DNA from: Arthrobacter cryoconiti
GTDB lineage: Bacteria; Actinomycetota; Actinomycetes; Actinomycetales; Micrococcaceae
Assembly (NCBI RefSeq): GCF_020905375.1
Contig: NZ_JAJJBU010000008.1
Location: 1 to 51,964 of the forward strand
DNA length: 51,964 nucleotides
Reading direction: 5' to 3'
The notes beneath the pieces are model-generated. The model saw only the letters and a program-made list of their open reading frames with translations, was not told the origin of the DNA and did not search any database. This document shows positions 1-51,964 of this stretch, piece by piece (the stretch's first letter is position 1; each line of letters begins with the position of its first letter). Position numbers and translations under genes: made by a program.

Positions 1-130
1 TTCACACAAGACGATCAGCGCCGGAGCAACCTAACAAACTTACCCCCAACACCCCAAGAAAGCAAACCCAGTAAACACCAGACAAACCAACCCGAAACAC
101 CAGAAAACAACCGAACAAACGGCCATCAAC

Positions 131-152
131 AAAAAAGGGGAACGCCATCCCC
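131..152 (-). terminator. Rho-independent terminator
   Basis: On the - strand a short GC-rich hairpin (GGGGA, 6-nt loop, TCCCC) is followed directly by six T. It lies just past the stop of the small - strand reading frame at 178-384. That pairing is the main reason to treat the small frame as a transcribed unit. Confidence 0.5.
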
Positions 153-177
153 AACACTCAGGACAACTCGATAAACA

Positions 178-384
178 CTACACACAAAGCGTGGCTGGCA
201 CAAATCCACACAGGTTTACTTGGCCAAGGAAAGGACCTTCCACAATCTGCGTAAATTGCGCCGAACTTGCAGGCCGAACTTGCAGGCCGAAAATATACTT
301 CGCAACGCGAGTCGGTACTGGTCCCGGCGGGTGATTACTAGCGGTCGGCGCGGCTGCAACGATGCCGTGAACGGTAGTCGTCAT
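178..384 (-). pseudogene. Small ORF, possible truncated ssb-like relic
   Basis: A 68-aa frame starts at an ATG with a clean GGAGG six bases upstream and ends just before a hairpin-plus-T-run terminator. The first residues (MTTTVHGIVAAAP) resemble the start of actinobacterial single-stranded DNA-binding proteins, whose OB fold begins with a similar T-V-x-G-x-V-A strand. The rest does not continue as an OB fold in this frame. A neighbouring frame contains a YRLAL stretch reminiscent of the SFRLA motif, as if there had been a frameshift. A 13-bp tandem duplication at 261-286 lies inside it and may be the lesion. The ssb link is tentative; it could also be an unrelated small protein. Confidence 0.3.
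261..286. repeat. 13-bp perfect tandem duplication
   Basis: The unit CCGAACTTGCAGG occurs twice head to tail. It lies inside the possible ssb-like relic and would shift its reading frame by one base. Confidence 0.7.
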
Positions 385-387
385 CAA

Positions 388-619
388 CTGCCTCCGGTTC
401 TGAAGATGGAACTGCTGCCGTTTCTATGGATTCAACATAAGGGCCTTGAAACACAGACGTCCTAATTTGGACGGTATTGGAGCGCGAAGCAGCTTCCGCA
501 GTGCCGGTAGCCTAGGGCGCAGTTCCGGCAGCCTAGGGGTACACGCACTTGGGCCGGGATGCATCCCTATATATACGTGCCTTCCAGTGCCGTTCGTGGG
601 TTGGCGGCACTGGGGACAC
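388..619. other. Intergenic stretch without a recognised gene
   Basis: No reading frame here looks like a protein. Two near-copies of a short element (CCGGYAGCCTAGGG) sit at about 502-538. Otherwise nothing is recognised apart from the terminator that follows. Confidence 0.4.
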
Positions 620-651
620 AAAAAATCCCACCGAAATGATCCGATGGGATT
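620..651 (-). terminator. Terminator of tRNA-Leu transcript
   Basis: On the - strand the arms AATCCCA and TGGGATT form a hairpin followed by a T-run. It lies about 45 bases downstream of the 3' end of tRNA-Leu, so it probably ends that transcript. Confidence 0.6.
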
Positions 652-695
652 CTTTGAAGCTCCAAGACTTTTTCACCTTGGGATTTATTTCAACG

Positions 696-778
696 TGCGC
701 GAGGGGGGATTTGAACCCCCACGCCCTTTCGGACACTGGCACCTGAAGCCAGCGCGTCTGCCGTTCCGCCACTCGCGC
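696..778 (-). tRNA. tRNA-Leu (anticodon CAG)
   Basis: The - strand folds as a class II tRNA. It has a seven-base acceptor stem (GCGCGAG/CTCGCGC), an anticodon stem CTGGC/GCCAG holding the loop TTCAGGT, and a T arm with GGTTCAAATCC. The anticodon CAG reads CTG leucine codons. The discriminator base is A, CCA is not encoded, and the gene is 83 nt, normal for tRNA-Leu with a long variable arm. Confidence 0.95.
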
Positions 779-1187
779 GTTGCGGCTATTTCACAGTCTC
801 CCTTTCAGGTTCCAGTGGAACAGCGTGATCAAGCATATAGGACACTCAACCGAAATACCTAAACGACCCACCAGCGGCACGCGTGCGGCACCATATGGTC
901 CTACGCCAGGGGTCCTGTCGCTCTTCCATGCGCTCCGAACATAGCGACTTCGAACCACCCTTTGAAAACCATACTGAGGGATGAAATCCGCCCCTTTCGG
1001 GGAATCAGATAGAGTTTTTTCAAGGCGCGCCCCGTAGTATCGTCTCTGTGGCGCGTTGCTAGCGGTTCGGGCAACCGCTCCGTGGGTGCGGAGTCTCGGG
1101 CCCAATGGTAGTTTCCGCCAGTCAGAAAATCTTGGAGAACGACCAAGCGTTCAAGCACTGAGCGCTGCAACTTGGGAGAGGAGACCG
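779..1187. other. Intergenic region upstream of fhaA
   Basis: About 400 bases between the divergent tRNA-Leu and fhaA. It must hold the tRNA promoter (reading left) and the promoter of the fhaA-pknA operon (reading right). I could not assign convincing -35/-10 pairs by eye. Apart from the fhaA ribosome binding site (GGGAGAGGAG at about 1174-1183) I see no other feature. Confidence 0.5.
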
Positions 1188-1973
1188 ATGGGACTGTTTG
1201 ACAACGTTGAAAAAGGCATTGAAAAGGCAGTTCGCGGAGCCTTTTCCCGGGGATCAAAGGTCTTGCAACCGGTGGAGATGGCGAGTGCTCTGCGCCGCGA
1301 ACTCGACGATAAAGCTATGACCCTGGACGCCGGGCGCACACTTGCACCTAATACGTTCAATATTGAGTTGGGCGATTCCGACTTTGAACGGGCACGCTCT
1401 TGGGGCGTCACGCTAGCCGAGGAACTCTGTGATGTAGTAATAAATCACGCCCGGAGCCAGGGGTATGTTCTCCAAGGTCCCGTCCGAGTATCTTTTATCC
1501 ATCAAGAGCAGCTTCGCCCGGGCCAGTTCGACGTCGTTTCGGCCACCGAAAAGGAAAGTGCTCGTTCCTCCGCTGCTCCTGCAACGGCGCCGCGTCAGCC
1601 GCCTCGTTCCGCATCTGCCACGCCAGCCCCGGTCTACAATCATCAGCCAGCCGCTGCGCCGGCGCCCACGGGGCAGCCTGTTTTGGATATTGATGGCCAG
1701 CGCTATTCACTCAATGCCAGCTCCATCATCTTGGGGCGCTCCTCCGAAGCCGACATTCTCATTGATGACACCGGAGTCTCCCGTAAACATCTTGAGATCC
1801 GAACCCGCGACGGCGTGAGCACTGCAGTCGACCTGGGTTCCACCAACGGTAGCTTTGTCGATGGGCACCGAGTACGGGGCAGCGCCTCGCTGGCAGACGG
1901 ATCGACTATCACCATGGGGCGCACACACATCATTTTCCGCATTTTGCCAGCCCGGAACGGTGGACGCCCATGA
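1188..1973 (+). CDS. fhaA: FhaA: DUF3662 and FHA domain protein
   Basis: A 261-aa protein with an N-terminal DUF3662 domain (about 1-125, starting MGLFDNVEKGIEKAV), a low-complexity Ala/Pro/Ser linker (about 125-170) and a C-terminal FHA domain (about 175-255). The FHA domain keeps the phosphothreonine-binding motifs GRSSEADI, SRKHLEI and DLGSTNGSFVDG. In mycobacteria FhaA binds phosphorylated PknB-pathway partners and acts on peptidoglycan synthesis at the membrane; the same role is inferred here. The ATG is chosen because a strong purine-rich ribosome binding site precedes it and the protein then begins at the family N-terminus; the open frame upstream is not family-like. It is first gene of the operon and overlaps fhaB by 4 nt (ATGA). 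Confidence 0.95.
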   Translation: MGLFDNVEKGIEKAVRGAFSRGSKVLQPVEMASALRRELDDKAMTLDAGRTLAPNTFNIELGDSDFERARSWGVTLAEELCDVVINHARSQGYVLQGPVRVSFIHQEQLRPGQFDVVSATEKESARSSAAPATAPRQPPRSASATPAPVYNHQPAAAPAPTGQPVLDIDGQRYSLNASSIILGRSSEADILIDDTGVSRKHLEIRTRDGVSTAVDLGSTNGSFVDGHRVRGSASLADGSTITMGRTHIIFRILPARNGGRP

Positions 1974-2455
1974 GTGACCTCAGCCTTACCGTTACCATTT
2001 TGCGCTTCGGATTCCTGGCTCTGATGTGGGTCATGGTCTTTAGCGTTGTCGCTGCCATGCGCCGGGACTTAGTGATTGGTAGGAAAGCAAAGGTCGGAGC
2101 TCCGTCGGCTCGGCAGGTCCGCAAACACCCGGAACTAGAACAACCCGCTCCGCCTGCAAAGCTTCAAGCGCGAGAATTGGTGGTCACTGAGGGCCCACTT
2201 TCCGGGACCACTTTAGAACTTTCTGATTCCCCCATTTTGTTGGGGCGGGCTCAGGACGCAACTTTGGTACTTGAAGACGACTACGCTTCGGGGCGCCACG
2301 CACGCTTGTTTCCTCAAGGAACCCGCTGGTTTATTGAAGACTTGGGCTCTACCAACGGCACGTTTCTTGGCGGCACCCAACTGACGCGCGCCCTCCCTGT
2401 AGAACTCGGGACGCCGGTGCGGATCGGCAAAACGGTCATTGAATTGAGATCGTGA
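1970..2455 (+). CDS. fhaB: FhaB/FipA-like FHA protein with one membrane segment
   Basis: A 161-aa protein. An N-terminal hydrophobic helix (about residues 8-28, LRFGFLALMWVMVFSVVAAM) anchors it to the membrane. A cytoplasmic FHA domain spans about residues 70-160, with LLGRAQDA, SGRHARLF and EDLGSTNGTFLGG. It is the partner of FhaA and is expected to read threonine phosphorylation made by PknA/PknB and link it to cell division. It starts by 4-nt overlap with fhaA and ends by 4-nt overlap with pstP. Confidence 0.95.
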   Translation: MSDLSLTVTILRFGFLALMWVMVFSVVAAMRRDLVIGRKAKVGAPSARQVRKHPELEQPAPPAKLQARELVVTEGPLSGTTLELSDSPILLGRAQDATLVLEDDYASGRHARLFPQGTRWFIEDLGSTNGTFLGGTQLTRALPVELGTPVRIGKTVIELRS

Positions 2456-4122
2456 CTATGGCCGAAACCACTTTGATACTAAGGTATGCGGCCAGATCGC
2501 ATGTCGGTCTGGTCCGGGCAAAAAATGACGACTCCGCCTACGCCGGCCGCTATTTGGCTGTGGTCGCCGATGGCATGGGGGGCCATGCCGGCGGCGACGT
2601 CGCCAGCGCTTCAACCGTGCTCGATTTGATCCATTTGGACCATGGCAACTACACGGATGATGCAGGAACTCACCTTGCTGATGAAATTCAGAGCGCGAAT
2701 TCCCTGTTGTCAGAATTGGTCCACGTAAATCCGAAACTCGCCGGAATGGGCACAACTGTCACGTCGTTGCTGCTCTCGGGCCAGCGGCTTGCGTACGCGC
2801 ATATCGGCGATTCACGCGCCTACCGTCTGAAGAACAATACGTTCGAGCAGATGAGCAACGATCACACTTTCGTACAACACATGATCGACGAAGGCCGCAT
2901 GACGGAGGCGGAGGCAGAAGTCCATCCTCACAAAAACGTGCTTATGCGCGTGCTGGGCGACGTTGACGCCTCGCCAGAGCTGGATCTGAAATATTTCGAT
3001 GCGGAGCCGGGGGAACGTTGGTTATTGTGCTCAGACGGACTGAACTTTGTGCGTCACGAAATGATCGAGGAGGTCATTCGGCACACCAAGTCGTTAGCTG
3101 CGGCCGCAGACACTCTTATTGAGCTCACATTGGCTGCGGGGTCACCAGATAACGTCACGGTAGTCATTTTCGATGTGGTTGAAGCTTCTCCCGATGACAC
3201 ACAGACAGCGGCACTGGAAACAATTACCCCTTCCGCAAAGTCCAGAACATCCGAAGTGCTTGAGGACGATGCCCCCGTCGTTGCTGATCCTTCCGACAGC
3301 ACACAGGCCGGTCCCCTTGACGAGCCGAAAGTACTGAAGGACGACGTCGGCGCCGCCGCTATAGCCAGCCCAACGGCCAATCAGCCAGAGCCCAAGAACG
3401 AAGACATTCCCGAGGAAGAGCTCGATACTCATATCAGGGCAAGCGCAGTCCATCATGAGCTTTCGTTGCGACCTCACGAATTAGTTGGCGCTGCCGTAAC
3501 CGCCAATGCAGAGGGAAAAATACCCCGCTTGGAGCATCGTCCCCCCACTCAGCGCGCGGCTACAGTACTTACACACAAGCCAGTAGATACTCCCGTAATC
3601 TCGGATGAGACCGAAGAATCCCTGCCACGGGCGCATTACCGCCGCTTGGTACTTCTCATACTGGGCATATTGGCGACGCTGGCGATCGTAGCAGGCGGAT
3701 GGCTGGCGTACACCTGGACACAGGCACAGTATTTCGTTGGCCTCTCGAACGGAAACGTTGCTATCTATCAAGGTGTCTCCCAGAATCTGGGCCCGATTTC
3801 GTTGTCCCATCTTTTGCGAGAAACGAGCGTCTCAGTGTCCTCCCTGCCGGAGTACTCTCAACAATTGGTCACGGCAACCATGCCAGCTTCCACCTTGGGT
3901 ACCGCGGAACAACTCATCAGCGACCTTCAATTGGGCACGGGTTCCAGTCTGCCTCCTTGCAATCTGCTACCCACCAGTTCAGCTACCGGGACTTCCTCGG
4001 CCGCAACTGGTGGGACGATCCCAGCTACAGCTCAACCTTCTACGCCTGGAAATAGCCCGGCTGCTACTGCCACCCCCATCTCCACGGCCCCACCGACATG
4101 TAGCCCGGGAGGCGGAAATTGA
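2452..4122 (+). CDS. pstP: PP2C-family Ser/Thr protein phosphatase PstP
   Basis: A 556-aa membrane phosphatase. The PP2C catalytic domain covers about residues 8-245, with the metal-binding motifs RAKNDDSAY, VADGMGGHAGG, GTTVTSLLL, HIGDSRAYRL, LCSDGLNFV and GSPDNVTVV. A long acidic, disordered linker (about 250-395) is followed by one membrane helix (about 397-422, LVLLILGILATLAIVAGGW) and an extracellular Ser/Thr/Pro-rich tail. It reverses phosphorylation by PknA/PknB. The GTG start overlaps the fhaB stop (GTGA); an ATG two codons in is an alternative. The linker is longer than in Mycobacterium. Confidence 0.95.
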   Translation: MTMAETTLILRYAARSHVGLVRAKNDDSAYAGRYLAVVADGMGGHAGGDVASASTVLDLIHLDHGNYTDDAGTHLADEIQSANSLLSELVHVNPKLAGMGTTVTSLLLSGQRLAYAHIGDSRAYRLKNNTFEQMSNDHTFVQHMIDEGRMTEAEAEVHPHKNVLMRVLGDVDASPELDLKYFDAEPGERWLLCSDGLNFVRHEMIEEVIRHTKSLAAAADTLIELTLAAGSPDNVTVVIFDVVEASPDDTQTAALETITPSAKSRTSEVLEDDAPVVADPSDSTQAGPLDEPKVLKDDVGAAAIASPTANQPEPKNEDIPEEELDTHIRASAVHHELSLRPHELVGAAVTANAEGKIPRLEHRPPTQRAATVLTHKPVDTPVISDETEESLPRAHYRRLVLLILGILATLAIVAGGWLAYTWTQAQYFVGLSNGNVAIYQGVSQNLGPISLSHLLRETSVSVSSLPEYSQQLVTATMPASTLGTAEQLISDLQLGTGSSLPPCNLLPTSSATGTSSAATGGTIPATAQPSTPGNSPAATATPISTAPPTCSPGGGN

Positions 4123-5489
4123 GTCAATTAGCGACTGTAGCGAAGCCACGCCGCAACTCTGAACTTCTTTTGTTGGTGCTGGCTTTGGGTGTAGGAGTGA
4201 TGGCCAACGCTCTGGTCAACCTCAACCTCGGCCGGACGTTTGACAATGATTTCTATATCCAGACGGCAGTACTGACCGTGTTGTCGCTGGCTATGCATGT
4301 TTCTCTGCGTTTCCGCGCACAATATGCAGATCCGGTCATATTACCGGTGGTTGTGGCTCTCAACGGCATTGGGTTAGCCGTTATCCACCGGCTTGATATT
4401 GTCACCGGGGATAATGCTGGCCCACGCCAATGGTTATGGACGACCCTCGCAGTTGCCGTCGCCGTAACTGTGATCTGGATGCTCAAAGATCACAGAATTC
4501 TACGCCGGTATACCTACATTTCACTGGTTTTGTCGGTAGCCCTCCTTCTGATGCCGCTAGTACCTGGCATCACAGCTGGGGACGTCAACGGCGCAACAGT
4601 CTGGATCAAACTCGGGCCGTTCACCTTCCAACCGGGAGAAATTGCGAAGATCACCCTGGCTATATTCTTCGCCGGGTACCTTTCCTCCAACCGGGACCTG
4701 ATCTTGCTGGCAGGCAAAAAGATTGGTCCTTTACAGCTTCCTCGCGCCAAGGATCTAGCGCCCATGATCGTGGCATGGATGGCAAGTGTTGGCGTGCTGG
4801 TATTCCAGCATGACCTCGGGACCTCAATCCTGTTCTTCGGTCTATTCATGGTCATGATCTACGTGGCGACAAGCCGCGTCAGCTGGATTTTGATCGGTTT
4901 GGTACTAATGGCAGTTGGTGGCACGGCCGCTTACAAGATTTTCCCCCACGTCGCCCGTCGCATTGACGTGTGGATACATGCCCTGGAACCGGCTTACATT
5001 GATGCCCCTTACGGCAGCGGACAGGTAGTCCAGGGCCTTTTTGGTATGGCGAATGGCGGGTTGACAGGTACCGGCTTGGGTCAGGGTTCACCGCAGGGTG
5101 TGCCGTTGGCCAATAGCGACATGATTGTTGCCAGCATTGGTGAAGAACTTGGTCTTGTCGGTCTGTTCGCAATTGTCTGTCTCTACGCTTTGCTCGTTGC
5201 GCGCGGATTCCGAGCATCTTTGGGAACTCGCGATGCGTTCGGCAAACTACTCGCTGTGGGCCTTTCGTTCGCCGTCGCATTGCAGTGCTTTGTGATCATT
5301 GGCGGCGTCACTCGTCTGATTCCATTGACAGGACTCACCACGCCTTTCTTGGCTGCTGGAGGTTCCTCACTGTTGTCCAACTGGATCATTGTGGCCCTGA
5401 TCCTTAAGATTTCAGATGCGGCACGCCGTCCAATCAACGTTTCTGACGGCCCCAACAGTGAACGTCAACGGGAGGTGTCCGCGGTATGA
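4119..5489 (+). CDS. rodA: RodA/FtsW family peptidoglycan glycosyltransferase
   Basis: A 456-aa polytopic membrane protein of the SEDS family, with about ten to twelve hydrophobic segments. Family hallmarks visible are NGATVWIKLGPFTFQPGEIAK, QHDLGTS, the extracellular loop with GQVVQGLFGMANGGLTGTGLG, and a C-terminal GLTTPFLAAGGSSLLSNW segment. It polymerises lipid II during elongation together with the adjacent class B PBP. Start is TTG at 4119, within a TTGA overlap with the pstP stop and preceded by GGGAGGCGG. It overlaps pbpA by ATGA. Confidence 0.95.
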   Translation: MSQLATVAKPRRNSELLLLVLALGVGVMANALVNLNLGRTFDNDFYIQTAVLTVLSLAMHVSLRFRAQYADPVILPVVVALNGIGLAVIHRLDIVTGDNAGPRQWLWTTLAVAVAVTVIWMLKDHRILRRYTYISLVLSVALLLMPLVPGITAGDVNGATVWIKLGPFTFQPGEIAKITLAIFFAGYLSSNRDLILLAGKKIGPLQLPRAKDLAPMIVAWMASVGVLVFQHDLGTSILFFGLFMVMIYVATSRVSWILIGLVLMAVGGTAAYKIFPHVARRIDVWIHALEPAYIDAPYGSGQVVQGLFGMANGGLTGTGLGQGSPQGVPLANSDMIVASIGEELGLVGLFAIVCLYALLVARGFRASLGTRDAFGKLLAVGLSFAVALQCFVIIGGVTRLIPLTGLTTPFLAAGGSSLLSNWIIVALILKISDAARRPINVSDGPNSERQREVSAV

Positions 5490-6940
5490 ACCAAGCCATT
5501 CGAAATTCATGGATAGTGGCCATCACCTTGTTCGCCCTACTCTTTGGGTCTATCTCCTACGTTCAGTTCTTTGCTGCCGATGCTCTCAACAAGAACCCGA
5601 ACAACAACCGCCAACTAATTGCTAATTTCTGCAGCAACCGCGGGCCGATCCTTGTGAGCGGGCATCCCATTGCCGAGTCCGTCGCTACGGATAACGACTG
5701 CAAGTACCAACGTAAGTACAACGATCCCTATCTGTATGCCGGGCTGACGGGATTTTACAGTCTCGGCAATGGCCAGTATGGGTTGGAGGAAGCCATGAAA
5801 GAGGATCTGGCTGGCACGTCCAACGATGCTCTCTTTGAGCGGATCGCCCAAACTTTTACCGGCGCCAAACCTCAGGGGCGTTCGGTGGAGTTGACGATCG
5901 ACGACTCCATTCAAAAGCTGGCTTACAGCATGATTCCCGACGGTGTTGCCGGTTCCATTGTGGTGATGAATCCGAAGACCGGTGCCATCATCGCCATGGC
6001 ATCCAAACCGTCCTACGATACGAACTTGATGGCCAGCCACGACTCGTCCGTCGTTGCCAAGGCTTATGACGAACTAGTCCAAACGCCCAGTATCAACTTG
6101 TTTGGTTCCCCGGCCTTCACGCAGACGTACGCCCCAGGATCAGTCTTCAAGTTAGTCGACACCGCGGCGGCCTTGGAGTCAGGGAAATACAATAAGGACA
6201 GCGTGTTGGCGAACCCGGCGGAACTAGCCTTTCCCGGCATCAACTACGCACTGCCCAACTATCGTTACGGCCAGTGCTACTCCCAAACAACGGCTACTTT
6301 TAAATTTGCTCTTGAGAACTCCTGCAACACTCCATTTGCGAGCATTGCACTGGACTTGGGACAGGACGCGATCACTAAGCAGGCAGAGAAGTTTGGTTTC
6401 AACGACTCCTCTGTGAAGATTCCCATGGGAGTAGAAACCAGCCGTTTCCCCGGAAGCACGGGCGTTCTGGATCCGCCCTCACTAGCTCAAAGCGCCATTG
6501 GCCAGCTTAATGTCACTGCTACACCACTTCAAATTGCCATGATGACCGCAGCGATTGCCAACGACGGCAAACAAATGAAGCCAAATCTTGTCCAAACTGT
6601 TCGCTCGCCGGATTTGAAAACCGTCTCGAGTTTGACTCCTGAAGTCCTGCGCCAATCCACAACCCCGGCAATTGCCCAACAAATCAAAGACTGGATGGTC
6701 AGTGTGGTAGATAACGGCATTGCTTCAGGCGCGGCCGTACCAGGCGTGAAAGTGGCTGGCAAGACAGGTACCGCGGAGGTGGCCAATAATTTGAACAATG
6801 CATGGTTTACTGGCTTCGCGCCGGCAGATGATCCCCAAGTCGTTGTATCGATTGTCATGCCGAACGTAGACGTGGCCACCGGTGCACTTTTAACTAGTCC
6901 AAATGCAAGCAAACTCTTCAAGGCGGTGTTGAAAAAGTGA
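5486..6940 (+). CDS. pbpA: Class B penicillin-binding protein PbpA (transpeptidase)
   Basis: A 484-aa protein with a single N-terminal membrane anchor (about residues 10-32), a short pedestal region and a C-terminal transpeptidase domain. The three active-site motifs are present: SVFK (in [10 protein letters not shown], nucleophile Ser), SCN (in LENSCNTPF) and KTGTAEV. It cross-links new peptidoglycan and is the cognate partner of the RodA encoded immediately upstream. It is coupled to rodA by ATGA and to pknA by GTGA overlaps. Length and domain order are normal for actinobacterial PbpA. Confidence 0.95.
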
Positions 6941-8709
6941 GGCCTACATCAGGAATCACCTTAGGCGGCAGATTCCAACTCACCTCACGCATTGCCATTG
7001 GCGGCATGGGCGAAGTTTGGAAGGCGCAGGACATGGTCCTGGGCCGCATAGTGGCCATCAAAATCCTCAAGGATGAATACACCGGGGATCCGGGCTTTAG
7101 AGCCCGCTTCCGGGCAGAAGCTAAACACACGGCCCTGCTGAACCACGTCGGAATTGCCAACGTCTACGATTACGGCGAAGAGGACGGTTCCGCCTACTTG
7201 GTCATGGAACTTGTCCCTGGAGAACCGCTCTCCACGATGATCGAACGCGAGCATGTGCTCTCAGCCGACTGGACTTTGTCCATGATTGCCCAGACTGCCC
7301 GCGCCTTGTCCGTCGCGCATGCACAAGGTCTGGTGCATCGCGACGTGAAGCCTGGCAATTTACTCATCACACCTGATGGGCGGGTTAAGATCACCGACTT
7401 CGGCATCGCAAGACTGGCCGATCAGGTGCCGCTCACGCAGACCGGTCAGGTCATGGGGACGGCCCAATATTTGGCCCCCGAACAAGCCACAGGCCAAATT
7501 GCAACAGGCTCCTCGGATATATATGCTCTTGGCGTTATAGGTTATGAGTGCATTACCGGACATCGCCCCTTCTCGGGGGAATCACAGATCGCGATTGCTC
7601 TAGCGCAGGTCAACGATGCTCCGCCACCATTGCCTGACACCTTACCGACTCCGGTACGTGCACTGCTGATGTCCATGCTTGCCAAGGATCCCAGCAACCG
7701 ACCAGCCAACGCGTTGAAGCTCTCCGACGCCGCCGAGGCCATTCGAGAAGGCAACATCAAGGCCGCCCATGCCGCAGTACCTGGCATGTTGCTTTTTGAA
7801 TCCACCACGGGCCCCATCACGGCACCTGTGGATATCAATGCCACGGCACCCACCTCAGTGGTGGGAAACGTTCGCGAACCAAGCACGTCGGCGCTTCCCA
7901 CTGTTATTGGCGGTGCCGTCCCGGAGTCCACCACGGACAAGCCCATGACACGCGCCGAAATGCTCGGTGCCGAGCGGGCCTGGACGGCGGGCCCGGACCC
8001 CGAGCAGGATGATTTCAACTCCGAAGACACCGCTGAGGAACCGGCCAAACGTGGGCGCAGCCCGTGGACCTGGCCGGCCGTAGCTTTGATAGCGCTTCTG
8101 ATCTTTGCGCTTGGAGCACTGCTCCTGCAGAGTTTGGGAGTTTTTGATTCCGCCAAAACTGGTCCCGTGCAAAGTTCCTCCGCCGCCACGACCACGTCCG
8201 CTGCTCCCACCACTGCTGCGACATCTGCCACACCGTCTGCGACTCCGTCCGCATCAGCGACGCCCACCACGGTGACAGTGTCTGCGGACCAGTTCAGGGG
8301 CCGGCCCTTTGATCAGGTCCGGACCCAGCTCGAGAACATGAGTCTGCAGGTAAACCGCGGGGAAGATGCTTTCAGTGCAACCGTCCCAGCCGGCAGCGTC
8401 ATCGATTTGACTCCCACTGGCCCCATGAAGGTTGGCTCAGAAATAACCGTCACGGTTTCCAAGGGTGTGGAACCTCCCACCATGGTGGCTGTCCCTTCCT
8501 CGGCGGGAATGACGGGTGATGCCTACGATCAGGCCATTGTGGCCGCCGGGCTCCAGCCGGCGCGGGTCGAGGAAGCTTCCACGGTGACCAAGGGCAACGT
8601 AATCCGCACCAATCCGCAGGCTGGCACCCAAGTGGCCAAGGGTACCGTGGTCACCTACTACGTCTCCTCCGGACCGCCTGCTGCGGCAACAACCCCCGCA
8701 GTACCGTAG
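6937..8709 (+). CDS. pknA: Ser/Thr protein kinase PknA with two PASTA repeats
   Basis: A 590-aa membrane kinase. The kinase domain (about 8-275) has the glycine loop GGMGEVWKA, the VAIKIL lysine, HRDVKPGN catalytic loop, DFGIAR and the APE-like LAPEQATG. A disordered linker leads to one membrane helix (about 380-402) and a Ser/Thr/Ala-rich stretch. The extracellular part holds two PASTA-type repeats (about 445-510 and 512-580, the second ending in [10 protein letters not shown]). M. tuberculosis PknA lacks PASTA domains, so the presence of two here is noteworthy. It phosphorylates cell-division and wall-synthesis proteins. The GTG start overlaps the pbpA stop. Confidence 0.93.
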
Positions 8710-8766
8710 CGTCTCGCCTAGCAACTTCCTTGATTTTCCAAACAGCCGAAAGGACCGACCGCACTC

Positions 8767-10674
8767 ATGAGTGTTCCGCGCGTCCTTAATGGACGGTATG
8801 AAATAGGGGAGTTGCTGGGCCGCGGTGGCATGGCAGATGTCTATATGGCCCGTGACACGTTGCTGGGACGTACTGTTGCCGTCAAACTGTTGCGTGGAGA
8901 CGTTGCCCGTGACTCTCAACTTCAGGCGCGCTTTCGCAGGGAGGCACAAGCTGTTGCTGGGCTGAACCATCCCTCGATCGTCGCCGTCTATGACACCGGA
9001 GAACACGCCAACGGGGACCCTCTTCGCGACGGGACCACCCTCCCGTACATCGTGATGGAATACGTCCACGGTAAGACGTTAAGGGACCTTATCCATGGTG
9101 GCTCACTGAGCATTGAGCAATCCACTGAATTCACCCTTGGAGTGCTTGCGGCGCTGGAATATAGCCACCGTGCCAGCATTGTGCACCGCGATATCAAACC
9201 CGCCAATGTCATGGTGACAGAGGATTCCGAGGGTCGGCTTCACGATGTGAAAGTCATGGATTTTGGTATCGCACGGACCATTTCAGATTCTTCCGCCACC
9301 ATGACTCAAACTCAGACGGTGATGGGAACCGCTCAATATCTGTCGCCAGAACAGGCTCGTGGGGAGCCCGTGGACGCCCGCAGCGACCTATATTCCGCAG
9401 CCTGCCTATTTTATGAAATGCTTGCCAGCCGCCCCCCTTTCGTTGGGGACTCACCCGTTTCCGTGGCGTACCAGCACGTTCGCGAAGTTCCGCCGGCGCC
9501 GAGTAACTTCAATCCGAAGATATCTGCCGCCCTAGATAGTGTCCTGCTGCATGCCTTGCAAAAAGACCGCGAGGACCGTTTTCAGGATGCAGCATCTTTC
9601 CGTCGGGCCCTCCGGGCAGCCCGCACCGGCGTGCTTTTGGCGACCACCAATGCACCTGTGACAACTGATCCAGTAGAAACCGTTCCGATGCCTCCGGCAC
9701 CGTCTACGAACCTTGGTAGCACCTCGCGTAATCCTCTGGCTGTCCAAGACGATGGCCCCTCCACCCGCGCCATGGCAAAGGTTTTGGCCGGCGGGGCATT
9801 GACCCATGACGGCGTCGTCGAAGAAGACCCTCGAGAGCCGGCAAAGTCCGTCCAACGACGCCGTCGCGCTTGGACCATTACCCTTTTTGTCTTTCTGGCT
9901 CTCATACTTGGTGGCGGCGCGTTCCTCGGCTGGACCATGATGAATTCCAAACCGCCGGCCGTGGTGCAAGTTGCGATCCCCAGCCTGGCGGGCTTCAGCG
10001 AGGAGGACGCCATGGCCAAGCTCAGCGCCTTGGGCTTGGAGGGCCATCACGCAGAAGCACATTCGACCACCATTCCTAGCGGTAAGGTTATCCGCACAAA
10101 TCCTCAAGCGGATATTCAGGTCAACCTCCACTCCACGGTCGACGTTGTGGTTTCCACGGGCCCTTCAGCAGTCACCATTCCCACAGACCTCGCGGGTAAG
10201 ACTGAGTCAGAGGTCAGGGGTGAACTCTCTGCCTTGAATCTTGTGTTCAAGTCCAACCAGTTTGTGGACAACGGGCAGATTTTGGCAAACCTCGTGGTGA
10301 CCACAGATCCAGAACCGGGCAAGACTGTCCCGGTTGGCTCCAGCATTACCCTTAAGATCTCCAGCGGTCTGGTTGTCATGCCTTCGCTCTTTGAACTGAC
10401 AAGTGATCCGGCAGCCGTCAAGGGCGCGGTAACAGAAGCTTTGGCGAACGTTTCGCCTTCTTTGACTGTGGACTTTGAGGAAGCGGAAAACTCCGCAGTG
10501 GCTCCAGGAATGGTCATCGATCAGTCGGAGACAAGCGGATCCCGAATTCCTCAGAGGACCAGAATAGTTGTGACGCTGGCCAAAGAACCGGCCAAAGCAA
10601 CGCCCACGCCAACGCCCTCAGCCACACCCAAGAAGCCAACATCACCATCGACCGTGCCACCAGCTAAGCCTTAA
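8767..10674 (+). CDS. pknB: Ser/Thr protein kinase PknB with PASTA repeats
   Basis: A 635-aa membrane kinase. The kinase domain (about 8-280) shows GRGGMADVYMARD, VAVKLL, the catalytic loop HRDIKPANVMV, DFGIAR and the activation-loop threonines before MGTAQYLSPEQARG. One membrane helix lies at about 372-395. Three PASTA repeats follow (beginning near AIPSLAGF, TIPTDLAG and VMPSLFEL), with a Thr/Pro tail. It senses peptidoglycan fragments or lipid II and regulates elongation and division. It is the last gene of the cluster, separated from pknA by 57 nt, with an ATG start after GAAAGGA. It is convergent with trpG/pabA. Confidence 0.95.
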   Translation: MSVPRVLNGRYEIGELLGRGGMADVYMARDTLLGRTVAVKLLRGDVARDSQLQARFRREAQAVAGLNHPSIVAVYDTGEHANGDPLRDGTTLPYIVMEYVHGKTLRDLIHGGSLSIEQSTEFTLGVLAALEYSHRASIVHRDIKPANVMVTEDSEGRLHDVKVMDFGIARTISDSSATMTQTQTVMGTAQYLSPEQARGEPVDARSDLYSAACLFYEMLASRPPFVGDSPVSVAYQHVREVPPAPSNFNPKISAALDSVLLHALQKDREDRFQDAASFRRALRAARTGVLLATTNAPVTTDPVETVPMPPAPSTNLGSTSRNPLAVQDDGPSTRAMAKVLAGGALTHDGVVEEDPREPAKSVQRRRRAWTITLFVFLALILGGGAFLGWTMMNSKPPAVVQVAIPSLAGFSEEDAMAKLSALGLEGHHAEAHSTTIPSGKVIRTNPQADIQVNLHSTVDVVVSTGPSAVTIPTDLAGKTESEVRGELSALNLVFKSNQFVDNGQILANLVVTTDPEPGKTVPVGSSITLKISSGLVVMPSLFELTSDPAAVKGAVTEALANVSPSLTVDFEEAENSAVAPGMVIDQSETSGSRIPQRTRIVVTLAKEPAKATPTPTPSATPKKPTSPSTVPPAKP

Positions 10675-10723
10675 AGTATCCCCGCCTCAACCGTCATCGG
10701 ACCTGGTTAGACTAGCTGCTTTA

Positions 10724-11362
10724 CTATTTGTTGATGAGTGGGCTGAGCGTGGCAGCCTTCGTGGCAGCACCGTTTAGCCCCAGAGATTCGAGCCAATTGC
10801 CAACCATCTGATAGCCACCCTGTGTGAGTACGGACTCGGGATGAAACTGAACCCCGCACAGCGGTGCGTTCTTATGTACCAAACCCATGATGACGCCGTC
10901 GTCCGTCTCAGCTGTAATTTGTAGAACATCCGGAATGCTACTGCGCACGGCAGCCAAGGAGTGGTATCGGGTGGCGGTGAGAGGACTGCCTAGGCCGGCA
11001 AAAACGCCGCTACCGTTATGAAAGACGCTGCTGGTCTTGCCGTGCATGAGGTGCTGCGCATGGGTGACAACGCCGCCGTACGCTTCCGCAAGAGCCTGAT
11101 GCCCAAGGCACACCCCCAGCATGGGCTTGGCATACTGCCCGCACCATTTGATGAGGTCGATACAGACACCAGCCTCTGCCGGCGTGCCTGGGCCTGGAGA
11201 GATGAGGACGCCGTCGCGGAGCTTCGCGAGCTCCACCACTTCAGCCAATGTGAGATCGTCATTTCTGACGACGGTCGTTTCCGCGCCGAGTTGCTGGAGA
11301 TAGCCCACAAGAGTGTAGACAAAGCTGTCGTAGTTATCTATCACCAAAATGCGTGTGGTCAT
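10724..11362 (-). CDS. Glutamine amidotransferase, component II of anthranilate or aminodeoxychorismate synthase
   Basis: A 212-aa class I glutamine amidotransferase. It shows the N-terminal ILVIDNYDSFVYTL motif, the nucleophile cysteine in GVCLGHQA, and the His-Glu pair in GVQFHPESVLT. It releases ammonia from glutamine for a chorismate-using partner, which is not in this window. M. tuberculosis has trpG at this position; other actinobacteria label the same gene pabA, so the pathway cannot be settled from sequence alone. The ATG overlaps the stop of the 56-aa membrane protein upstream (ATGA), so the two are translationally coupled. Confidence 0.9.
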   Translation of the reverse strand: MTTRILVIDNYDSFVYTLVGYLQQLGAETTVVRNDDLTLAEVVELAKLRDGVLISPGPGTPAEAGVCIDLIKWCGQYAKPMLGVCLGHQALAEAYGGVVTHAQHLMHGKTSSVFHNGSGVFAGLGSPLTATRYHSLAAVRSSIPDVLQITAETDDGVIMGLVHKNAPLCGVQFHPESVLTQGGYQMVGNWLESLGLNGAATKAATLSPLINK

Positions 11363-11529
11363 GGTGTTGCGTTGCCACCTATCGTGGAGTCGTTGAGCGG
11401 ATTGAATTGGCTAAGCCAAGGAAAAACGAACTGCATCAGCACCAAGATCGCCACAGCGATGAACAGTACGGCTGTGACAATGCGGAACCAGAGTGGCCCT
11501 GGAAGGTGCCGGAAAATCCATCCGTACAT
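11359..11529 (-). CDS. 56-aa single-pass membrane protein
   Basis: A short - strand frame between the sortase and the amidotransferase. It starts with MYGWIFRHLPGPLWFR and contains one strong membrane helix (about residues 16-38, IVTAVLFIAVAILVLMQFVF). A short polar tail ends in GGNATP. It begins two bases after the sortase stop codon and overlaps the next gene by ATGA. That tight packing and the obvious helix support it as a real gene of the sortase-amidotransferase transcript. I do not recognise a characterised family; it probably helps or anchors the neighbouring envelope proteins, which is inference. Confidence 0.8.
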   Translation of the reverse strand: MYGWIFRHLPGPLWFRIVTAVLFIAVAILVLMQFVFPWLSQFNPLNDSTIGGNATP

Positions 11530-11531
11530 GG

Positions 11532-12386
11532 CTAACCTTTCGAACTATTCGCCGCGACTTGAGCGGCGATGGCGGCCGGGGGACCAGCACTGGCAGGTTG
11601 CCATGATTCCAGCAGAGAATACGCAATGATACGTTCCTCGGATCCAAAGCGGGGGTTGCAGCTGGTCATTGTCATGAAGCGCTCTGTTGGGACCGCACCG
11701 GCTTCTGTGGGCACAGGCAGAAGCACATCAGCGCGCGTAGGCAACACGATCTGATTGTTGCGGAAGACGTAGGTGTAATAACCATCCTTGGTTTGGACGT
11801 AGATTTTGTCACCTGGGACTAAAGAATCAATGGCGTCCAAGACTGCACCGTGCGTCTGGCGATGCCCCGCTACAGCAAAGTTGCCGATGCCTCCGGGCAT
11901 GGTGGAAGTTGCATACCGACCTAGCCCGAGGGTATCGAGCTGTTCGCGGGCTACACCGTCGACCAGCGGGCGGCTGTACGTAGCGCCAAATCGAGGTATG
12001 TACACCACACCGAATACTTTTCCGGGGGAATCAATATCTGCCATGACCACTGGTGGTCCAAAATCCTTTGGTTCCGCACCACTGTTCACTGGTGCCACGG
12101 GACCTTGAAATTCCTTCGCGAACGCTGATATTGCGTGTTGTTGGGCATTGTTCGCATCAATATTGGTCCACCATAATTCCCACGCGATGAAGAGGAGCAA
12201 AACCACACCAGCAGTGATCAGCAATTCGCCGAGAATCTGCACAATCGTGCGAAAGAAACCCTGTCGATGGCGTTGGGCGTTTCGCTGTTTTGATCTACGG
12301 CCGGCTCTTTCGCCCGGTGCCTTTTCGTCAGTGAAAAGTTCGTCCACACCCACAGCAGCGTCGGTTGGATCTGGCGATCGGGCCAC
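11532..12386 (-). CDS. Class E sortase
   Basis: A 284-aa membrane protein. A basic N-terminal cytoplasmic region is followed by a membrane helix (about 50-70, IVQILGELLITAGVVLLLF). The extracellular sortase domain has the catalytic histidine in VAGHRQTHG, the catalytic cysteine in TMTSCNPRFG, and an arginine shortly after in SEERII. Class E sortases attach LAxTG-type proteins to peptidoglycan in actinobacteria. I place the start at GTG 12386, because GGAGGAG lies at good distance upstream; a TTG two codons earlier is almost on top of that ribosome binding site. It is first in an apparent three-gene - strand operon. Confidence 0.9.
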   Translation of the reverse strand: MARSPDPTDAAVGVDELFTDEKAPGERAGRRSKQRNAQRHRQGFFRTIVQILGELLITAGVVLLLFIAWELWWTNIDANNAQQHAISAFAKEFQGPVAPVNSGAEPKDFGPPVVMADIDSPGKVFGVVYIPRFGATYSRPLVDGVAREQLDTLGLGRYATSTMPGGIGNFAVAGHRQTHGAVLDAIDSLVPGDKIYVQTKDGYYTYVFRNNQIVLPTRADVLLPVPTEAGAVPTERFMTMTSCNPRFGSEERIIAYSLLESWQPASAGPPAAIAAQVAANSSKG

Positions 12387-12578
12387 GCGCAATCTCCTCC
12401 TGGACGGGGGTCATTGGGCCGTGGAATCTTCGACCGCGTAATTTACAGTTAGAATTGCCTCAACAATACCGGCAGTTGCGCACGCCTGAACAATCTGGTG
12501 GGTATCCAGAGCGCTAGTGAACCACACTCCAAGTAGTAGCCGTGCTGCTACACCGACCAAGAACCCAAGGAGCTCCAA

Positions 12579-12833
12579 GTGCCTGAGTCCAAATCGCGTC
12601 GTCGTCCTACTAAAGGACCAGCACAGACGCCCTCGTCAAAGACTCAGAAACCCAATGCACCATGGTTTCTGCCCGTCATGGTCACCTTGATGCTGCTCGG
12701 CCTATTTTGGATCATCGTGTATTACATTTCAGACGGCGCCTACCCGATCCCCAACATTAAAAACTGGAACATCGGCATCGGTTTCGCAATCGCACTCTCG
12801 GGCTTCATGATGACTACCCGGTGGCACAGCTAA
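12579..12833 (+). CDS. crgA: Cell division protein CrgA
   Basis: An 84-aa protein with a basic, disordered N-terminus (PESKSRRRPTKGP) and two membrane helices (about 30-50 and 60-78, with the short linker SDGAYPIPNIKNWNIGIG), the usual CrgA (UPF0233) layout. It is a small divisome scaffold that contacts FtsZ, FtsI and FtsQ in mycobacteria. Start is GTG preceded by AAGGAG. It is divergent from the sortase operon and only 3 nt from the convergent repeat-protein gene. Confidence 0.95.
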   Translation: MPESKSRRRPTKGPAQTPSSKTQKPNAPWFLPVMVTLMLLGLFWIIVYYISDGAYPIPNIKNWNIGIGFAIALSGFMMTTRWHS

Positions 12834-12836
12834 GGC

Positions 12837-13130
12837 TCAGTCCTCCACCTGGCCACCATCGCCGTAGTCACCAGCGACATATCTTCCCTTGGTGTCCTCT
12901 GAAGAATTTTTAGCAATATCCCCGGCAGTGCCGTAATCAGCTTCTACAAAGCGACTCGCCGCATCCTCGGGATCAGCCCCTTCTTTGCCAGTGCGCCCGT
13001 AGTCACCTTCAACGTACTGACCCTGGGACTGTGTATCCGCGTGCCCGGCTTCAGTGCCGGCCTTGCCGTATGACCCCTGAACATAGCGGCCGCTCTCGTG
13101 CTCTTTTTTACTTGCTTTTTCGTCGGACAT
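12837..13130 (-). CDS. 97-aa acidic protein with four RYVxGDYGxxG repeats
   Basis: A hydrophilic, acidic protein without membrane segments. It is built of four imperfect repeats of about 20 residues, each centred on [GS]-[RQ]-[YF]-V-x-[GA]-[DS]-Y-G-x-[AGT]-G: GRYVQGSYGKAG, GQYVEGDYGRTG, SRFVEADYGTAG and GRYVAGDYGDGG. The start chosen is the ATG giving MSDEKASKK, just after an AAGGAAGGG ribosome binding site; the longer frame upstream lacks one. I do not recognise a characterised family. The regular Tyr-Gly repeat may be a binding or phosphorylation scaffold, which is speculation. It is convergent with crgA. Confidence 0.75.
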   Translation of the reverse strand: MSDEKASKKEHESGRYVQGSYGKAGTEAGHADTQSQGQYVEGDYGRTGKEGADPEDAASRFVEADYGTAGDIAKNSSEDTKGRYVAGDYGDGGQVED

Positions 13131-13447
13131 TGTTCGGCCCTTCCTTTCACAGTGCCCCCTGTGCTTCCACAAAGCGCCTTAGGCTAACGAGCCGGCAGAC
13201 CACCCGCGCTCCTTACCTCTGAGTCTAAGCATTTTAGCCATTTAGTGACAGGTTACTGTGAGGGGAATTTAGTCCCCACGTGGCTTCCGTCAAACCACTT
13301 GTGTGCTGGTACGGGGCGCGGCAGCGAACTAGGACGACGGCGGGCGCGTTAGCTGCAGCGTTGGCGAGGAGTGCGACGGGGGCGACAGGGCGCAACGGCG
13401 ACAGAACACAGAAGACAGTCGCGCTGACGAAAGTGCGCATCTAAGGA
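13131..13447. other. Intergenic stretch, no supported gene
   Basis: About 320 bases upstream of the repeat-protein gene and downstream of the hydrolase. It should hold the repeat-protein promoter. A 68-residue - strand frame exists but lacks a ribosome binding site and family resemblance. This is the left edge of the accessory island. Confidence 0.4.
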
Positions 13448-14350
13448 CTAGACAGACACCGCCTGGCGCACTCGTTGAACGATTTTTTGGCGGGCATCTC
13501 TTCCCACCACCGTCGGCAGCAAGGGAAACACGTGCAGTTGCCCGTCCTTTTGAATGAACTCTATGTCTACGCCGGCCTTGGTGGCTTTCTCAAAATAGAG
13601 GCGGGAGTCGGGGTTGAGGATGTCGCGAGTTCCCGAAAAGAGTGTGATGGGTCCCAGGCCCTGAAGGTCACCATTAAGAGGGCTGACCAAGGGATTTTCC
13701 ACGTTCAGACAGTCTTTCCAAAGATCGATGAAGACCTTCGTCCCCTTGGTTCCGAGCCACGGATCACTGGGCTGAACCTTTGCGATGTCCGGATTCTTCA
13801 TGGACAGGTCAAGGGCCGGCGAGATGGCAATTGTCCGTGGCAAGGTCAGGCCATGGTGATCCCGAAGCTGCAGGGCAGCGGACAAGACAATCTGCCCTCC
13901 GGCCGAGTCCCCTGCCAGTATGGTGGGGCCATGCGTCTGCGTGGATTTGTGGGCCATATCAGTGACGCTTTCAACGACCGCCTCCGATGTTCCAAAAGGG
14001 ATCAACGGATAGATGAGAACCTGGACGAGTGTGCTCGCTTCGGCAGCAATTTGAGCAGCAATTTGCCAGTGTTGAAGCGATATCTCGTTTACCCATCCGC
14101 CACCATGGATGTATAAAACGTTGCCCTGAGCGGGCGTGTTCTTCGGTGACACAGTGTAGACGGGCCATCCTGCAGCATTGCGTTCTGCGGAGACTAGAAC
14201 ATCTGCTCTGAGCCGCCGGGGCGGCCCAGAGCGTGCTGGGCGGAGAGTTCGTTCATGCAGGCGCCGACGAGCTCCTGACTCCGTCAAGAACGCAGCGTTT
14301 GCTTGCGTGAGCCGCAAAAATACCGGAACCAAGGCTTCGGGTAAAATCAT
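13448..14350 (-). CDS. Alpha/beta hydrolase, HSL-like esterase/lipase
   Basis: A 300-aa enzyme of the alpha/beta hydrolase fold-3 (hormone-sensitive lipase-like) group. The oxyanion motif HGGG is at YIHGGGWVNE, the nucleophile serine is in GDSAGGQ, a likely acid is in SGTRDILNPDSR, and the histidine is in GQLHVFPLLP. It probably hydrolyses short-chain esters in the cytoplasm; there is no signal peptide. The natural substrate is unknown. It is monocistronic and the first gene of the accessory island. Confidence 0.88.
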   Translation of the reverse strand: MILPEALVPVFLRLTQANAAFLTESGARRRLHERTLRPARSGPPRRLRADVLVSAERNAAGWPVYTVSPKNTPAQGNVLYIHGGGWVNEISLQHWQIAAQIAAEASTLVQVLIYPLIPFGTSEAVVESVTDMAHKSTQTHGPTILAGDSAGGQIVLSAALQLRDHHGLTLPRTIAISPALDLSMKNPDIAKVQPSDPWLGTKGTKVFIDLWKDCLNVENPLVSPLNGDLQGLGPITLFSGTRDILNPDSRLYFEKATKAGVDIEFIQKDGQLHVFPLLPTVVGRDARQKIVQRVRQAVSV

Positions 14351-14518
14351 GTGTCAGGGTGTCCCTTTCAAATCAGAAATTTCGAGCGAGGGATTACTGG
14401 CCGTAAGCATAGCCTTGTTCACCTGTCCAGGAGACTAGATTCGCAGATATTCGGTACTATCTAGCTGTTGGGATGAGGCACATCTTCCGCGGTCGAACCA
14501 TGTACAGTATGTTGCGTT

Positions 14519-15547
14519 ATGTCGCCCGACCCCACTTCGCCTGAGCCCACTTCATCTGTGCCCGCCCCCCTGTGGCGCCGGCTGCTGCGGCAACCATTGT
14601 TGTGGGCTGCACTGTGCGTTGGCCTTGCGCTGCCATGGTATTTCACCGAGAACGCTCTGGAGCTGCCACCGTTTCTGCTGACTTTGGTGGGCGGGTGGCT
14701 GTGCGGTTTTGCTTTCGTCAATTTCACATTTGCTATGAAGAACGTGAAATACGGTCTGCTTGTTCATCTAGTTGGCGCAGCCATTTTCGGTTTGATCCTA
14801 AGATTGGGCACGCTCGTTAGTGGCAGCATGCGGGCCCATCTTCCTCAACCAGTTCTTGCGCTGTCCTATCTCGTCATTTTGGGTTCGATTCCTGCTGCCG
14901 GTTGGGTCTGGCTTGGTCTCCTGAGCCGTGTGACATCCGCTCGGTGGTTCGTGCCCCGAAAAGAGAAACCGGTACGAATCGCTCCGGCATGGGAGTTCAG
15001 GACAACGCACAGATTCATCCGATTCTCCGCAATACGGATGCCCCTGCGAACACTCGGGTGGATCATCGCAGCTGTCGTCGTCGTCCTTGGCTCGGTCACC
15101 ACCATTACGCTCATAGCAACCGATCTAATCCGTTACATCAGCAGTGGAACTCTGTTTGTTTTCTTGTTCGGCACTGCGATTGCCCTTCCGGCCTACTTCA
15201 TCCTCACCACCCTATTGAAGCGCAAAACGGTTACCTGCACCGTTGAATTCGCACCCGATCATATGCAAATCGACGCCGGCACGGAGATCATTCGTCTCGG
15301 CTTGGCTGATCTGGATCGCTTTCTCTGGCGATGTGAGAGCGACTATGCTCGTCTCGAAGTGCGCGGAGGCGGACATGATATTTCACTAATCACGGGAATC
15401 GCTCGGGTACCATCTACCGTATTGCCCGAACTTCCCAAGCTGCCAGGCGAGATTGCGCGCCGACTTGCCGCGGCCGGGCTGGTTCAGCAGCGCACACGCC
15501 GTGTCGGGGTTACCGTGTTCACGCGTCTTTCGGTGTGTAAGCATTGA
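14519..15547 (+). CDS. Multi-pass membrane protein of unknown function
   Basis: A 342-aa protein. A proline-rich N-terminus is followed by about four hydrophobic segments in residues 30-137, a basic cytoplasmic stretch, and two more helices (about 183-207 and 215-240). The last 100 residues are soluble and contain alternating beta-like strands (TVEFAPDHMQIDAGTEIIRL, then LEVRGGGHDISLI), which could be a PH-like fold. No family is recognised with confidence. M. tuberculosis has a PH-domain membrane protein between crgA and ppiA, but whether this gene corresponds to it is unclear. Confidence 0.75.
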   Translation: MSPDPTSPEPTSSVPAPLWRRLLRQPLLWAALCVGLALPWYFTENALELPPFLLTLVGGWLCGFAFVNFTFAMKNVKYGLLVHLVGAAIFGLILRLGTLVSGSMRAHLPQPVLALSYLVILGSIPAAGWVWLGLLSRVTSARWFVPRKEKPVRIAPAWEFRTTHRFIRFSAIRMPLRTLGWIIAAVVVVLGSVTTITLIATDLIRYISSGTLFVFLFGTAIALPAYFILTTLLKRKTVTCTVEFAPDHMQIDAGTEIIRLGLADLDRFLWRCESDYARLEVRGGGHDISLITGIARVPSTVLPELPKLPGEIARRLAAAGLVQQRTRRVGVTVFTRLSVCKH

Positions 15548-15603
15548 GTGAACATGCTGGCACAGACGCCGTATGAGAGCCTGGTCTCCCTCCTCGCGAA
15601 TAT

Positions 15604-16641
15604 TTAGGGGATGAGAACGACCTTTCCGAACACCGTTTTTGATTCAGCGAGCGTCATCGCACGGTTTGCTTCTCGCAGCGGTATGCGTGCTGCGACGTTT
15701 GCCGTGATCTTCCCATCAACGAGCAGGCCAAGCACGGTGGTTAGATCCGCGGAGAGGTTCCCTCGAAATGCTTTGGCATGCAGAGTCTTACCTTCCCAGA
15801 AGTTGAAGAACAACGCTCGGCGGCGGTTGGGCAACAGAGTCCAAAGCATGAGACGAAAATAGAAGCTAAGAAAGCTCAGATTGATATTGTTTGTTTCATC
15901 ACGCTGGGCCGCAGTGCCGTAGGCCACGAGCGTGCCACCGGGCGAAAGCAGGTTGAAGGAGCGTTTGAAGCTCTCCTCGCCGAGGTGGTCGAAGACGGCA
16001 TCGACGCCACCGGGGGCGATCTGACGAACCTGAGCTCCAAGGTCTGGATCGTTGTAGTCAATCGGTTCCACTCCCAATTCACGTAGCTGCGCGTGATACC
16101 GGGGCGACGCGGTCCCGATCACGTGTACGCCAGCATTGCGGGCCAGTTGAACCAGAGTGCTTCCTACGCCGCCGTTGGCTCCATGGACTAAAATAGTGTC
16201 GCCAGATTTCACGCGGGCTTTACGGTGCAGCATCTGCCATGCGGTGACCCCGTTGACTACAACGGACTCGGCCTCAGCGGCATCTAGTTCATCGGGGACG
16301 AGGACTACGTCACGCGCATCGACGAGGACATGGGTACTCCAGCCGCCGGTCTTGATGACCGCTGCGACACGGCGGCCGGCAAGTGCTTCGTCGCATCCGT
16401 TCCCTGTTGCGGTGACTATGCCGACGATGTCATAGCCAGGGACGAACGGAAACTTCGGCTGCCCTGGATACCGGTTGCGACGCATTTGTTGTTCTGCAAA
16501 TGAGACACCGGTTGCCAACATCTTGATGAGGACTTGGCCAGGTGCGGGGCAAGGCATGGGTAGCTGGCGAACAATCAGACCATCAGGCAAAACGACGCCG
16601 GGCAGCACGACGTCGGTCAGTGTGGTTGTTGGACTAGTCAT
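15604..16641 (-). CDS. Zinc-independent MDR oxidoreductase, quinone reductase-like
   Basis: A 345-aa medium-chain dehydrogenase/reductase. The N-terminal GroES-like domain includes VPGYDIVGIV. The Rossmann domain has the NAD(P)H-binding motif HGANGGVGSTLVQLARNAG followed by VIGTAS. Cysteine ligands for catalytic or structural zinc are not seen, which points to the NADPH:quinone reductase/enoyl reductase group. It likely reduces quinones or enones in the cytosol. It is divergent from the TetR gene at 16845, so regulation by that protein is likely. Confidence 0.88.
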   Translation of the reverse strand: MTSPTTTLTDVVLPGVVLPDGLIVRQLPMPCPAPGQVLIKMLATGVSFAEQQMRRNRYPGQPKFPFVPGYDIVGIVTATGNGCDEALAGRRVAAVIKTGGWSTHVLVDARDVVLVPDELDAAEAESVVVNGVTAWQMLHRKARVKSGDTILVHGANGGVGSTLVQLARNAGVHVIGTASPRYHAQLRELGVEPIDYNDPDLGAQVRQIAPGGVDAVFDHLGEESFKRSFNLLSPGGTLVAYGTAAQRDETNNINLSFLSFYFRLMLWTLLPNRRRALFFNFWEGKTLHAKAFRGNLSADLTTVLGLLVDGKITANVAARIPLREANRAMTLAESKTVFGKVVLIP

Positions 16642-16844
16642 GAAAAAGGCCTTTCACTGAATGGAGAATATTCGAACGCTCTTTTGGTGTGGTGGTTGGC
16701 GTTAAGCGACGTGGACATGACGATCAACACCAATTATGAACAACGTTCTCGATTTTGATCAGTGTATACGCTTCGAAAACGTCTGAGCAAGAACACCGTT
16801 CACGATTACGTCTTGTGTTCTCGCCGGATGATATATTGAAGTGC

Positions 16845-17570
16845 ATGAATACCTCCGGAAATGCACGGGCAAGAGTCCGCGCAACACTGACACGCGAGAT
16901 CCTTGACGTGGCTCGCCACCAATTAGCCGCTGTCGGAGCTAACGCATTATCTCTTCGTGCAGTAGCTCAAGAAATGGAAATGGTGCCTTCCGGGCTCTAC
17001 CGCTACTTCGCAAGCCGGGACGTCCTGCTTACAGCATTGATCATCGAGGCATACGACGCTTTGGGTGACCAAGCAGAACGCGCTCTCCTAGATATCCCTG
17101 CGGATGACTATCGCAACCGGTGGCTCACCGTTTGCGGCTCAGTGCGAGACTGGGCCCTGGCGCACCCTCAAGAATTCATCCTGATCTACGGCTCTCCCGT
17201 TACGAACTATCGCGCACCAGCGGACACCATTGCACCAGCTGCCCGGGTGTACACACTTTTGCTAAACATCGTCAACGACAGCGTTGTTGCCGGACGATTT
17301 GAGTCGCCCGCCACTGAACCTGCAATGGCTGAACCAGCAATGGATAGCGGCCTTACCGAAGATGCGGTGGCTCTGCTGTCTTCTCTCAACATTTCTAGCC
17401 TCAGCCCTGCCACTCTCTTACGCGCTATCACCGCCTGGTCCCATGTGCTCGGTGCAATTAGTCAGGAACTATTCGGCCATCTCGATGGTGCATTCCGCGA
17501 AAAGGGCCATCTATTCGAGTACACCGCAGAGCTCATGGTTGACTTCGTCGGGCTGAGAGCCGAAAACTGA
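16845..17570 (+). CDS. TetR/AcrR family transcriptional regulator
   Basis: A 241-aa regulator. The N-terminal helix-turn-helix (about residues 10-57) reads LTREILDVARHQLAAVG, then LSLRAVAQEMEMVPSGLYRYFASRDVLL, typical of TetR. The C-terminal ligand-binding domain has a long helical make-up. The start is placed at the ATG giving MNTSGNARARVR; the frame extends 30 codons upstream but that part is not family-like. It is divergent from the MDR oxidoreductase, which is probably its target. Confidence 0.9.
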   Translation: MNTSGNARARVRATLTREILDVARHQLAAVGANALSLRAVAQEMEMVPSGLYRYFASRDVLLTALIIEAYDALGDQAERALLDIPADDYRNRWLTVCGSVRDWALAHPQEFILIYGSPVTNYRAPADTIAPAARVYTLLLNIVNDSVVAGRFESPATEPAMAEPAMDSGLTEDAVALLSSLNISSLSPATLLRAITAWSHVLGAISQELFGHLDGAFREKGHLFEYTAELMVDFVGLRAEN

Positions 17571-17603
17571 CCAAGTACGTTTAGCAGTTGCGGACCAAGG
17601 TCT

Positions 17604-18176
17604 TCATTCTTGCCGCACTTTTCTACCCGCGCGCCACATCCGAGCGCGGGACAGTATCTCGGAGACGACGTCGGTCTTCGCTTCCGCGTAGTAATTCATA
17701 TCTGTCCACTTTTGCGCAGCAAGACCCTTTTTTACTGTTGTGTAGAGGGTTCGGTCCATTTCATCCACTCGAAGCCAATCCCTAAAGTCCAGATAGTTTG
17801 CAACGGCAGGGTTATCCGGGGAAACCACGTGAATATGAACATCCTTTTCGGGCGTTCTCATCAGGACGTGGCCGGCTTCCCGAACACGGAGCACGAAACC
17901 CGCTGACTCAAGCTTGGCCAAGTATGAATCTTCATCGCCAACGTCTGCAACTGTCAGCAAAACATCGATAATCGGCTTCGCTGACAGGCCTGGGACTGAA
18001 GTCGAGCCAATATGCTCAACCGACAGCGCGACATCTCCAACCGCATCCCTGATTGCCAAATCAAGCTCGTCGAAACGTGCGGACCATTTTCGGTCGTATT
18101 CCACAATAACAATTTGACGCTCTTCACGACCGCCTATCAAAACGGCGTCTAGATGCTCATCGGTTTCAGGGATCAT
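17604..18176 (-). CDS. GrpB family protein (UPF0157, nucleotidyltransferase fold)
   Basis: A 190-aa protein with the GrpB/UPF0157 signature: IVEYDRKWSARFDEL near residue 25 and VEHIGSTSVPGLSAKPIIDVLL near 57. GSTSVPGL...IDV corresponds to the GS...D motif of the nucleotidyltransferase fold. It has no signal peptide. The biochemical role is not firmly known in most bacteria. It is monocistronic within the accessory island and convergent with the TetR gene. Confidence 0.88.
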   Translation of the reverse strand: MIPETDEHLDAVLIGGREERQIVIVEYDRKWSARFDELDLAIRDAVGDVALSVEHIGSTSVPGLSAKPIIDVLLTVADVGDEDSYLAKLESAGFVLRVREAGHVLMRTPEKDVHIHVVSPDNPAVANYLDFRDWLRVDEMDRTLYTTVKKGLAAQKWTDMNYYAEAKTDVVSEILSRARMWRAGRKVRQE

Positions 18177-18306
18177 CGACTAATCATGTCATCGTCTCAA
18201 CCAGAGCTTGCGCCTGCGGATCCGTGAAGTCATCCAGTTGATGGCGCGAAAAGCAGACGCTGCTTAGTTCTTCTGGCGCGTGTCTTTGATCTGTTGTTGT
18301 CTCGCC

Positions 18307-18885
18307 TCAGGCGACAATAGTCACCTTTGTCCGCATCGCGTGGAGTGCATTCGTCCATGCCACGACCGCGTCAAGCGTTCCGGCAAGGCTTTGTTCTTGG
18401 TGCGCACGCGGGGTGAACGGGCCTCCGAAGCCGCTCCAGTCTTCGCGGGAGCTGAGAGCTACCGCTGGCCCGACGTCGGCCATTCGCAAAGAAGCGGAGA
18501 CAGGCCTGAGCGCCTCAACGGCCCGGATTCCACCGTCCACGCCGTACGAAACGAAGCCGACGACCTTGTCGTTCCACTGCGCCCACACCCGATCGAGGGC
18601 GTTCTTAAGCTTTCCGGGGAAGGAGTGGTTATATTCCGGAGTGACAATCACGTATCCATCGAACCGGGCGACGACCCCCGCCCACACCTTGGTGTGTTCT
18701 TCGGTGTATCGGCCAACTGCCGGGGGGATTGCCTCGTCAATCTCAGGCAGGGCATAGTCGGCGAGATCGATCAGCTCGTAGTCCGCGTCACCGCGGGCGG
18801 TTGCCTGCGCAAGAACCCAATGCGCGACGGCTTCTCCTGCCCGGCCGGACCGGGTGCTACTGAGAATGACGGCTATTTTCACCAT
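18307..18885 (-). CDS. NADPH-dependent FMN reductase
   Basis: A 192-aa flavodoxin-like enzyme. The phosphate-binding loop is VILSSTRSGRAGEAVAHW at the N-terminus, and TPEYNHSFPGKLKNALD (about 88-104) is the hallmark flavin-binding motif of the NADPH-dependent FMN/azo/quinone reductases. It reduces FMN or quinones in the cytosol with NAD(P)H. The ATG has AAGGAG at good spacing. Neighbouring flavin enzymes could use its product, which is inference. Confidence 0.92.
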   Translation of the reverse strand: MVKIAVILSSTRSGRAGEAVAHWVLAQATARGDADYELIDLADYALPEIDEAIPPAVGRYTEEHTKVWAGVVARFDGYVIVTPEYNHSFPGKLKNALDRVWAQWNDKVVGFVSYGVDGGIRAVEALRPVSASLRMADVGPAVALSSREDWSGFGGPFTPRAHQEQSLAGTLDAVVAWTNALHAMRTKVTIVA

Positions 18886-18917
18886 GACGATCCACTCCTT
18901 GATGTGGTTGGCTTCTG

Positions 18918-19044
18918 TTAGAGATTTGAAATAAACGTGGCGATAACTGCGAAGACTTCATTCGCCTTCACACGGGTGGGGACGTGGCTTGCGCCTTCGA
19001 TGCCCGCATACTCAGAATGTTGAAATGCTGCTGCGTAACTGCAC
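18918..19044 (-). pseudogene. C-terminal relic of an alpha/beta hydrolase
   Basis: Just upstream of the FMN reductase a - strand frame reads HSEYAGIEGASHVP followed by RVKANEVFAVIATFISNL and a stop. This looks like the final strand, catalytic histidine (GASH) and last helix of an alpha/beta hydrolase. No start or remaining hydrolase body is found upstream; the frame meets a stop after roughly 40 codons. It is probably the stub of a deleted gene. The identification rests on a short stretch. Confidence 0.45.
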
Positions 19045-19119
19045 CCAAATTAGGGAATGACTACGGAATCCTCGTCGCCGGCCCAGCGTGGTGCGCCGGG
19101 TCAGTGCTGCAGCGATAGC

Positions 19120-20286
19120 TCAGTGCACGTCAATCGCTTCGGTTGCGAGACTCACGGACTGGAAGAAGTTCACGAGCGGGCGGGGTGACCCTTTCTGGAA
19201 CAACAGGTCCAGGCTTTGTGCGGAATCGTTGGCAGATTCAGCGGAACGTGGAAACAGTTCGGCTTCGTAGGCAAGCAGTGCCGCTTCGGTGTCACCCGGG
19301 TGAGCGGCGATTGCCAGAGCCAGCTCAGCGGCGTCGAACATCGCAAGGTTCGCGCCTTCTCCGGCAAACGGCGACATGACATGTGCGGCGTCACCGAGGA
19401 GCGTAACACCAGGTACACGATCCCAATGAAGCCCAATTGGCAGCGCGTGAATACGGCGAGGTGTGAGAGGAGTATCAGCGTTGGCAACAAAACCGCGCAG
19501 ACTTTCGTCCCAGCCGTCAAGCAAGCTCAAAACCGTCTTTTTAGCCCGGGCGTCGTCCGTGAAGTCAACGGTGTCGACCCATTCTTCCGGGCACCGCAAG
19601 CCGACGTAGACATGCAGGGTCCCATCGGTTTCAAGATGACCCAGTATGCCGGTGGTGTCCTTGAATGCGAACAACATGCCCGAGCCCATTGCGGCAGCTT
19701 CGAGGGTGTGCTTGTGGACGCCGTCGTGAAGATCGGCTTCGAGAAAGGAGACGCCCACGTATTCCGGGCGTGCCGCACTGAGCAGCGGACGGACCTTAGA
19801 CCATGCGCCGTCGGCACCAATAAGAAGGTTAGTGGTGATGGTCTCTCCATTCGCAAACACGACCTCATGCAAGTTTGATTGAGAAGGTACGCTCCGTACC
19901 GCGACGACTTTATAGCCCCAGTGGATGGCGCCATCGGGGAGAGAATCTATGAGCATGTTACGCAAGTCGCCGCGATCGACCTCGGGGCGAGCGAAACTGC
20001 CGTCATCGCGTTCGTCAATGTACACCGTGCCGAGGTGGTCAAGGACACGAGTGGCCTCGCCGCCCTCATGAATGATGCTGGTGAATTCCTCCATGAGTTC
20101 GGCGGCTTGGATCGCCTTCTGGCCGTTGTAGTCATGGATATCCAGCATGCCTCCCTGAACACGAGACTCACGGTGGGGCTCGAGTTCAAAAATAGCGGAC
20201 TCGATACCCTTGGTGTGGAGAACTCTGGCGGTTGTAAGGCCGCCCAGACCGCCTCCGATAATGGCGATGGGGTAGTGCTTAGTCAT
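19120..20286 (-). CDS. FAD-dependent aromatic-type monooxygenase
   Basis: A 388-aa flavoprotein of the PHBH/TetX-like group. It has the dinucleotide-binding motif AIIGGGLGGLTTARVL at the N-terminus, the DG motif in LIGADGAWSKVRP, and the GD motif GDAAHVMSPFAGEGANLAM. It hydroxylates an aromatic or polycyclic compound using NAD(P)H and oxygen. TetX-type tetracycline inactivation is possible but unproven. The start is the ATG giving MTKHYPIAII, preceded by AGGAG; the longer frame runs back into the gap. It follows the TetR gene by 34 nt, so the two likely form a regulator-enzyme operon. Confidence 0.9.
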   Translation of the reverse strand: MTKHYPIAIIGGGLGGLTTARVLHTKGIESAIFELEPHRESRVQGGMLDIHDYNGQKAIQAAELMEEFTSIIHEGGEATRVLDHLGTVYIDERDDGSFARPEVDRGDLRNMLIDSLPDGAIHWGYKVVAVRSVPSQSNLHEVVFANGETITTNLLIGADGAWSKVRPLLSAARPEYVGVSFLEADLHDGVHKHTLEAAAMGSGMLFAFKDTTGILGHLETDGTLHVYVGLRCPEEWVDTVDFTDDARAKKTVLSLLDGWDESLRGFVANADTPLTPRRIHALPIGLHWDRVPGVTLLGDAAHVMSPFAGEGANLAMFDAAELALAIAAHPGDTEAALLAYEAELFPRSAESANDSAQSLDLLFQKGSPRPLVNFFQSVSLATEAIDVH

Positions 20287-20320
20287 GGTTGCCGCTCCTG
20301 GAAATTCAATGATCGATTGG

Positions 20321-21022
20321 TTAGGACTCATAGCTGGTGGAGGAAGGTACAGCTGTGGCAGTGATGCCTGCGATGAGTGCCCGGATGGCCCAACTGGAAC
20401 GTTGTGCTGGAGTGCCGCTAAGCACTGCATCTAAGTGCATGGATAAATGCGGAGTATTTTCTGAAGACGCGTTGCGAACTGCACCTGCGAAGCTGTTTGC
20501 ATCGACATGTTCGGTGACGGCAACAACGTCTGACGGCGCTGGGGCGCTGTGCTCGGCAGCACTGGCAGTCACGAACTGCACTAGCAAGTCCACACCCCAT
20601 GCAGCGCGAGCTGGCTCGACACCTCCCTCTAAAAGAAGGCCCAGTACGGCGTCGAACAGGGACATCGAGTTGGTCCCAGTTGGCCGGAGAATGAGAGCAG
20701 ATCTGGCGAGCCCGGGATACGTAAACAAAATATCCGAATAGCTGCCCAGGAGCCCTTCGATTCGATCGGCCCAGCCAGCTCCATCGGAACTGGGCAGTGA
20801 ACCAAGCAGTTCATCCAGGACCGCGGCGTGCAACTCAGCCGTGTTGGCCACATAAACGTACAAGGATGCGGGACCGGTGTCCAGCGCCTGTGCCACCCTG
20901 CGCATCGTGGCCTTTTGCAAGCCCTCAGCGCGCATGATCTCGATCGTGGTTTCTATTATCCACTTGCGAGACAAGGCTGGCTTGGCCGGGCGGTCTCTGC
21001 GGCTTTGTACTGCGTTTCTCAT
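20321..21022 (-). CDS. TetR/AcrR regulator with TetR-type C-terminal domain
   Basis: A 233-aa regulator. The N-terminal helix-turn-helix (about 18-65) reads LSRKWIIETTIEIMRAEG, then ATMRRVAQALDTGPASLYVYVANTAELH. The C-terminal part (about 85-205) resembles the TetR/ActR-type ligand domain. It lies directly upstream of, and in line with, the FAD monooxygenase, which it probably represses. Two palindromic GAACAWGTTC sites 13-40 bases before its start codon fit autoregulation. Confidence 0.9.
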   Translation of the reverse strand: MRNAVQSRRDRPAKPALSRKWIIETTIEIMRAEGLQKATMRRVAQALDTGPASLYVYVANTAELHAAVLDELLGSLPSSDGAGWADRIEGLLGSYSDILFTYPGLARSALILRPTGTNSMSLFDAVLGLLLEGGVEPARAAWGVDLLVQFVTASAAEHSAPAPSDVVAVTEHVDANSFAGAVRNASSENTPHLSMHLDAVLSGTPAQRSSWAIRALIAGITATAVPSSTSYES

Positions 21023-21034
21023 ATTTCGATCGTA

Positions 21035-21061
21035 ACGAACATGTTCGTAAAGAACAAGTTC
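21035..21061. promoter_or_regulatory. Tandem TetR-type operators
   Basis: Two inverted repeats lie just upstream of the TetR gene start at 21022. The first is a 14-bp perfect palindrome ACGAACATGTTCGT (21035-21048); the second is GAACAAGTTC (21052-21061). Both share GAAC-N2-GTTC and their centres are 15 bp apart. This is the expected form and place of a TetR-family operator overlapping the promoter of the regulator-monooxygenase operon. Confidence 0.7.
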
Positions 21062-21571
21062 GACACAAAATTGTTTCCGTTCAAAGAAACCAGACGGACT
21101 GGTCCAACCAGAACTTCCGGGGCGGTGGTTCCCATGACGCTACCTATTGCCAACACTTCACGCCTCGACGAACCCGTCCGATGTGGTCGAAACGCAATGT
21201 TGGTCTCGTCAACGCACTGATCAATAACGGACAGATACGTGAGTGAGCCTTCACTGAGATCTCACTCACGAAGGCTGACGACGCTGGGAACGCGCTTATG
21301 CAGGCACTGCGACAATCGACATGCCTGCCGACCTGCAGGCCACCCTCGACGCATCGGCTACCCGTCAAACCTGACCTCCGCCTCGGGAACGACCATAGTA
21401 CGTCGGCCCAGGAAGCAAGCGGGGATAAAGCGACGCCAAGTCCTACTGCCGCATTGAATGATCCCCACATATCCTCGATGTATTCCGTAAAGGTCATACA
21501 TAACCAAGATCCTGGCGCAGTGTTCCCGGACACCGTCAAAACCCCAAAAAAACGTTCACCGACTTTTTTCA
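21062..21571. other. Intergenic stretch with no confident gene
   Basis: About 510 bases between the TetR promoter and the second FAD monooxygenase. Reading frames exist but none reads as an intact family. On the + strand MPADLQATLDASATR at about 21320 resembles the start of a YdeI/DUF1905-like protein but stops after 17 codons. I treat the area as decayed sequence. Confidence 0.4.
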
Positions 21572-22786
21572 CTATTTCACAAGCTGCCCCTGTTCCGTCG
21601 TGTGGCCGCGGCCTCCCGACACCTTCGCCACCAACAACTGAAGTATCCGCCACTGAGCAACGCGCATGATAAGCGCGTTCAACCGGATGCCGATTTTGCC
21701 CTTGGGCGCGATCATGTCTACTCGGCCGGGAATAAGCTTTTGGGCGGCGACCACGCGCGGACGCATCGTTTGTTCGTAGTTCGCGAGAATTTCCGACCGG
21801 GCGCGGTCGTTGCCGAGACTGGACCCGTCGCCAAGAGCGTCCGCAAGGGCGGCGGCTCCGTGGAGGCCGAGCGCCGTGCCGAGGCCGCTCAACGGGCTCG
21901 CGCACCAGGCGGCGTCGCCGAGAAGCACAACGCGGCCGTTGAACCAAGTTGGCATATGTACTTGGTCGAAGGTGTCGAGGGCGAAGTCAGGTGCGGTTCG
22001 AGCGGCGTCGAGGAATTCGCGCGTACGCCAGCTCATTCCGGCGAACTCCCGTTCTAGCAGTGCGATGCGGGCCTGGTGGTCAGTACGCGCCGGGAGTTCG
22101 TCGGCTGCGAATGTCAGGCCGATCTGCTGGTGACCGGGGAGCCCTGGCCGGGCAGAGACTAGACGGCGACCCGGGGCATTGTGGTCGAGGGCCCAGCCGT
22201 TCAGCGATGGTGTGGACGGTTTTTCGGCCAGGGTGTACCAGGCATGCGCGAGCCCGAGCGGGCGACGGAAGTCGGCTTCGGGTCCAAAGCGCAGCGCCCG
22301 CACATGGGAATGGGCTCCGTCCGCACCAACGACCACGTCGAACGCCTCGGTGTTTCCGGAGCGGAAACGCACCGACACACCCGCATCCACGTCGCGTAAC
22401 TCGTCGACGGTGTCAGCAAACGTGTAGTGGACGCCCGCGTCCACAGCGGCACCGTGGAGCAGTCGCGCAAGGTCGGTGCGCAGCAGTTCCTCCTCCGACA
22501 CGAGCCCCTGGCCACCGAACGCGTCAACAGGCATTTCTGCGAGTCGCCGCCCCCGCGCGTCGATCCAGGCAATACCGCGCTGCGGAACGAGGACATCGAG
22601 TGCGGCACCGAGCAGGCCAAGGCGATCGAGAACCTCGCGCGAGCCGCCGCGTAAGTCCACGGTCTGGCCACCAGTGCGAAGTGCTGGTGCGATCTCGACA
22701 ACAGTGACCGACCAACCGGCACGGCCGAGCAGGACGGCAAGTGTGTCGCCGGCGATGCCGGCTCCGACGATAAGAATCTTGGGCAT
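21572..22786 (-). CDS. FAD-dependent monooxygenase
   Basis: A 404-aa flavoprotein, a second member of the PHBH-like family in this island. The FAD-binding motif is ILIVGAGIAGDTLAVLLGRAGW at the N-terminus, the DG motif is VVGADGAHSHVR (about 158-169), and the GD motif is LLGDAAWCASPLSGLGTALGL (about 287-307). It hydroxylates or epoxidises an unknown small molecule. The ATG follows GGAG. It is divergent from the TetR gene at 22886 across a 99-bp control region, which suggests substrate-responsive control. Confidence 0.9.
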   Translation of the reverse strand: MPKILIVGAGIAGDTLAVLLGRAGWSVTVVEIAPALRTGGQTVDLRGGSREVLDRLGLLGAALDVLVPQRGIAWIDARGRRLAEMPVDAFGGQGLVSEEELLRTDLARLLHGAAVDAGVHYTFADTVDELRDVDAGVSVRFRSGNTEAFDVVVGADGAHSHVRALRFGPEADFRRPLGLAHAWYTLAEKPSTPSLNGWALDHNAPGRRLVSARPGLPGHQQIGLTFAADELPARTDHQARIALLEREFAGMSWRTREFLDAARTAPDFALDTFDQVHMPTWFNGRVVLLGDAAWCASPLSGLGTALGLHGAAALADALGDGSSLGNDRARSEILANYEQTMRPRVVAAQKLIPGRVDMIAPKGKIGIRLNALIMRVAQWRILQLLVAKVSGGRGHTTEQGQLVK

Positions 22787-22803
22787 TTTTTCTCCAGATT
22801 AGC

Positions 22804-22869
22804 TAACGCTACAAAAGTTGTATTTATGACACTACATCTTAACGCTACAAATGATGCAATTGCGTGCAA
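22804..22869. promoter_or_regulatory. Candidate operators in the monooxygenase/TetR divergent promoter
   Basis: The 99-bp gap between the divergent genes holds a 12-bp exact direct repeat TAACGCTACAAA (22804-22815 and 22840-22851). The first copy overlaps an inverted repeat TACAA-N3-TTGTA (22810-22822). A further small palindrome TTGCGTGCAA is at 22860-22869. These are candidate binding sites for the TetR protein at 22886. Confidence 0.5.
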
Positions 22870-22885
22870 CAATTGATGCAATAGA

Positions 22886-23467
22886 ATGAGACCCATGCCA
22901 GAACACTCCGGTACAGATAGGCCCGCGGGCCGCACTGCTCGCACGCGAGAAGCCGTTCACCGTGCCGTCGGCGAGCTGCTCGCCGATCCTATGGCTGAGG
23001 TTACAATGGCCACCGTTGCTGCTCGGTCCGGTGTGCACCGAACCACCCTCTATCGGCGTTGGCGGACTGCCGAGTCGATCGTGCTCGACTTTGCCGTGGA
23101 ACGCGTCACTGAGGAATCGCCCGTGCCGGCGACCGGCGATCTACGAGCAGACCTCACCGAGTACGTGCACCGCCTTCTCACGACTCTGCAGCGCACTGGC
23201 ACGAGCAGTTTGCTGCAGGCGCTCCTCGCCGCGGCCGCGCAGACGAATGACGCCGTCGAAATCGGGGACATCATGGAGCCACGTGTTCGCCAGTTTCAGG
23301 CGATGCTAGATGCCGCGGAAGTGAGGCGGCTCGACGGATCGCAGCTCGTCGACCTCGTGCTCGCCCCTTCCTACCTCTGGGCGCAGTTCGGGGCGCCGCT
23401 GGACCCTGATGCGGGTACGCAGCGGATCGTCGACGCCGTGCTCGCGGTTGCCCAATGGAAACACTAA
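22886..23467 (+). CDS. TetR/AcrR family transcriptional regulator
   Basis: A 193-aa regulator. The N-terminal helix-turn-helix (about 18-63) reads ARTREAVHRAVGELLAD, then VTMATVAARSGVHRTTLYRRWRTAESIV. The C-terminal domain fits TetR members with the TetR_C_11-like fold. The ATG at 22886 or the one three codons later (MPEHSGT) could be the start. It faces the FAD monooxygenase divergently and probably controls it. Confidence 0.9.
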   Translation: MRPMPEHSGTDRPAGRTARTREAVHRAVGELLADPMAEVTMATVAARSGVHRTTLYRRWRTAESIVLDFAVERVTEESPVPATGDLRADLTEYVHRLLTTLQRTGTSSLLQALLAAAAQTNDAVEIGDIMEPRVRQFQAMLDAAEVRRLDGSQLVDLVLAPSYLWAQFGAPLDPDAGTQRIVDAVLAVAQWKH

Positions 23468-23563
23468 AACGAACTGACAACATTCCTGCAGCACCTCGGG
23501 CGTCTCGCAAGCCCTTCCGCTTACAGGCGGCGCTTAATTCTCTGCCCGGAGTAGGGTTGTGCC

Positions 23564-23866
23564 ATGACATTTGCTAACGCGGGAACACTCGGTGTTGTCC
23601 CCGGCAAGCGAGATGAACTGGTCGCTCATCTGACCAAGCGCAGTGACACCCTCAAACAGATCGGTTGCCTGGCGTATGAGGTGGGTGTCAGCGACGACGA
23701 CCCCGACACGGTATTTGTGATGGAACTCTGGGAGAGCGCCGAAGCGCATCAATCTTCTCTCACTTTGCCAGAGGTCCAAGCAGCTATAGCGGCCGCACGG
23801 CCGCTTCTGTCCGGCGCCTTTGGCGGATTTCGCTTCAATGTTGTCGGATCACCACTCCGAGACTAA
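23564..23866 (+). CDS. ABM-domain monooxygenase (YgiN-like)
   Basis: A 100-aa single-domain protein of the antibiotic-biosynthesis monooxygenase (dimeric alpha/beta barrel) family. The family pattern is visible as VVPGKRDELVAHL, CLAYEVGVSDDDPDTVFVMELWES, and AEAHQSSLTLPEVQAAI. Such cofactor-free enzymes oxidise quinols or polyketide-like substrates. It lies with flavin monooxygenases and could act on the same class of substrate. Confidence 0.88.
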   Translation: MTFANAGTLGVVPGKRDELVAHLTKRSDTLKQIGCLAYEVGVSDDDPDTVFVMELWESAEAHQSSLTLPEVQAAIAAARPLLSGAFGGFRFNVVGSPLRD

Positions 23867-23959
23867 AACACGGCACTCCAACCGCGCGCTAAACAATCCA
23901 CCGCCGGAACTCCTCGGGCATCCCATTCACCATTCCGCATGCGGGACTGCCGCCATGTA

Positions 23960-24220
23960 TTAGTGACCGTAGTGATATCGGCATCCGGCAATGCGAATTT
24001 CAGCAATATCAATTTTGTAAACGAGGCGATGTTCGTCGGTGATTCGTCGTGACCAGTAGCCATGAAAACCGTGCTTCAGGGGTTCCGGCTTTCCGATGCC
24101 TTCATTTCCGTTTCGTGCGATATCCCGCAGTAGGATGTTGATGCGTTTGAGGACCTTACGATCCTGTGTCTGCCACCACTCATAGTCATCCCATGCGCAC
24201 TCGTCCCAGACCAACTTCAT
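23960..24220 (-). CDS. yoeB: Txe/YoeB family toxin (mRNA interferase)
   Basis: An 86-aa toxin matching YoeB over its length. It shows MKLVWDECAWDDYEWWQTQDRK at the N-terminus, GIGKPEPLKH (catalytic glutamate region), WSRRITDEHRLVYKI (catalytic arginine) and a C-terminal CRYHYGH with the conserved His/Tyr. It cleaves ribosome-bound mRNA when free. Its ATG overlaps the antitoxin stop by 4 nt. All expected residues are present, so the toxin appears functional. Confidence 0.93.
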   Translation of the reverse strand: MKLVWDECAWDDYEWWQTQDRKVLKRINILLRDIARNGNEGIGKPEPLKHGFHGYWSRRITDEHRLVYKIDIAEIRIAGCRYHYGH

Positions 24221-24468
24221 TCTGTGATGTCGTGCTCGACGCCCTTACCAGATTCGAGCCGCTCTATTGCACCGAGGAGTCGCCTGGCATTCGTAGGGGA
24301 TTTCAACAGATACGCGGTTTCTTTCAACGACTCATAATCATCTAGCGAAACGATGACCACTGGCTCGTGACCCGCGCGAGTGATAATGACTTCCTCGCGG
24401 TCATCGACCACAGCGGAAAGCGTCGCAGCGTAATGTGCCCGGGACTCTGAGTAAGTCATTGTGCGCAT
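24217..24468 (-). CDS. yefM: Phd/YefM family antitoxin
   Basis: An 83-aa antitoxin. The N-terminal DNA-binding part reads MTYSESRAHYAATLSAVVDDREEVIITRAG, followed by PVVIVSLDDYESLKETAYLLKS, the standard Phd/YefM core. The C-terminal tail wraps the toxin. It represses its own promoter, usually with YoeB as co-repressor. Start may be 24468 (MRTMTYS) or the ATG three codons later. It is upstream of and coupled to yoeB. Confidence 0.93.
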   Translation of the reverse strand: MRTMTYSESRAHYAATLSAVVDDREEVIITRAGHEPVVIVSLDDYESLKETAYLLKSPTNARRLLGAIERLESGKGVEHDITE

Positions 24469-24561
24469 GATGTTCCCTTCTTGACGTACAACTTATTGTA
24501 CGGTGAGGATTGATGTCCCGCAAGAGGTTCGGCGAAATCAGGCGGTCGTCGCACCAGGGGG

Positions 24562-25060
24562 TTACTCTGGTTGCGATAGTAGCTGTTCCTTGGCTTGTCC
24601 CGGGTGAATCGACACAAGACCCTTGCGCTGCCGGTCGTTGAGTTCGGTGGCGACTTCCAGTGGTCGCTTCGGTGAATGCTCGGACAAATCCGTGCCAACA
24701 CAACAGCCATCAAATAGAGTTTAATTACACCGTCCAACTTTCGGGGACCAGTCCAGGAGCCCGTTGGTATCCTCGTTGGTTCGACGCTGCCAGGGCGAAT
24801 GCAGTTCGTAGAAGTGATGTCCATTTGTGTTACCAGGGTGATTTTCTTGTGATTGTCAGCTCGGTTCCCGGGTCCCAGGTCAGCGACTTGCGCAGGTGCT
24901 TCCGCAACGCGTTGATGGTCCTCACCAGTCCCTCCCGGACGGCGACGACACCGTGATCGTTGGGCAGATGGACCAGCGTCGTGTACCTGCTTTGCCGTTT
25001 CACCAACGTTGCGATCGCCGAGCGGCAATTGGACCCCTGCACCAGATCGGCCAGTTCAAC
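24562..25060 (-). pseudogene. IS30-family transposase relic (C-terminal half, frameshifted)
   Basis: Read on the - strand, three successive frames together give the second half of an IS30-type transposase. The pieces are CRSAIATLVKRQSRYTTLVHLPNDHG to LTWDPGTEL, then HSPWQRRTNEDTNGLL, then GTDLSEHSPKRPLEVATELNDRQRK ending at a TAA at 24562-24564. The TWDxGTE aspartate and the TNEDTNG glutamate of the DDE triad are still visible. A roughly 40-bp insertion and frameshifts separate the pieces, and the N-terminal DNA-binding half is missing. The element cannot be active. It abuts the truncated TnsA-like gene. Confidence 0.85.
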
Positions 25061-25707
25061 GTCATCGAACTTGCTGATCTTAGGCCGACACCCGCGCGAA
25101 CCATCCTTACAAGGTCGGCAAAGACCAGCGGCTCGATACATTCGTTGATGGCGCGCATGGCCGTCTGTCGATCGAAATGCGTCGACACTCGCGCGCAGGC
25201 GAGCAGCTTGATATTCCGGAGGACAGTCTCCGAGGTTCCTGACCACACCTCATAGTCCCAGCCGTGTTGGCTGCAAACATCGCCGGGCGAATCAAAAACT
25301 GCTGCCGTTTCGGGATCGTCGAGCCGCGACTTCGGCTTCACGTCGACGATGAGGATTCGTCCAAGGTTCGAGCGGACCATGACATCAGGAACGTGGCGAT
25401 GGTCCCTACCACCAAAACGGCCAGACAACTCAAACCGCTGCGTGGCAATCCAATCAACGGTTGGAAGAAGGTCTGCCGTCCACAGATAGTCGAGTTTCAG
25501 CAGACTCTCATAGATCAAGAAGGACCTGGTGGTCGCAGACCAGAACAAGCCAGGATAAATCCTCTGGCCCCTGTAGGTGGGTGATTTTCTGACGGGAAGC
25601 CCGTGCAGGACAGCAGCCACATCAACGTCTTCGAGCCGTGCGCTAACCGTGCTTCTGTCGAATGAGAGGTGCTGAACCCTAACGTCTTGACCCCGAACAC
25701 CGGCCAT
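25000..25707 (-). pseudogene. TnsA-like transposase endonuclease, C-terminus disrupted by IS30 relic
   Basis: A 235-aa frame whose first 150-200 residues match actinobacterial TnsA-like heteromeric transposase endonuclease subunits. Restriction-fold residues are present: the glutamate in YESLLKLDYLW (about 67), the aspartate in HVPDVMVR (about 107) and the lysine in ILIVDVKPKSRL (about 122). TnsA cuts the 5' strands at transposon ends with a TnsB partner. No tnsB or tnsC follows; the last residues (from about WPIWCRG) are read out of IS30 sequence in another frame. The gene is therefore probably truncated and is a relic of a Tn7-like element. Its ATG starts just left of the DnaA-box cluster. 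Confidence 0.75.
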
Positions 25708-25794
25708 ACCTCAAGTCTCCGCCCCATGTGGTGAAACTGGGACAAGTGACAAATAGTTTGAGTTTCTACACCTTCAAGGGTTCCCTGATTCCTG

Positions 25795-26159
25795 TTGTCC
25801 ACAGATTGTCCCCAAAGTTATCCACGGAATCCGACCGTCAAAACCTTAGTTACAAAAGTTATCCACGGACGTTGACAACTTCTTTGAACTATCCACAGGT
25901 GGTCTTCGAATGGCCACCGAACAGCAGTTGTTCACAAAGTTATCCACAGGAGTGGATAACTTTGGCTGGTTTTCCTCCCGAATACGGGAAAACTACCGCG
26001 TGGAAGTAATCCACAGCTGTGGAATTACATGTGTGTAACTTATACCCAATGTGTGTAACCCTGTGGAGAACAGTCCGTTCGACGAATCCTCACTTGTTCG
26101 AACTACAGCTCTGTAAGTTATGCCCATGTGTGGACAGTCCTGTGGATAACTGTGGATAC
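25795..26159. other. Dense DnaA-box cluster, distant from dnaA
   Basis: In 365 bp I count about twelve 9-mers within one mismatch of TTATCCACA or TTGTCCACA. On the + strand they start at 25795 (TTGTCCACA, exact), 25806, 25818, 25859, 25889, 25928, 25940 (exact) and 26007. On the - strand they are at 25951, 26129, 26141 (exact) and 26151. CCAAAGTTATCCAC at 25812-25825 recurs as an exact inverted copy at 25952-25965. CCACAGCTGTGG at 26011-26022 is a perfect palindrome. ATGTGTGTAAC occurs twice, 20 bp apart (26029, 26049). The region is non-coding and contains the flavin reductase promoter. It could be an additional origin, a DnaA titration site, or a displaced origin. Confidence 0.8.
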
Positions 26160-26175
26160 GTGGGAACATTGAGGC

Positions 26176-26727
26176 ATGGAATTGACCGAACCGCTTGATT
26201 TTTCGCCTGTTTCCCCACAGGCACCCACCCAAGAGCAAATAGACGAATATCGACGTCTAAGCGCTGAACAGGCAGCGGGAGTTGGAATTGTGAGTACGGT
26301 CTGGCGTGGCAGAGACTACGCTGCTACCGTCTCTGCTTTTCTATCGGTCTCCTACGACCCTCCGACGATCCTGGTGAGCCTCTACGAGGGCTCCCGGATC
26401 GCACAGGCAGTGTCAGAATCGGGCACCTGGTCCCTGACGTTGCTCACCGCAGATCAAAAGCGTGACGCGAATTGGCTTGCTAGCCCAGGCACGCCAATTG
26501 AAGGTCTGCTCAGCCAAGTGAAGTTCAAACGCGGTGGGGCCACCGGATGTGCCATCGTCAGTGGTGCCTTAGCGTATTTTGAGGCATCGACCACAAACAT
26601 CTACCCGCAGGAAACCCACTTGCTCATCGTGGGAAACGTCGTAGGGATGGGCAGCGAGTCCATATGGACACCGAACACATCCCCGCTGCTGCACTACGGT
26701 GGCGACTACCGCCGGCTCAAGCCCTAG
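26176..26727 (+). CDS. Flavin reductase family protein (FMN-binding split barrel)
   Basis: A 183-aa protein of the flavin reductase-like domain family. After a short variable N-terminus come AAGVGIVSTVWRGRDYAATVSAFLSVSYDPP, the typical start of the split-barrel fold, then LVSLYEGSRIAQAVSESGTWSLTLL, and HLLIVGNVVGM near the C-terminus. It reduces FMN with NAD(P)H or binds flavin for a partner oxygenase. It is monocistronic; the upstream region is the DnaA-box cluster, so DnaA could influence its transcription. Confidence 0.9.
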   Translation: MELTEPLDFSPVSPQAPTQEQIDEYRRLSAEQAAGVGIVSTVWRGRDYAATVSAFLSVSYDPPTILVSLYEGSRIAQAVSESGTWSLTLLTADQKRDANWLASPGTPIEGLLSQVKFKRGGATGCAIVSGALAYFEASTTNIYPQETHLLIVGNVVGMGSESIWTPNTSPLLHYGGDYRRLKP

Positions 26728-26738
26728 CCATGATAGGT

Positions 26739-27602
26739 CTAAGAAAAGGTATAAGCCGGGAAAGTGGAAACTTTGTAGAGAGTCAGTCCTACCAAAAGAA
26801 GTACGACGGCGGCCATCGCACCCCACTGGATTACGTTACGTCTGGCTGTAGCTGGTGCATAGGCAATAGCGAGCGTGCAGAGCGCTCCGGCAATCAGCCC
26901 GCCTAGGTGCGCCTGCCAAGCGATGTTGGGGATGAAAAAGCCAAGGGCTGCATTAATCAACAGCAACACGATAATTTGACGAAGGTCTCCACCACGCTTT
27001 TTCTGCACCACGAATAAGGCGCCAAATAGGCCAAATACGGCCCCCGATGCCCCGACGACAACTGTATCTACGGGGGAAATCAGCAGTACGCCCACAGAGC
27101 CTGCCATTGCACTGATGAGGTACACCGCCAAGAACCGGACCCGTCCAAAGGCCGGTTCCAAAGCGTTCCCCAGAATCCACAGAGCGTACATGTTAAAAGC
27201 AATGTGCGTGATGTTTGTTGAATGCAAGAAGGCCGACGTCACCATGCGCCAAGGCTCGGTTTTCGTCGTGAACGGCGCATACGCAAAGTTCTCGAAGATG
27301 AATCTGTTAGGGATAGCCCATTCCACGATGAACAACGCCACACATATGGCCATCATGGTGATAGTGATCACTGGACGACCGGTGCGAACTACACCACCGA
27401 AGATGGTCCGTCGGCCAGGGACGGTCCTTGCCGCTTCCTTCACACAGTCCACACACTGGATGCCGACAGCGGCACTTCTTTGGCAGTCGGGGCATGTGGG
27501 ACGCCCACACCGTTGGCAACTCACATAGGAGACGCGATCAGGATGTCGTGGACACACAGGTGCTCCCACTGGGGTGCCGGAAACGGGGTATGCAGAACTC
27601 AT
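26739..27602 (-). CDS. Rhomboid family intramembrane serine protease with zinc-finger N-terminus
   Basis: A 287-aa protein. The N-terminal 60 residues hold a cysteine/histidine-rich B-box-like zinc module (CPRHPDRVSYVSCQRCGRP, then CPDCQ and CVDC). Six to seven membrane helices follow. The catalytic serine is in VVGASGAVFGLFGALF and the histidine in WQAHLGGLIAGALC, the rhomboid dyad; HIAFNMYALWILG is the HxxxN motif. It cleaves membrane proteins within the bilayer. I prefer the ATG at MSSAYPVSG over a TTG sixteen codons upstream. Confidence 0.92.
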   Translation of the reverse strand: MSSAYPVSGTPVGAPVCPRHPDRVSYVSCQRCGRPTCPDCQRSAAVGIQCVDCVKEAARTVPGRRTIFGGVVRTGRPVITITMMAICVALFIVEWAIPNRFIFENFAYAPFTTKTEPWRMVTSAFLHSTNITHIAFNMYALWILGNALEPAFGRVRFLAVYLISAMAGSVGVLLISPVDTVVVGASGAVFGLFGALFVVQKKRGGDLRQIIVLLLINAALGFFIPNIAWQAHLGGLIAGALCTLAIAYAPATARRNVIQWGAMAAVVLLLVGLTLYKVSTFPAYTFS

Positions 27603-27634
27603 GGAGGCGATCCTAGGCTGATGTTCTATTACAT

Positions 27635-27672
27635 GTTCTGGCCGACTCAACCGAGGTTGGGCCGGCCAGAAC
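27635..27672 (-). terminator. Long hairpin after the cyclophilin gene
   Basis: Arms GTTCTGGCCG (27635-27644) and CGGCCAGAAC (27663-27672) are exactly complementary, with further inner pairing. It sits between the cyclophilin stop and the rhomboid start on the - strand. No clear T-run follows, so it may attenuate rather than fully terminate. Confidence 0.5.
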
Positions 27673-27687
27673 TATTGCTAATTGGAG

Positions 27688-28230
27688 TTAGAGCTTCTCG
27701 ATCGTGACGGAGTTGATAACGACGTCTTCGCGTGGTTTGTCACCAGGACCGGTGGAAACGCCTTCGATGGCGTCAACTACAGCCTTTGAATCCGCATCGA
27801 TTACCTCACCGAAGATGGTGTGCTTACCCTGCAGCCATCCGGTGGGGATGGTGGTGATGAAGAACTGTGAACCGTTGGTGCCGCGGCCACCCTGGATACC
27901 GGCGTTGGCCATGGCCAGCTTGTACGGCTCATTGAAGTTCAGATCAGGGTTGATTTCGTCGTCGAATTGGTAGCCGGGTCCGCCAACTCCTCGGCCTAGA
28001 GGATCTCCGGCCTGGATCATGAAGTCTTTAATGATGCGGTGGAAGATAGTGCCGTTGTACAGCGGTGCGTTGGACTTTTCTCCGCTGCCGGGGTGTGTCC
28101 ATTCGATCTCACCGGTGGCAAGGCCGACGAAGTTGGCTACGGTCTTGGGCGCGTGATTACCAAAAAGGTTCACCACGATATCCCCGAGGCTAGTGCTGAT
28201 AGTTGCTTTTGCGGTTGGGATAGCAGTCAT
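27688..28230 (-). CDS. ppiA: Peptidyl-prolyl cis-trans isomerase, cyclophilin type
   Basis: A 180-aa cytoplasmic cyclophilin without signal peptide. Core motifs are TSLGDIVVNLFGNHAPKTVANFVGLA, YNGTIFHRIIKDFMIQAGDPLG (catalytic arginine and Phe), GGRGTNGSQFFITT and LQGKHTIFGEV. It accelerates proline isomerisation during folding. It matches the position of ppiA near gyrA in other actinobacteria. It is upstream of the rhomboid gene on the same strand. Confidence 0.95.
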   Translation of the reverse strand: MTAIPTAKATISTSLGDIVVNLFGNHAPKTVANFVGLATGEIEWTHPGSGEKSNAPLYNGTIFHRIIKDFMIQAGDPLGRGVGGPGYQFDDEINPDLNFNEPYKLAMANAGIQGGRGTNGSQFFITTIPTGWLQGKHTIFGEVIDADSKAVVDAIEGVSTGPGDKPREDVVINSVTIEKL

Positions 28231-28371
28231 GGCGCCATTCTGCCACGCTACAGAGACAATATTCCTTCCGAGTCCTCACATTCCGCGCCGGGCGAACTGC
28301 CAATTGATGACACGTGAACACATCGCAACGTAGGCTGGGCATTGAAGTCGTGTACATCTGGAGGAAAAAAC

Positions 28372-29316
28372 GTGAAGACAGTAGAACGCTTGACCCACGG
28401 TCTGGAAGAGTCGCTGAATACCGGAGTGGACAACGCCCGTGAATGGGCAGCACCACGTGTGGAAAGCGCCAAAGAGTGGACCGCACCGCGTGTGGAGGCT
28501 GCCTGGGATTGGGCAGCGCCACGGATCGAGAGAGGTATTGAGAATGCATCTCCTAGAGTTCAAGAAGGTTTTCGAAAAGCTGCCCACTACACAGCCGACG
28601 GCGTAGCTGCGGTCACTCCTAGAATTCAGGAGGGATTGGAGAAACTAGCGCCGCGAATTTCGGACGCAGTCGACGGTGCCGGCCCACGCATGCAGGACGC
28701 CTTGGACAAAGCCACTCCCGCTTTGTCATCAGCCAAGGACAAGGTGGTTGACGAATATCTTCCGTTCTTCTCCGAAAAACTCGGGGATGCCGCGCAAGCG
28801 GTTGGAGCCGCCTTGGAAGGAGCCACATCATCTGAGCAGATTGCAGTGGTCAAGTCCAAGTTATCTGGCAGTAAGAAAGCCATCAAAAAAGCTGCCAAGG
28901 ACGCCGAGAAATCAGCTACGCGGGCCGCTAAAGCCGCGTCTGCAGAACTAAAACGGAACCAGAAGAAGAGCCATAAGGGCTGGATTGTGGTTGGCGTTCT
29001 CGTCGCTGCTTCAGCTGCCGGTGTCGCTGCCTGGAAGGCTTCCAAGCCTGTACCAGACCCTTGGAAGACTCCCGCACCAGTTCCTACGAACCACGGCGTG
29101 AAAAGCCCACTGGACACGCCCGCCAAGGAAGATACGGTTCCAGCACCGATTCCTGCGGACGACGGCGCTTCCTCCGACACGGTTGCCTCAGTCCAAGCTG
29201 AGGTCCTGGACACAGGAGCTGCTACCGAAGCTGCCAAGCATGTCAAGGATGTCAAGGAAGAAGAGTCAGACGCTGATAAGGGGTCTACCCCAAAGCCGAA
29301 GGCACCGAACAAGTAA
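28372..29316 (+). CDS. Membrane protein with amphipathic APR-repeat N-terminal domain
   Basis: A 314-aa protein. Residues 20-110 carry seven or more copies of a short motif [AST]-P-R-[VIM], spaced mostly 11 or 22 residues apart (APRVESAKEW, APRVEAAWDW, APRIERGIEN, SPRVQEGFRK, TPRIQEGLEK, APRISDAVDG, GPRMQDALDK). The predicted structure is long amphipathic helices, recalling 11-mer lipid- or membrane-binding repeats. A Lys/Ala-rich coil (about 155-195) precedes one membrane helix (about 203-222, GWIVVGVLVAASAAGVAAW). The C-terminus is acidic and Pro-rich. Start is GTG after GGAGG. The function is unknown; it may coat or tether the membrane. Confidence 0.8.
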   Translation: MKTVERLTHGLEESLNTGVDNAREWAAPRVESAKEWTAPRVEAAWDWAAPRIERGIENASPRVQEGFRKAAHYTADGVAAVTPRIQEGLEKLAPRISDAVDGAGPRMQDALDKATPALSSAKDKVVDEYLPFFSEKLGDAAQAVGAALEGATSSEQIAVVKSKLSGSKKAIKKAAKDAEKSATRAAKAASAELKRNQKKSHKGWIVVGVLVAASAAGVAAWKASKPVPDPWKTPAPVPTNHGVKSPLDTPAKEDTVPAPIPADDGASSDTVASVQAEVLDTGAATEAAKHVKDVKEEESDADKGSTPKPKAPNK

Positions 29317-29331
29317 GCACCAACGAGTGAG

Positions 29332-29381
29332 GGAGGGTGTGGATGGCGGAAAATACTTCCGCTGTCCACACCCTCCTTTTT
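29332..29381. terminator. Strong rho-independent terminator
   Basis: Twelve exactly paired bases (GGAGGGTGTGGA with TCCACACCCTCC) close a 21-nt loop that can pair further, followed by TTTTT. It ends the APR-repeat gene and lies between convergent genes. Confidence 0.9.
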
Positions 29382-29408
29382 CGTCTAATGTCCCACGCCT
29401 GCTTGTTC

Positions 29409-30284
29409 TCAGCTACTCCGGCGTCTAAAACTCCCACGCCCCTGGTGCAGGACCACCACGGCCAAACCAAACAGGATCAGAACCAATCCCACGTAGGTAC
29501 CAGTAGGTAGGCTCTCACCCAAGAAGAATCCGGCCAACAGAGCGGCACCAGGGATTTCTAAAAGAATCATCATAGAGACGACCAAAGGCGAAATAGTGGC
29601 CAGTAGATGATTGAAAATGGTGTGCCCCATGATCTGCGCCGTCAAAGTTACAGCAATAATTCCCACCCAGACATCAGGAGAGAGCTGAACTAGCGGCTGC
29701 CCAAAAGCGAGGCACATGACAAATAGAATCACCGAGGCAATTGTGTAGCAAATACTCGAGTACAAACTCGTTGGCATGCTCTTGCGAGCCCTCGACCCGG
29801 CCAACGTGTAGACAGCCGCCAGGACTCCGCCCGCGAGGGCAAGAACATCTCCTATCAGCGCTTCTGTACTGATGCCAACGTCAAATCCGGTGATAACTAG
29901 GACGCCTACCAGGGCAACACCGAGTCCAAGCACGATGAGCCTGTGTGGCCGCCGTCCCCGAAACCATTGGAACAATGCGATCCAGGCGGCTTGCAGGCAC
30001 ACCAAGGCCGTCGCCCCCGCCACGCTGGTCAACTTTACGGAGGTGACATATGCGGCAAAGTGTAGGGCTAACGCTGTGGCAGCTATCGCCGAATACTTCA
30101 GCTCGTTTCGGGTCAGCCTCCTAATGGCATCCCGCTGGCCTACCACTGCGGGCATCCCCATGACCACCGCACCAAGCGCATTACGCCAAAATGCTATGGT
30201 CAGCGCAGGAGCCGCCGTGGCAACCATAATGGGCCCTGATGCGGAAATACCCACAATACCCAAGACGGCTAAAAGTAATATCAC
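29409..30284 (-). CDS. EamA/DMT-family transporter
   Basis: A 291-aa protein with about ten membrane helices arranged as two EamA repeats (about 5-130 and 145-280). The first has FWRNALGAVVMGMP, characteristic of DMT exporters; the second ends with EIPGAALLAGFFLGESLPTGTYVGLVLILFGL, the typical EamA C-terminal motif. It likely exports a small metabolite or amino acid; the substrate is unknown. GTG start. It is convergent with the APR-repeat gene. Confidence 0.92.
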   Translation of the reverse strand: MILLLAVLGIVGISASGPIMVATAAPALTIAFWRNALGAVVMGMPAVVGQRDAIRRLTRNELKYSAIAATALALHFAAYVTSVKLTSVAGATALVCLQAAWIALFQWFRGRRPHRLIVLGLGVALVGVLVITGFDVGISTEALIGDVLALAGGVLAAVYTLAGSRARKSMPTSLYSSICYTIASVILFVMCLAFGQPLVQLSPDVWVGIIAVTLTAQIMGHTIFNHLLATISPLVVSMMILLEIPGAALLAGFFLGESLPTGTYVGLVLILFGLAVVVLHQGRGSFRRRSS

Positions 30285-30380
30285 TAGTCAACAGTAGGTG
30301 ATCTAACGCTTCGTTGAGTCACCGGAGCCGTCCAAGTTCTGAGTCAAAGCCCTGAACGGTTAGGAAAGGGCTCCCAACTG

Positions 30381-30417
30381 AAAAAAACACCCCGGTCCAG
30401 TGGACCGGGGTGTTTTT
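30381..30417 (-). terminator. Terminator after tRNA-Ala
   Basis: A perfect stem CACCCCGGTCC/GGACCGGGGTG with a 3-nt loop is flanked by A-run on the left and T-run on the right, so it can work in both directions. On the - strand it lies just past tRNA-Ala. Confidence 0.85.
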
Positions 30418-30422
30418 CATGG

Positions 30423-30495
30423 TGGAGGCACGGGGACTCGAACCCCGAACCCCCTGCTTGCAAAGCAGGTGCGCTACCAATTGCGCCATGCCCCC
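30423..30495 (-). tRNA. tRNA-Ala (anticodon TGC)
   Basis: The - strand gives a 73-nt tRNA with acceptor stem GGGGGCA/TGCCTCC, anticodon stem CCTGC/GCAGG with loop TTTGCAA, and the T-loop GGTTCGAGTCC. Anticodon TGC reads GCN alanine codons. CCA is not encoded. This tRNA-Ala/tRNA-Ile pair near gyrA is conserved in actinobacteria. Confidence 0.96.
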
Positions 30496-30510
30496 ATGAG
30501 GGTACTTATT

Positions 30511-30630
30511 CTACTTGACGGTATCCGTCGCCTTGCTCCAGGTAGCTTTCACAACCTTGGATTCATCATATTTCTTTTTCAGGAACAATGCTGCGCCAAG
30601 TGCAGAGGCTACTATCAGTAATCTCTTCAC
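30511..30630 (-). CDS. DLW-39 family 39-aa protein
   Basis: A 39-residue frame lies between the tRNA-Ala and tRNA-Ile genes. It begins with GTG (MKRLLIVASALGAALFLKKK), then a polar segment KVVKATWSKATDTVK. This matches the DLW-39 family, tiny actinobacterial proteins of exactly this length and position, with an N-terminal hydrophobic helix and a tryptophan-containing tail (the family DLW is ATW here). GATGAGG upstream serves as ribosome binding site. The function is unknown; it is probably membrane-associated. It was missed by minimum-length gene finding. Confidence 0.8.
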   Translation of the reverse strand: MKRLLIVASALGAALFLKKKYDESKVVKATWSKATDTVK

Positions 30631-30665
30631 GAAACCTCATCCCTATTTTAGAACCATTGGTTCCG

Positions 30666-30739
30666 TGGGCGCACCAGGACTTGAACCTGGGACCTCTTCG
30701 TTATCAGCGAAGCGCTCTAACCGCCTGAGCTATGCGCCC
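30666..30739 (-). tRNA. tRNA-Ile (anticodon GAT)
   Basis: The - strand gives a 74-nt tRNA with acceptor stem GGGCGCA/TGCGCCC, anticodon stem CTTCG/CGAAG with loop CTGATAA, and T-loop GGTTCAAGTCC. Anticodon GAT reads ATC/ATT isoleucine codons. CCA is not encoded. Confidence 0.96.
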
Positions 30740-30799
30740 TCATCAGCCCGCTTGGGCCGAGACAAAACTTTACCCCACACAATCCCTAACTCACAAATC

Positions 30800-30828
30800 G
30801 GCGGGTCCACGAGTGGCTTGGACCCGCC
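30800..30828 (-). terminator. Hairpin downstream of the DUF3566 gene
   Basis: GGCGGGTCCA and TGGACCCGCC pair perfectly across a 9-nt loop, just beyond the DUF3566 stop. The T-run on the - strand is weak, but position suggests it ends the gyrB-gyrA-DUF3566 transcript before tRNA-Ile. Confidence 0.6.
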
Positions 30829-30861
30829 AATTCGGCTAGTTCAGAAAGGCATTCTTCCCAA

Positions 30862-31386
30862 CTAATCGTCCGTCAAGGTCACACCAATGCCGCCAACCAG
30901 AGTGGCAGAGATGTTGTAAAGAACCGCTGAGAGCATTGAGAGAGCTGTCAGGAGGACCACATTGACGACGGCGATGATAGTTGAGTAGGAAGCTACCTGA
31001 CCCAAGGAGGCGAACTTTTTCAGATCGAAGGCAGCACCACCCTCACTGCCTTGAATGTCTGTCATAAGCGCATTGATTTTGTCGAACAGCCCGAGGACGT
31101 CAAGCACAGACCACAGCACGATCGCGGCGACCACCGTGATGATACCTAATGCCACGGAGAGCAGAAATGCCATCTTCAGCACCGACCAGGGTTCAACCTT
31201 GCTCACCAAGAGCCGGGCACGACGAGCCTTCGCCTTGGGTGCTGGCTTGACCAAAGGCGGGTGAGATGGACGCTTAACCGCCGTCGTCGTCGGAGCAGGT
31301 CGCTGCTGCGGCCGCTGCGCGGGACGGGCTGGCGCACTTACCCTAGGGGCGGTCTTGGGCCGCGGATTCGGGTTATTCGTGCTCAA
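30862..31386 (-). CDS. DUF3566 membrane protein
   Basis: A 174-aa protein. The first 60 residues are Pro/Arg-rich and disordered. The DUF3566 domain (about 60-170) has two membrane helices, at about 72-96 ([21 protein letters not shown]) and about 138-162 ([21 protein letters not shown]), with [12 protein letters not shown] and GVTLTDD as family-like motifs. It corresponds to Rv0007 downstream of gyrA. The TTG start overlaps the gyrA stop (TTGA), so it is translationally coupled. Function is unproven; it may link the membrane to division. Confidence 0.92.
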
Positions 31387-34055
31387 TCGGTACCTCCATT
31401 TGTTGCGTCAGGATCGCTTAAGGGTACTTCATCAAGCTGATGCTCTCCTTCAGATAATATCTCAACGGGAGTTACCGCAGCCTCTACTGCTTCGACGGTA
31501 ACTTCATCCTCGCTGTCAGGAGCGTCGTGCTCGTCATTGTCTAGGCCGCGTTCACTATTGCGGGCAACCTCGATGATTTTGTCGTTCTTATCCGGCTTTG
31601 CGAAGATGACCCCCATGGTGTCACGACCCTTGGCTGGCACCTCCGAAACGTTAGAACGGACGATCTTTCCGCCACTCATGACGACCAGAACCTCGTCGTC
31701 TTCACGAACAATGAGAGCACCCACGAGATCTCCGCGATCTTCTACCAGTTTGGCAACCTTGATGCCTAAGCCACCACGACCCTGCAGACGATACTCGTCC
31801 ACGGCCGTGCGCTTGGCATAACCACCTTCGGTCACGATGAACACGTAGGAATCTTCATCCACCACGGAGGCTGAGAGAAGTTCATCTCGATCACGGAACT
31901 TCATTCCGGTGACACCGGAAGTTGCCCTCCCCATGGGGCGTAGAGCAGCATCCGTCGCTGTGAAACGGATAGATTGACCCTTGCGTGAGACCAAAAGTAG
32001 GTCGTCTGTTTCGGATACCAATTGTGCCGATACCAGTTCGTCATCGTCGCGCAGATTGATGGCAATGACACCGGCAGATCGGTTGGTGTCGTAGTCTTCC
32101 AATCGCGTCTTCTTTACGAGTCCGTTGCGAGTGGCCAAGACCAGGTATGGAGATTGCTGGTAGTCCTTGAGCTCCATGACCTGCGCAATTTTCTCGTCTG
32201 GCTGGAATGCCAGCAGATTGGCTACGTGTTGCCCTTTCGCATCCCGGCCGGCCTCTACAAGTTCGTAAGCTTTGGCTCGGTAAACACGTCCCAGATTAGT
32301 AAAGAACAGAAGCCAGTGATGGGTTGTGGTGACGAAGAAGTGTTCGACGACGTCGTCGCCGCGCAACTGTGCACCCTTAACGCCCTTCCCACCCCGGTGT
32401 TGCGTACGGTAGTTGTCGCTGCGTGTGCGCTTTACGTAGCCACCCCGAGTAATGGTGACCACCATTTCTTCTTCAGGGATAAGGTCTTCCATGCTCATAT
32501 TGGGGTCGTAGCCCATCATGATTTCCGTGCGACGCTCATCGCCATACCGTGTGGTGATATCAGCAAGTTCATCGCTAACGATTCCTCGCTGAACTTCCGG
32601 GTCAGCCAAAATCCTATTGAACTCGGTGATCATAGTTTCAAGAACGTTGCTGCGATCCTGGATCTTTTGGTGTTCCAGAGCCGCCAGCTTGCGCAACTGC
32701 ATGTCAAGAATGGCTTTGGCCTGAATCTCATCTATGTCAAGCAGCGCCATCAACCCATCGCGGGCCTCTTCCGAAGTTGAGGAGCGACGGATGAGTGCGA
32801 TGACTTCATCCAAAGCATCCAGTGCCTTCAGCAGTGCCCGCTGGATGTGAGCTTCCTCTTCGGCTTTCCGAAGACGAAAACGTGTGCGCCGGACAATCAC
32901 GTCCATCTGGTGAGTCACCCAGTGACGGATGAACGCATCCAACGGAAGAGTACGCGGGACCCCATCCACGATTGCCAGCATGTTGGCGCTGAAGTTCTCT
33001 TGCAATTGTGTGTGCTTGTAGAGGTTGTTCAGCACAACCTTGGCAACGGCGTCGCGCTTAAGCACCACAACAAGCCTTTGACCTGTTCGGCCAGAGGTCT
33101 CATCCCGAAGATCGGCAATGCCAGCAATCTTGCCGTCCTTGACCAGTTCGGCGATTTTGATAGCCAAATTATCCGGGTTCGCTTGGTACGGCAACTCGGT
33201 GACGACCAAACAAGTGCGACCCTGAATTTCCTCAACGTTGACCACTGCTCGCATCGTAATGGATCCGCGTCCAGTGCGGTACGCTTCCTCGATGCCTTTG
33301 CGCCCTAGGATCTGGGCGCCTGTGGGAAAGTCAGGGCCCTTAATACGTATGATCAGTGCTTCAAGTAGTTCCTCGCGGCTAACCCCAGGATTCGCCAGAA
33401 ACCATTGCACACCCTCGGCTACCTCGCGAAGATTGTGAGGGGGAATGTTGGTGGCCATACCCACTGCGATACCGGATGACCCATTGACCAACAGGTTCGG
33501 GAAACGGGCCGGCAGGATGGTTGGTTCTTGGTTCTTACCGTCGTAGTTGTCTTGGAAATCGACGGTTTCCTCGTCGATGTCACGGACCATTTCCATGGCC
33601 AGCGGGGCCATTTTAGTTTCCGTATACCGGGGAGCGGCAGCCCCGTCATTCCCGGGAGAACCAAAGTTCCCCTGTCCAAGCGCCAGAGGGTAGCGCATGG
33701 TCCAGTCCTGGATTAGGCGCACCAAAGCGTCATAGATGGCCGAATCACCATGCGGATGATATTGACCCATAACTTCACCGACGACGCGCGCACACTTGTT
33801 AAAGGAGCGCTCGGGGCGATAGCCACCGTCAAACATGGCATACAAAACCCTGCGATGGACGGGCTTCAGTCCGTCTCTGACGTCGGGGAGAGCGCGGCCC
33901 ACAATGACTGCCATCGCGTAGTCCAGGTAGGACCGCTTCATCTCATCCTGAAGATCAATTTTTTCGATCTTGTCATGCGTTGGCAGAACATCGCCTTCAA
34001 GAACGATGTCGGTGGAGTCGCCTTGACCCGGGCTTTCGGGGGTTTCGTCACTCAT
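31383..34055 (-). CDS. gyrA: DNA gyrase subunit A
   Basis: An 890-aa subunit that, with GyrB, introduces negative supercoils. The winged-helix/tower region has [29 protein letters not shown]. The catalytic tyrosine is in [11 protein letters not shown], and the C-terminal DNA-wrapping beta-pinwheel includes a GyrA box ([11 protein letters not shown]). The quinolone-resistance region reads [15 protein letters not shown], with the serine and aspartate associated with sensitivity. The tail is acidic. No clear ribosome binding site precedes the ATG; the leader is A/T-rich. It follows gyrB by 73 nt. Confidence 0.97.
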
Positions 34056-34128
34056 AATTATTTATATTCCATTCCAAACATATGCTATTACCGTAATATT
34101 CAGGGTAGGGAACCGCGTTCCCGGATGC

Positions 34129-36529
<2,401 letters not shown>

Positions 36530-37135
36530 TTATCCGTATGTGTCCCGTGGACCACGTCCCTTAACACTGCGAAAGCCCTTTTTCCAGCTAGGTGCGGCTG
36601 GGCCCAAGACTAGAATTTTAGTAACGACGCCTGCGCCTAGATCAGCATCAAACTTGGCTAGGAGCGACGGCGAAAGTAGTCGCAGCTGTGTCGCCCAGCT
36701 AGTGGAATCACACCGGACATGTAAAGTCGTCACCTCAAAGCTCTCAGGTTGGCAGTGTGCTGCGATGTCAGGACCAACCAAGGTTCCCCATTGGGACATA
36801 ACCGAACCGACGGCAAGAGGCGAACTCCATCCGCGGTCAGACACAAGCCGGCTGACTACCTTCCCTAAACCCAGGGGATCCCGTCCTCCTTCTGTTCTAT
36901 CTAAGAACGGGAGCCTCTTATTTTTGGGTGTTACTTTCTCACCAAGGCGACTGCGCGAGATACGCAGTTCACCACGACTCTTCGCAAGTGTACGCATGTG
37001 GTTCAGGGCTGCTTGAGGAGCATCCACCTCTGTTATATGGTCAGCCGCTGTTGCTGCCAAACGGTCGCTTCGTCCCGTTGCATCATGCTGGGGGCTACCT
37101 GGTGTTATGCCACTAGCTACCATCGGAAAGCTCAT
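36530..37135 (-). CDS. dciA: DciA-like DUF721 protein (helicase loader/associated)
   Basis: A 201-aa protein. The N-terminal 85 residues are variable; the DUF721 domain spans about 88-190, with DPLGLGKVVSRLVSDRGWSSPLAVGSVMSQWGTLVGPDIAAHCQPESF, then LHVRCDSTSWATQLRLL, both highly typical. In bacteria lacking DnaC, DciA interacts with DnaB and is needed for replication initiation. It lies between recF and gyrB, as Rv0004 does. Its ATG start overlaps the end of recF by 23 nt. Confidence 0.92.
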   Translation of the reverse strand: MSFPMVASGITPGSPQHDATGRSDRLAATAADHITEVDAPQAALNHMRTLAKSRGELRISRSRLGEKVTPKNKRLPFLDRTEGGRDPLGLGKVVSRLVSDRGWSSPLAVGSVMSQWGTLVGPDIAAHCQPESFEVTTLHVRCDSTSWATQLRLLSPSLLAKFDADLGAGVVTKILVLGPAAPSWKKGFRSVKGRGPRDTYG

Positions 37136-38402
37136 TTTCCTTGATGAGAAGTTCCTGGCCTTGACTACTTTCTTCCTGGGCCGCCGACTCGATCACGCCA
37201 CCAGGAATGACTTGTATCTGGGCACCAGAGAGTTCTTCGGGAATGTCCCCCACCACGGCTGCCGTGACCAAAACCTGTTCCGCTGTGGAAACCATGAGAG
37301 CCAATTTACGGCGTCGCAAAGAATCAAGCTCAGCAAACACGTCATCCAAGATCAGAATGGGCTGGTTACCCTCAATGTGGGTGTCGTCGCTAAGAACATA
37401 AAATGACGCCAACCGCAGGGCAAGTGCCACCGACCACGATTCACCATGGGATGCATAGCCTCGTGCGGGGGAAGATCCCAAAAGTAGTTCAACGTCATCA
37501 CGATGCGGCCCTACCAAGGTCATGCCCCGCTCCAACTCTCGCTTTCGTGCTTGAGCCAGTGCAAGGACATATCGTTGAGCTAACTCATCAACATCACAGA
37601 GCGAGAGATCTTCTGACTCTCCCTCAATACCAGGTGAGCTCGAAGTGTTGGAGGCTCCGGCGTCGTACGTTCCCAAATCATTCAAAGGTTCAAGACTACT
37701 TCGATAATCCGCTTGAAGTAACTTGGATCCGTCGGTCAACTGGGCGTATGCCTGGGCCATATATGGGCGCAGACTATTGAGTAATTCAAGCCTGGCCGCT
37801 AACAATTTTGCTGCAGATCCAGCCAAATGTGTATCCCACACATCAAGGGTTGCAAGCTGCTCAGCCCCAACCCCGGCACGGGAATAATGAGCTGATTTAG
37901 CAGACTTTAACAAGGCATTGCGCTGTTTAAGAACCCGATCATAGTCCATGCGCGTTCTGGCATGTTTGGGGTGCAGAACCACCAGCAGCTCGTCTAAGAA
38001 CCTACGTCGATTAGCGGGATCTCCCTTAACGAGGGCAAGATCCTCCGGCGCAAAGAGAACACTGCGGCATATCCCAAGTACTTCACGGGAACGGATGGGG
38101 TTGGCCCTATTAATTCGGGCTCTATTTGCCCGGGAAGAGTTTATCTCCACCTCAACCATGACTTTTTGCTCCCCACGGACCAATTGTGCACGGATCAACG
38201 CCCGCTCAGTCCCAATACGCAGCAATGGGGCATCGGAGCTAACACGGTGGGAGGAAAGGGTGGATAAATATCCAATTGCTTCCACCAAATTGGTTTTTCC
38301 GAATCCGTTAAAACCAACTAAAACTGTCACTCCCCGTGAGAGTGCAAGATCAACTTGGGCGTAACTGCGGAAATCTGTAAGGGAAAGGTGTTCAAGAAAC
38401 AC
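37113..38402 (-). CDS. recF: DNA replication/repair protein RecF
   Basis: A 429-aa SMC-like ATPase. The Walker A is GFNGFGKTNLVEAIG (about 29-43), the ABC signature region is SHGESWSVALALRLASFYVL, and Walker B is ILILDDVFAELDSLRR. It helps load RecA on gaps and restart forks. The C-terminus (after about 380) is acidic and longer than in some relatives. A serine-rich insertion (SNTSSSPGIEGE, about 250) is present. GTG start. It lies between gnd and dciA. Confidence 0.95.
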   Translation of the reverse strand: MFLEHLSLTDFRSYAQVDLALSRGVTVLVGFNGFGKTNLVEAIGYLSTLSSHRVSSDAPLLRIGTERALIRAQLVRGEQKVMVEVEINSSRANRARINRANPIRSREVLGICRSVLFAPEDLALVKGDPANRRRFLDELLVVLHPKHARTRMDYDRVLKQRNALLKSAKSAHYSRAGVGAEQLATLDVWDTHLAGSAAKLLAARLELLNSLRPYMAQAYAQLTDGSKLLQADYRSSLEPLNDLGTYDAGASNTSSSPGIEGESEDLSLCDVDELAQRYVLALAQARKRELERGMTLVGPHRDDVELLLGSSPARGYASHGESWSVALALRLASFYVLSDDTHIEGNQPILILDDVFAELDSLRRRKLALMVSTAEQVLVTAAVVGDIPEELSGAQIQVIPGGVIESAAQEESSQGQELLIKENELSDGS

Positions 38403-38428
38403 AGGTACTGCCGGCTCTTCTAATCGCT

Positions 38429-39316
38429 CTAAGAACCAGCAGGCTTAGTGGCATGGCCACCAAATTGGTGGCGTAGTGCCGAGACCATTTTCATGGCAGG
38501 TGAATTGTCTTCACGCGAGGAGAAACGGGCAAAGAGTGCTGCCGTAATGGCGGGGGCTGGCACAGCGTTGGCTATTGCTTCCTCTACGGTCCAGCGTCCT
38601 TCCCCAGAATCTTCGACGTAATCGTCGATGGACTCCAGACCCGGATCTTCCTCCAGGGCCTTGACCATCAGGTCTAACAACCATGAGCGAACCACGGTTC
38701 CTTTTTGCCATGCTCGGAACGTCCCGGGAAGATCTTGGATGATTTCTTTTTTCGCGAGAAGCTCATACCCTTCGGCATAGGCCTGCATGAGCCCATATTC
38801 GATGCCGTTGTGAACCATCTTTGCGTAATGTCCGGCACCAATATCCCCAACATGGACAAAACTGTCAGCACGATCGCCCTCCGGCCGCAAAGCATCGAGA
38901 ATTGGCATGGCCCACGCCACATTCTCAGATGATCCGCCGGCCATGAGCCCATAGCCATTTTTGAGTCCCCAGACACCACCGGAGACACCTACATCCATGA
39001 AACCGATACCTTCCTCGGCTAACATGGCACCGTGCTTTTGATCTTCGGTGAAACGGGAGTTTCCACCATCAATGAGAAGATCACCACTGTCCATATGACT
39101 TGAGAGTTCAGTAATGACCTGGTGGGTAATGTCCCCGGAGGGAACCATCACCCAGATCAGACGAGGAGCATCAATTGCTTCCGCCAGTGCTTGAAGCGAA
39201 GCCACATCGCTAACATCAGGATTTCGATCAAATCCAGTGACTTCAATTCCCGCTTCACGCAACCGCGCCCGCATGTTGAAACCCATTTTTCCAAGTCCGA
39301 CAAGTCCGATGTGCAC
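38429..39316 (-). CDS. gnd: 6-phosphogluconate dehydrogenase, decarboxylating (short form)
   Basis: A 295-aa enzyme of the short GndA-type family that oxidises 6-phosphogluconate to ribulose 5-phosphate in the pentose phosphate pathway. It has the Rossmann motif IGLVGLGKMGFNMRARL, the substrate motifs DGGNSR and GVSGGVWGLKNG, and the catalytic KMVHNGIEYGLMQAYAEG. Short-form enzymes are commonly NAD-preferring, but this cannot be shown here. GTG start after AGGAA. Its place between dnaN and recF is usual in actinobacteria. Confidence 0.93.
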   Translation of the reverse strand: MHIGLVGLGKMGFNMRARLREAGIEVTGFDRNPDVSDVASLQALAEAIDAPRLIWVMVPSGDITHQVITELSSHMDSGDLLIDGGNSRFTEDQKHGAMLAEEGIGFMDVGVSGGVWGLKNGYGLMAGGSSENVAWAMPILDALRPEGDRADSFVHVGDIGAGHYAKMVHNGIEYGLMQAYAEGYELLAKKEIIQDLPGTFRAWQKGTVVRSWLLDLMVKALEEDPGLESIDDYVEDSGEGRWTVEEAIANAVPAPAITAALFARFSSREDNSPAMKMVSALRHQFGGHATKPAGS

Positions 39317-39361
39317 GGCATTTCCTTTTCTTGAGGTGGCGGGGAGGCAATAAAACAGGAA

Positions 39362-40486
39362 TTATTGGTTGGGCAACCTAACAGGCATTACCAAGTATCG
39401 GTAGTCATCGCGATTGTCGCCGTCAATGTCATCTTGTGCTGTCAACATTGCAGGTTTGGGAGCCGAAGTGAAAGAGAACCTAACGTATTTGCTATCAAAC
39501 GCGTTGAGTCCTTCACTGAGATAGTGCGGGTTGAAAGCGACTGTTATGTCGTCCCCGACCAGGGAAGCTTCAAGATTCTCTGAAGCTTGTGCATCTTCAC
39601 CCGTTCCTGCATCGAGGGTCAACTGACCATCGGTAAACATGAGTCGAACTGGCGTATTTCTTTCAGCAACAAGTGAAACACGGCGGACAGCTTCGGCTAA
39701 AGCATGGGTTTCAACCGTGGCATAGATGGGTGTGTTCTCAGGGAACAGAGAACGAATCTTGGGGTAATCTCCATCAACTAGCAAGGATGTGGTCCGCCGT
39801 CCACCACTTTCAAATCCAATGAGTTCACTGTTCTGGGACAGTGCAATGTTGATTCTCCCAGACCCACCCAGTGTTTTAGCAACTTCACTAAGGGTCTTGG
39901 CTTTCACCAGTGCACCGGTTGATATGTCCGGGTTGCTTGGGTTCCAGCGTATTTCTCGTAGTGCTAGACGGTAGCGGTCAGTTGCCAACAGGGTAATCAG
40001 ATCGCCCTCTATTTCCATTTTCACGCCTGTGAGAATGGGTAAGGTGTCGTCCTTGCTTGAGGCAATAATAACTTGGGAGACAGCTTGGGCAAATGCTTCG
40101 CCGTCCACAGTTCCGCTGACGTCTGGAAGCGCCGGGAGCTCAGGATAATCATTGACGGGCATGGTTGCTAGATGGAAACGGCTACTTCTGCAAGTCAAAG
40201 TGACTTTTGCGCCGTCAGTCTCAACATCAACAGGTGCCGAGGGCAGACTTCGGCAAATATCTGCAAGAAGGCGGCCAGATACTAAAATGGTTCCCTCTTC
40301 GGAGATGTCAGCTGGAATATGGAGATGAGCTGATATCTCGTAGTCAAAGCTAGCCAAGCTAAGTGTGCCAGCCTCAGCTTTCAACAGTAGGCCTGAGAGT
40401 ACCGGGACGGGTGGCCTGGGGGACAAGGAACGTGCGGCCCAGCTGACTGCTTCGGTCAGAACATCCCGTTCGACTCGGAACTTCAC
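39362..40486 (-). CDS. dnaN: DNA polymerase III sliding clamp (beta subunit)
   Basis: A 374-aa three-domain clamp. It begins MKFRVERDVLTEAVSWAARSL, has LPILTGVKMEIEGDLITLLATDRYRLALRE (about 142-171), the most conserved clamp segment, and ends YLVMPVRLPNQ. The C-terminal PVR motif contributes to the partner-binding groove. It confers processivity to the replicative polymerase. The start codon is GTG at 40484-40486, directly after the dnaA-dnaN gap that holds the likely origin. Confidence 0.97.
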   Translation of the reverse strand: MKFRVERDVLTEAVSWAARSLSPRPPVPVLSGLLLKAEAGTLSLASFDYEISAHLHIPADISEEGTILVSGRLLADICRSLPSAPVDVETDGAKVTLTCRSSRFHLATMPVNDYPELPALPDVSGTVDGEAFAQAVSQVIIASSKDDTLPILTGVKMEIEGDLITLLATDRYRLALREIRWNPSNPDISTGALVKAKTLSEVAKTLGGSGRINIALSQNSELIGFESGGRRTTSLLVDGDYPKIRSLFPENTPIYATVETHALAEAVRRVSLVAERNTPVRLMFTDGQLTLDAGTGEDAQASENLEASLVGDDITVAFNPHYLSEGLNAFDSKYVRFSFTSAPKPAMLTAQDDIDGDNRDDYRYLVMPVRLPNQ

Positions 40487-40689
40487 GGAAGGGTGCCGCC
40501 TTTCATTTTAGAAATTTGTCAGTGGTGCCTGAGGAAGGCTTCCATCTGAAACTACATGCTTCCAGACAGCTTAGCTCTTTGGCTAGCTGGATCTGACATT
40601 GTCATTTGGGTCTTGCCTGGCGGTGATGGGGAAACAGAAGATGTTCTTTGAAAAGAAGAATTATTGGTGTTCGTAGTGTTAATAAGTCC
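40487..40689. other. dnaN upstream region
   Basis: About 200 bases before dnaN, part of the dnaA-dnaN gap. No gene is seen. It should carry the dnaN promoter, reading left. No clear DnaA box was found here. Confidence 0.4.
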
Positions 40690-40910
40690 TGTGGATACTG
40701 TGGATAACCCTGCTGGTTCGCGTGGTTGCGGGGATCTTGCCTGTGCACAGTATGTGAGGCTGTCCCGTAGCTGCCTGTGTGGACCGGTGGAGAACTTTTT
40801 CGACAAAATACTGCGTCCACAGGAAGGTAGGGGGTTATCCGCAGGTAGGAGGTGGTTGTGCACTTAACTGTCCACAGCTTTATCCACAGCTGTTAATTCT
40901 CAAAATTTTT
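40690..40910. other. Likely oriC: DnaA boxes and AT-rich unwinding region in the dnaA-dnaN gap
   Basis: DnaA-box-like 9-mers lie at 40690 (-, GTATCCACA), 40699 (-, exact TTATCCACA), 40835 (+, TTATCCGCA), 40868 (+, CTGTCCACA) and 40880 (+, exact). An A/T-rich stretch follows at 40893-40910 (TTAATTCTCAAAATTTTT), a candidate unwinding element next to the dnaA stop. Position between dnaA and dnaN is the usual actinobacterial origin. Fewer boxes are seen than in Streptomyces or in the 25.8 kb cluster. Confidence 0.75.
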
Positions 40911-40922
40911 CCACCCTGGCGT

Positions 40923-42395
40923 TTAGCCTTCCCGCTGCTGCTGCTTGATCTTGTTGGTTAGCTCGGTGACCTGGTTGTAGATGGCCCGTCGCTCTGCCAT
41001 AAGTTCCCTGATCTTTCGGTCAGCGTGAATAACCGTGGTGTGGTCCCTGCCACCAAATTCTTGGCCGATCTTGGGAAGGGACATATCTGTTAGCTCACGA
41101 CACAGATACATAGCGATCTGCCGGGCCGTGACCAATGTCCTGGTGCGGGACTTGCTACAGAGTTCTTCCAAAGAGATGTTGAAATAGGCAGCTGTCTGGC
41201 CCAAGATCGCGGTGGAGGTAATCTCTTGAGCGCCGTCGTCAGTGATCAGGTCCTTCAAAACCATCTCTGCCAGGCCAACGTCGACTGGTTGGCGATTCAG
41301 ACTGGCGAAGGCTGTCACTCGAATCAGTGCCCCCTCGAGTTCCCTGATATTGGTGGAAATTTTGGAGGCGATGTACTCAAGTGCGTCGTCCGGAGCAGAC
41401 AGGCCTTCACCGATGGCCTTTTTACGCAAGATAGCTATGCGAGTTTCCAATTCCGGAGGTTGAACATCGGTGAGTAAACCCCACTCGAATCGAGAACGCA
41501 TGCGTTCCTCAAAACCCTGAAGTCGCTTCGGAGGAAGGTCCGAAGTGATGACTACCTGCTTGTTGTGGTTGTGAAGTGCATTGAAAGTATGGAAGAACTC
41601 CTCTTGCGTGGCGTCCTTGTTGGCCAGGAACTGAATGTCATCGATGAGCAGAATGTCTACATTGCGGTAGAGCTGCTTAAAACTGGCGCCTTCGTCGTCT
41701 CGGATGGAGTTGATGAAGTCGTTGGTGAACTCTTCAGAATTGACGTAGCGGACGCGAATTCCTGTGTAGAGGCGCCGAGCATAGTGACCGATGGCATGAA
41801 GTAGGTGAGTTTTACCCAGACCCGAATCGCCATAGATAAATAGCGGGTTGTAGGCCTTTGCCGGCGCTTCCGCGACGGCAACTGCGGCGGCGTGGGCGAA
41901 TCGGTTAGAGGAACCAATCACAAAGGAGTCGAATACGTACTTTGGATTCAGACGACCAAACTCTTGAGAAGTGCTTGGCAGCATAGGAGAGGGTCTGGAT
42001 GCCCTGTCTTGGCGATCGGTTCTGTCTTGGCGTTCGATTCTGTCCTGGTGTTCGGTTCTGTCTTGGCGTTCGACTCGCGACGGTGCTGGCTCCGGCTTAG
42101 ATTCTTCCTCGGTGATAGACGGCACTAAATCCGCATTGACACTGAAGGCGCAGCTGATCTCTTCTGGAAAGACTTGACGCAAGGCATCCACAAGTGCCGT
42201 ATTGAGCTGGTTTTGGAGGACCTCACGAGTCAATTCGTTGGGAACGGCCACCAACAAAGTGTTCCCAATTAAGCCCTGTGGCTGGGTGAGGACAACAAAG
42301 CCACGTTGGCGCGGGGAAACGCGCTCATCTTGTTCTAATATCCGGATAACTCGGCGCCAGGAGCTTCCAACATCATTGATTTCTTCAGTGCTCAT
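40923..42395 (-). CDS. dnaA: Chromosomal replication initiator DnaA
   Basis: A 490-aa initiator. Domain I (about 1-85) begins MSTEEINDVGSSW. Domain II is a charged linker with four tandem hexapeptides QDR-x-x-[RH] (about 115-140). Domain III is the AAA+ ATPase, with Walker A GDSGLGKTHLLHAIG and Walker B ILLIDDIQFL. Domain IV carries the DnaA-box-binding signature GGRDHTTVIHADRKI. It melts oriC and regulates genes through DnaA boxes. The start is the ATG after AGGATGGGG; longer starts six codons upstream are possible. DnaA boxes upstream suggest autoregulation. Confidence 0.97.
   Translation of the reverse strand: MSTEEINDVGSSWRRVIRILEQDERVSPRQRGFVVLTQPQGLIGNTLLVAVPNELTREVLQNQLNTALVDALRQVFPEEISCAFSVNADLVPSITEEESKPEPAPSRVERQDRTEHQDRIERQDRTDRQDRASRPSPMLPSTSQEFGRLNPKYVFDSFVIGSSNRFAHAAAVAVAEAPAKAYNPLFIYGDSGLGKTHLLHAIGHYARRLYTGIRVRYVNSEEFTNDFINSIRDDEGASFKQLYRNVDILLIDDIQFLANKDATQEEFFHTFNALHNHNKQVVITSDLPPKRLQGFEERMRSRFEWGLLTDVQPPELETRIAILRKKAIGEGLSAPDDALEYIASKISTNIRELEGALIRVTAFASLNRQPVDVGLAEMVLKDLITDDGAQEITSTAILGQTAAYFNISLEELCSKSRTRTLVTARQIAMYLCRELTDMSLPKIGQEFGGRDHTTVIHADRKIRELMAERRAIYNQVTELTNKIKQQQREG
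42004..42075. repeat. 18-bp tandem repeat (four copies) in dnaA domain II
   Basis: Four consecutive 18-bp units, each beginning CTGTCYTGG, encode the hexapeptides QDRTEH, QDRIER, QDRTDR and QDRASR-like on the - strand. Units differ at a few positions. The repeat is in frame, so copy-number change would only lengthen the linker. Confidence 0.85.
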
Positions 42396-42521
42396 CGACT
42401 GCCCCATCCTCACTGCCGGGTGGACTCGCTGTCCGGCCTAGTCGTATTTTGTGCCTTCCAAGTGACATTGATTACAGTCCGGTGGAAGTGCTGTATAGAA
42501 GGAGGCGATGCTACCGCACCG

Positions 42522-42680
42522 TCATCCACAGGTTTATTCACAACCCGTGGATAACTTGCCACGGGCCTAGCCTAAAGGATGATTTGTTCAGAAGATAGCG
42601 AGGAAATCGGCTTGTGGATAAATCTCACATCCAAGCAGACTTTTGACGTGTGTCAACAGGTTGTCCACGGGTTATCCACT
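42522..42680. promoter_or_regulatory. DnaA boxes in the dnaA upstream region
   Basis: Boxes within one mismatch of consensus lie at 42522 (+, TCATCCACA), 42534 (+, TTATTCACA), 42546 (-, TTATCCACG), 42613 (-, exact TTATCCACA), 42661 (+, TTGTCCACG) and 42672 (+, TTATCCACT). They sit between the divergent dnaA and rpmH genes, fitting DnaA autoregulation and possibly a second origin half. Confidence 0.75.
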
Positions 42681-42946
42681 TAACAGTGCACAGGGTGGAG
42701 ACGGTCGACAAGTTTTATTCCGGCATAAAGCCTGATTTTAGGTGGCGCGAAACGGCGGTGGCGTTTGACTGGTAGCCCTGCGATGACCTAACGTTGTGAA
42801 GTCCCATGTGTCCACTTTGCGCATTTGTGCACGCTGCTGGTTTCCAGAAGCAAAAGTGGGCATCCATATACTTAGCGTCGGCCTGTTCTTCCCCTTACAT
42901 TTAGCTTCGGGCAAGGCGCATCTTTGATTGTCTTGGAGTAACTACC
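42681..42946. other. rpmH upstream region
   Basis: This part of the 550-base gap between dnaA and rpmH has no gene. It should carry the rpmH-rnpA promoter and perhaps the dnaA promoter. I could not place -35/-10 elements with confidence. Confidence 0.4.
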
Positions 42947-43084
42947 GTGAGCAAGCGGACTTTTCAGCCGAACAACCGCCGTCGTGCCAAAAAGCACGGC
43001 TTCCGCCTTCGTATGCGCACCCGCGCCGGCCGCGCCATTTTGGCAGCACGCCGTGGCAAGGGTCGCATCGAGCTGTCGGCCTAA
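42947..43084 (+). CDS. rpmH: 50S ribosomal protein L34
   Basis: A 45-aa highly basic protein beginning with [21 protein letters not shown], then [17 protein letters not shown], ending in GRIELSA. This is the L34 sequence throughout. It is a component of the large ribosomal subunit. It was too short for the supplied open-frame list. It leads the rpmH-rnpA-yidD-yidC-jag-rsmG cluster, with TTGGAG 10-15 bases upstream. Confidence 0.97.
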
Positions 43085-43140
43085 ACCATTAATCGCTTGA
43101 CGATTCGTCGAGCCTTACAGAAGTAGCAGTTGATCGCAGG

Positions 43141-43581
43141 GTGCTGGCCACCAGAAATAGAATGCGGACATCCGCCAACTTCTCGCATACTGTACGTTCC
43201 GGTGCCCGCAATGGACGCCGGAACGTAGTGTTATATGTGGAATTCACGACGCCGAAGGAACCAACTCAAATTGGTTTCATCGTTTCAAAGGCCGTTGGGA
43301 ACGCTGTGACGCGCAATCTCGTTAAAAGGAGACTGCGAGAAATAGCTGTCACTACTGTTCGTCTTTTTCCAGAAGGTGTGAACCTCGTGGTTCGGGCATT
43401 GCCCGCAGCCACGAACGCCTCATGGGACGAGCTTGTTGATGACTATCAACGTGCATTTGCAAGGGCTGCCCGTTTGGGACAAAAGCCGCCAGTGATACGC
43501 CATCATGACGACCCGAAAGCACTAGCAGACGGGGAAAAGCGAGTTGAAGGAGATGATGTCCGTGACCCGAGCCAGGCTTAG
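43141..43581 (+). CDS. rnpA: Ribonuclease P protein component
   Basis: A 146-aa basic protein. It opens MLATRNRMRTSANFSHTVRSG, and carries the RNA-binding RNR motif NAVTRNLVKRRLRE (about 53-66), with ASWDELVDDYQRAF downstream. It assists the RNase P RNA in maturing tRNA 5' ends. GTG start. The C-terminus (after about 115) is a polar extension beyond the core and overlaps yidD. Confidence 0.95.
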   Translation: MLATRNRMRTSANFSHTVRSGARNGRRNVVLYVEFTTPKEPTQIGFIVSKAVGNAVTRNLVKRRLREIAVTTVRLFPEGVNLVVRALPAATNASWDELVDDYQRAFARAARLGQKPPVIRHHDDPKALADGEKRVEGDDVRDPSQA

Positions 43582-43957
43582 GGGTCGGACAGACAGCTGG
43601 CCGGCCGAGGTTGCCTCTTTCGTGTGGCACCTTCCGCGCAATCTACTGATACTTGTACTGAAGTTATACCGGCGTTTCATCTCACCCAGCTATGGGCAGG
43701 TGTGCCGGTTTTTTCCGTCATGTTCCGCATATGCTCTGGAGGCCGTGACCGTCCATGGAGCCCTTAAGGGTAGTTGGTATGCCGCCCAGCGGATCGTACG
43801 GTGCCATCCATGGAATGCCGGCGGTCTTGATCCGGTACCCAGCCCGGCGCACGTCAACTGGGATGATCCTTCCAAGGTCCCCTTCATTGTCCAACTGAAT
43901 CACCCGGATTTTTTTCTGGCTGCTCAGGCGGAGACACAAAGCCGCCCGGCGGCTTGA
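43562..43957 (+). CDS. yidD: Membrane protein insertion efficiency factor YidD
   Basis: A 131-aa protein of the YidD family. The hallmark is LYRRFISPSYGQVCRFFPSCSAYALEAVTVHGALKGSWYAAQRIVRCHPWNAGGLDPVP, with its three cysteines. It assists YidC-dependent membrane insertion. AAGGAG at 43547-43552 best serves the GTG at 43562 (9-nt spacing); ATGs at 43553 and 43556 are closer and a TTG at 43544 is upstream. It overlaps rnpA by about 20 nt. The C-terminus is longer than E. coli YidD. Confidence 0.93.
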   Translation: MTRARLRGRTDSWPAEVASFVWHLPRNLLILVLKLYRRFISPSYGQVCRFFPSCSAYALEAVTVHGALKGSWYAAQRIVRCHPWNAGGLDPVPSPAHVNWDDPSKVPFIVQLNHPDFFLAAQAETQSRPAA

Positions 43958-43975
43958 GGAGAATAGAAAAGAAAT

Positions 43976-44938
43976 ATGGATTTCCTCCAGACGATTCTGA
44001 CGCCCTTCGAGTGGCTCGTGTCTATGATCATGGTCTTGTTCCATGACGGACTGACTGCCATTGGGTTGCCGGCCGCCTCAGGTGTTACGTGGACGCTGTC
44101 CATCATCGGACTTGTGCTGGTGATTCGGGGTGCGCTGATCCCGGTATTCGTCAAGCAAATCAAGGCACAGCGCGGTATGCAGGCGCTCCAGCCGGATATG
44201 AAGAAGCTTCAGGCGAAGTACAAGGGTAAGACAGACCAACTCTCGCGTCAGGCCATGGCACAAGAACAAATGGCCCTATACAAGGAACACGGCACTAACC
44301 CGTTCTCCGCTTGTCTTCCCATGCTGATTCAAATGCCATTCTTCTTCTCCCTCTTCAGGGTTCTCTCGGGTGTGGCGAAAGCAAACGCTGAAAGCAAGGG
44401 CATTGGTGGAATGAGCCACGAGCAGGTGGCGCAATTTGATCAGGCAAGTATTTTTGGAGCCCCTCTTTCCGCTGCATTCCTTCCCCAACTCCAGGGTGGC
44501 GATCTTTCTGTTGCGGTCGTGGTGCTCTCACTGATCATGATTATTGCCATGATTGCTTCGCAGTTCATCACTCAGAAGCAGATCATGACCAAGAACATGT
44601 CCGAAGAGGCCATGCAGGGTCCATTCATGAAGCAGCAGAAAATGATGCTTTATGTATTGCCGTTGGTCTTCGGCATCGGTGGTGTCAACTTTCCCATCGG
44701 AGTCTTGATTTACTGGACAACTACCAATATTTGGACAATGGGACAGCAGTTCTTTGTCATCCGTAGGATGCCCACACCCGGGTCACCCGCCTACAAGGAG
44801 TATCAGAAACGTCGCGAAGCCAAGGGCTTGCCGTTGTTGGGTGCTTCTAAGAAAAAGGTCGAAGAAGTGGTGGAAGAGATCCCGGAGCTTAAAGGCCAGC
44901 GCAGCCAGCCACAACGTAAGAACAGGAAGAAGAGATAA
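43976..44938 (+). CDS. yidC: Membrane protein insertase YidC/Oxa1 family
   Basis: A 320-aa insertase. Membrane helices lie at about 5-25, 33-57 (WTLSIIGLVLVIRGALIPVFV), 102-120, 175-198 and 215-250. The conserved basic cytoplasmic loop QIKAQRGMQALQPDMKKLQAKYKG and NPFSACLPMLIQMPFFFSLF identify the family. It inserts proteins into the membrane alone or with Sec. The C-terminus is basic. ATG start; the stop overlaps the jag start (TAATG). Confidence 0.96.
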   Translation: MDFLQTILTPFEWLVSMIMVLFHDGLTAIGLPAASGVTWTLSIIGLVLVIRGALIPVFVKQIKAQRGMQALQPDMKKLQAKYKGKTDQLSRQAMAQEQMALYKEHGTNPFSACLPMLIQMPFFFSLFRVLSGVAKANAESKGIGGMSHEQVAQFDQASIFGAPLSAAFLPQLQGGDLSVAVVVLSLIMIIAMIASQFITQKQIMTKNMSEEAMQGPFMKQQKMMLYVLPLVFGIGGVNFPIGVLIYWTTTNIWTMGQQFFVIRRMPTPGSPAYKEYQKRREAKGLPLLGASKKKVEEVVEEIPELKGQRSQPQRKNRKKR

Positions 44939-45474
44939 TGCCTGCTGAAACAGAGATTGCCGTCGAAGACACTGTTGTTGAAGAGGGCGTGGTTGGTGTC
45001 AGTCGTGTCGAAGAAGAAGGCGACATTGCGGCGGATTACCTAGAGGAACTGCTCGACATTGCTGACATTGATGGTGACATCGATATTGAAGTCCGCAATG
45101 GACGCACCTACATTTCCATCGTCGCCGATGAGGAAACAGATGCATTGAAGACTTTAGTAGGTTCAGAAGGCGAAGTTCTGGATGCTCTTCAGGAACTGAC
45201 GCGGCTGTGTGTGCTTTCGGCTACCGGCAATCGTTCGCGGCTGGTGTTGGATATCTCCGGGTACCGTGATCAGCGCAACGTGGAGCTTGTTGCCATTGCC
45301 AAGGGCGCCGCAGAGAAGATCGAGGGCGGTTCTACTGCTGTCGCTCTACCTGCCATGGGGGCTTACGAACGTAAAATTGTGCACGACGCCGTCGCCGAGC
45401 TCGGATTGGAATCCGAGTCCGAAGGAGAGGGTTCCAGCCGGCACATCGTAGTTACGGCTGCCCAGCAAGATTGA
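44938..45474 (+). CDS. jag: Jag/KhpB-like RNA-binding protein (KH and R3H)
   Basis: A 178-aa protein. An acidic N-terminus (about 1-40) precedes a KH domain with the loop LVGSEGEVLDALQ and RLCVLSATG. An R3H domain follows with LPAMGAYERKIVHDAVAELG (the Arg-x3-His pattern). It binds RNA and in other bacteria partners with KhpA to tune division and wall synthesis. It starts by overlap with the yidC stop. Confidence 0.95.
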   Translation: MPAETEIAVEDTVVEEGVVGVSRVEEEGDIAADYLEELLDIADIDGDIDIEVRNGRTYISIVADEETDALKTLVGSEGEVLDALQELTRLCVLSATGNRSRLVLDISGYRDQRNVELVAIAKGAAEKIEGGSTAVALPAMGAYERKIVHDAVAELGLESESEGEGSSRHIVVTAAQQD

Positions 45475-45514
45475 GCCTTAGCTAATACAACCGACTTTTT
45501 ATTCATTATTTCCC

Positions 45515-45552
45515 GGTCCCGGTCACCTACCTATAGGTAAGTGGGCGGGACC
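45515..45552. other. Hairpin just upstream of the rsmG ribosome binding site
   Basis: GGTCCCG (45515-45521) pairs with CGGGACC (45546-45552), with nearly continuous inner pairing around a short TAT loop. No T-run follows. It lies between jag and rsmG, directly before the CAAGGAG of rsmG, and could attenuate or protect the transcript. Confidence 0.5.
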
Positions 45553-45573
45553 TCTTGCAAGGAGCCTGCTGGC

Positions 45574-46212
45574 ATGGAAGATCCAATCGCTGAAGAATTA
45601 GTTGCCGCTGAGCGGATCTTTGGTGATCGGGTGAATCTAGCCAAACGTTATGTTGAACATCTGGCCACTTCTGGAATTGAACGTGGACTTATTGGACCCC
45701 GCGAAGTTCCCAGATTATGGAGTCGTCATGTTCTTAATTGCGCGGTAGTAGAAGAGTTGATCCCGGAAGGGGTCAGAGTCGCTGACGTAGGAAGCGGTGC
45801 GGGACTGCCTGGGCTTTGCCTGGCAATCGCGCGAGCGGATCTACACCTGACCCTGATAGAGCCTTTGGAACGCCGGGTGATCTGGCTAGAAGAAGTGGTC
45901 ATGGACCTTGGCCTGGAGAATGTGGAGATCATTCGTGCACGGGCTGAGGCTGTCATTGGCAAGGTGGAATGCAGTGTTGTGACGGCTCGTGCCGTGTCTG
46001 CGCTAAGTACCCTGGCTCCTTTGACGATACCGCTATTGGGTGGGCGCGGAGAGTTGCTGGCGATTAAGGGACGTAGTGCTGCTGAGGAGATTGTGAAAGC
46101 GGCGAAAATAATAAAGAAACTCGGCGGCGTGTCAACCGAGGTGTTGAATGCTGGTGTTACTGTCTTAGCTGAACCCACCACCGTGGTGCGCGTGAAAGTG
46201 GCACGTCGCTGA
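45574..46212 (+). CDS. rsmG: 16S rRNA (guanine527-N7)-methyltransferase
   Basis: A 212-aa AdoMet-dependent enzyme. It begins MEDPIAEELVAAERIFGDRV; the SAM-binding motif is VADVGSGAGLPGLCLAIARADL (about 67-88), followed by TLIEPLERRVIWLEEVV. It methylates G527 of 16S rRNA (E. coli numbering), and loss gives mild streptomycin resistance in other bacteria. The start is the ATG following CAAGGAG; the frame extends 11 codons upstream through the hairpin. Confidence 0.95.
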   Translation: MEDPIAEELVAAERIFGDRVNLAKRYVEHLATSGIERGLIGPREVPRLWSRHVLNCAVVEELIPEGVRVADVGSGAGLPGLCLAIARADLHLTLIEPLERRVIWLEEVVMDLGLENVEIIRARAEAVIGKVECSVVTARAVSALSTLAPLTIPLLGGRGELLAIKGRSAAEEIVKAAKIIKKLGGVSTEVLNAGVTVLAEPTTVVRVKVARR

Positions 46213-46286
46213 TCACCGGAGGAACACCGGGAAAACGGTAGGCTAGTGAGTGGCAATCACAGCCAGATGAAAGAGAGTGTGTTCGC

Positions 46287-47357
46287 GTGACCAGCAGCGA
46301 AGCAGCTTCGCAACGGATCCCACCGTTCATGTCATTAGGGTCGGCTCGATCCGATACGACAACACAGGGGATTGCTTTGGATCAACACGTCGTAAATCAA
46401 CCGAAATCAGTTGATCAAAAGCAGGATCCGAGTGTTTCACGTGAAACAGAATCATCTGGGTGGTCTGGCTTAGAGAATGACTTTGACGAAAGCAGTCCTA
46501 TCGCAAGTCAGCTTGCGAACGAGACCAAGCGCCGGGAGAAATTGTTGGGCAGGAGACTGCCCCGCCCAACGAAAACACGGATTCTCACGGTGGCGAACCA
46601 GAAGGGTGGCGTTGGTAAGACTACGACCACCGTTAATATCGCGGCTGCACTTGCCTCCGCTGGACTGCACGTGTTGGTTATCGACATTGACCCCCAAGGA
46701 AACGCCTCGACCGCTCTTGGCGTCCCGCATCACGCGGAAATAGACAGTATCTATGATGTTCTCATCAATGATTTTCCGATGTCCGACGTGATTCAGGAGT
46801 GCCCGGACATTGATCATCTCTACTGTGCGCCAGCAACGATTCACCTTGCAGGTGCTGAGATCGAGCTCGTCTCGCTGGTAGCACGTGAGCAGCGGTTGCG
46901 CCGAGCAATTGATGAATATGTGAAGTTTCGCCAGAGCAATGGAGAAGAGCGTCTGGACTTTATTTTCATTGACTGCCCTCCGAGCCTGGGACTGCTGACA
47001 GTCAACGCGTTCTGTGCGGCCAATGAGGTGATGATCCCAATTCAGTGCGAGTACTACGCCTTAGAAGGACTGAGTCAACTGCTGAAGAATATAGAAATGA
47101 TTCAGAAGCACCTCAACTCGGATTTGACGGTTTCGACCATTCTTTTGACCATGTACGACGGTCGGACAAATCTAGCAGCCCATGTAGCTGCAGACGTTCG
47201 TGAACATTTCCCCAAACAGGTCCTTCGTGCGCTGATTCCGCGCTCTGTGCGTATTTCTGAGGCTCCTAGTTATCAACAAACAGTTATGACTTATGATCCA
47301 TCGTCCACCGGTGCGTTGTCATATCTAGAGGCCGCTGCGGAACTTGCCGAACGTTAG
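46287..47357 (+). CDS. parA: Chromosome partition ATPase ParA (Soj)
   Basis: A 356-aa ATPase. The first 90 residues are a disordered, polar extension containing VSRET encoded by an in-gene parS site. The deviant Walker A is NQKGGVGKTTTTVNIA (about 107-122); VLVIDIDPQGNASTALG and FIFIDCPPSLGLLTVNA follow. It moves ParB-parS complexes and positions the origin. GTG start after GAAAGAGAG. It is upstream of parB. Confidence 0.96.
   Translation: MTSSEAASQRIPPFMSLGSARSDTTTQGIALDQHVVNQPKSVDQKQDPSVSRETESSGWSGLENDFDESSPIASQLANETKRREKLLGRRLPRPTKTRILTVANQKGGVGKTTTTVNIAAALASAGLHVLVIDIDPQGNASTALGVPHHAEIDSIYDVLINDFPMSDVIQECPDIDHLYCAPATIHLAGAEIELVSLVAREQRLRRAIDEYVKFRQSNGEERLDFIFIDCPPSLGLLTVNAFCAANEVMIPIQCEYYALEGLSQLLKNIEMIQKHLNSDLTVSTILLTMYDGRTNLAAHVAADVREHFPKQVLRALIPRSVRISEAPSYQQTVMTYDPSSTGALSYLEAAAELAER
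46433..46448. promoter_or_regulatory. parS site (exact) inside parA
   Basis: TGTTTCACGTGAAACA matches the consensus parS 16-mer exactly and is a perfect palindrome. It lies in the coding sequence of the N-terminal extension of ParA. Confidence 0.95.
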
Positions 47358-47456
47358 ACTGCAGGTAGAAGTACAAATCGTCGTGTGCGAGATTTTTGCA
47401 AAGAAGTTCATCAGGCCGATAGCTAGTGTTGGCTCACTTAATGGAGGGGTATATCA

Positions 47457-48470
47457 ATGACCGAAAAGCGTAGAGGCCTTGGCCGCGGTTTAGGTGCCTT
47501 GATTCCAAGCTCGTCAACTGATGAAGCGGGAGTGTCAGTGATGCCCACGCGCCCGGTGGATCTTTTTTTCCCGGAACCGCAGGGACGAAAAAGCCGATCT
47601 GCCGCGTCGGGAACATCCAAGCCAGCCATGGAAAGCACTCCAGACCTTGTGGAAGTTCCCGGCGCACGGTTTATGGAGCTGCCCGTTGGGGAGATCCATC
47701 CAAATCGAAAACAACCTAGGACCGTCTTTGACGAAGACGACATGGCGGAGTTGGTACATTCCGTCAAAGAAATCGGCGTTCTACAGCCCATTGTGGTTCG
47801 AAAGTCATCCGAGGAGGGTGATCAGCCGTATGAACTCGTTATGGGTGAACGACGTTGGCGAGCATCACAGGCTGCGGGACTTGAGACAATTCCCGTCATT
47901 GTTCGCGAGACGACAGACGACAACCTGCTCCGTGATGCGCTATTGGAGAATCTTCACCGTAGTCAGCTCAATCCTCTAGAGGAGGCTGCTGCATATCAGC
48001 AATTGCTTGAGGACTTCGGGACTACTCATGAACAGCTCGCGGACAAAATTGGTCGATCCCGTCCGCAGGTGTCGAATACCTTGCGGCTATTGAAGTTGCC
48101 TCCAGTGGTGCAACGGCGCGTGGCAGCAGGAGTGCTTTCTGCGGGCCACGCCAGGGCTTTACTGGCACTACCCGGACCAGATGCCATGGAACAGCTGGCC
48201 CAGAAGATTGTGGCGGAAGGTATGTCGGTACGGGCCACAGAGGAGGCTGTCCAGCTATATCAAGCGCCGGCCAATGCTCATAAGGCTCACTCGAGTAGAC
48301 CTAATCCAAGGCACGAGCGACTCGATTTTTTGGCGAGTTCCTTGTCCGATCGTCTAGATACAAATGTAAAGATTTCTCTGGGTGCCAGGAAAGGCAAAGT
48401 CAGTATTGAGTTTGCCTCGGTCGAGGACCTGAATCGGATCATGGATGTTCTAGACTCTCGCTCCAATTAG
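47457..48470 (+). CDS. parB: Chromosome partition protein ParB (Spo0J)
   Basis: A 337-aa protein. After a basic N-terminus (EKRRGLGRGLGALIP, the ParA-stimulating region) comes the ParB N-terminal CTPase domain, with IHPNRKQPRTVFDEDDMAELVHSVKEIGVLQPIVVR and GERRWRASQAAG, the CTP-binding arginine motif. A helix-turn-helix (ADKIGRSRPQVSNTLRLLKLPP) and a C-terminal dimer domain follow. It loads at parS and spreads as a clamp. ATG start after ATGGAGGGG, 99 nt downstream of parA. Confidence 0.96.
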   Translation: MTEKRRGLGRGLGALIPSSSTDEAGVSVMPTRPVDLFFPEPQGRKSRSAASGTSKPAMESTPDLVEVPGARFMELPVGEIHPNRKQPRTVFDEDDMAELVHSVKEIGVLQPIVVRKSSEEGDQPYELVMGERRWRASQAAGLETIPVIVRETTDDNLLRDALLENLHRSQLNPLEEAAAYQQLLEDFGTTHEQLADKIGRSRPQVSNTLRLLKLPPVVQRRVAAGVLSAGHARALLALPGPDAMEQLAQKIVAEGMSVRATEEAVQLYQAPANAHKAHSSRPNPRHERLDFLASSLSDRLDTNVKISLGARKGKVSIEFASVEDLNRIMDVLDSRSN

Positions 48471-48484
48471 TTCTACGACTTCGG

Positions 48485-48522
48485 ATGCACTGCCGTGTTT
48501 CACGTGAAACACGGCAGTGCAT
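48485..48522. promoter_or_regulatory. parS site at the centre of a 38-bp perfect palindrome
   Basis: The exact parS TGTTTCACGTGAAACA (48496-48511) is extended symmetrically on both sides by ATGCACTGCCG and its complement, giving 38 bp of perfect two-fold symmetry. It begins 15 bases after the parB stop and is followed by TTCTGTTTTTG. As RNA it would form a 19-bp hairpin with T-rich tail, so it may also terminate parB. Confidence 0.95.
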
Positions 48523-48825
48523 TTCTGTTTTTGATTCCCCAGGAACGATCCTTAGAAATAGTTCTTCGACTACGTGGGCCACTGTTGGGGGAGCAATTGG
48601 TGTTATGACATGGAAATTTGGCAGCCTATGTAGTGGCACCTTGTTTCACGTGAATCGGTTAGAGCACGAATCCTCCGAGCTACTCTTAGTTGTGGAAGAG
48701 TCCGGGGAGCATCAACCAGGAAAGACGATGGGTTCGGCGGTACGCCCCTTTCATATGCGCTGCGTGCCGAGTTGGAATCGGCGCTGAATATCGGTACTGA
48801 GTATTGGATGTATTGGGAACGCAAA
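48523..48825. other. Post-parB gap with a degenerate parS
   Basis: About 300 bases without a supported gene. A parS-like site TGTTTCACGTGAATCG (48642-48657) keeps thirteen consecutive consensus bases and differs in the last half. A protein-like frame (PLSYALRAELESALN) near 48745 has no start or family and may be a gene relic. Confidence 0.5.
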
Positions 48826-49507
48826 CTAACGCCGCTGGGGGACAGCGCGTGCCGGGGTGGGAGCTACTGGCGCCAACGGTTCTAACTCTGCCTGAATGGG
48901 ACCAATCTTTTCGCTCATGGAGTAGCTTCCGGTCTCGATCCAGATGGTGTCATGGATGATGCGGTCGATGATGGCGTCGGCGTGAACGCCGGAACCCACC
49001 CCTGGCGCGAGTCCTTCTGCTGCTACTGCGGGCAGCTTGCAATTGAGGTGGATTCGGAGCCGCGTTCCATGAGTTCCGGAAGCATGCGCAAGAAGTTGCA
49101 GCTGGGACGTTCGAGCAACCACTCATCTAAGACTAGCAACGTGTACGACGCATACTCTTCAAGAACTTAGAGGTAGCTTGTAGCTTGCCTTGAGCTTGGA
49201 CCCATTCTTCCTGGAGGTCGGGGATGCGCATGTACTAGGTACGGATCCTGTTTCGGCAGGCCTGTTTCGTAAAGGCTCATCCCAGGTACGACCTGCCGGC
49301 ACCTGTCATACCTTGGAAGACTAGGTTCTAATTCTGCTTGATGTAGGCGCAACTGCCAATGGGGGCGAGCGTGTTGAGGTTTAGTCCACGCTCTTGGAAA
49401 GTTGTTGCCGTACTAAGAGTTTCATCTTGGACCTCGACGGCTTGCAGCATGTCGTTGGCATTCACTTCACGTACTCTCTGTTTAGGCTCGATATCCAGTG
49501 AGCTCAT
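48826..49507 (-). pseudogene. istB relic (IS21 family ATPase), copy 1
   Basis: The - strand begins with ATG, MSSLDIEPKQRVREVNANDM, LQAVEVQDETLSTATTFQERGLN, then QN-stop-NLVFQGMTGAGRSYLG-stop, and later ADAIIDRIIHDTIWIETGSYSM. This is an IstB of the IS21 type. Internal stops, frameshifts and an internal deletion are present, and the Walker A lysine reads arginine (GAGRS). A stub of IstA lies directly upstream. It cannot function. Confidence 0.85.
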
Positions 49508-49640
49508 CGGGCACCTCCAGCGTCGCAGTCCGTGCCGCGCACGTAGCCACCTTCGTTGTGGATAGGCTCAGGCAGTGCGCCGCGGTATTTGTCCTGTCCG
49601 GTTTCAGCAGCGGGCGCAGATGGGCGTAGCGAGGGGTAGG
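49508..49640 (-). pseudogene. istA C-terminal stub (IS21 family transposase)
   Basis: Directly upstream of the istB relic the - strand reads QDKYRGALPEPIHNEGGYVRGTDCDAGGAR then stop, at the junction with the istB ATG. This resembles the very C-terminus of an IS21-type IstA, and the istA-istB overlap is preserved. The rest of istA is missing. Confidence 0.65.
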
Positions 49641-49749
49641 TATTTGGTGTTTTGAACACCACCAAATAGTGTGGTTCCGCACCACAATTCGTGCGAGAGA
49701 GTGCCAGGAGTGGTGCAGCTGGGAGCCCCTCGCACTTTACGTCAGGGAT

Positions 49750-50267
49750 TACTCGCTGGTCAGTGCAGTGTGTTCCTTATGTTGTTGGTGCCAGTCTGGA
49801 TCCAGGTCGTGTCTTGGGAGATGCGGTCCATGATTGCGTCGACTTGGTACCTAGGCCCAGGCGCTGGAGCCATTCCGTCTGCGAATACGGGATGGTGGAC
49901 ACAGTTGTCCTGTTGCCATGGCTTAGCGTTGCTTCATCAGTTCCTCTATTCAAGCAACTTGTTGCTCCGATGGAATGGTACCGCTGAGCACATATTAGTG
50001 AGTCAGGCGCAGCATGACTCCGGTGCACTCACTGGGCGACCTCCTGTATCCGAAGGGGCACTCTTGCGCGGCTATCCATGCTTCCTCGAGGTCGGGTACG
50101 AGGACGTCGTGGGCTCGGCTGCTGTGTTCGCAGGCAAGAGTGGCGATTTCACAACGCAGACAAGGTATCCCCGGGCCGGTGAATGCCTGTAAGGCAACGT
50201 TGGCCCGACGGGCGAAGAGGCAGTAGTGGCCGAGCTCGGATATCAGTCCATCAGGTGTCCAATGCAT
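49750..50267 (-). pseudogene. istB relic (IS21 family ATPase), copy 2
   Basis: A second degenerate IstB. In one frame GLISELGHYCLFARRANVALQAFTGPGIPCL, then LVPDLEEAWIAAQECP, align with the IstB segment around Walker A (normally FTGSGKSYLG) and PDLEEAW. Farther down in another frame comes VDAIMDRISQDTTWIQTGTNNI, the IstB C-terminus. The Walker A is destroyed and a stretch is deleted. It differs at many places from copy 1, so the two are old or separately acquired. Confidence 0.7.
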
Positions 50268-51023
50268 GGTGGAAGGGGTCTTTTAGGCAGCATTCGAGAA
50301 CACCAATTTTGGTGCTCGACTAAGCCAGTTGCCCTACCGGGCAATGCCCCTCACTAACATCACACCTGGCGCCTAGCGAAGCCAGCCTCACTAGTCTATT
50401 GGTGACGACTCTTCTTGAAGTCCGCCAGCAAATACCAAGTAACGGCGGCTGGGCGGAGGCGGCAGTTTAGTGCACTACGCCTGATGCAGCAGCGTGCATC
50501 CCTTTAGGGTCCAGCCGCGGGGCTAAAAGTGAACGTCGAAAGTGGGGGGTAATGGCTACGCGATCTTTTAGGGGAGCGGTAAGCACTCTTGGAGGCATTG
50601 TTCGCGCAATTGGTACCGGAGGCTAGCCAGTGTCGCGTGGCAGGGTTCATTGAACGTTTGAGGGCTTGTGATGCAGCCGGCAACTGGAGAACTGCAAGCG
50701 ACGACCGGCTTGCAGTGAACGGCGGGGTCCAGTTGGTGTTACGCGGCCTCGCGGGGTCTTACGTCTAGTGTCAGGGCCTGCGCAGTGACCAAGCGGGGTT
50801 ATGCGGCACTACCCACGATAACGAGGAACGGTAGCGATGCATTTCGTACTTGGGCGGTGCGGGGCTCCCTATGGTCGGCGTCGTCAGTGACCTCTTGGCT
50901 TCTGTCAGTATTCAAACAGAGCACTGTGTCGAAGTGAATGGTGCAAAGTCCACTCGTGCCGTACATGCGCGATGTGGCGAACCAGCAGATCCAGGCAACA
51001 TTGAGCGGCTGCCGCCGAGTGGG

Positions 51024-51039
51024 TGTTTCACGTGAAACC
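51024..51039. promoter_or_regulatory. parS site (15 of 16 bases)
   Basis: TGTTTCACGTGAAACC differs from consensus parS only at the last base. Confidence 0.85.
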
Positions 51040-51816
51040 AGACATACACCATCTCCATGGCGTAGTTTTCCACCGGGATGTTTGGAACATAACATTGACT
51101 CAATATTCCTTCTATGGACTCCTCCGTCTCTGCGAAGACATTCGACGCGCCGTACGCTCGTATCATCCGTCGCAGAATGGGGACGCTGAGGAAGCCGCTG
51201 CTGCATCCGTGCTGACGATTGAACGGAGAGACTGCATCATCGCTCTCCGGGTCTCTGGCCAATGTCGAAGGCCGGAGGAGGGAGCCCCTATTACCGTTCC
51301 CGGTGGGCATACTCAATAGTATCCAAGTAGCCGCTAAAGAGGGCTGGTTCGAATCTGGCCTGACTATAAGCTCAAGACTGCAGAAACGACCCAGATCAGA
51401 GTCGTGGGGTAGGGGACGGGATAGTGAAAGATCCAGGGTCCAGGACTGGGGTCCAGGGCTAGGACTCCAGATTTCGTGGCCCAAGCTGCAGAGTCGGGCT
51501 CGGATTGACCCGTCCATGAAAAGCTAACCACAGTGCTCCTTAGCGGCACTGAAGAACCGCGGGCCCTCAATGTGGGTGTCAGCTCTGGCGCCGGGTCCCG
51601 ACATCGCTGTCTGTTCTTACGAAGGAGATCTATGAATAAGAACGCGGCTTTTCTTAGACTGAGAGGATCACCGCACCGTCCCCATCTTTAGCTGCCACTA
51701 GCGAAAGCCTAAAAAATGGCTACTGGCTCCTCGACTGGCAGTGCCTGCCAAATTCTGGACAATCCACGATTCATGACTATCGTCAGGTAGTTCACGTATC
51801 GGTTGCAAAGGGGGTC

Positions 51817-51832
51817 AGTTTCACGTGAAACA
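51817..51832. promoter_or_regulatory. parS site (15 of 16 bases)
   Basis: AGTTTCACGTGAAACA differs from consensus parS only at the first base. Confidence 0.85.
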
Positions 51833-51964
51833 ATTACTTCTCAGATAAATCCGGAACTATTGTTCTCGGACACCATTACCGGGAAAAGCGTCGCACGAAA
51901 AGTGGACCTTACGATCAATCTGGGAGAAGCAGTTAAACAGTTGCGGGGCGGGCGTATTACGGCC

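What the first reader, a model, noticed from the sequence alone, without database searches (positions are those of the whole stretch)
25795..26159. A third, dense DnaA-box cluster 14.5 kb from the dnaA-dnaN origin
About twelve DnaA boxes (three exact) lie in 365 bp of non-coding DNA, more than I find in either gap beside dnaA. They come with long inverted and direct repeats. Such density is typical of an origin or of a titration/reactivation locus such as datA or DARS in E. coli. Gene polarity favours an origin beside dnaA, so this cluster may be an auxiliary origin, a displaced origin, or a DnaA sink. It sits between a truncated TnsA-like gene and the flavin reductase, so it might also have been carried in.
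Basis: partly seen in the sequence, partly recalled or inferred. Interest (0 to 1): 0.8.

Follow-up and report, generated by a model that had tools for sequence, protein, structure and literature searches.

The report
Conserved DnaA-binding cluster beside crgA
Fourteen kilobases from the replication origin this bacterium carries a dense, ancient cluster of binding sites for the replication-starter protein DnaA; related sites lie at the same address in most actinobacteria sampled, so it is probably a control station for replication rather than a stray or imported piece of DNA.

Summary
The cluster is real: 10 DnaA boxes with at most one mismatch (two exact, not three) in 365 bp of non-coding DNA, against 0.06 expected. 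It did not arrive with the TnsA relic: all 21 same-genus relatives examined keep it at fixed positions, 17 without a TnsA-like gene in the stretch fetched. All 35 named Micrococcaceae examined have it 3' of rhomboid. Sampling the class by crgA shows the ancestral address: 79 of 88 genomes have at least one box within 1 kb downstream of crgA (reversed-box control 4 of 88). A DnaA site mapped in M. tuberculosis and M. smegmatis (Rv0010c-Rv0011c; Hicks 2020) has that address; its authors saw no obvious counterpart in other species. The origin is most likely dnaN-dnaA, which alone carries the tandem double box plus DnaA-trios, though local GC skew was inconclusive. The cluster has head-to-head/tandem triplets, the layout but not the spacing of E. 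coli DARS, plus a palindrome. Best reading: a conserved origin-proximal DnaA-control locus, expanded in Micrococcaceae. Whether it reactivates DnaA or stores it is open; nothing was tested in this organism.

The parts
25795..26159 (.). DnaA-box cluster: 10 boxes <=1 mismatch, 17 <=2
25806..25826 (+). Left tandem pair (weak TTGTCCCCA + TTATCCACG, starts 12 bp apart); in about half of the aligned relatives a facing box follows 10 bp on (12 of 21 aligned <=1 mismatch), making > > <; that facing box is absent in the window
25859..25867 (+). DnaA box TTATCCACG; <=1 mismatch in 17 of 22 aligned
25889..25897 (+). DnaA box CTATCCACA; <=1 mismatch in 17 of 22 aligned
25928..25959 (.). Central triplet > > < (25928+, 25940+, 25951-); box 25940 exact in 22 of 22, box 25928 weak (2 mismatches)
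26006..26028 (.). Near-palindrome GTAATCCACAG/CTGTGGAATTAC around box 26007 (<=1 mismatch in 22 of 22)
26025..26038 (.). Inverted repeat TTACA-N4-TGTAA, core of the module found beside crgA in many families
26040..26070 (.). Triplet > < < (26040+, 26050-, 26062-); the first two boxes are weak in the window (2 mismatches)
26118..26159 (.). Right group > < < < (26118+, 26129-, 26141- exact, 26151-); the first two have 2 mismatches
26176..26727 (+). Flavin reductase; beside the cluster in 21 of 21 genus relatives and 0 of 19 other loci fetched
26739..27650 (-). Rhomboid protease, syntenic marker
27688..28230 (-). Cyclophilin PPIase, syntenic marker
12579..12833 (+). crgA; ancestral left neighbour, here separated from the cluster by about 13 kb of accessory genes
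25000..25707 (-). TnsA-like ORF (Pfam match below the curated cut-off), incidental neighbour
40487..40922 (.). dnaN-dnaA spacer, most likely oriC: double tandem box 40690/40699 with trio-like TAGTGTTAATAA at 40674-40685
42522..42680 (.). dnaA-rpmH box group, also with > > < geometry

Best explanation
The cluster is the Micrococcaceae version of an ancestral actinobacterial DnaA-control locus that sits downstream of crgA, here 14-15 kb from oriC, the same address as the mycobacterial Rv0010c-Rv0011c DnaA site. DnaA binds repeated triplets (two tandem boxes facing a third head-to-head) and builds a complex that is not an origin but changes how much active DnaA reaches oriC. Shown here: the boxes, their conserved order and spacing, and the synteny. 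Shown by others in mycobacteria: DnaA binding at the syntenic site, and longer cells when it is mutated. Inferred: binding in this organism, and the direction of the effect. I put about 0.45 on an activating, DARS-like role (mycobacterial site mutants resemble dnaA mutants, whose long cells the authors liken to hypomorphs; head-to-head core) and about 0.35 on a datA-like store that is doubled soon after initiation.
For: Density. Box positions fixed in the genus: box 25940 exact in 22 of 22; columns of 20 listed box positions 53% invariant against 17% of the other columns in the cluster (the positions were listed after seeing the alignment). Share of invariant columns 33%, against 31% in the dnaN-dnaA spacer and 16% in dnaA-rpmH. 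Named Micrococcaceae: 35 of 35 have >=3 boxes per 400 bp in the 3' flank of rhomboid; reversed box 0 of 35; opposite flank 0 of 34 examined. Class sample of crgA 3' flanks: 79 of 88 genomes and 29 of 33 families with a box, 180 boxes against 5 reversed-box hits; 1 kb upstream of crgA 4 of 89 loci. Module hits: crgA, rhomboid or PPIase beside 30 of 30 class loci fetched; a syntenic marker beside 29 of 30 family loci fetched. crgA and rhomboid converge in 61 of the 62 class loci where both were seen, which argues against a promoter role there. DnaA binding in mycobacteria; longer cells of site mutants.
Against: No binding or phenotype data for this genus. 9 of 88 class genomes show no box at the address, and one of 19 non-genus relatives fetched (L077) shows none in the whole stretch. 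The strict module patterns hit only 49 of 148 family and 51 of 393 class genomes; the window's own genome does not match the class pattern. In Arthrobacter the cluster precedes flavin reductase and the divergent TnsA-like ORF, so a promoter role is possible there. The triplet geometry is shared with dnaA-rpmH (27 of 53 close pairs head-to-head), so it is not unique. Hicks et al. saw no change in initiation rate in their dnaA mutants. Local GC skew does not exclude an origin here.
Confidence: 0.8

Rival explanations
1. Pure titration site (datA/D78-like): many boxes soak up DnaA soon after the origin is copied and so delay re-initiation; no nucleotide exchange.
For: High box number, and a place copied soon after initiation. 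Two papers state that DnaA-box clusters in S. coelicolor and B. subtilis repress untimely initiation (passages). E. coli datA also holds a head-to-head pair.
Against: Most of the class sample has only 1-4 boxes at the address, few for a sink; fixed spacing and the palindrome suggest a shaped complex. Mycobacterial site mutants resemble dnaA mutants, whose long cells the authors liken to hypomorphs.
Confidence: 0.35
2. Auxiliary or displaced replication origin.
For: In 10 of 21 relatives the cumulative GC-skew minimum of the 29-34 kb examined lies within 2.5 kb of the cluster, against 8 of 21 for dnaN-dnaA and 3 of 21 for neither. Box number exceeds that of either dnaA gap.
Against: In the window the minimum lies at 38-40 kb. 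In 21 of 21 relatives dnaN-dnaA holds the trio + double-box element (trio score 10-11 of 12), against 6-9 at the cluster. The genes identified between cluster and dnaA, flavin reductase apart, are on dnaA's strand and would be head-on if replication began at the cluster. The skew is confounded by gene strand, and 4-fold-site skew was uninformative. The mycobacterial counterpart is listed apart from oriC.
Confidence: 0.06
3. DnaA-regulated promoter region of flavin reductase or of the TnsA-like gene.
For: In the genus the boxes end shortly (16 bp in the window) before the flavin reductase start. In the presumed mycobacterial locus checked (L294) the site precedes a bPH gene.
Against: Boxes persist where flavin reductase is absent and where crgA and rhomboid converge. 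In M. tuberculosis neither flanking gene changed expression in dnaA mutants.
Confidence: 0.08
4. The palindrome is the primary element, read by an unidentified dimeric protein for chromosome organisation or segregation near the origin; DnaA boxes are secondary.
For: TNACA-N4-TGTNA in 32 of 88 crgA flanks, in 31 within 60 bp of a box; 0 of 88 in the reversed flanks; 50 mononucleotide shuffles of 89 loci gave mean 0.16, maximum 2.
Against: 56 of 88 lack the palindrome while 79 of 88 have a box; DnaA itself binds the mycobacterial site.
Confidence: 0.06

Closest known systems
Mycobacterial DnaA site Rv0010c-Rv0011c (Hicks et al. 2020, PMC7738170)
   Same: Same side of crgA (Rv0011c = CrgA is recalled); palindromic box pair; near dnaA. 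Four box clusters of this genome (dnaN-dnaA, dnaA-rpmH, crgA-linked, upstream of dnaB) match four of the five DnaA regions of the paper; the fifth was not looked for.
   Different: Loci of family f22 (presumed mycobacterial, 11 genomes) have 1-3 boxes; the window has 10. In the one f22 locus checked a bPH gene stands where others have rhomboid. The paper found no obvious correspondence in other species.
E. coli DARS1/DARS2
   Same: Core of one box facing two tandem boxes (> < <).
   Different: Box starts 14 and 12 bp apart in DARS1 against mostly 10-11 and 12-13 here; IHF and Fis sites were not looked for; near the origin; more boxes. I did not identify the DARS2 core in the stretch fetched.
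E. coli datA
   Same: Non-coding DnaA-box cluster with a head-to-head pair.
   Different: datA depends on IHF; no such site was tested here.
S. coelicolor DnaA-box clusters (D78, H69, H24; Smulczyk-Krawczyszyn 2006; names recalled, paper not held)
   Same: Clusters outside oriC in an actinomycete; cited as repressing untimely initiation.
   Different: Whether any lies beside crgA could not be checked.
oriC of the same chromosome (dnaN-dnaA)
   Same: DnaA boxes, similar conservation.
   Different: At <=1 mismatch 41 of 41 close pairs in 34 spacers are tandem (at <=2 mismatches 101 tandem, 8 head-to-head, 1 tail-to-tail), and it has DnaA-trios; the cluster has head-to-head pairs and no trios.

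Membership tests
Mycobacterial Rv0010c-Rv0011c-type DnaA site | Lies 3' of crgA with PPIase beyond | tested here: met
   Relatives and class sample; in the window itself crgA is 13 kb off because of an insertion
Mycobacterial Rv0010c-Rv0011c-type DnaA site | Palindromic pair of DnaA boxes | tested here: met
   Pair at 25940/25951
Mycobacterial Rv0010c-Rv0011c-type DnaA site | Bound by DnaA in vivo | not testable with these tools
   ChIP needed
DARS | Box I opposed to boxes II and III | tested here: met
   Triplets at 25928-25959, 26040-26070, 26118-26149, counting boxes with 2 mismatches
DARS | Box spacing as in DARS1 | tested here: not met
   Mostly 10-11/12-13 bp here against 14/12 in DARS1
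DARS | Promotes ADP release from DnaA | not testable with these tools
   Biochemistry needed
datA | IHF-dependent ATP hydrolysis by DnaA | not testable with these tools
   Biochemistry needed
datA | Box cluster close to oriC | tested here: met
   14-16 kb in 21 relatives
Bacterial oriC (basal unwinding system) | Tandem double box plus DnaA-trios | tested here: not met
   Trio score 6-9 of 12 at the cluster, 10-11 at dnaN-dnaA, 21 relatives
Bacterial oriC (basal unwinding system) | GC-skew switch | tested here: inconclusive
   Local minimum near the cluster in 10 of 21, near dnaN-dnaA in 8 of 21
S. coelicolor D78/H69/H24 clusters | Chromosomal address | not tested
   Paper not held

The most novel reading that the evidence does not exclude
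An actinobacteria-wide DnaA-control element at one ancestral address, combining DARS-like triplets with a palindrome read by an unknown second protein: it would be the Gram-positive counterpart of DARS, evolved separately, elaborated in Micrococcaceae, and would explain why mutations at the mycobacterial site mimic dnaA mutations.
Probability: 0.3. Interest if true: 0.9.

Novelty: new variant of a known kind. Interest (0 to 1): 0.74.

Why it matters
How actinobacteria restrain or recycle DnaA is poorly known (recalled: they lack Hda and SeqA). A site reported in mycobacteria as without obvious correspondence elsewhere turns out to have syntenic counterparts in most of the class genomes sampled, with its most elaborate forms seen here in Micrococcaceae, where it could be deleted and tested in laboratory strains. 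It lies beside crgA, a cell-division gene, near the origin.

Tried and rejected
Four-fold-site GC skew per gene: swamped by codon bias. Local cumulative skew: split between the two places. Plasmid search for the cluster: no match. MtrA as reader of the palindrome: its published motif is a direct repeat, not this inverted repeat (passages). Bidirectional terminator: the palindrome has a 5-bp stem or no loop (by eye). The inverted box pair at G000:C34:111214 is a terminator-like hairpin after an ORF that looks like seryl-tRNA synthetase (name by eye). L382, around a minor 3-box group, looks phage-like by eye and was not pursued. Literature: ten searches; in the listings I saw no paper that links crgA to a DnaA cluster outside mycobacteria. 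Most listed papers were not opened, including the S. albus paper, and the library lacks most subscription journals.

Rows dropped or not examined: of 22 same-genus relatives, G009 gave no PPIase match and was not examined; L213 (3-bp flank) dropped, and the opposite flanks of L172, L200 and L214 were not scanned there; L292 (short flank) dropped; L345, a second copy of the genome of L264, is counted (89) and removed (88). The 35 named Micrococcaceae were assigned from record titles (L161, titled Sporosarcina, counted in by its locus) and overlap the 21 genus relatives: 11 contigs have identical lengths. Of 127 class genomes with crgA I examined 90 loci (89 genomes): 30 chosen by the tool (best scores) and 60 by me to spread over families, after I had seen the pattern results.

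Full report
1. Observation. The stretch 25708-26175 holds, at 25795-26159, ten DnaA boxes with at most one mismatch to TTATCCACA (25795, 25818, 25859, 25889, 25940, 25951, 26007, 26062, 26141, 26151) and seven more with two mismatches. Two are exact. The genome has 609 such boxes in 3.6 Mb, so 0.06 are expected and ten have a Poisson probability of 2e-19. The dnaA gaps hold four and five. Around the 36 exact boxes outside the window and one further inverted pair (37 stretches) the best count is six boxes, between rplI and dnaB, then three.

2. Is it old? The locus was fetched from 21 same-genus genomes and 19 others, 13 of the family and 6 of the order; one more genus genome, G009, gave no PPIase match. 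All 21 genus members have 6 to 12 boxes in 400 bp, nearly all at the same distances from the flavin reductase start, with L041 and L044 shifted. The 13 other family members have 3 to 8, the 6 order members 3, 3, 2, 1, 1 and 0. In the alignment of 22, box 25940 is exact in 22, boxes 26007 and 26141 have at most one mismatch in 22, and 25818 in 21; the stretch left of the cluster (25720-25789) is poorly conserved (mean majority 0.49). A TnsA-like gene shows up in the fetched stretch in four of the 21 (L047, L056, L057, L059) and in one of the 19 others, so the cluster did not depend on it.

3. How wide? A scan of named GTDB genomes for the rhomboid neighbour gave 80 loci. Of 79 with enough flank, 35 of 35 Micrococcaceae had three or more boxes in 400 bp, mean 6.6; reversed box 0 of 35; opposite flank 0 of 34 examined. 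The other 44, from Cellulomonas, Promicromonospora, Knoellia, Kineosporia and others, had at least one box in every case, mean best count 2.0, but only 6 had three or more. Inspection showed a shared module, TNACA-N4-TGTNA or a close variant with boxes beside it. A strict pattern for it hit 49 of 148 family genomes and a related one 51 of 393 class genomes, with the pattern read backwards hitting none in either; most genomes therefore do not match the strict forms, and the window's own genome does not match the second. Of 30 class loci fetched, all have crgA, rhomboid or PPIase beside the hit, crgA itself in 27; of 30 family loci, 29 have at least one syntenic marker.

4. Sampling by crgA. crgA (Pfam CrgA) was found in 127 of 128 class genomes. 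I examined 90 loci, of which 88 are distinct genomes with at least 500 bp of 3' flank, from 33 unnamed families. Of these 79 have a DnaA box within 1 kb downstream of crgA, 29 have three or more in 400 bp, and the total is 180 boxes against 5 reversed-box hits in 4 genomes. The 1 kb upstream of crgA has a box in 4 of 89 loci. Nine of 88 have none; four of 33 families have none in the sample. The palindrome is present in 32 of 88, in 31 of them within 60 bp of a box; in reversed flanks 0 of 88. crgA and rhomboid converge in 61 of the 62 loci where both were seen.

5. What is known there. Hicks et al. 2020 (abstract, sections 7, 9 and 12 and passages read) mapped M. tuberculosis DnaA by in vitro pull-down and M. 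smegmatis DnaA by ChIP-seq. [quoted passage not shown] Rv0011c is CrgA (recalled). Mutations recur in a palindrome of two box-like sequences there; three constructed variants had longer cells, like dnaA mutants. The authors left the function open and saw no obvious correspondence in other species. Genomes of family f22 in my sample are presumed mycobacterial; in the one locus checked (L294) the order is crgA, a bPH-domain gene, PPIase. Loci of genus g63 show AATCACAC-like palindromes, a facing pair of box-like sequences and TGTGGATAAC. Four box clusters of the present genome coincide with four of the paper's five regions.

6. Probably not the origin. In the genus the dnaN-dnaA spacer carries a double tandem box preceded by the trio-like TAGTGTTAATAA in 19 of 21 relatives (near-variants in the other two); the cluster has nothing comparable. 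A Kocuria study places the putative oriC between dnaA and dnaN, with trios (passages). In 34 dnaN-dnaA spacers all 41 close pairs at <=1 mismatch are tandem (at <=2 mismatches, 8 of 110 are head-to-head); in the genus crgA clusters 32 of 54 are head-to-head, in the family set 10 of 23, and class-wide 15 of 43. Local skew does not decide: in the window the minimum is at 38-40 kb, but in relatives it falls near the cluster in 10 of 21, near dnaN-dnaA in 8 of 21 and elsewhere in 3. This is the main result against my reading.

7. Mechanism. Counting weak boxes, the window's boxes form triplets, > > < on the left half and > < < on the right half, so the cluster is roughly mirror-symmetric. E. coli DARS1 has the same order and orientation, with starts 14 and 12 bp apart (reviews, passages); here they are mostly 10-11 and 12-13. 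The dnaA-rpmH gap shares the geometry, so it is not a unique mark. I take the locus to be a DnaA-control station. An activating role is slightly favoured because mycobacterial site mutants elongate like dnaA mutants, which the authors compare with hypomorphs; a sink is nearly as likely, given the number of boxes and the nearness to oriC.

8. Verdict. Real, dense and conserved in sequence and place; the counterpart of a little-studied mycobacterial site, here in an expanded form. New, as far as the searches named above show, are the class-wide conservation, the module with its palindrome, and the expansion. Function in this organism is untested.

Noticed in passing
G000:C57:35180-35411 (L378 378-609): Six DnaA boxes between rplI and dnaB, matching the mycobacterial DnaA site upstream of dnaB.
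   Followed up: partly
window 12834-25707: Accessory genes (TetR, FAD oxidoreductases, GrpB, alpha/beta hydrolase, TnsA-like) stand between crgA and the cluster; the gap varies in size and content among relatives, so this looks like an insertion hotspot near the origin.
   Followed up: partly
window 24456-25707: TnsA-like ORF followed in another frame by an overlapping ORF without a Pfam match; possibly a broken gene.
   Followed up: no
   Followed up: no
window 26004-26043: Forty consecutive bases each conserved in at least 90% of 22 aligned genus sequences, more than the boxes alone require; reader of the palindrome unknown.
   Followed up: partly
L039-L059 joined with L079-L099: Local GC-skew minimum sits near the crgA cluster in 10 of 21 relatives and near dnaN-dnaA in 8; unexplained.
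   Followed up: partly
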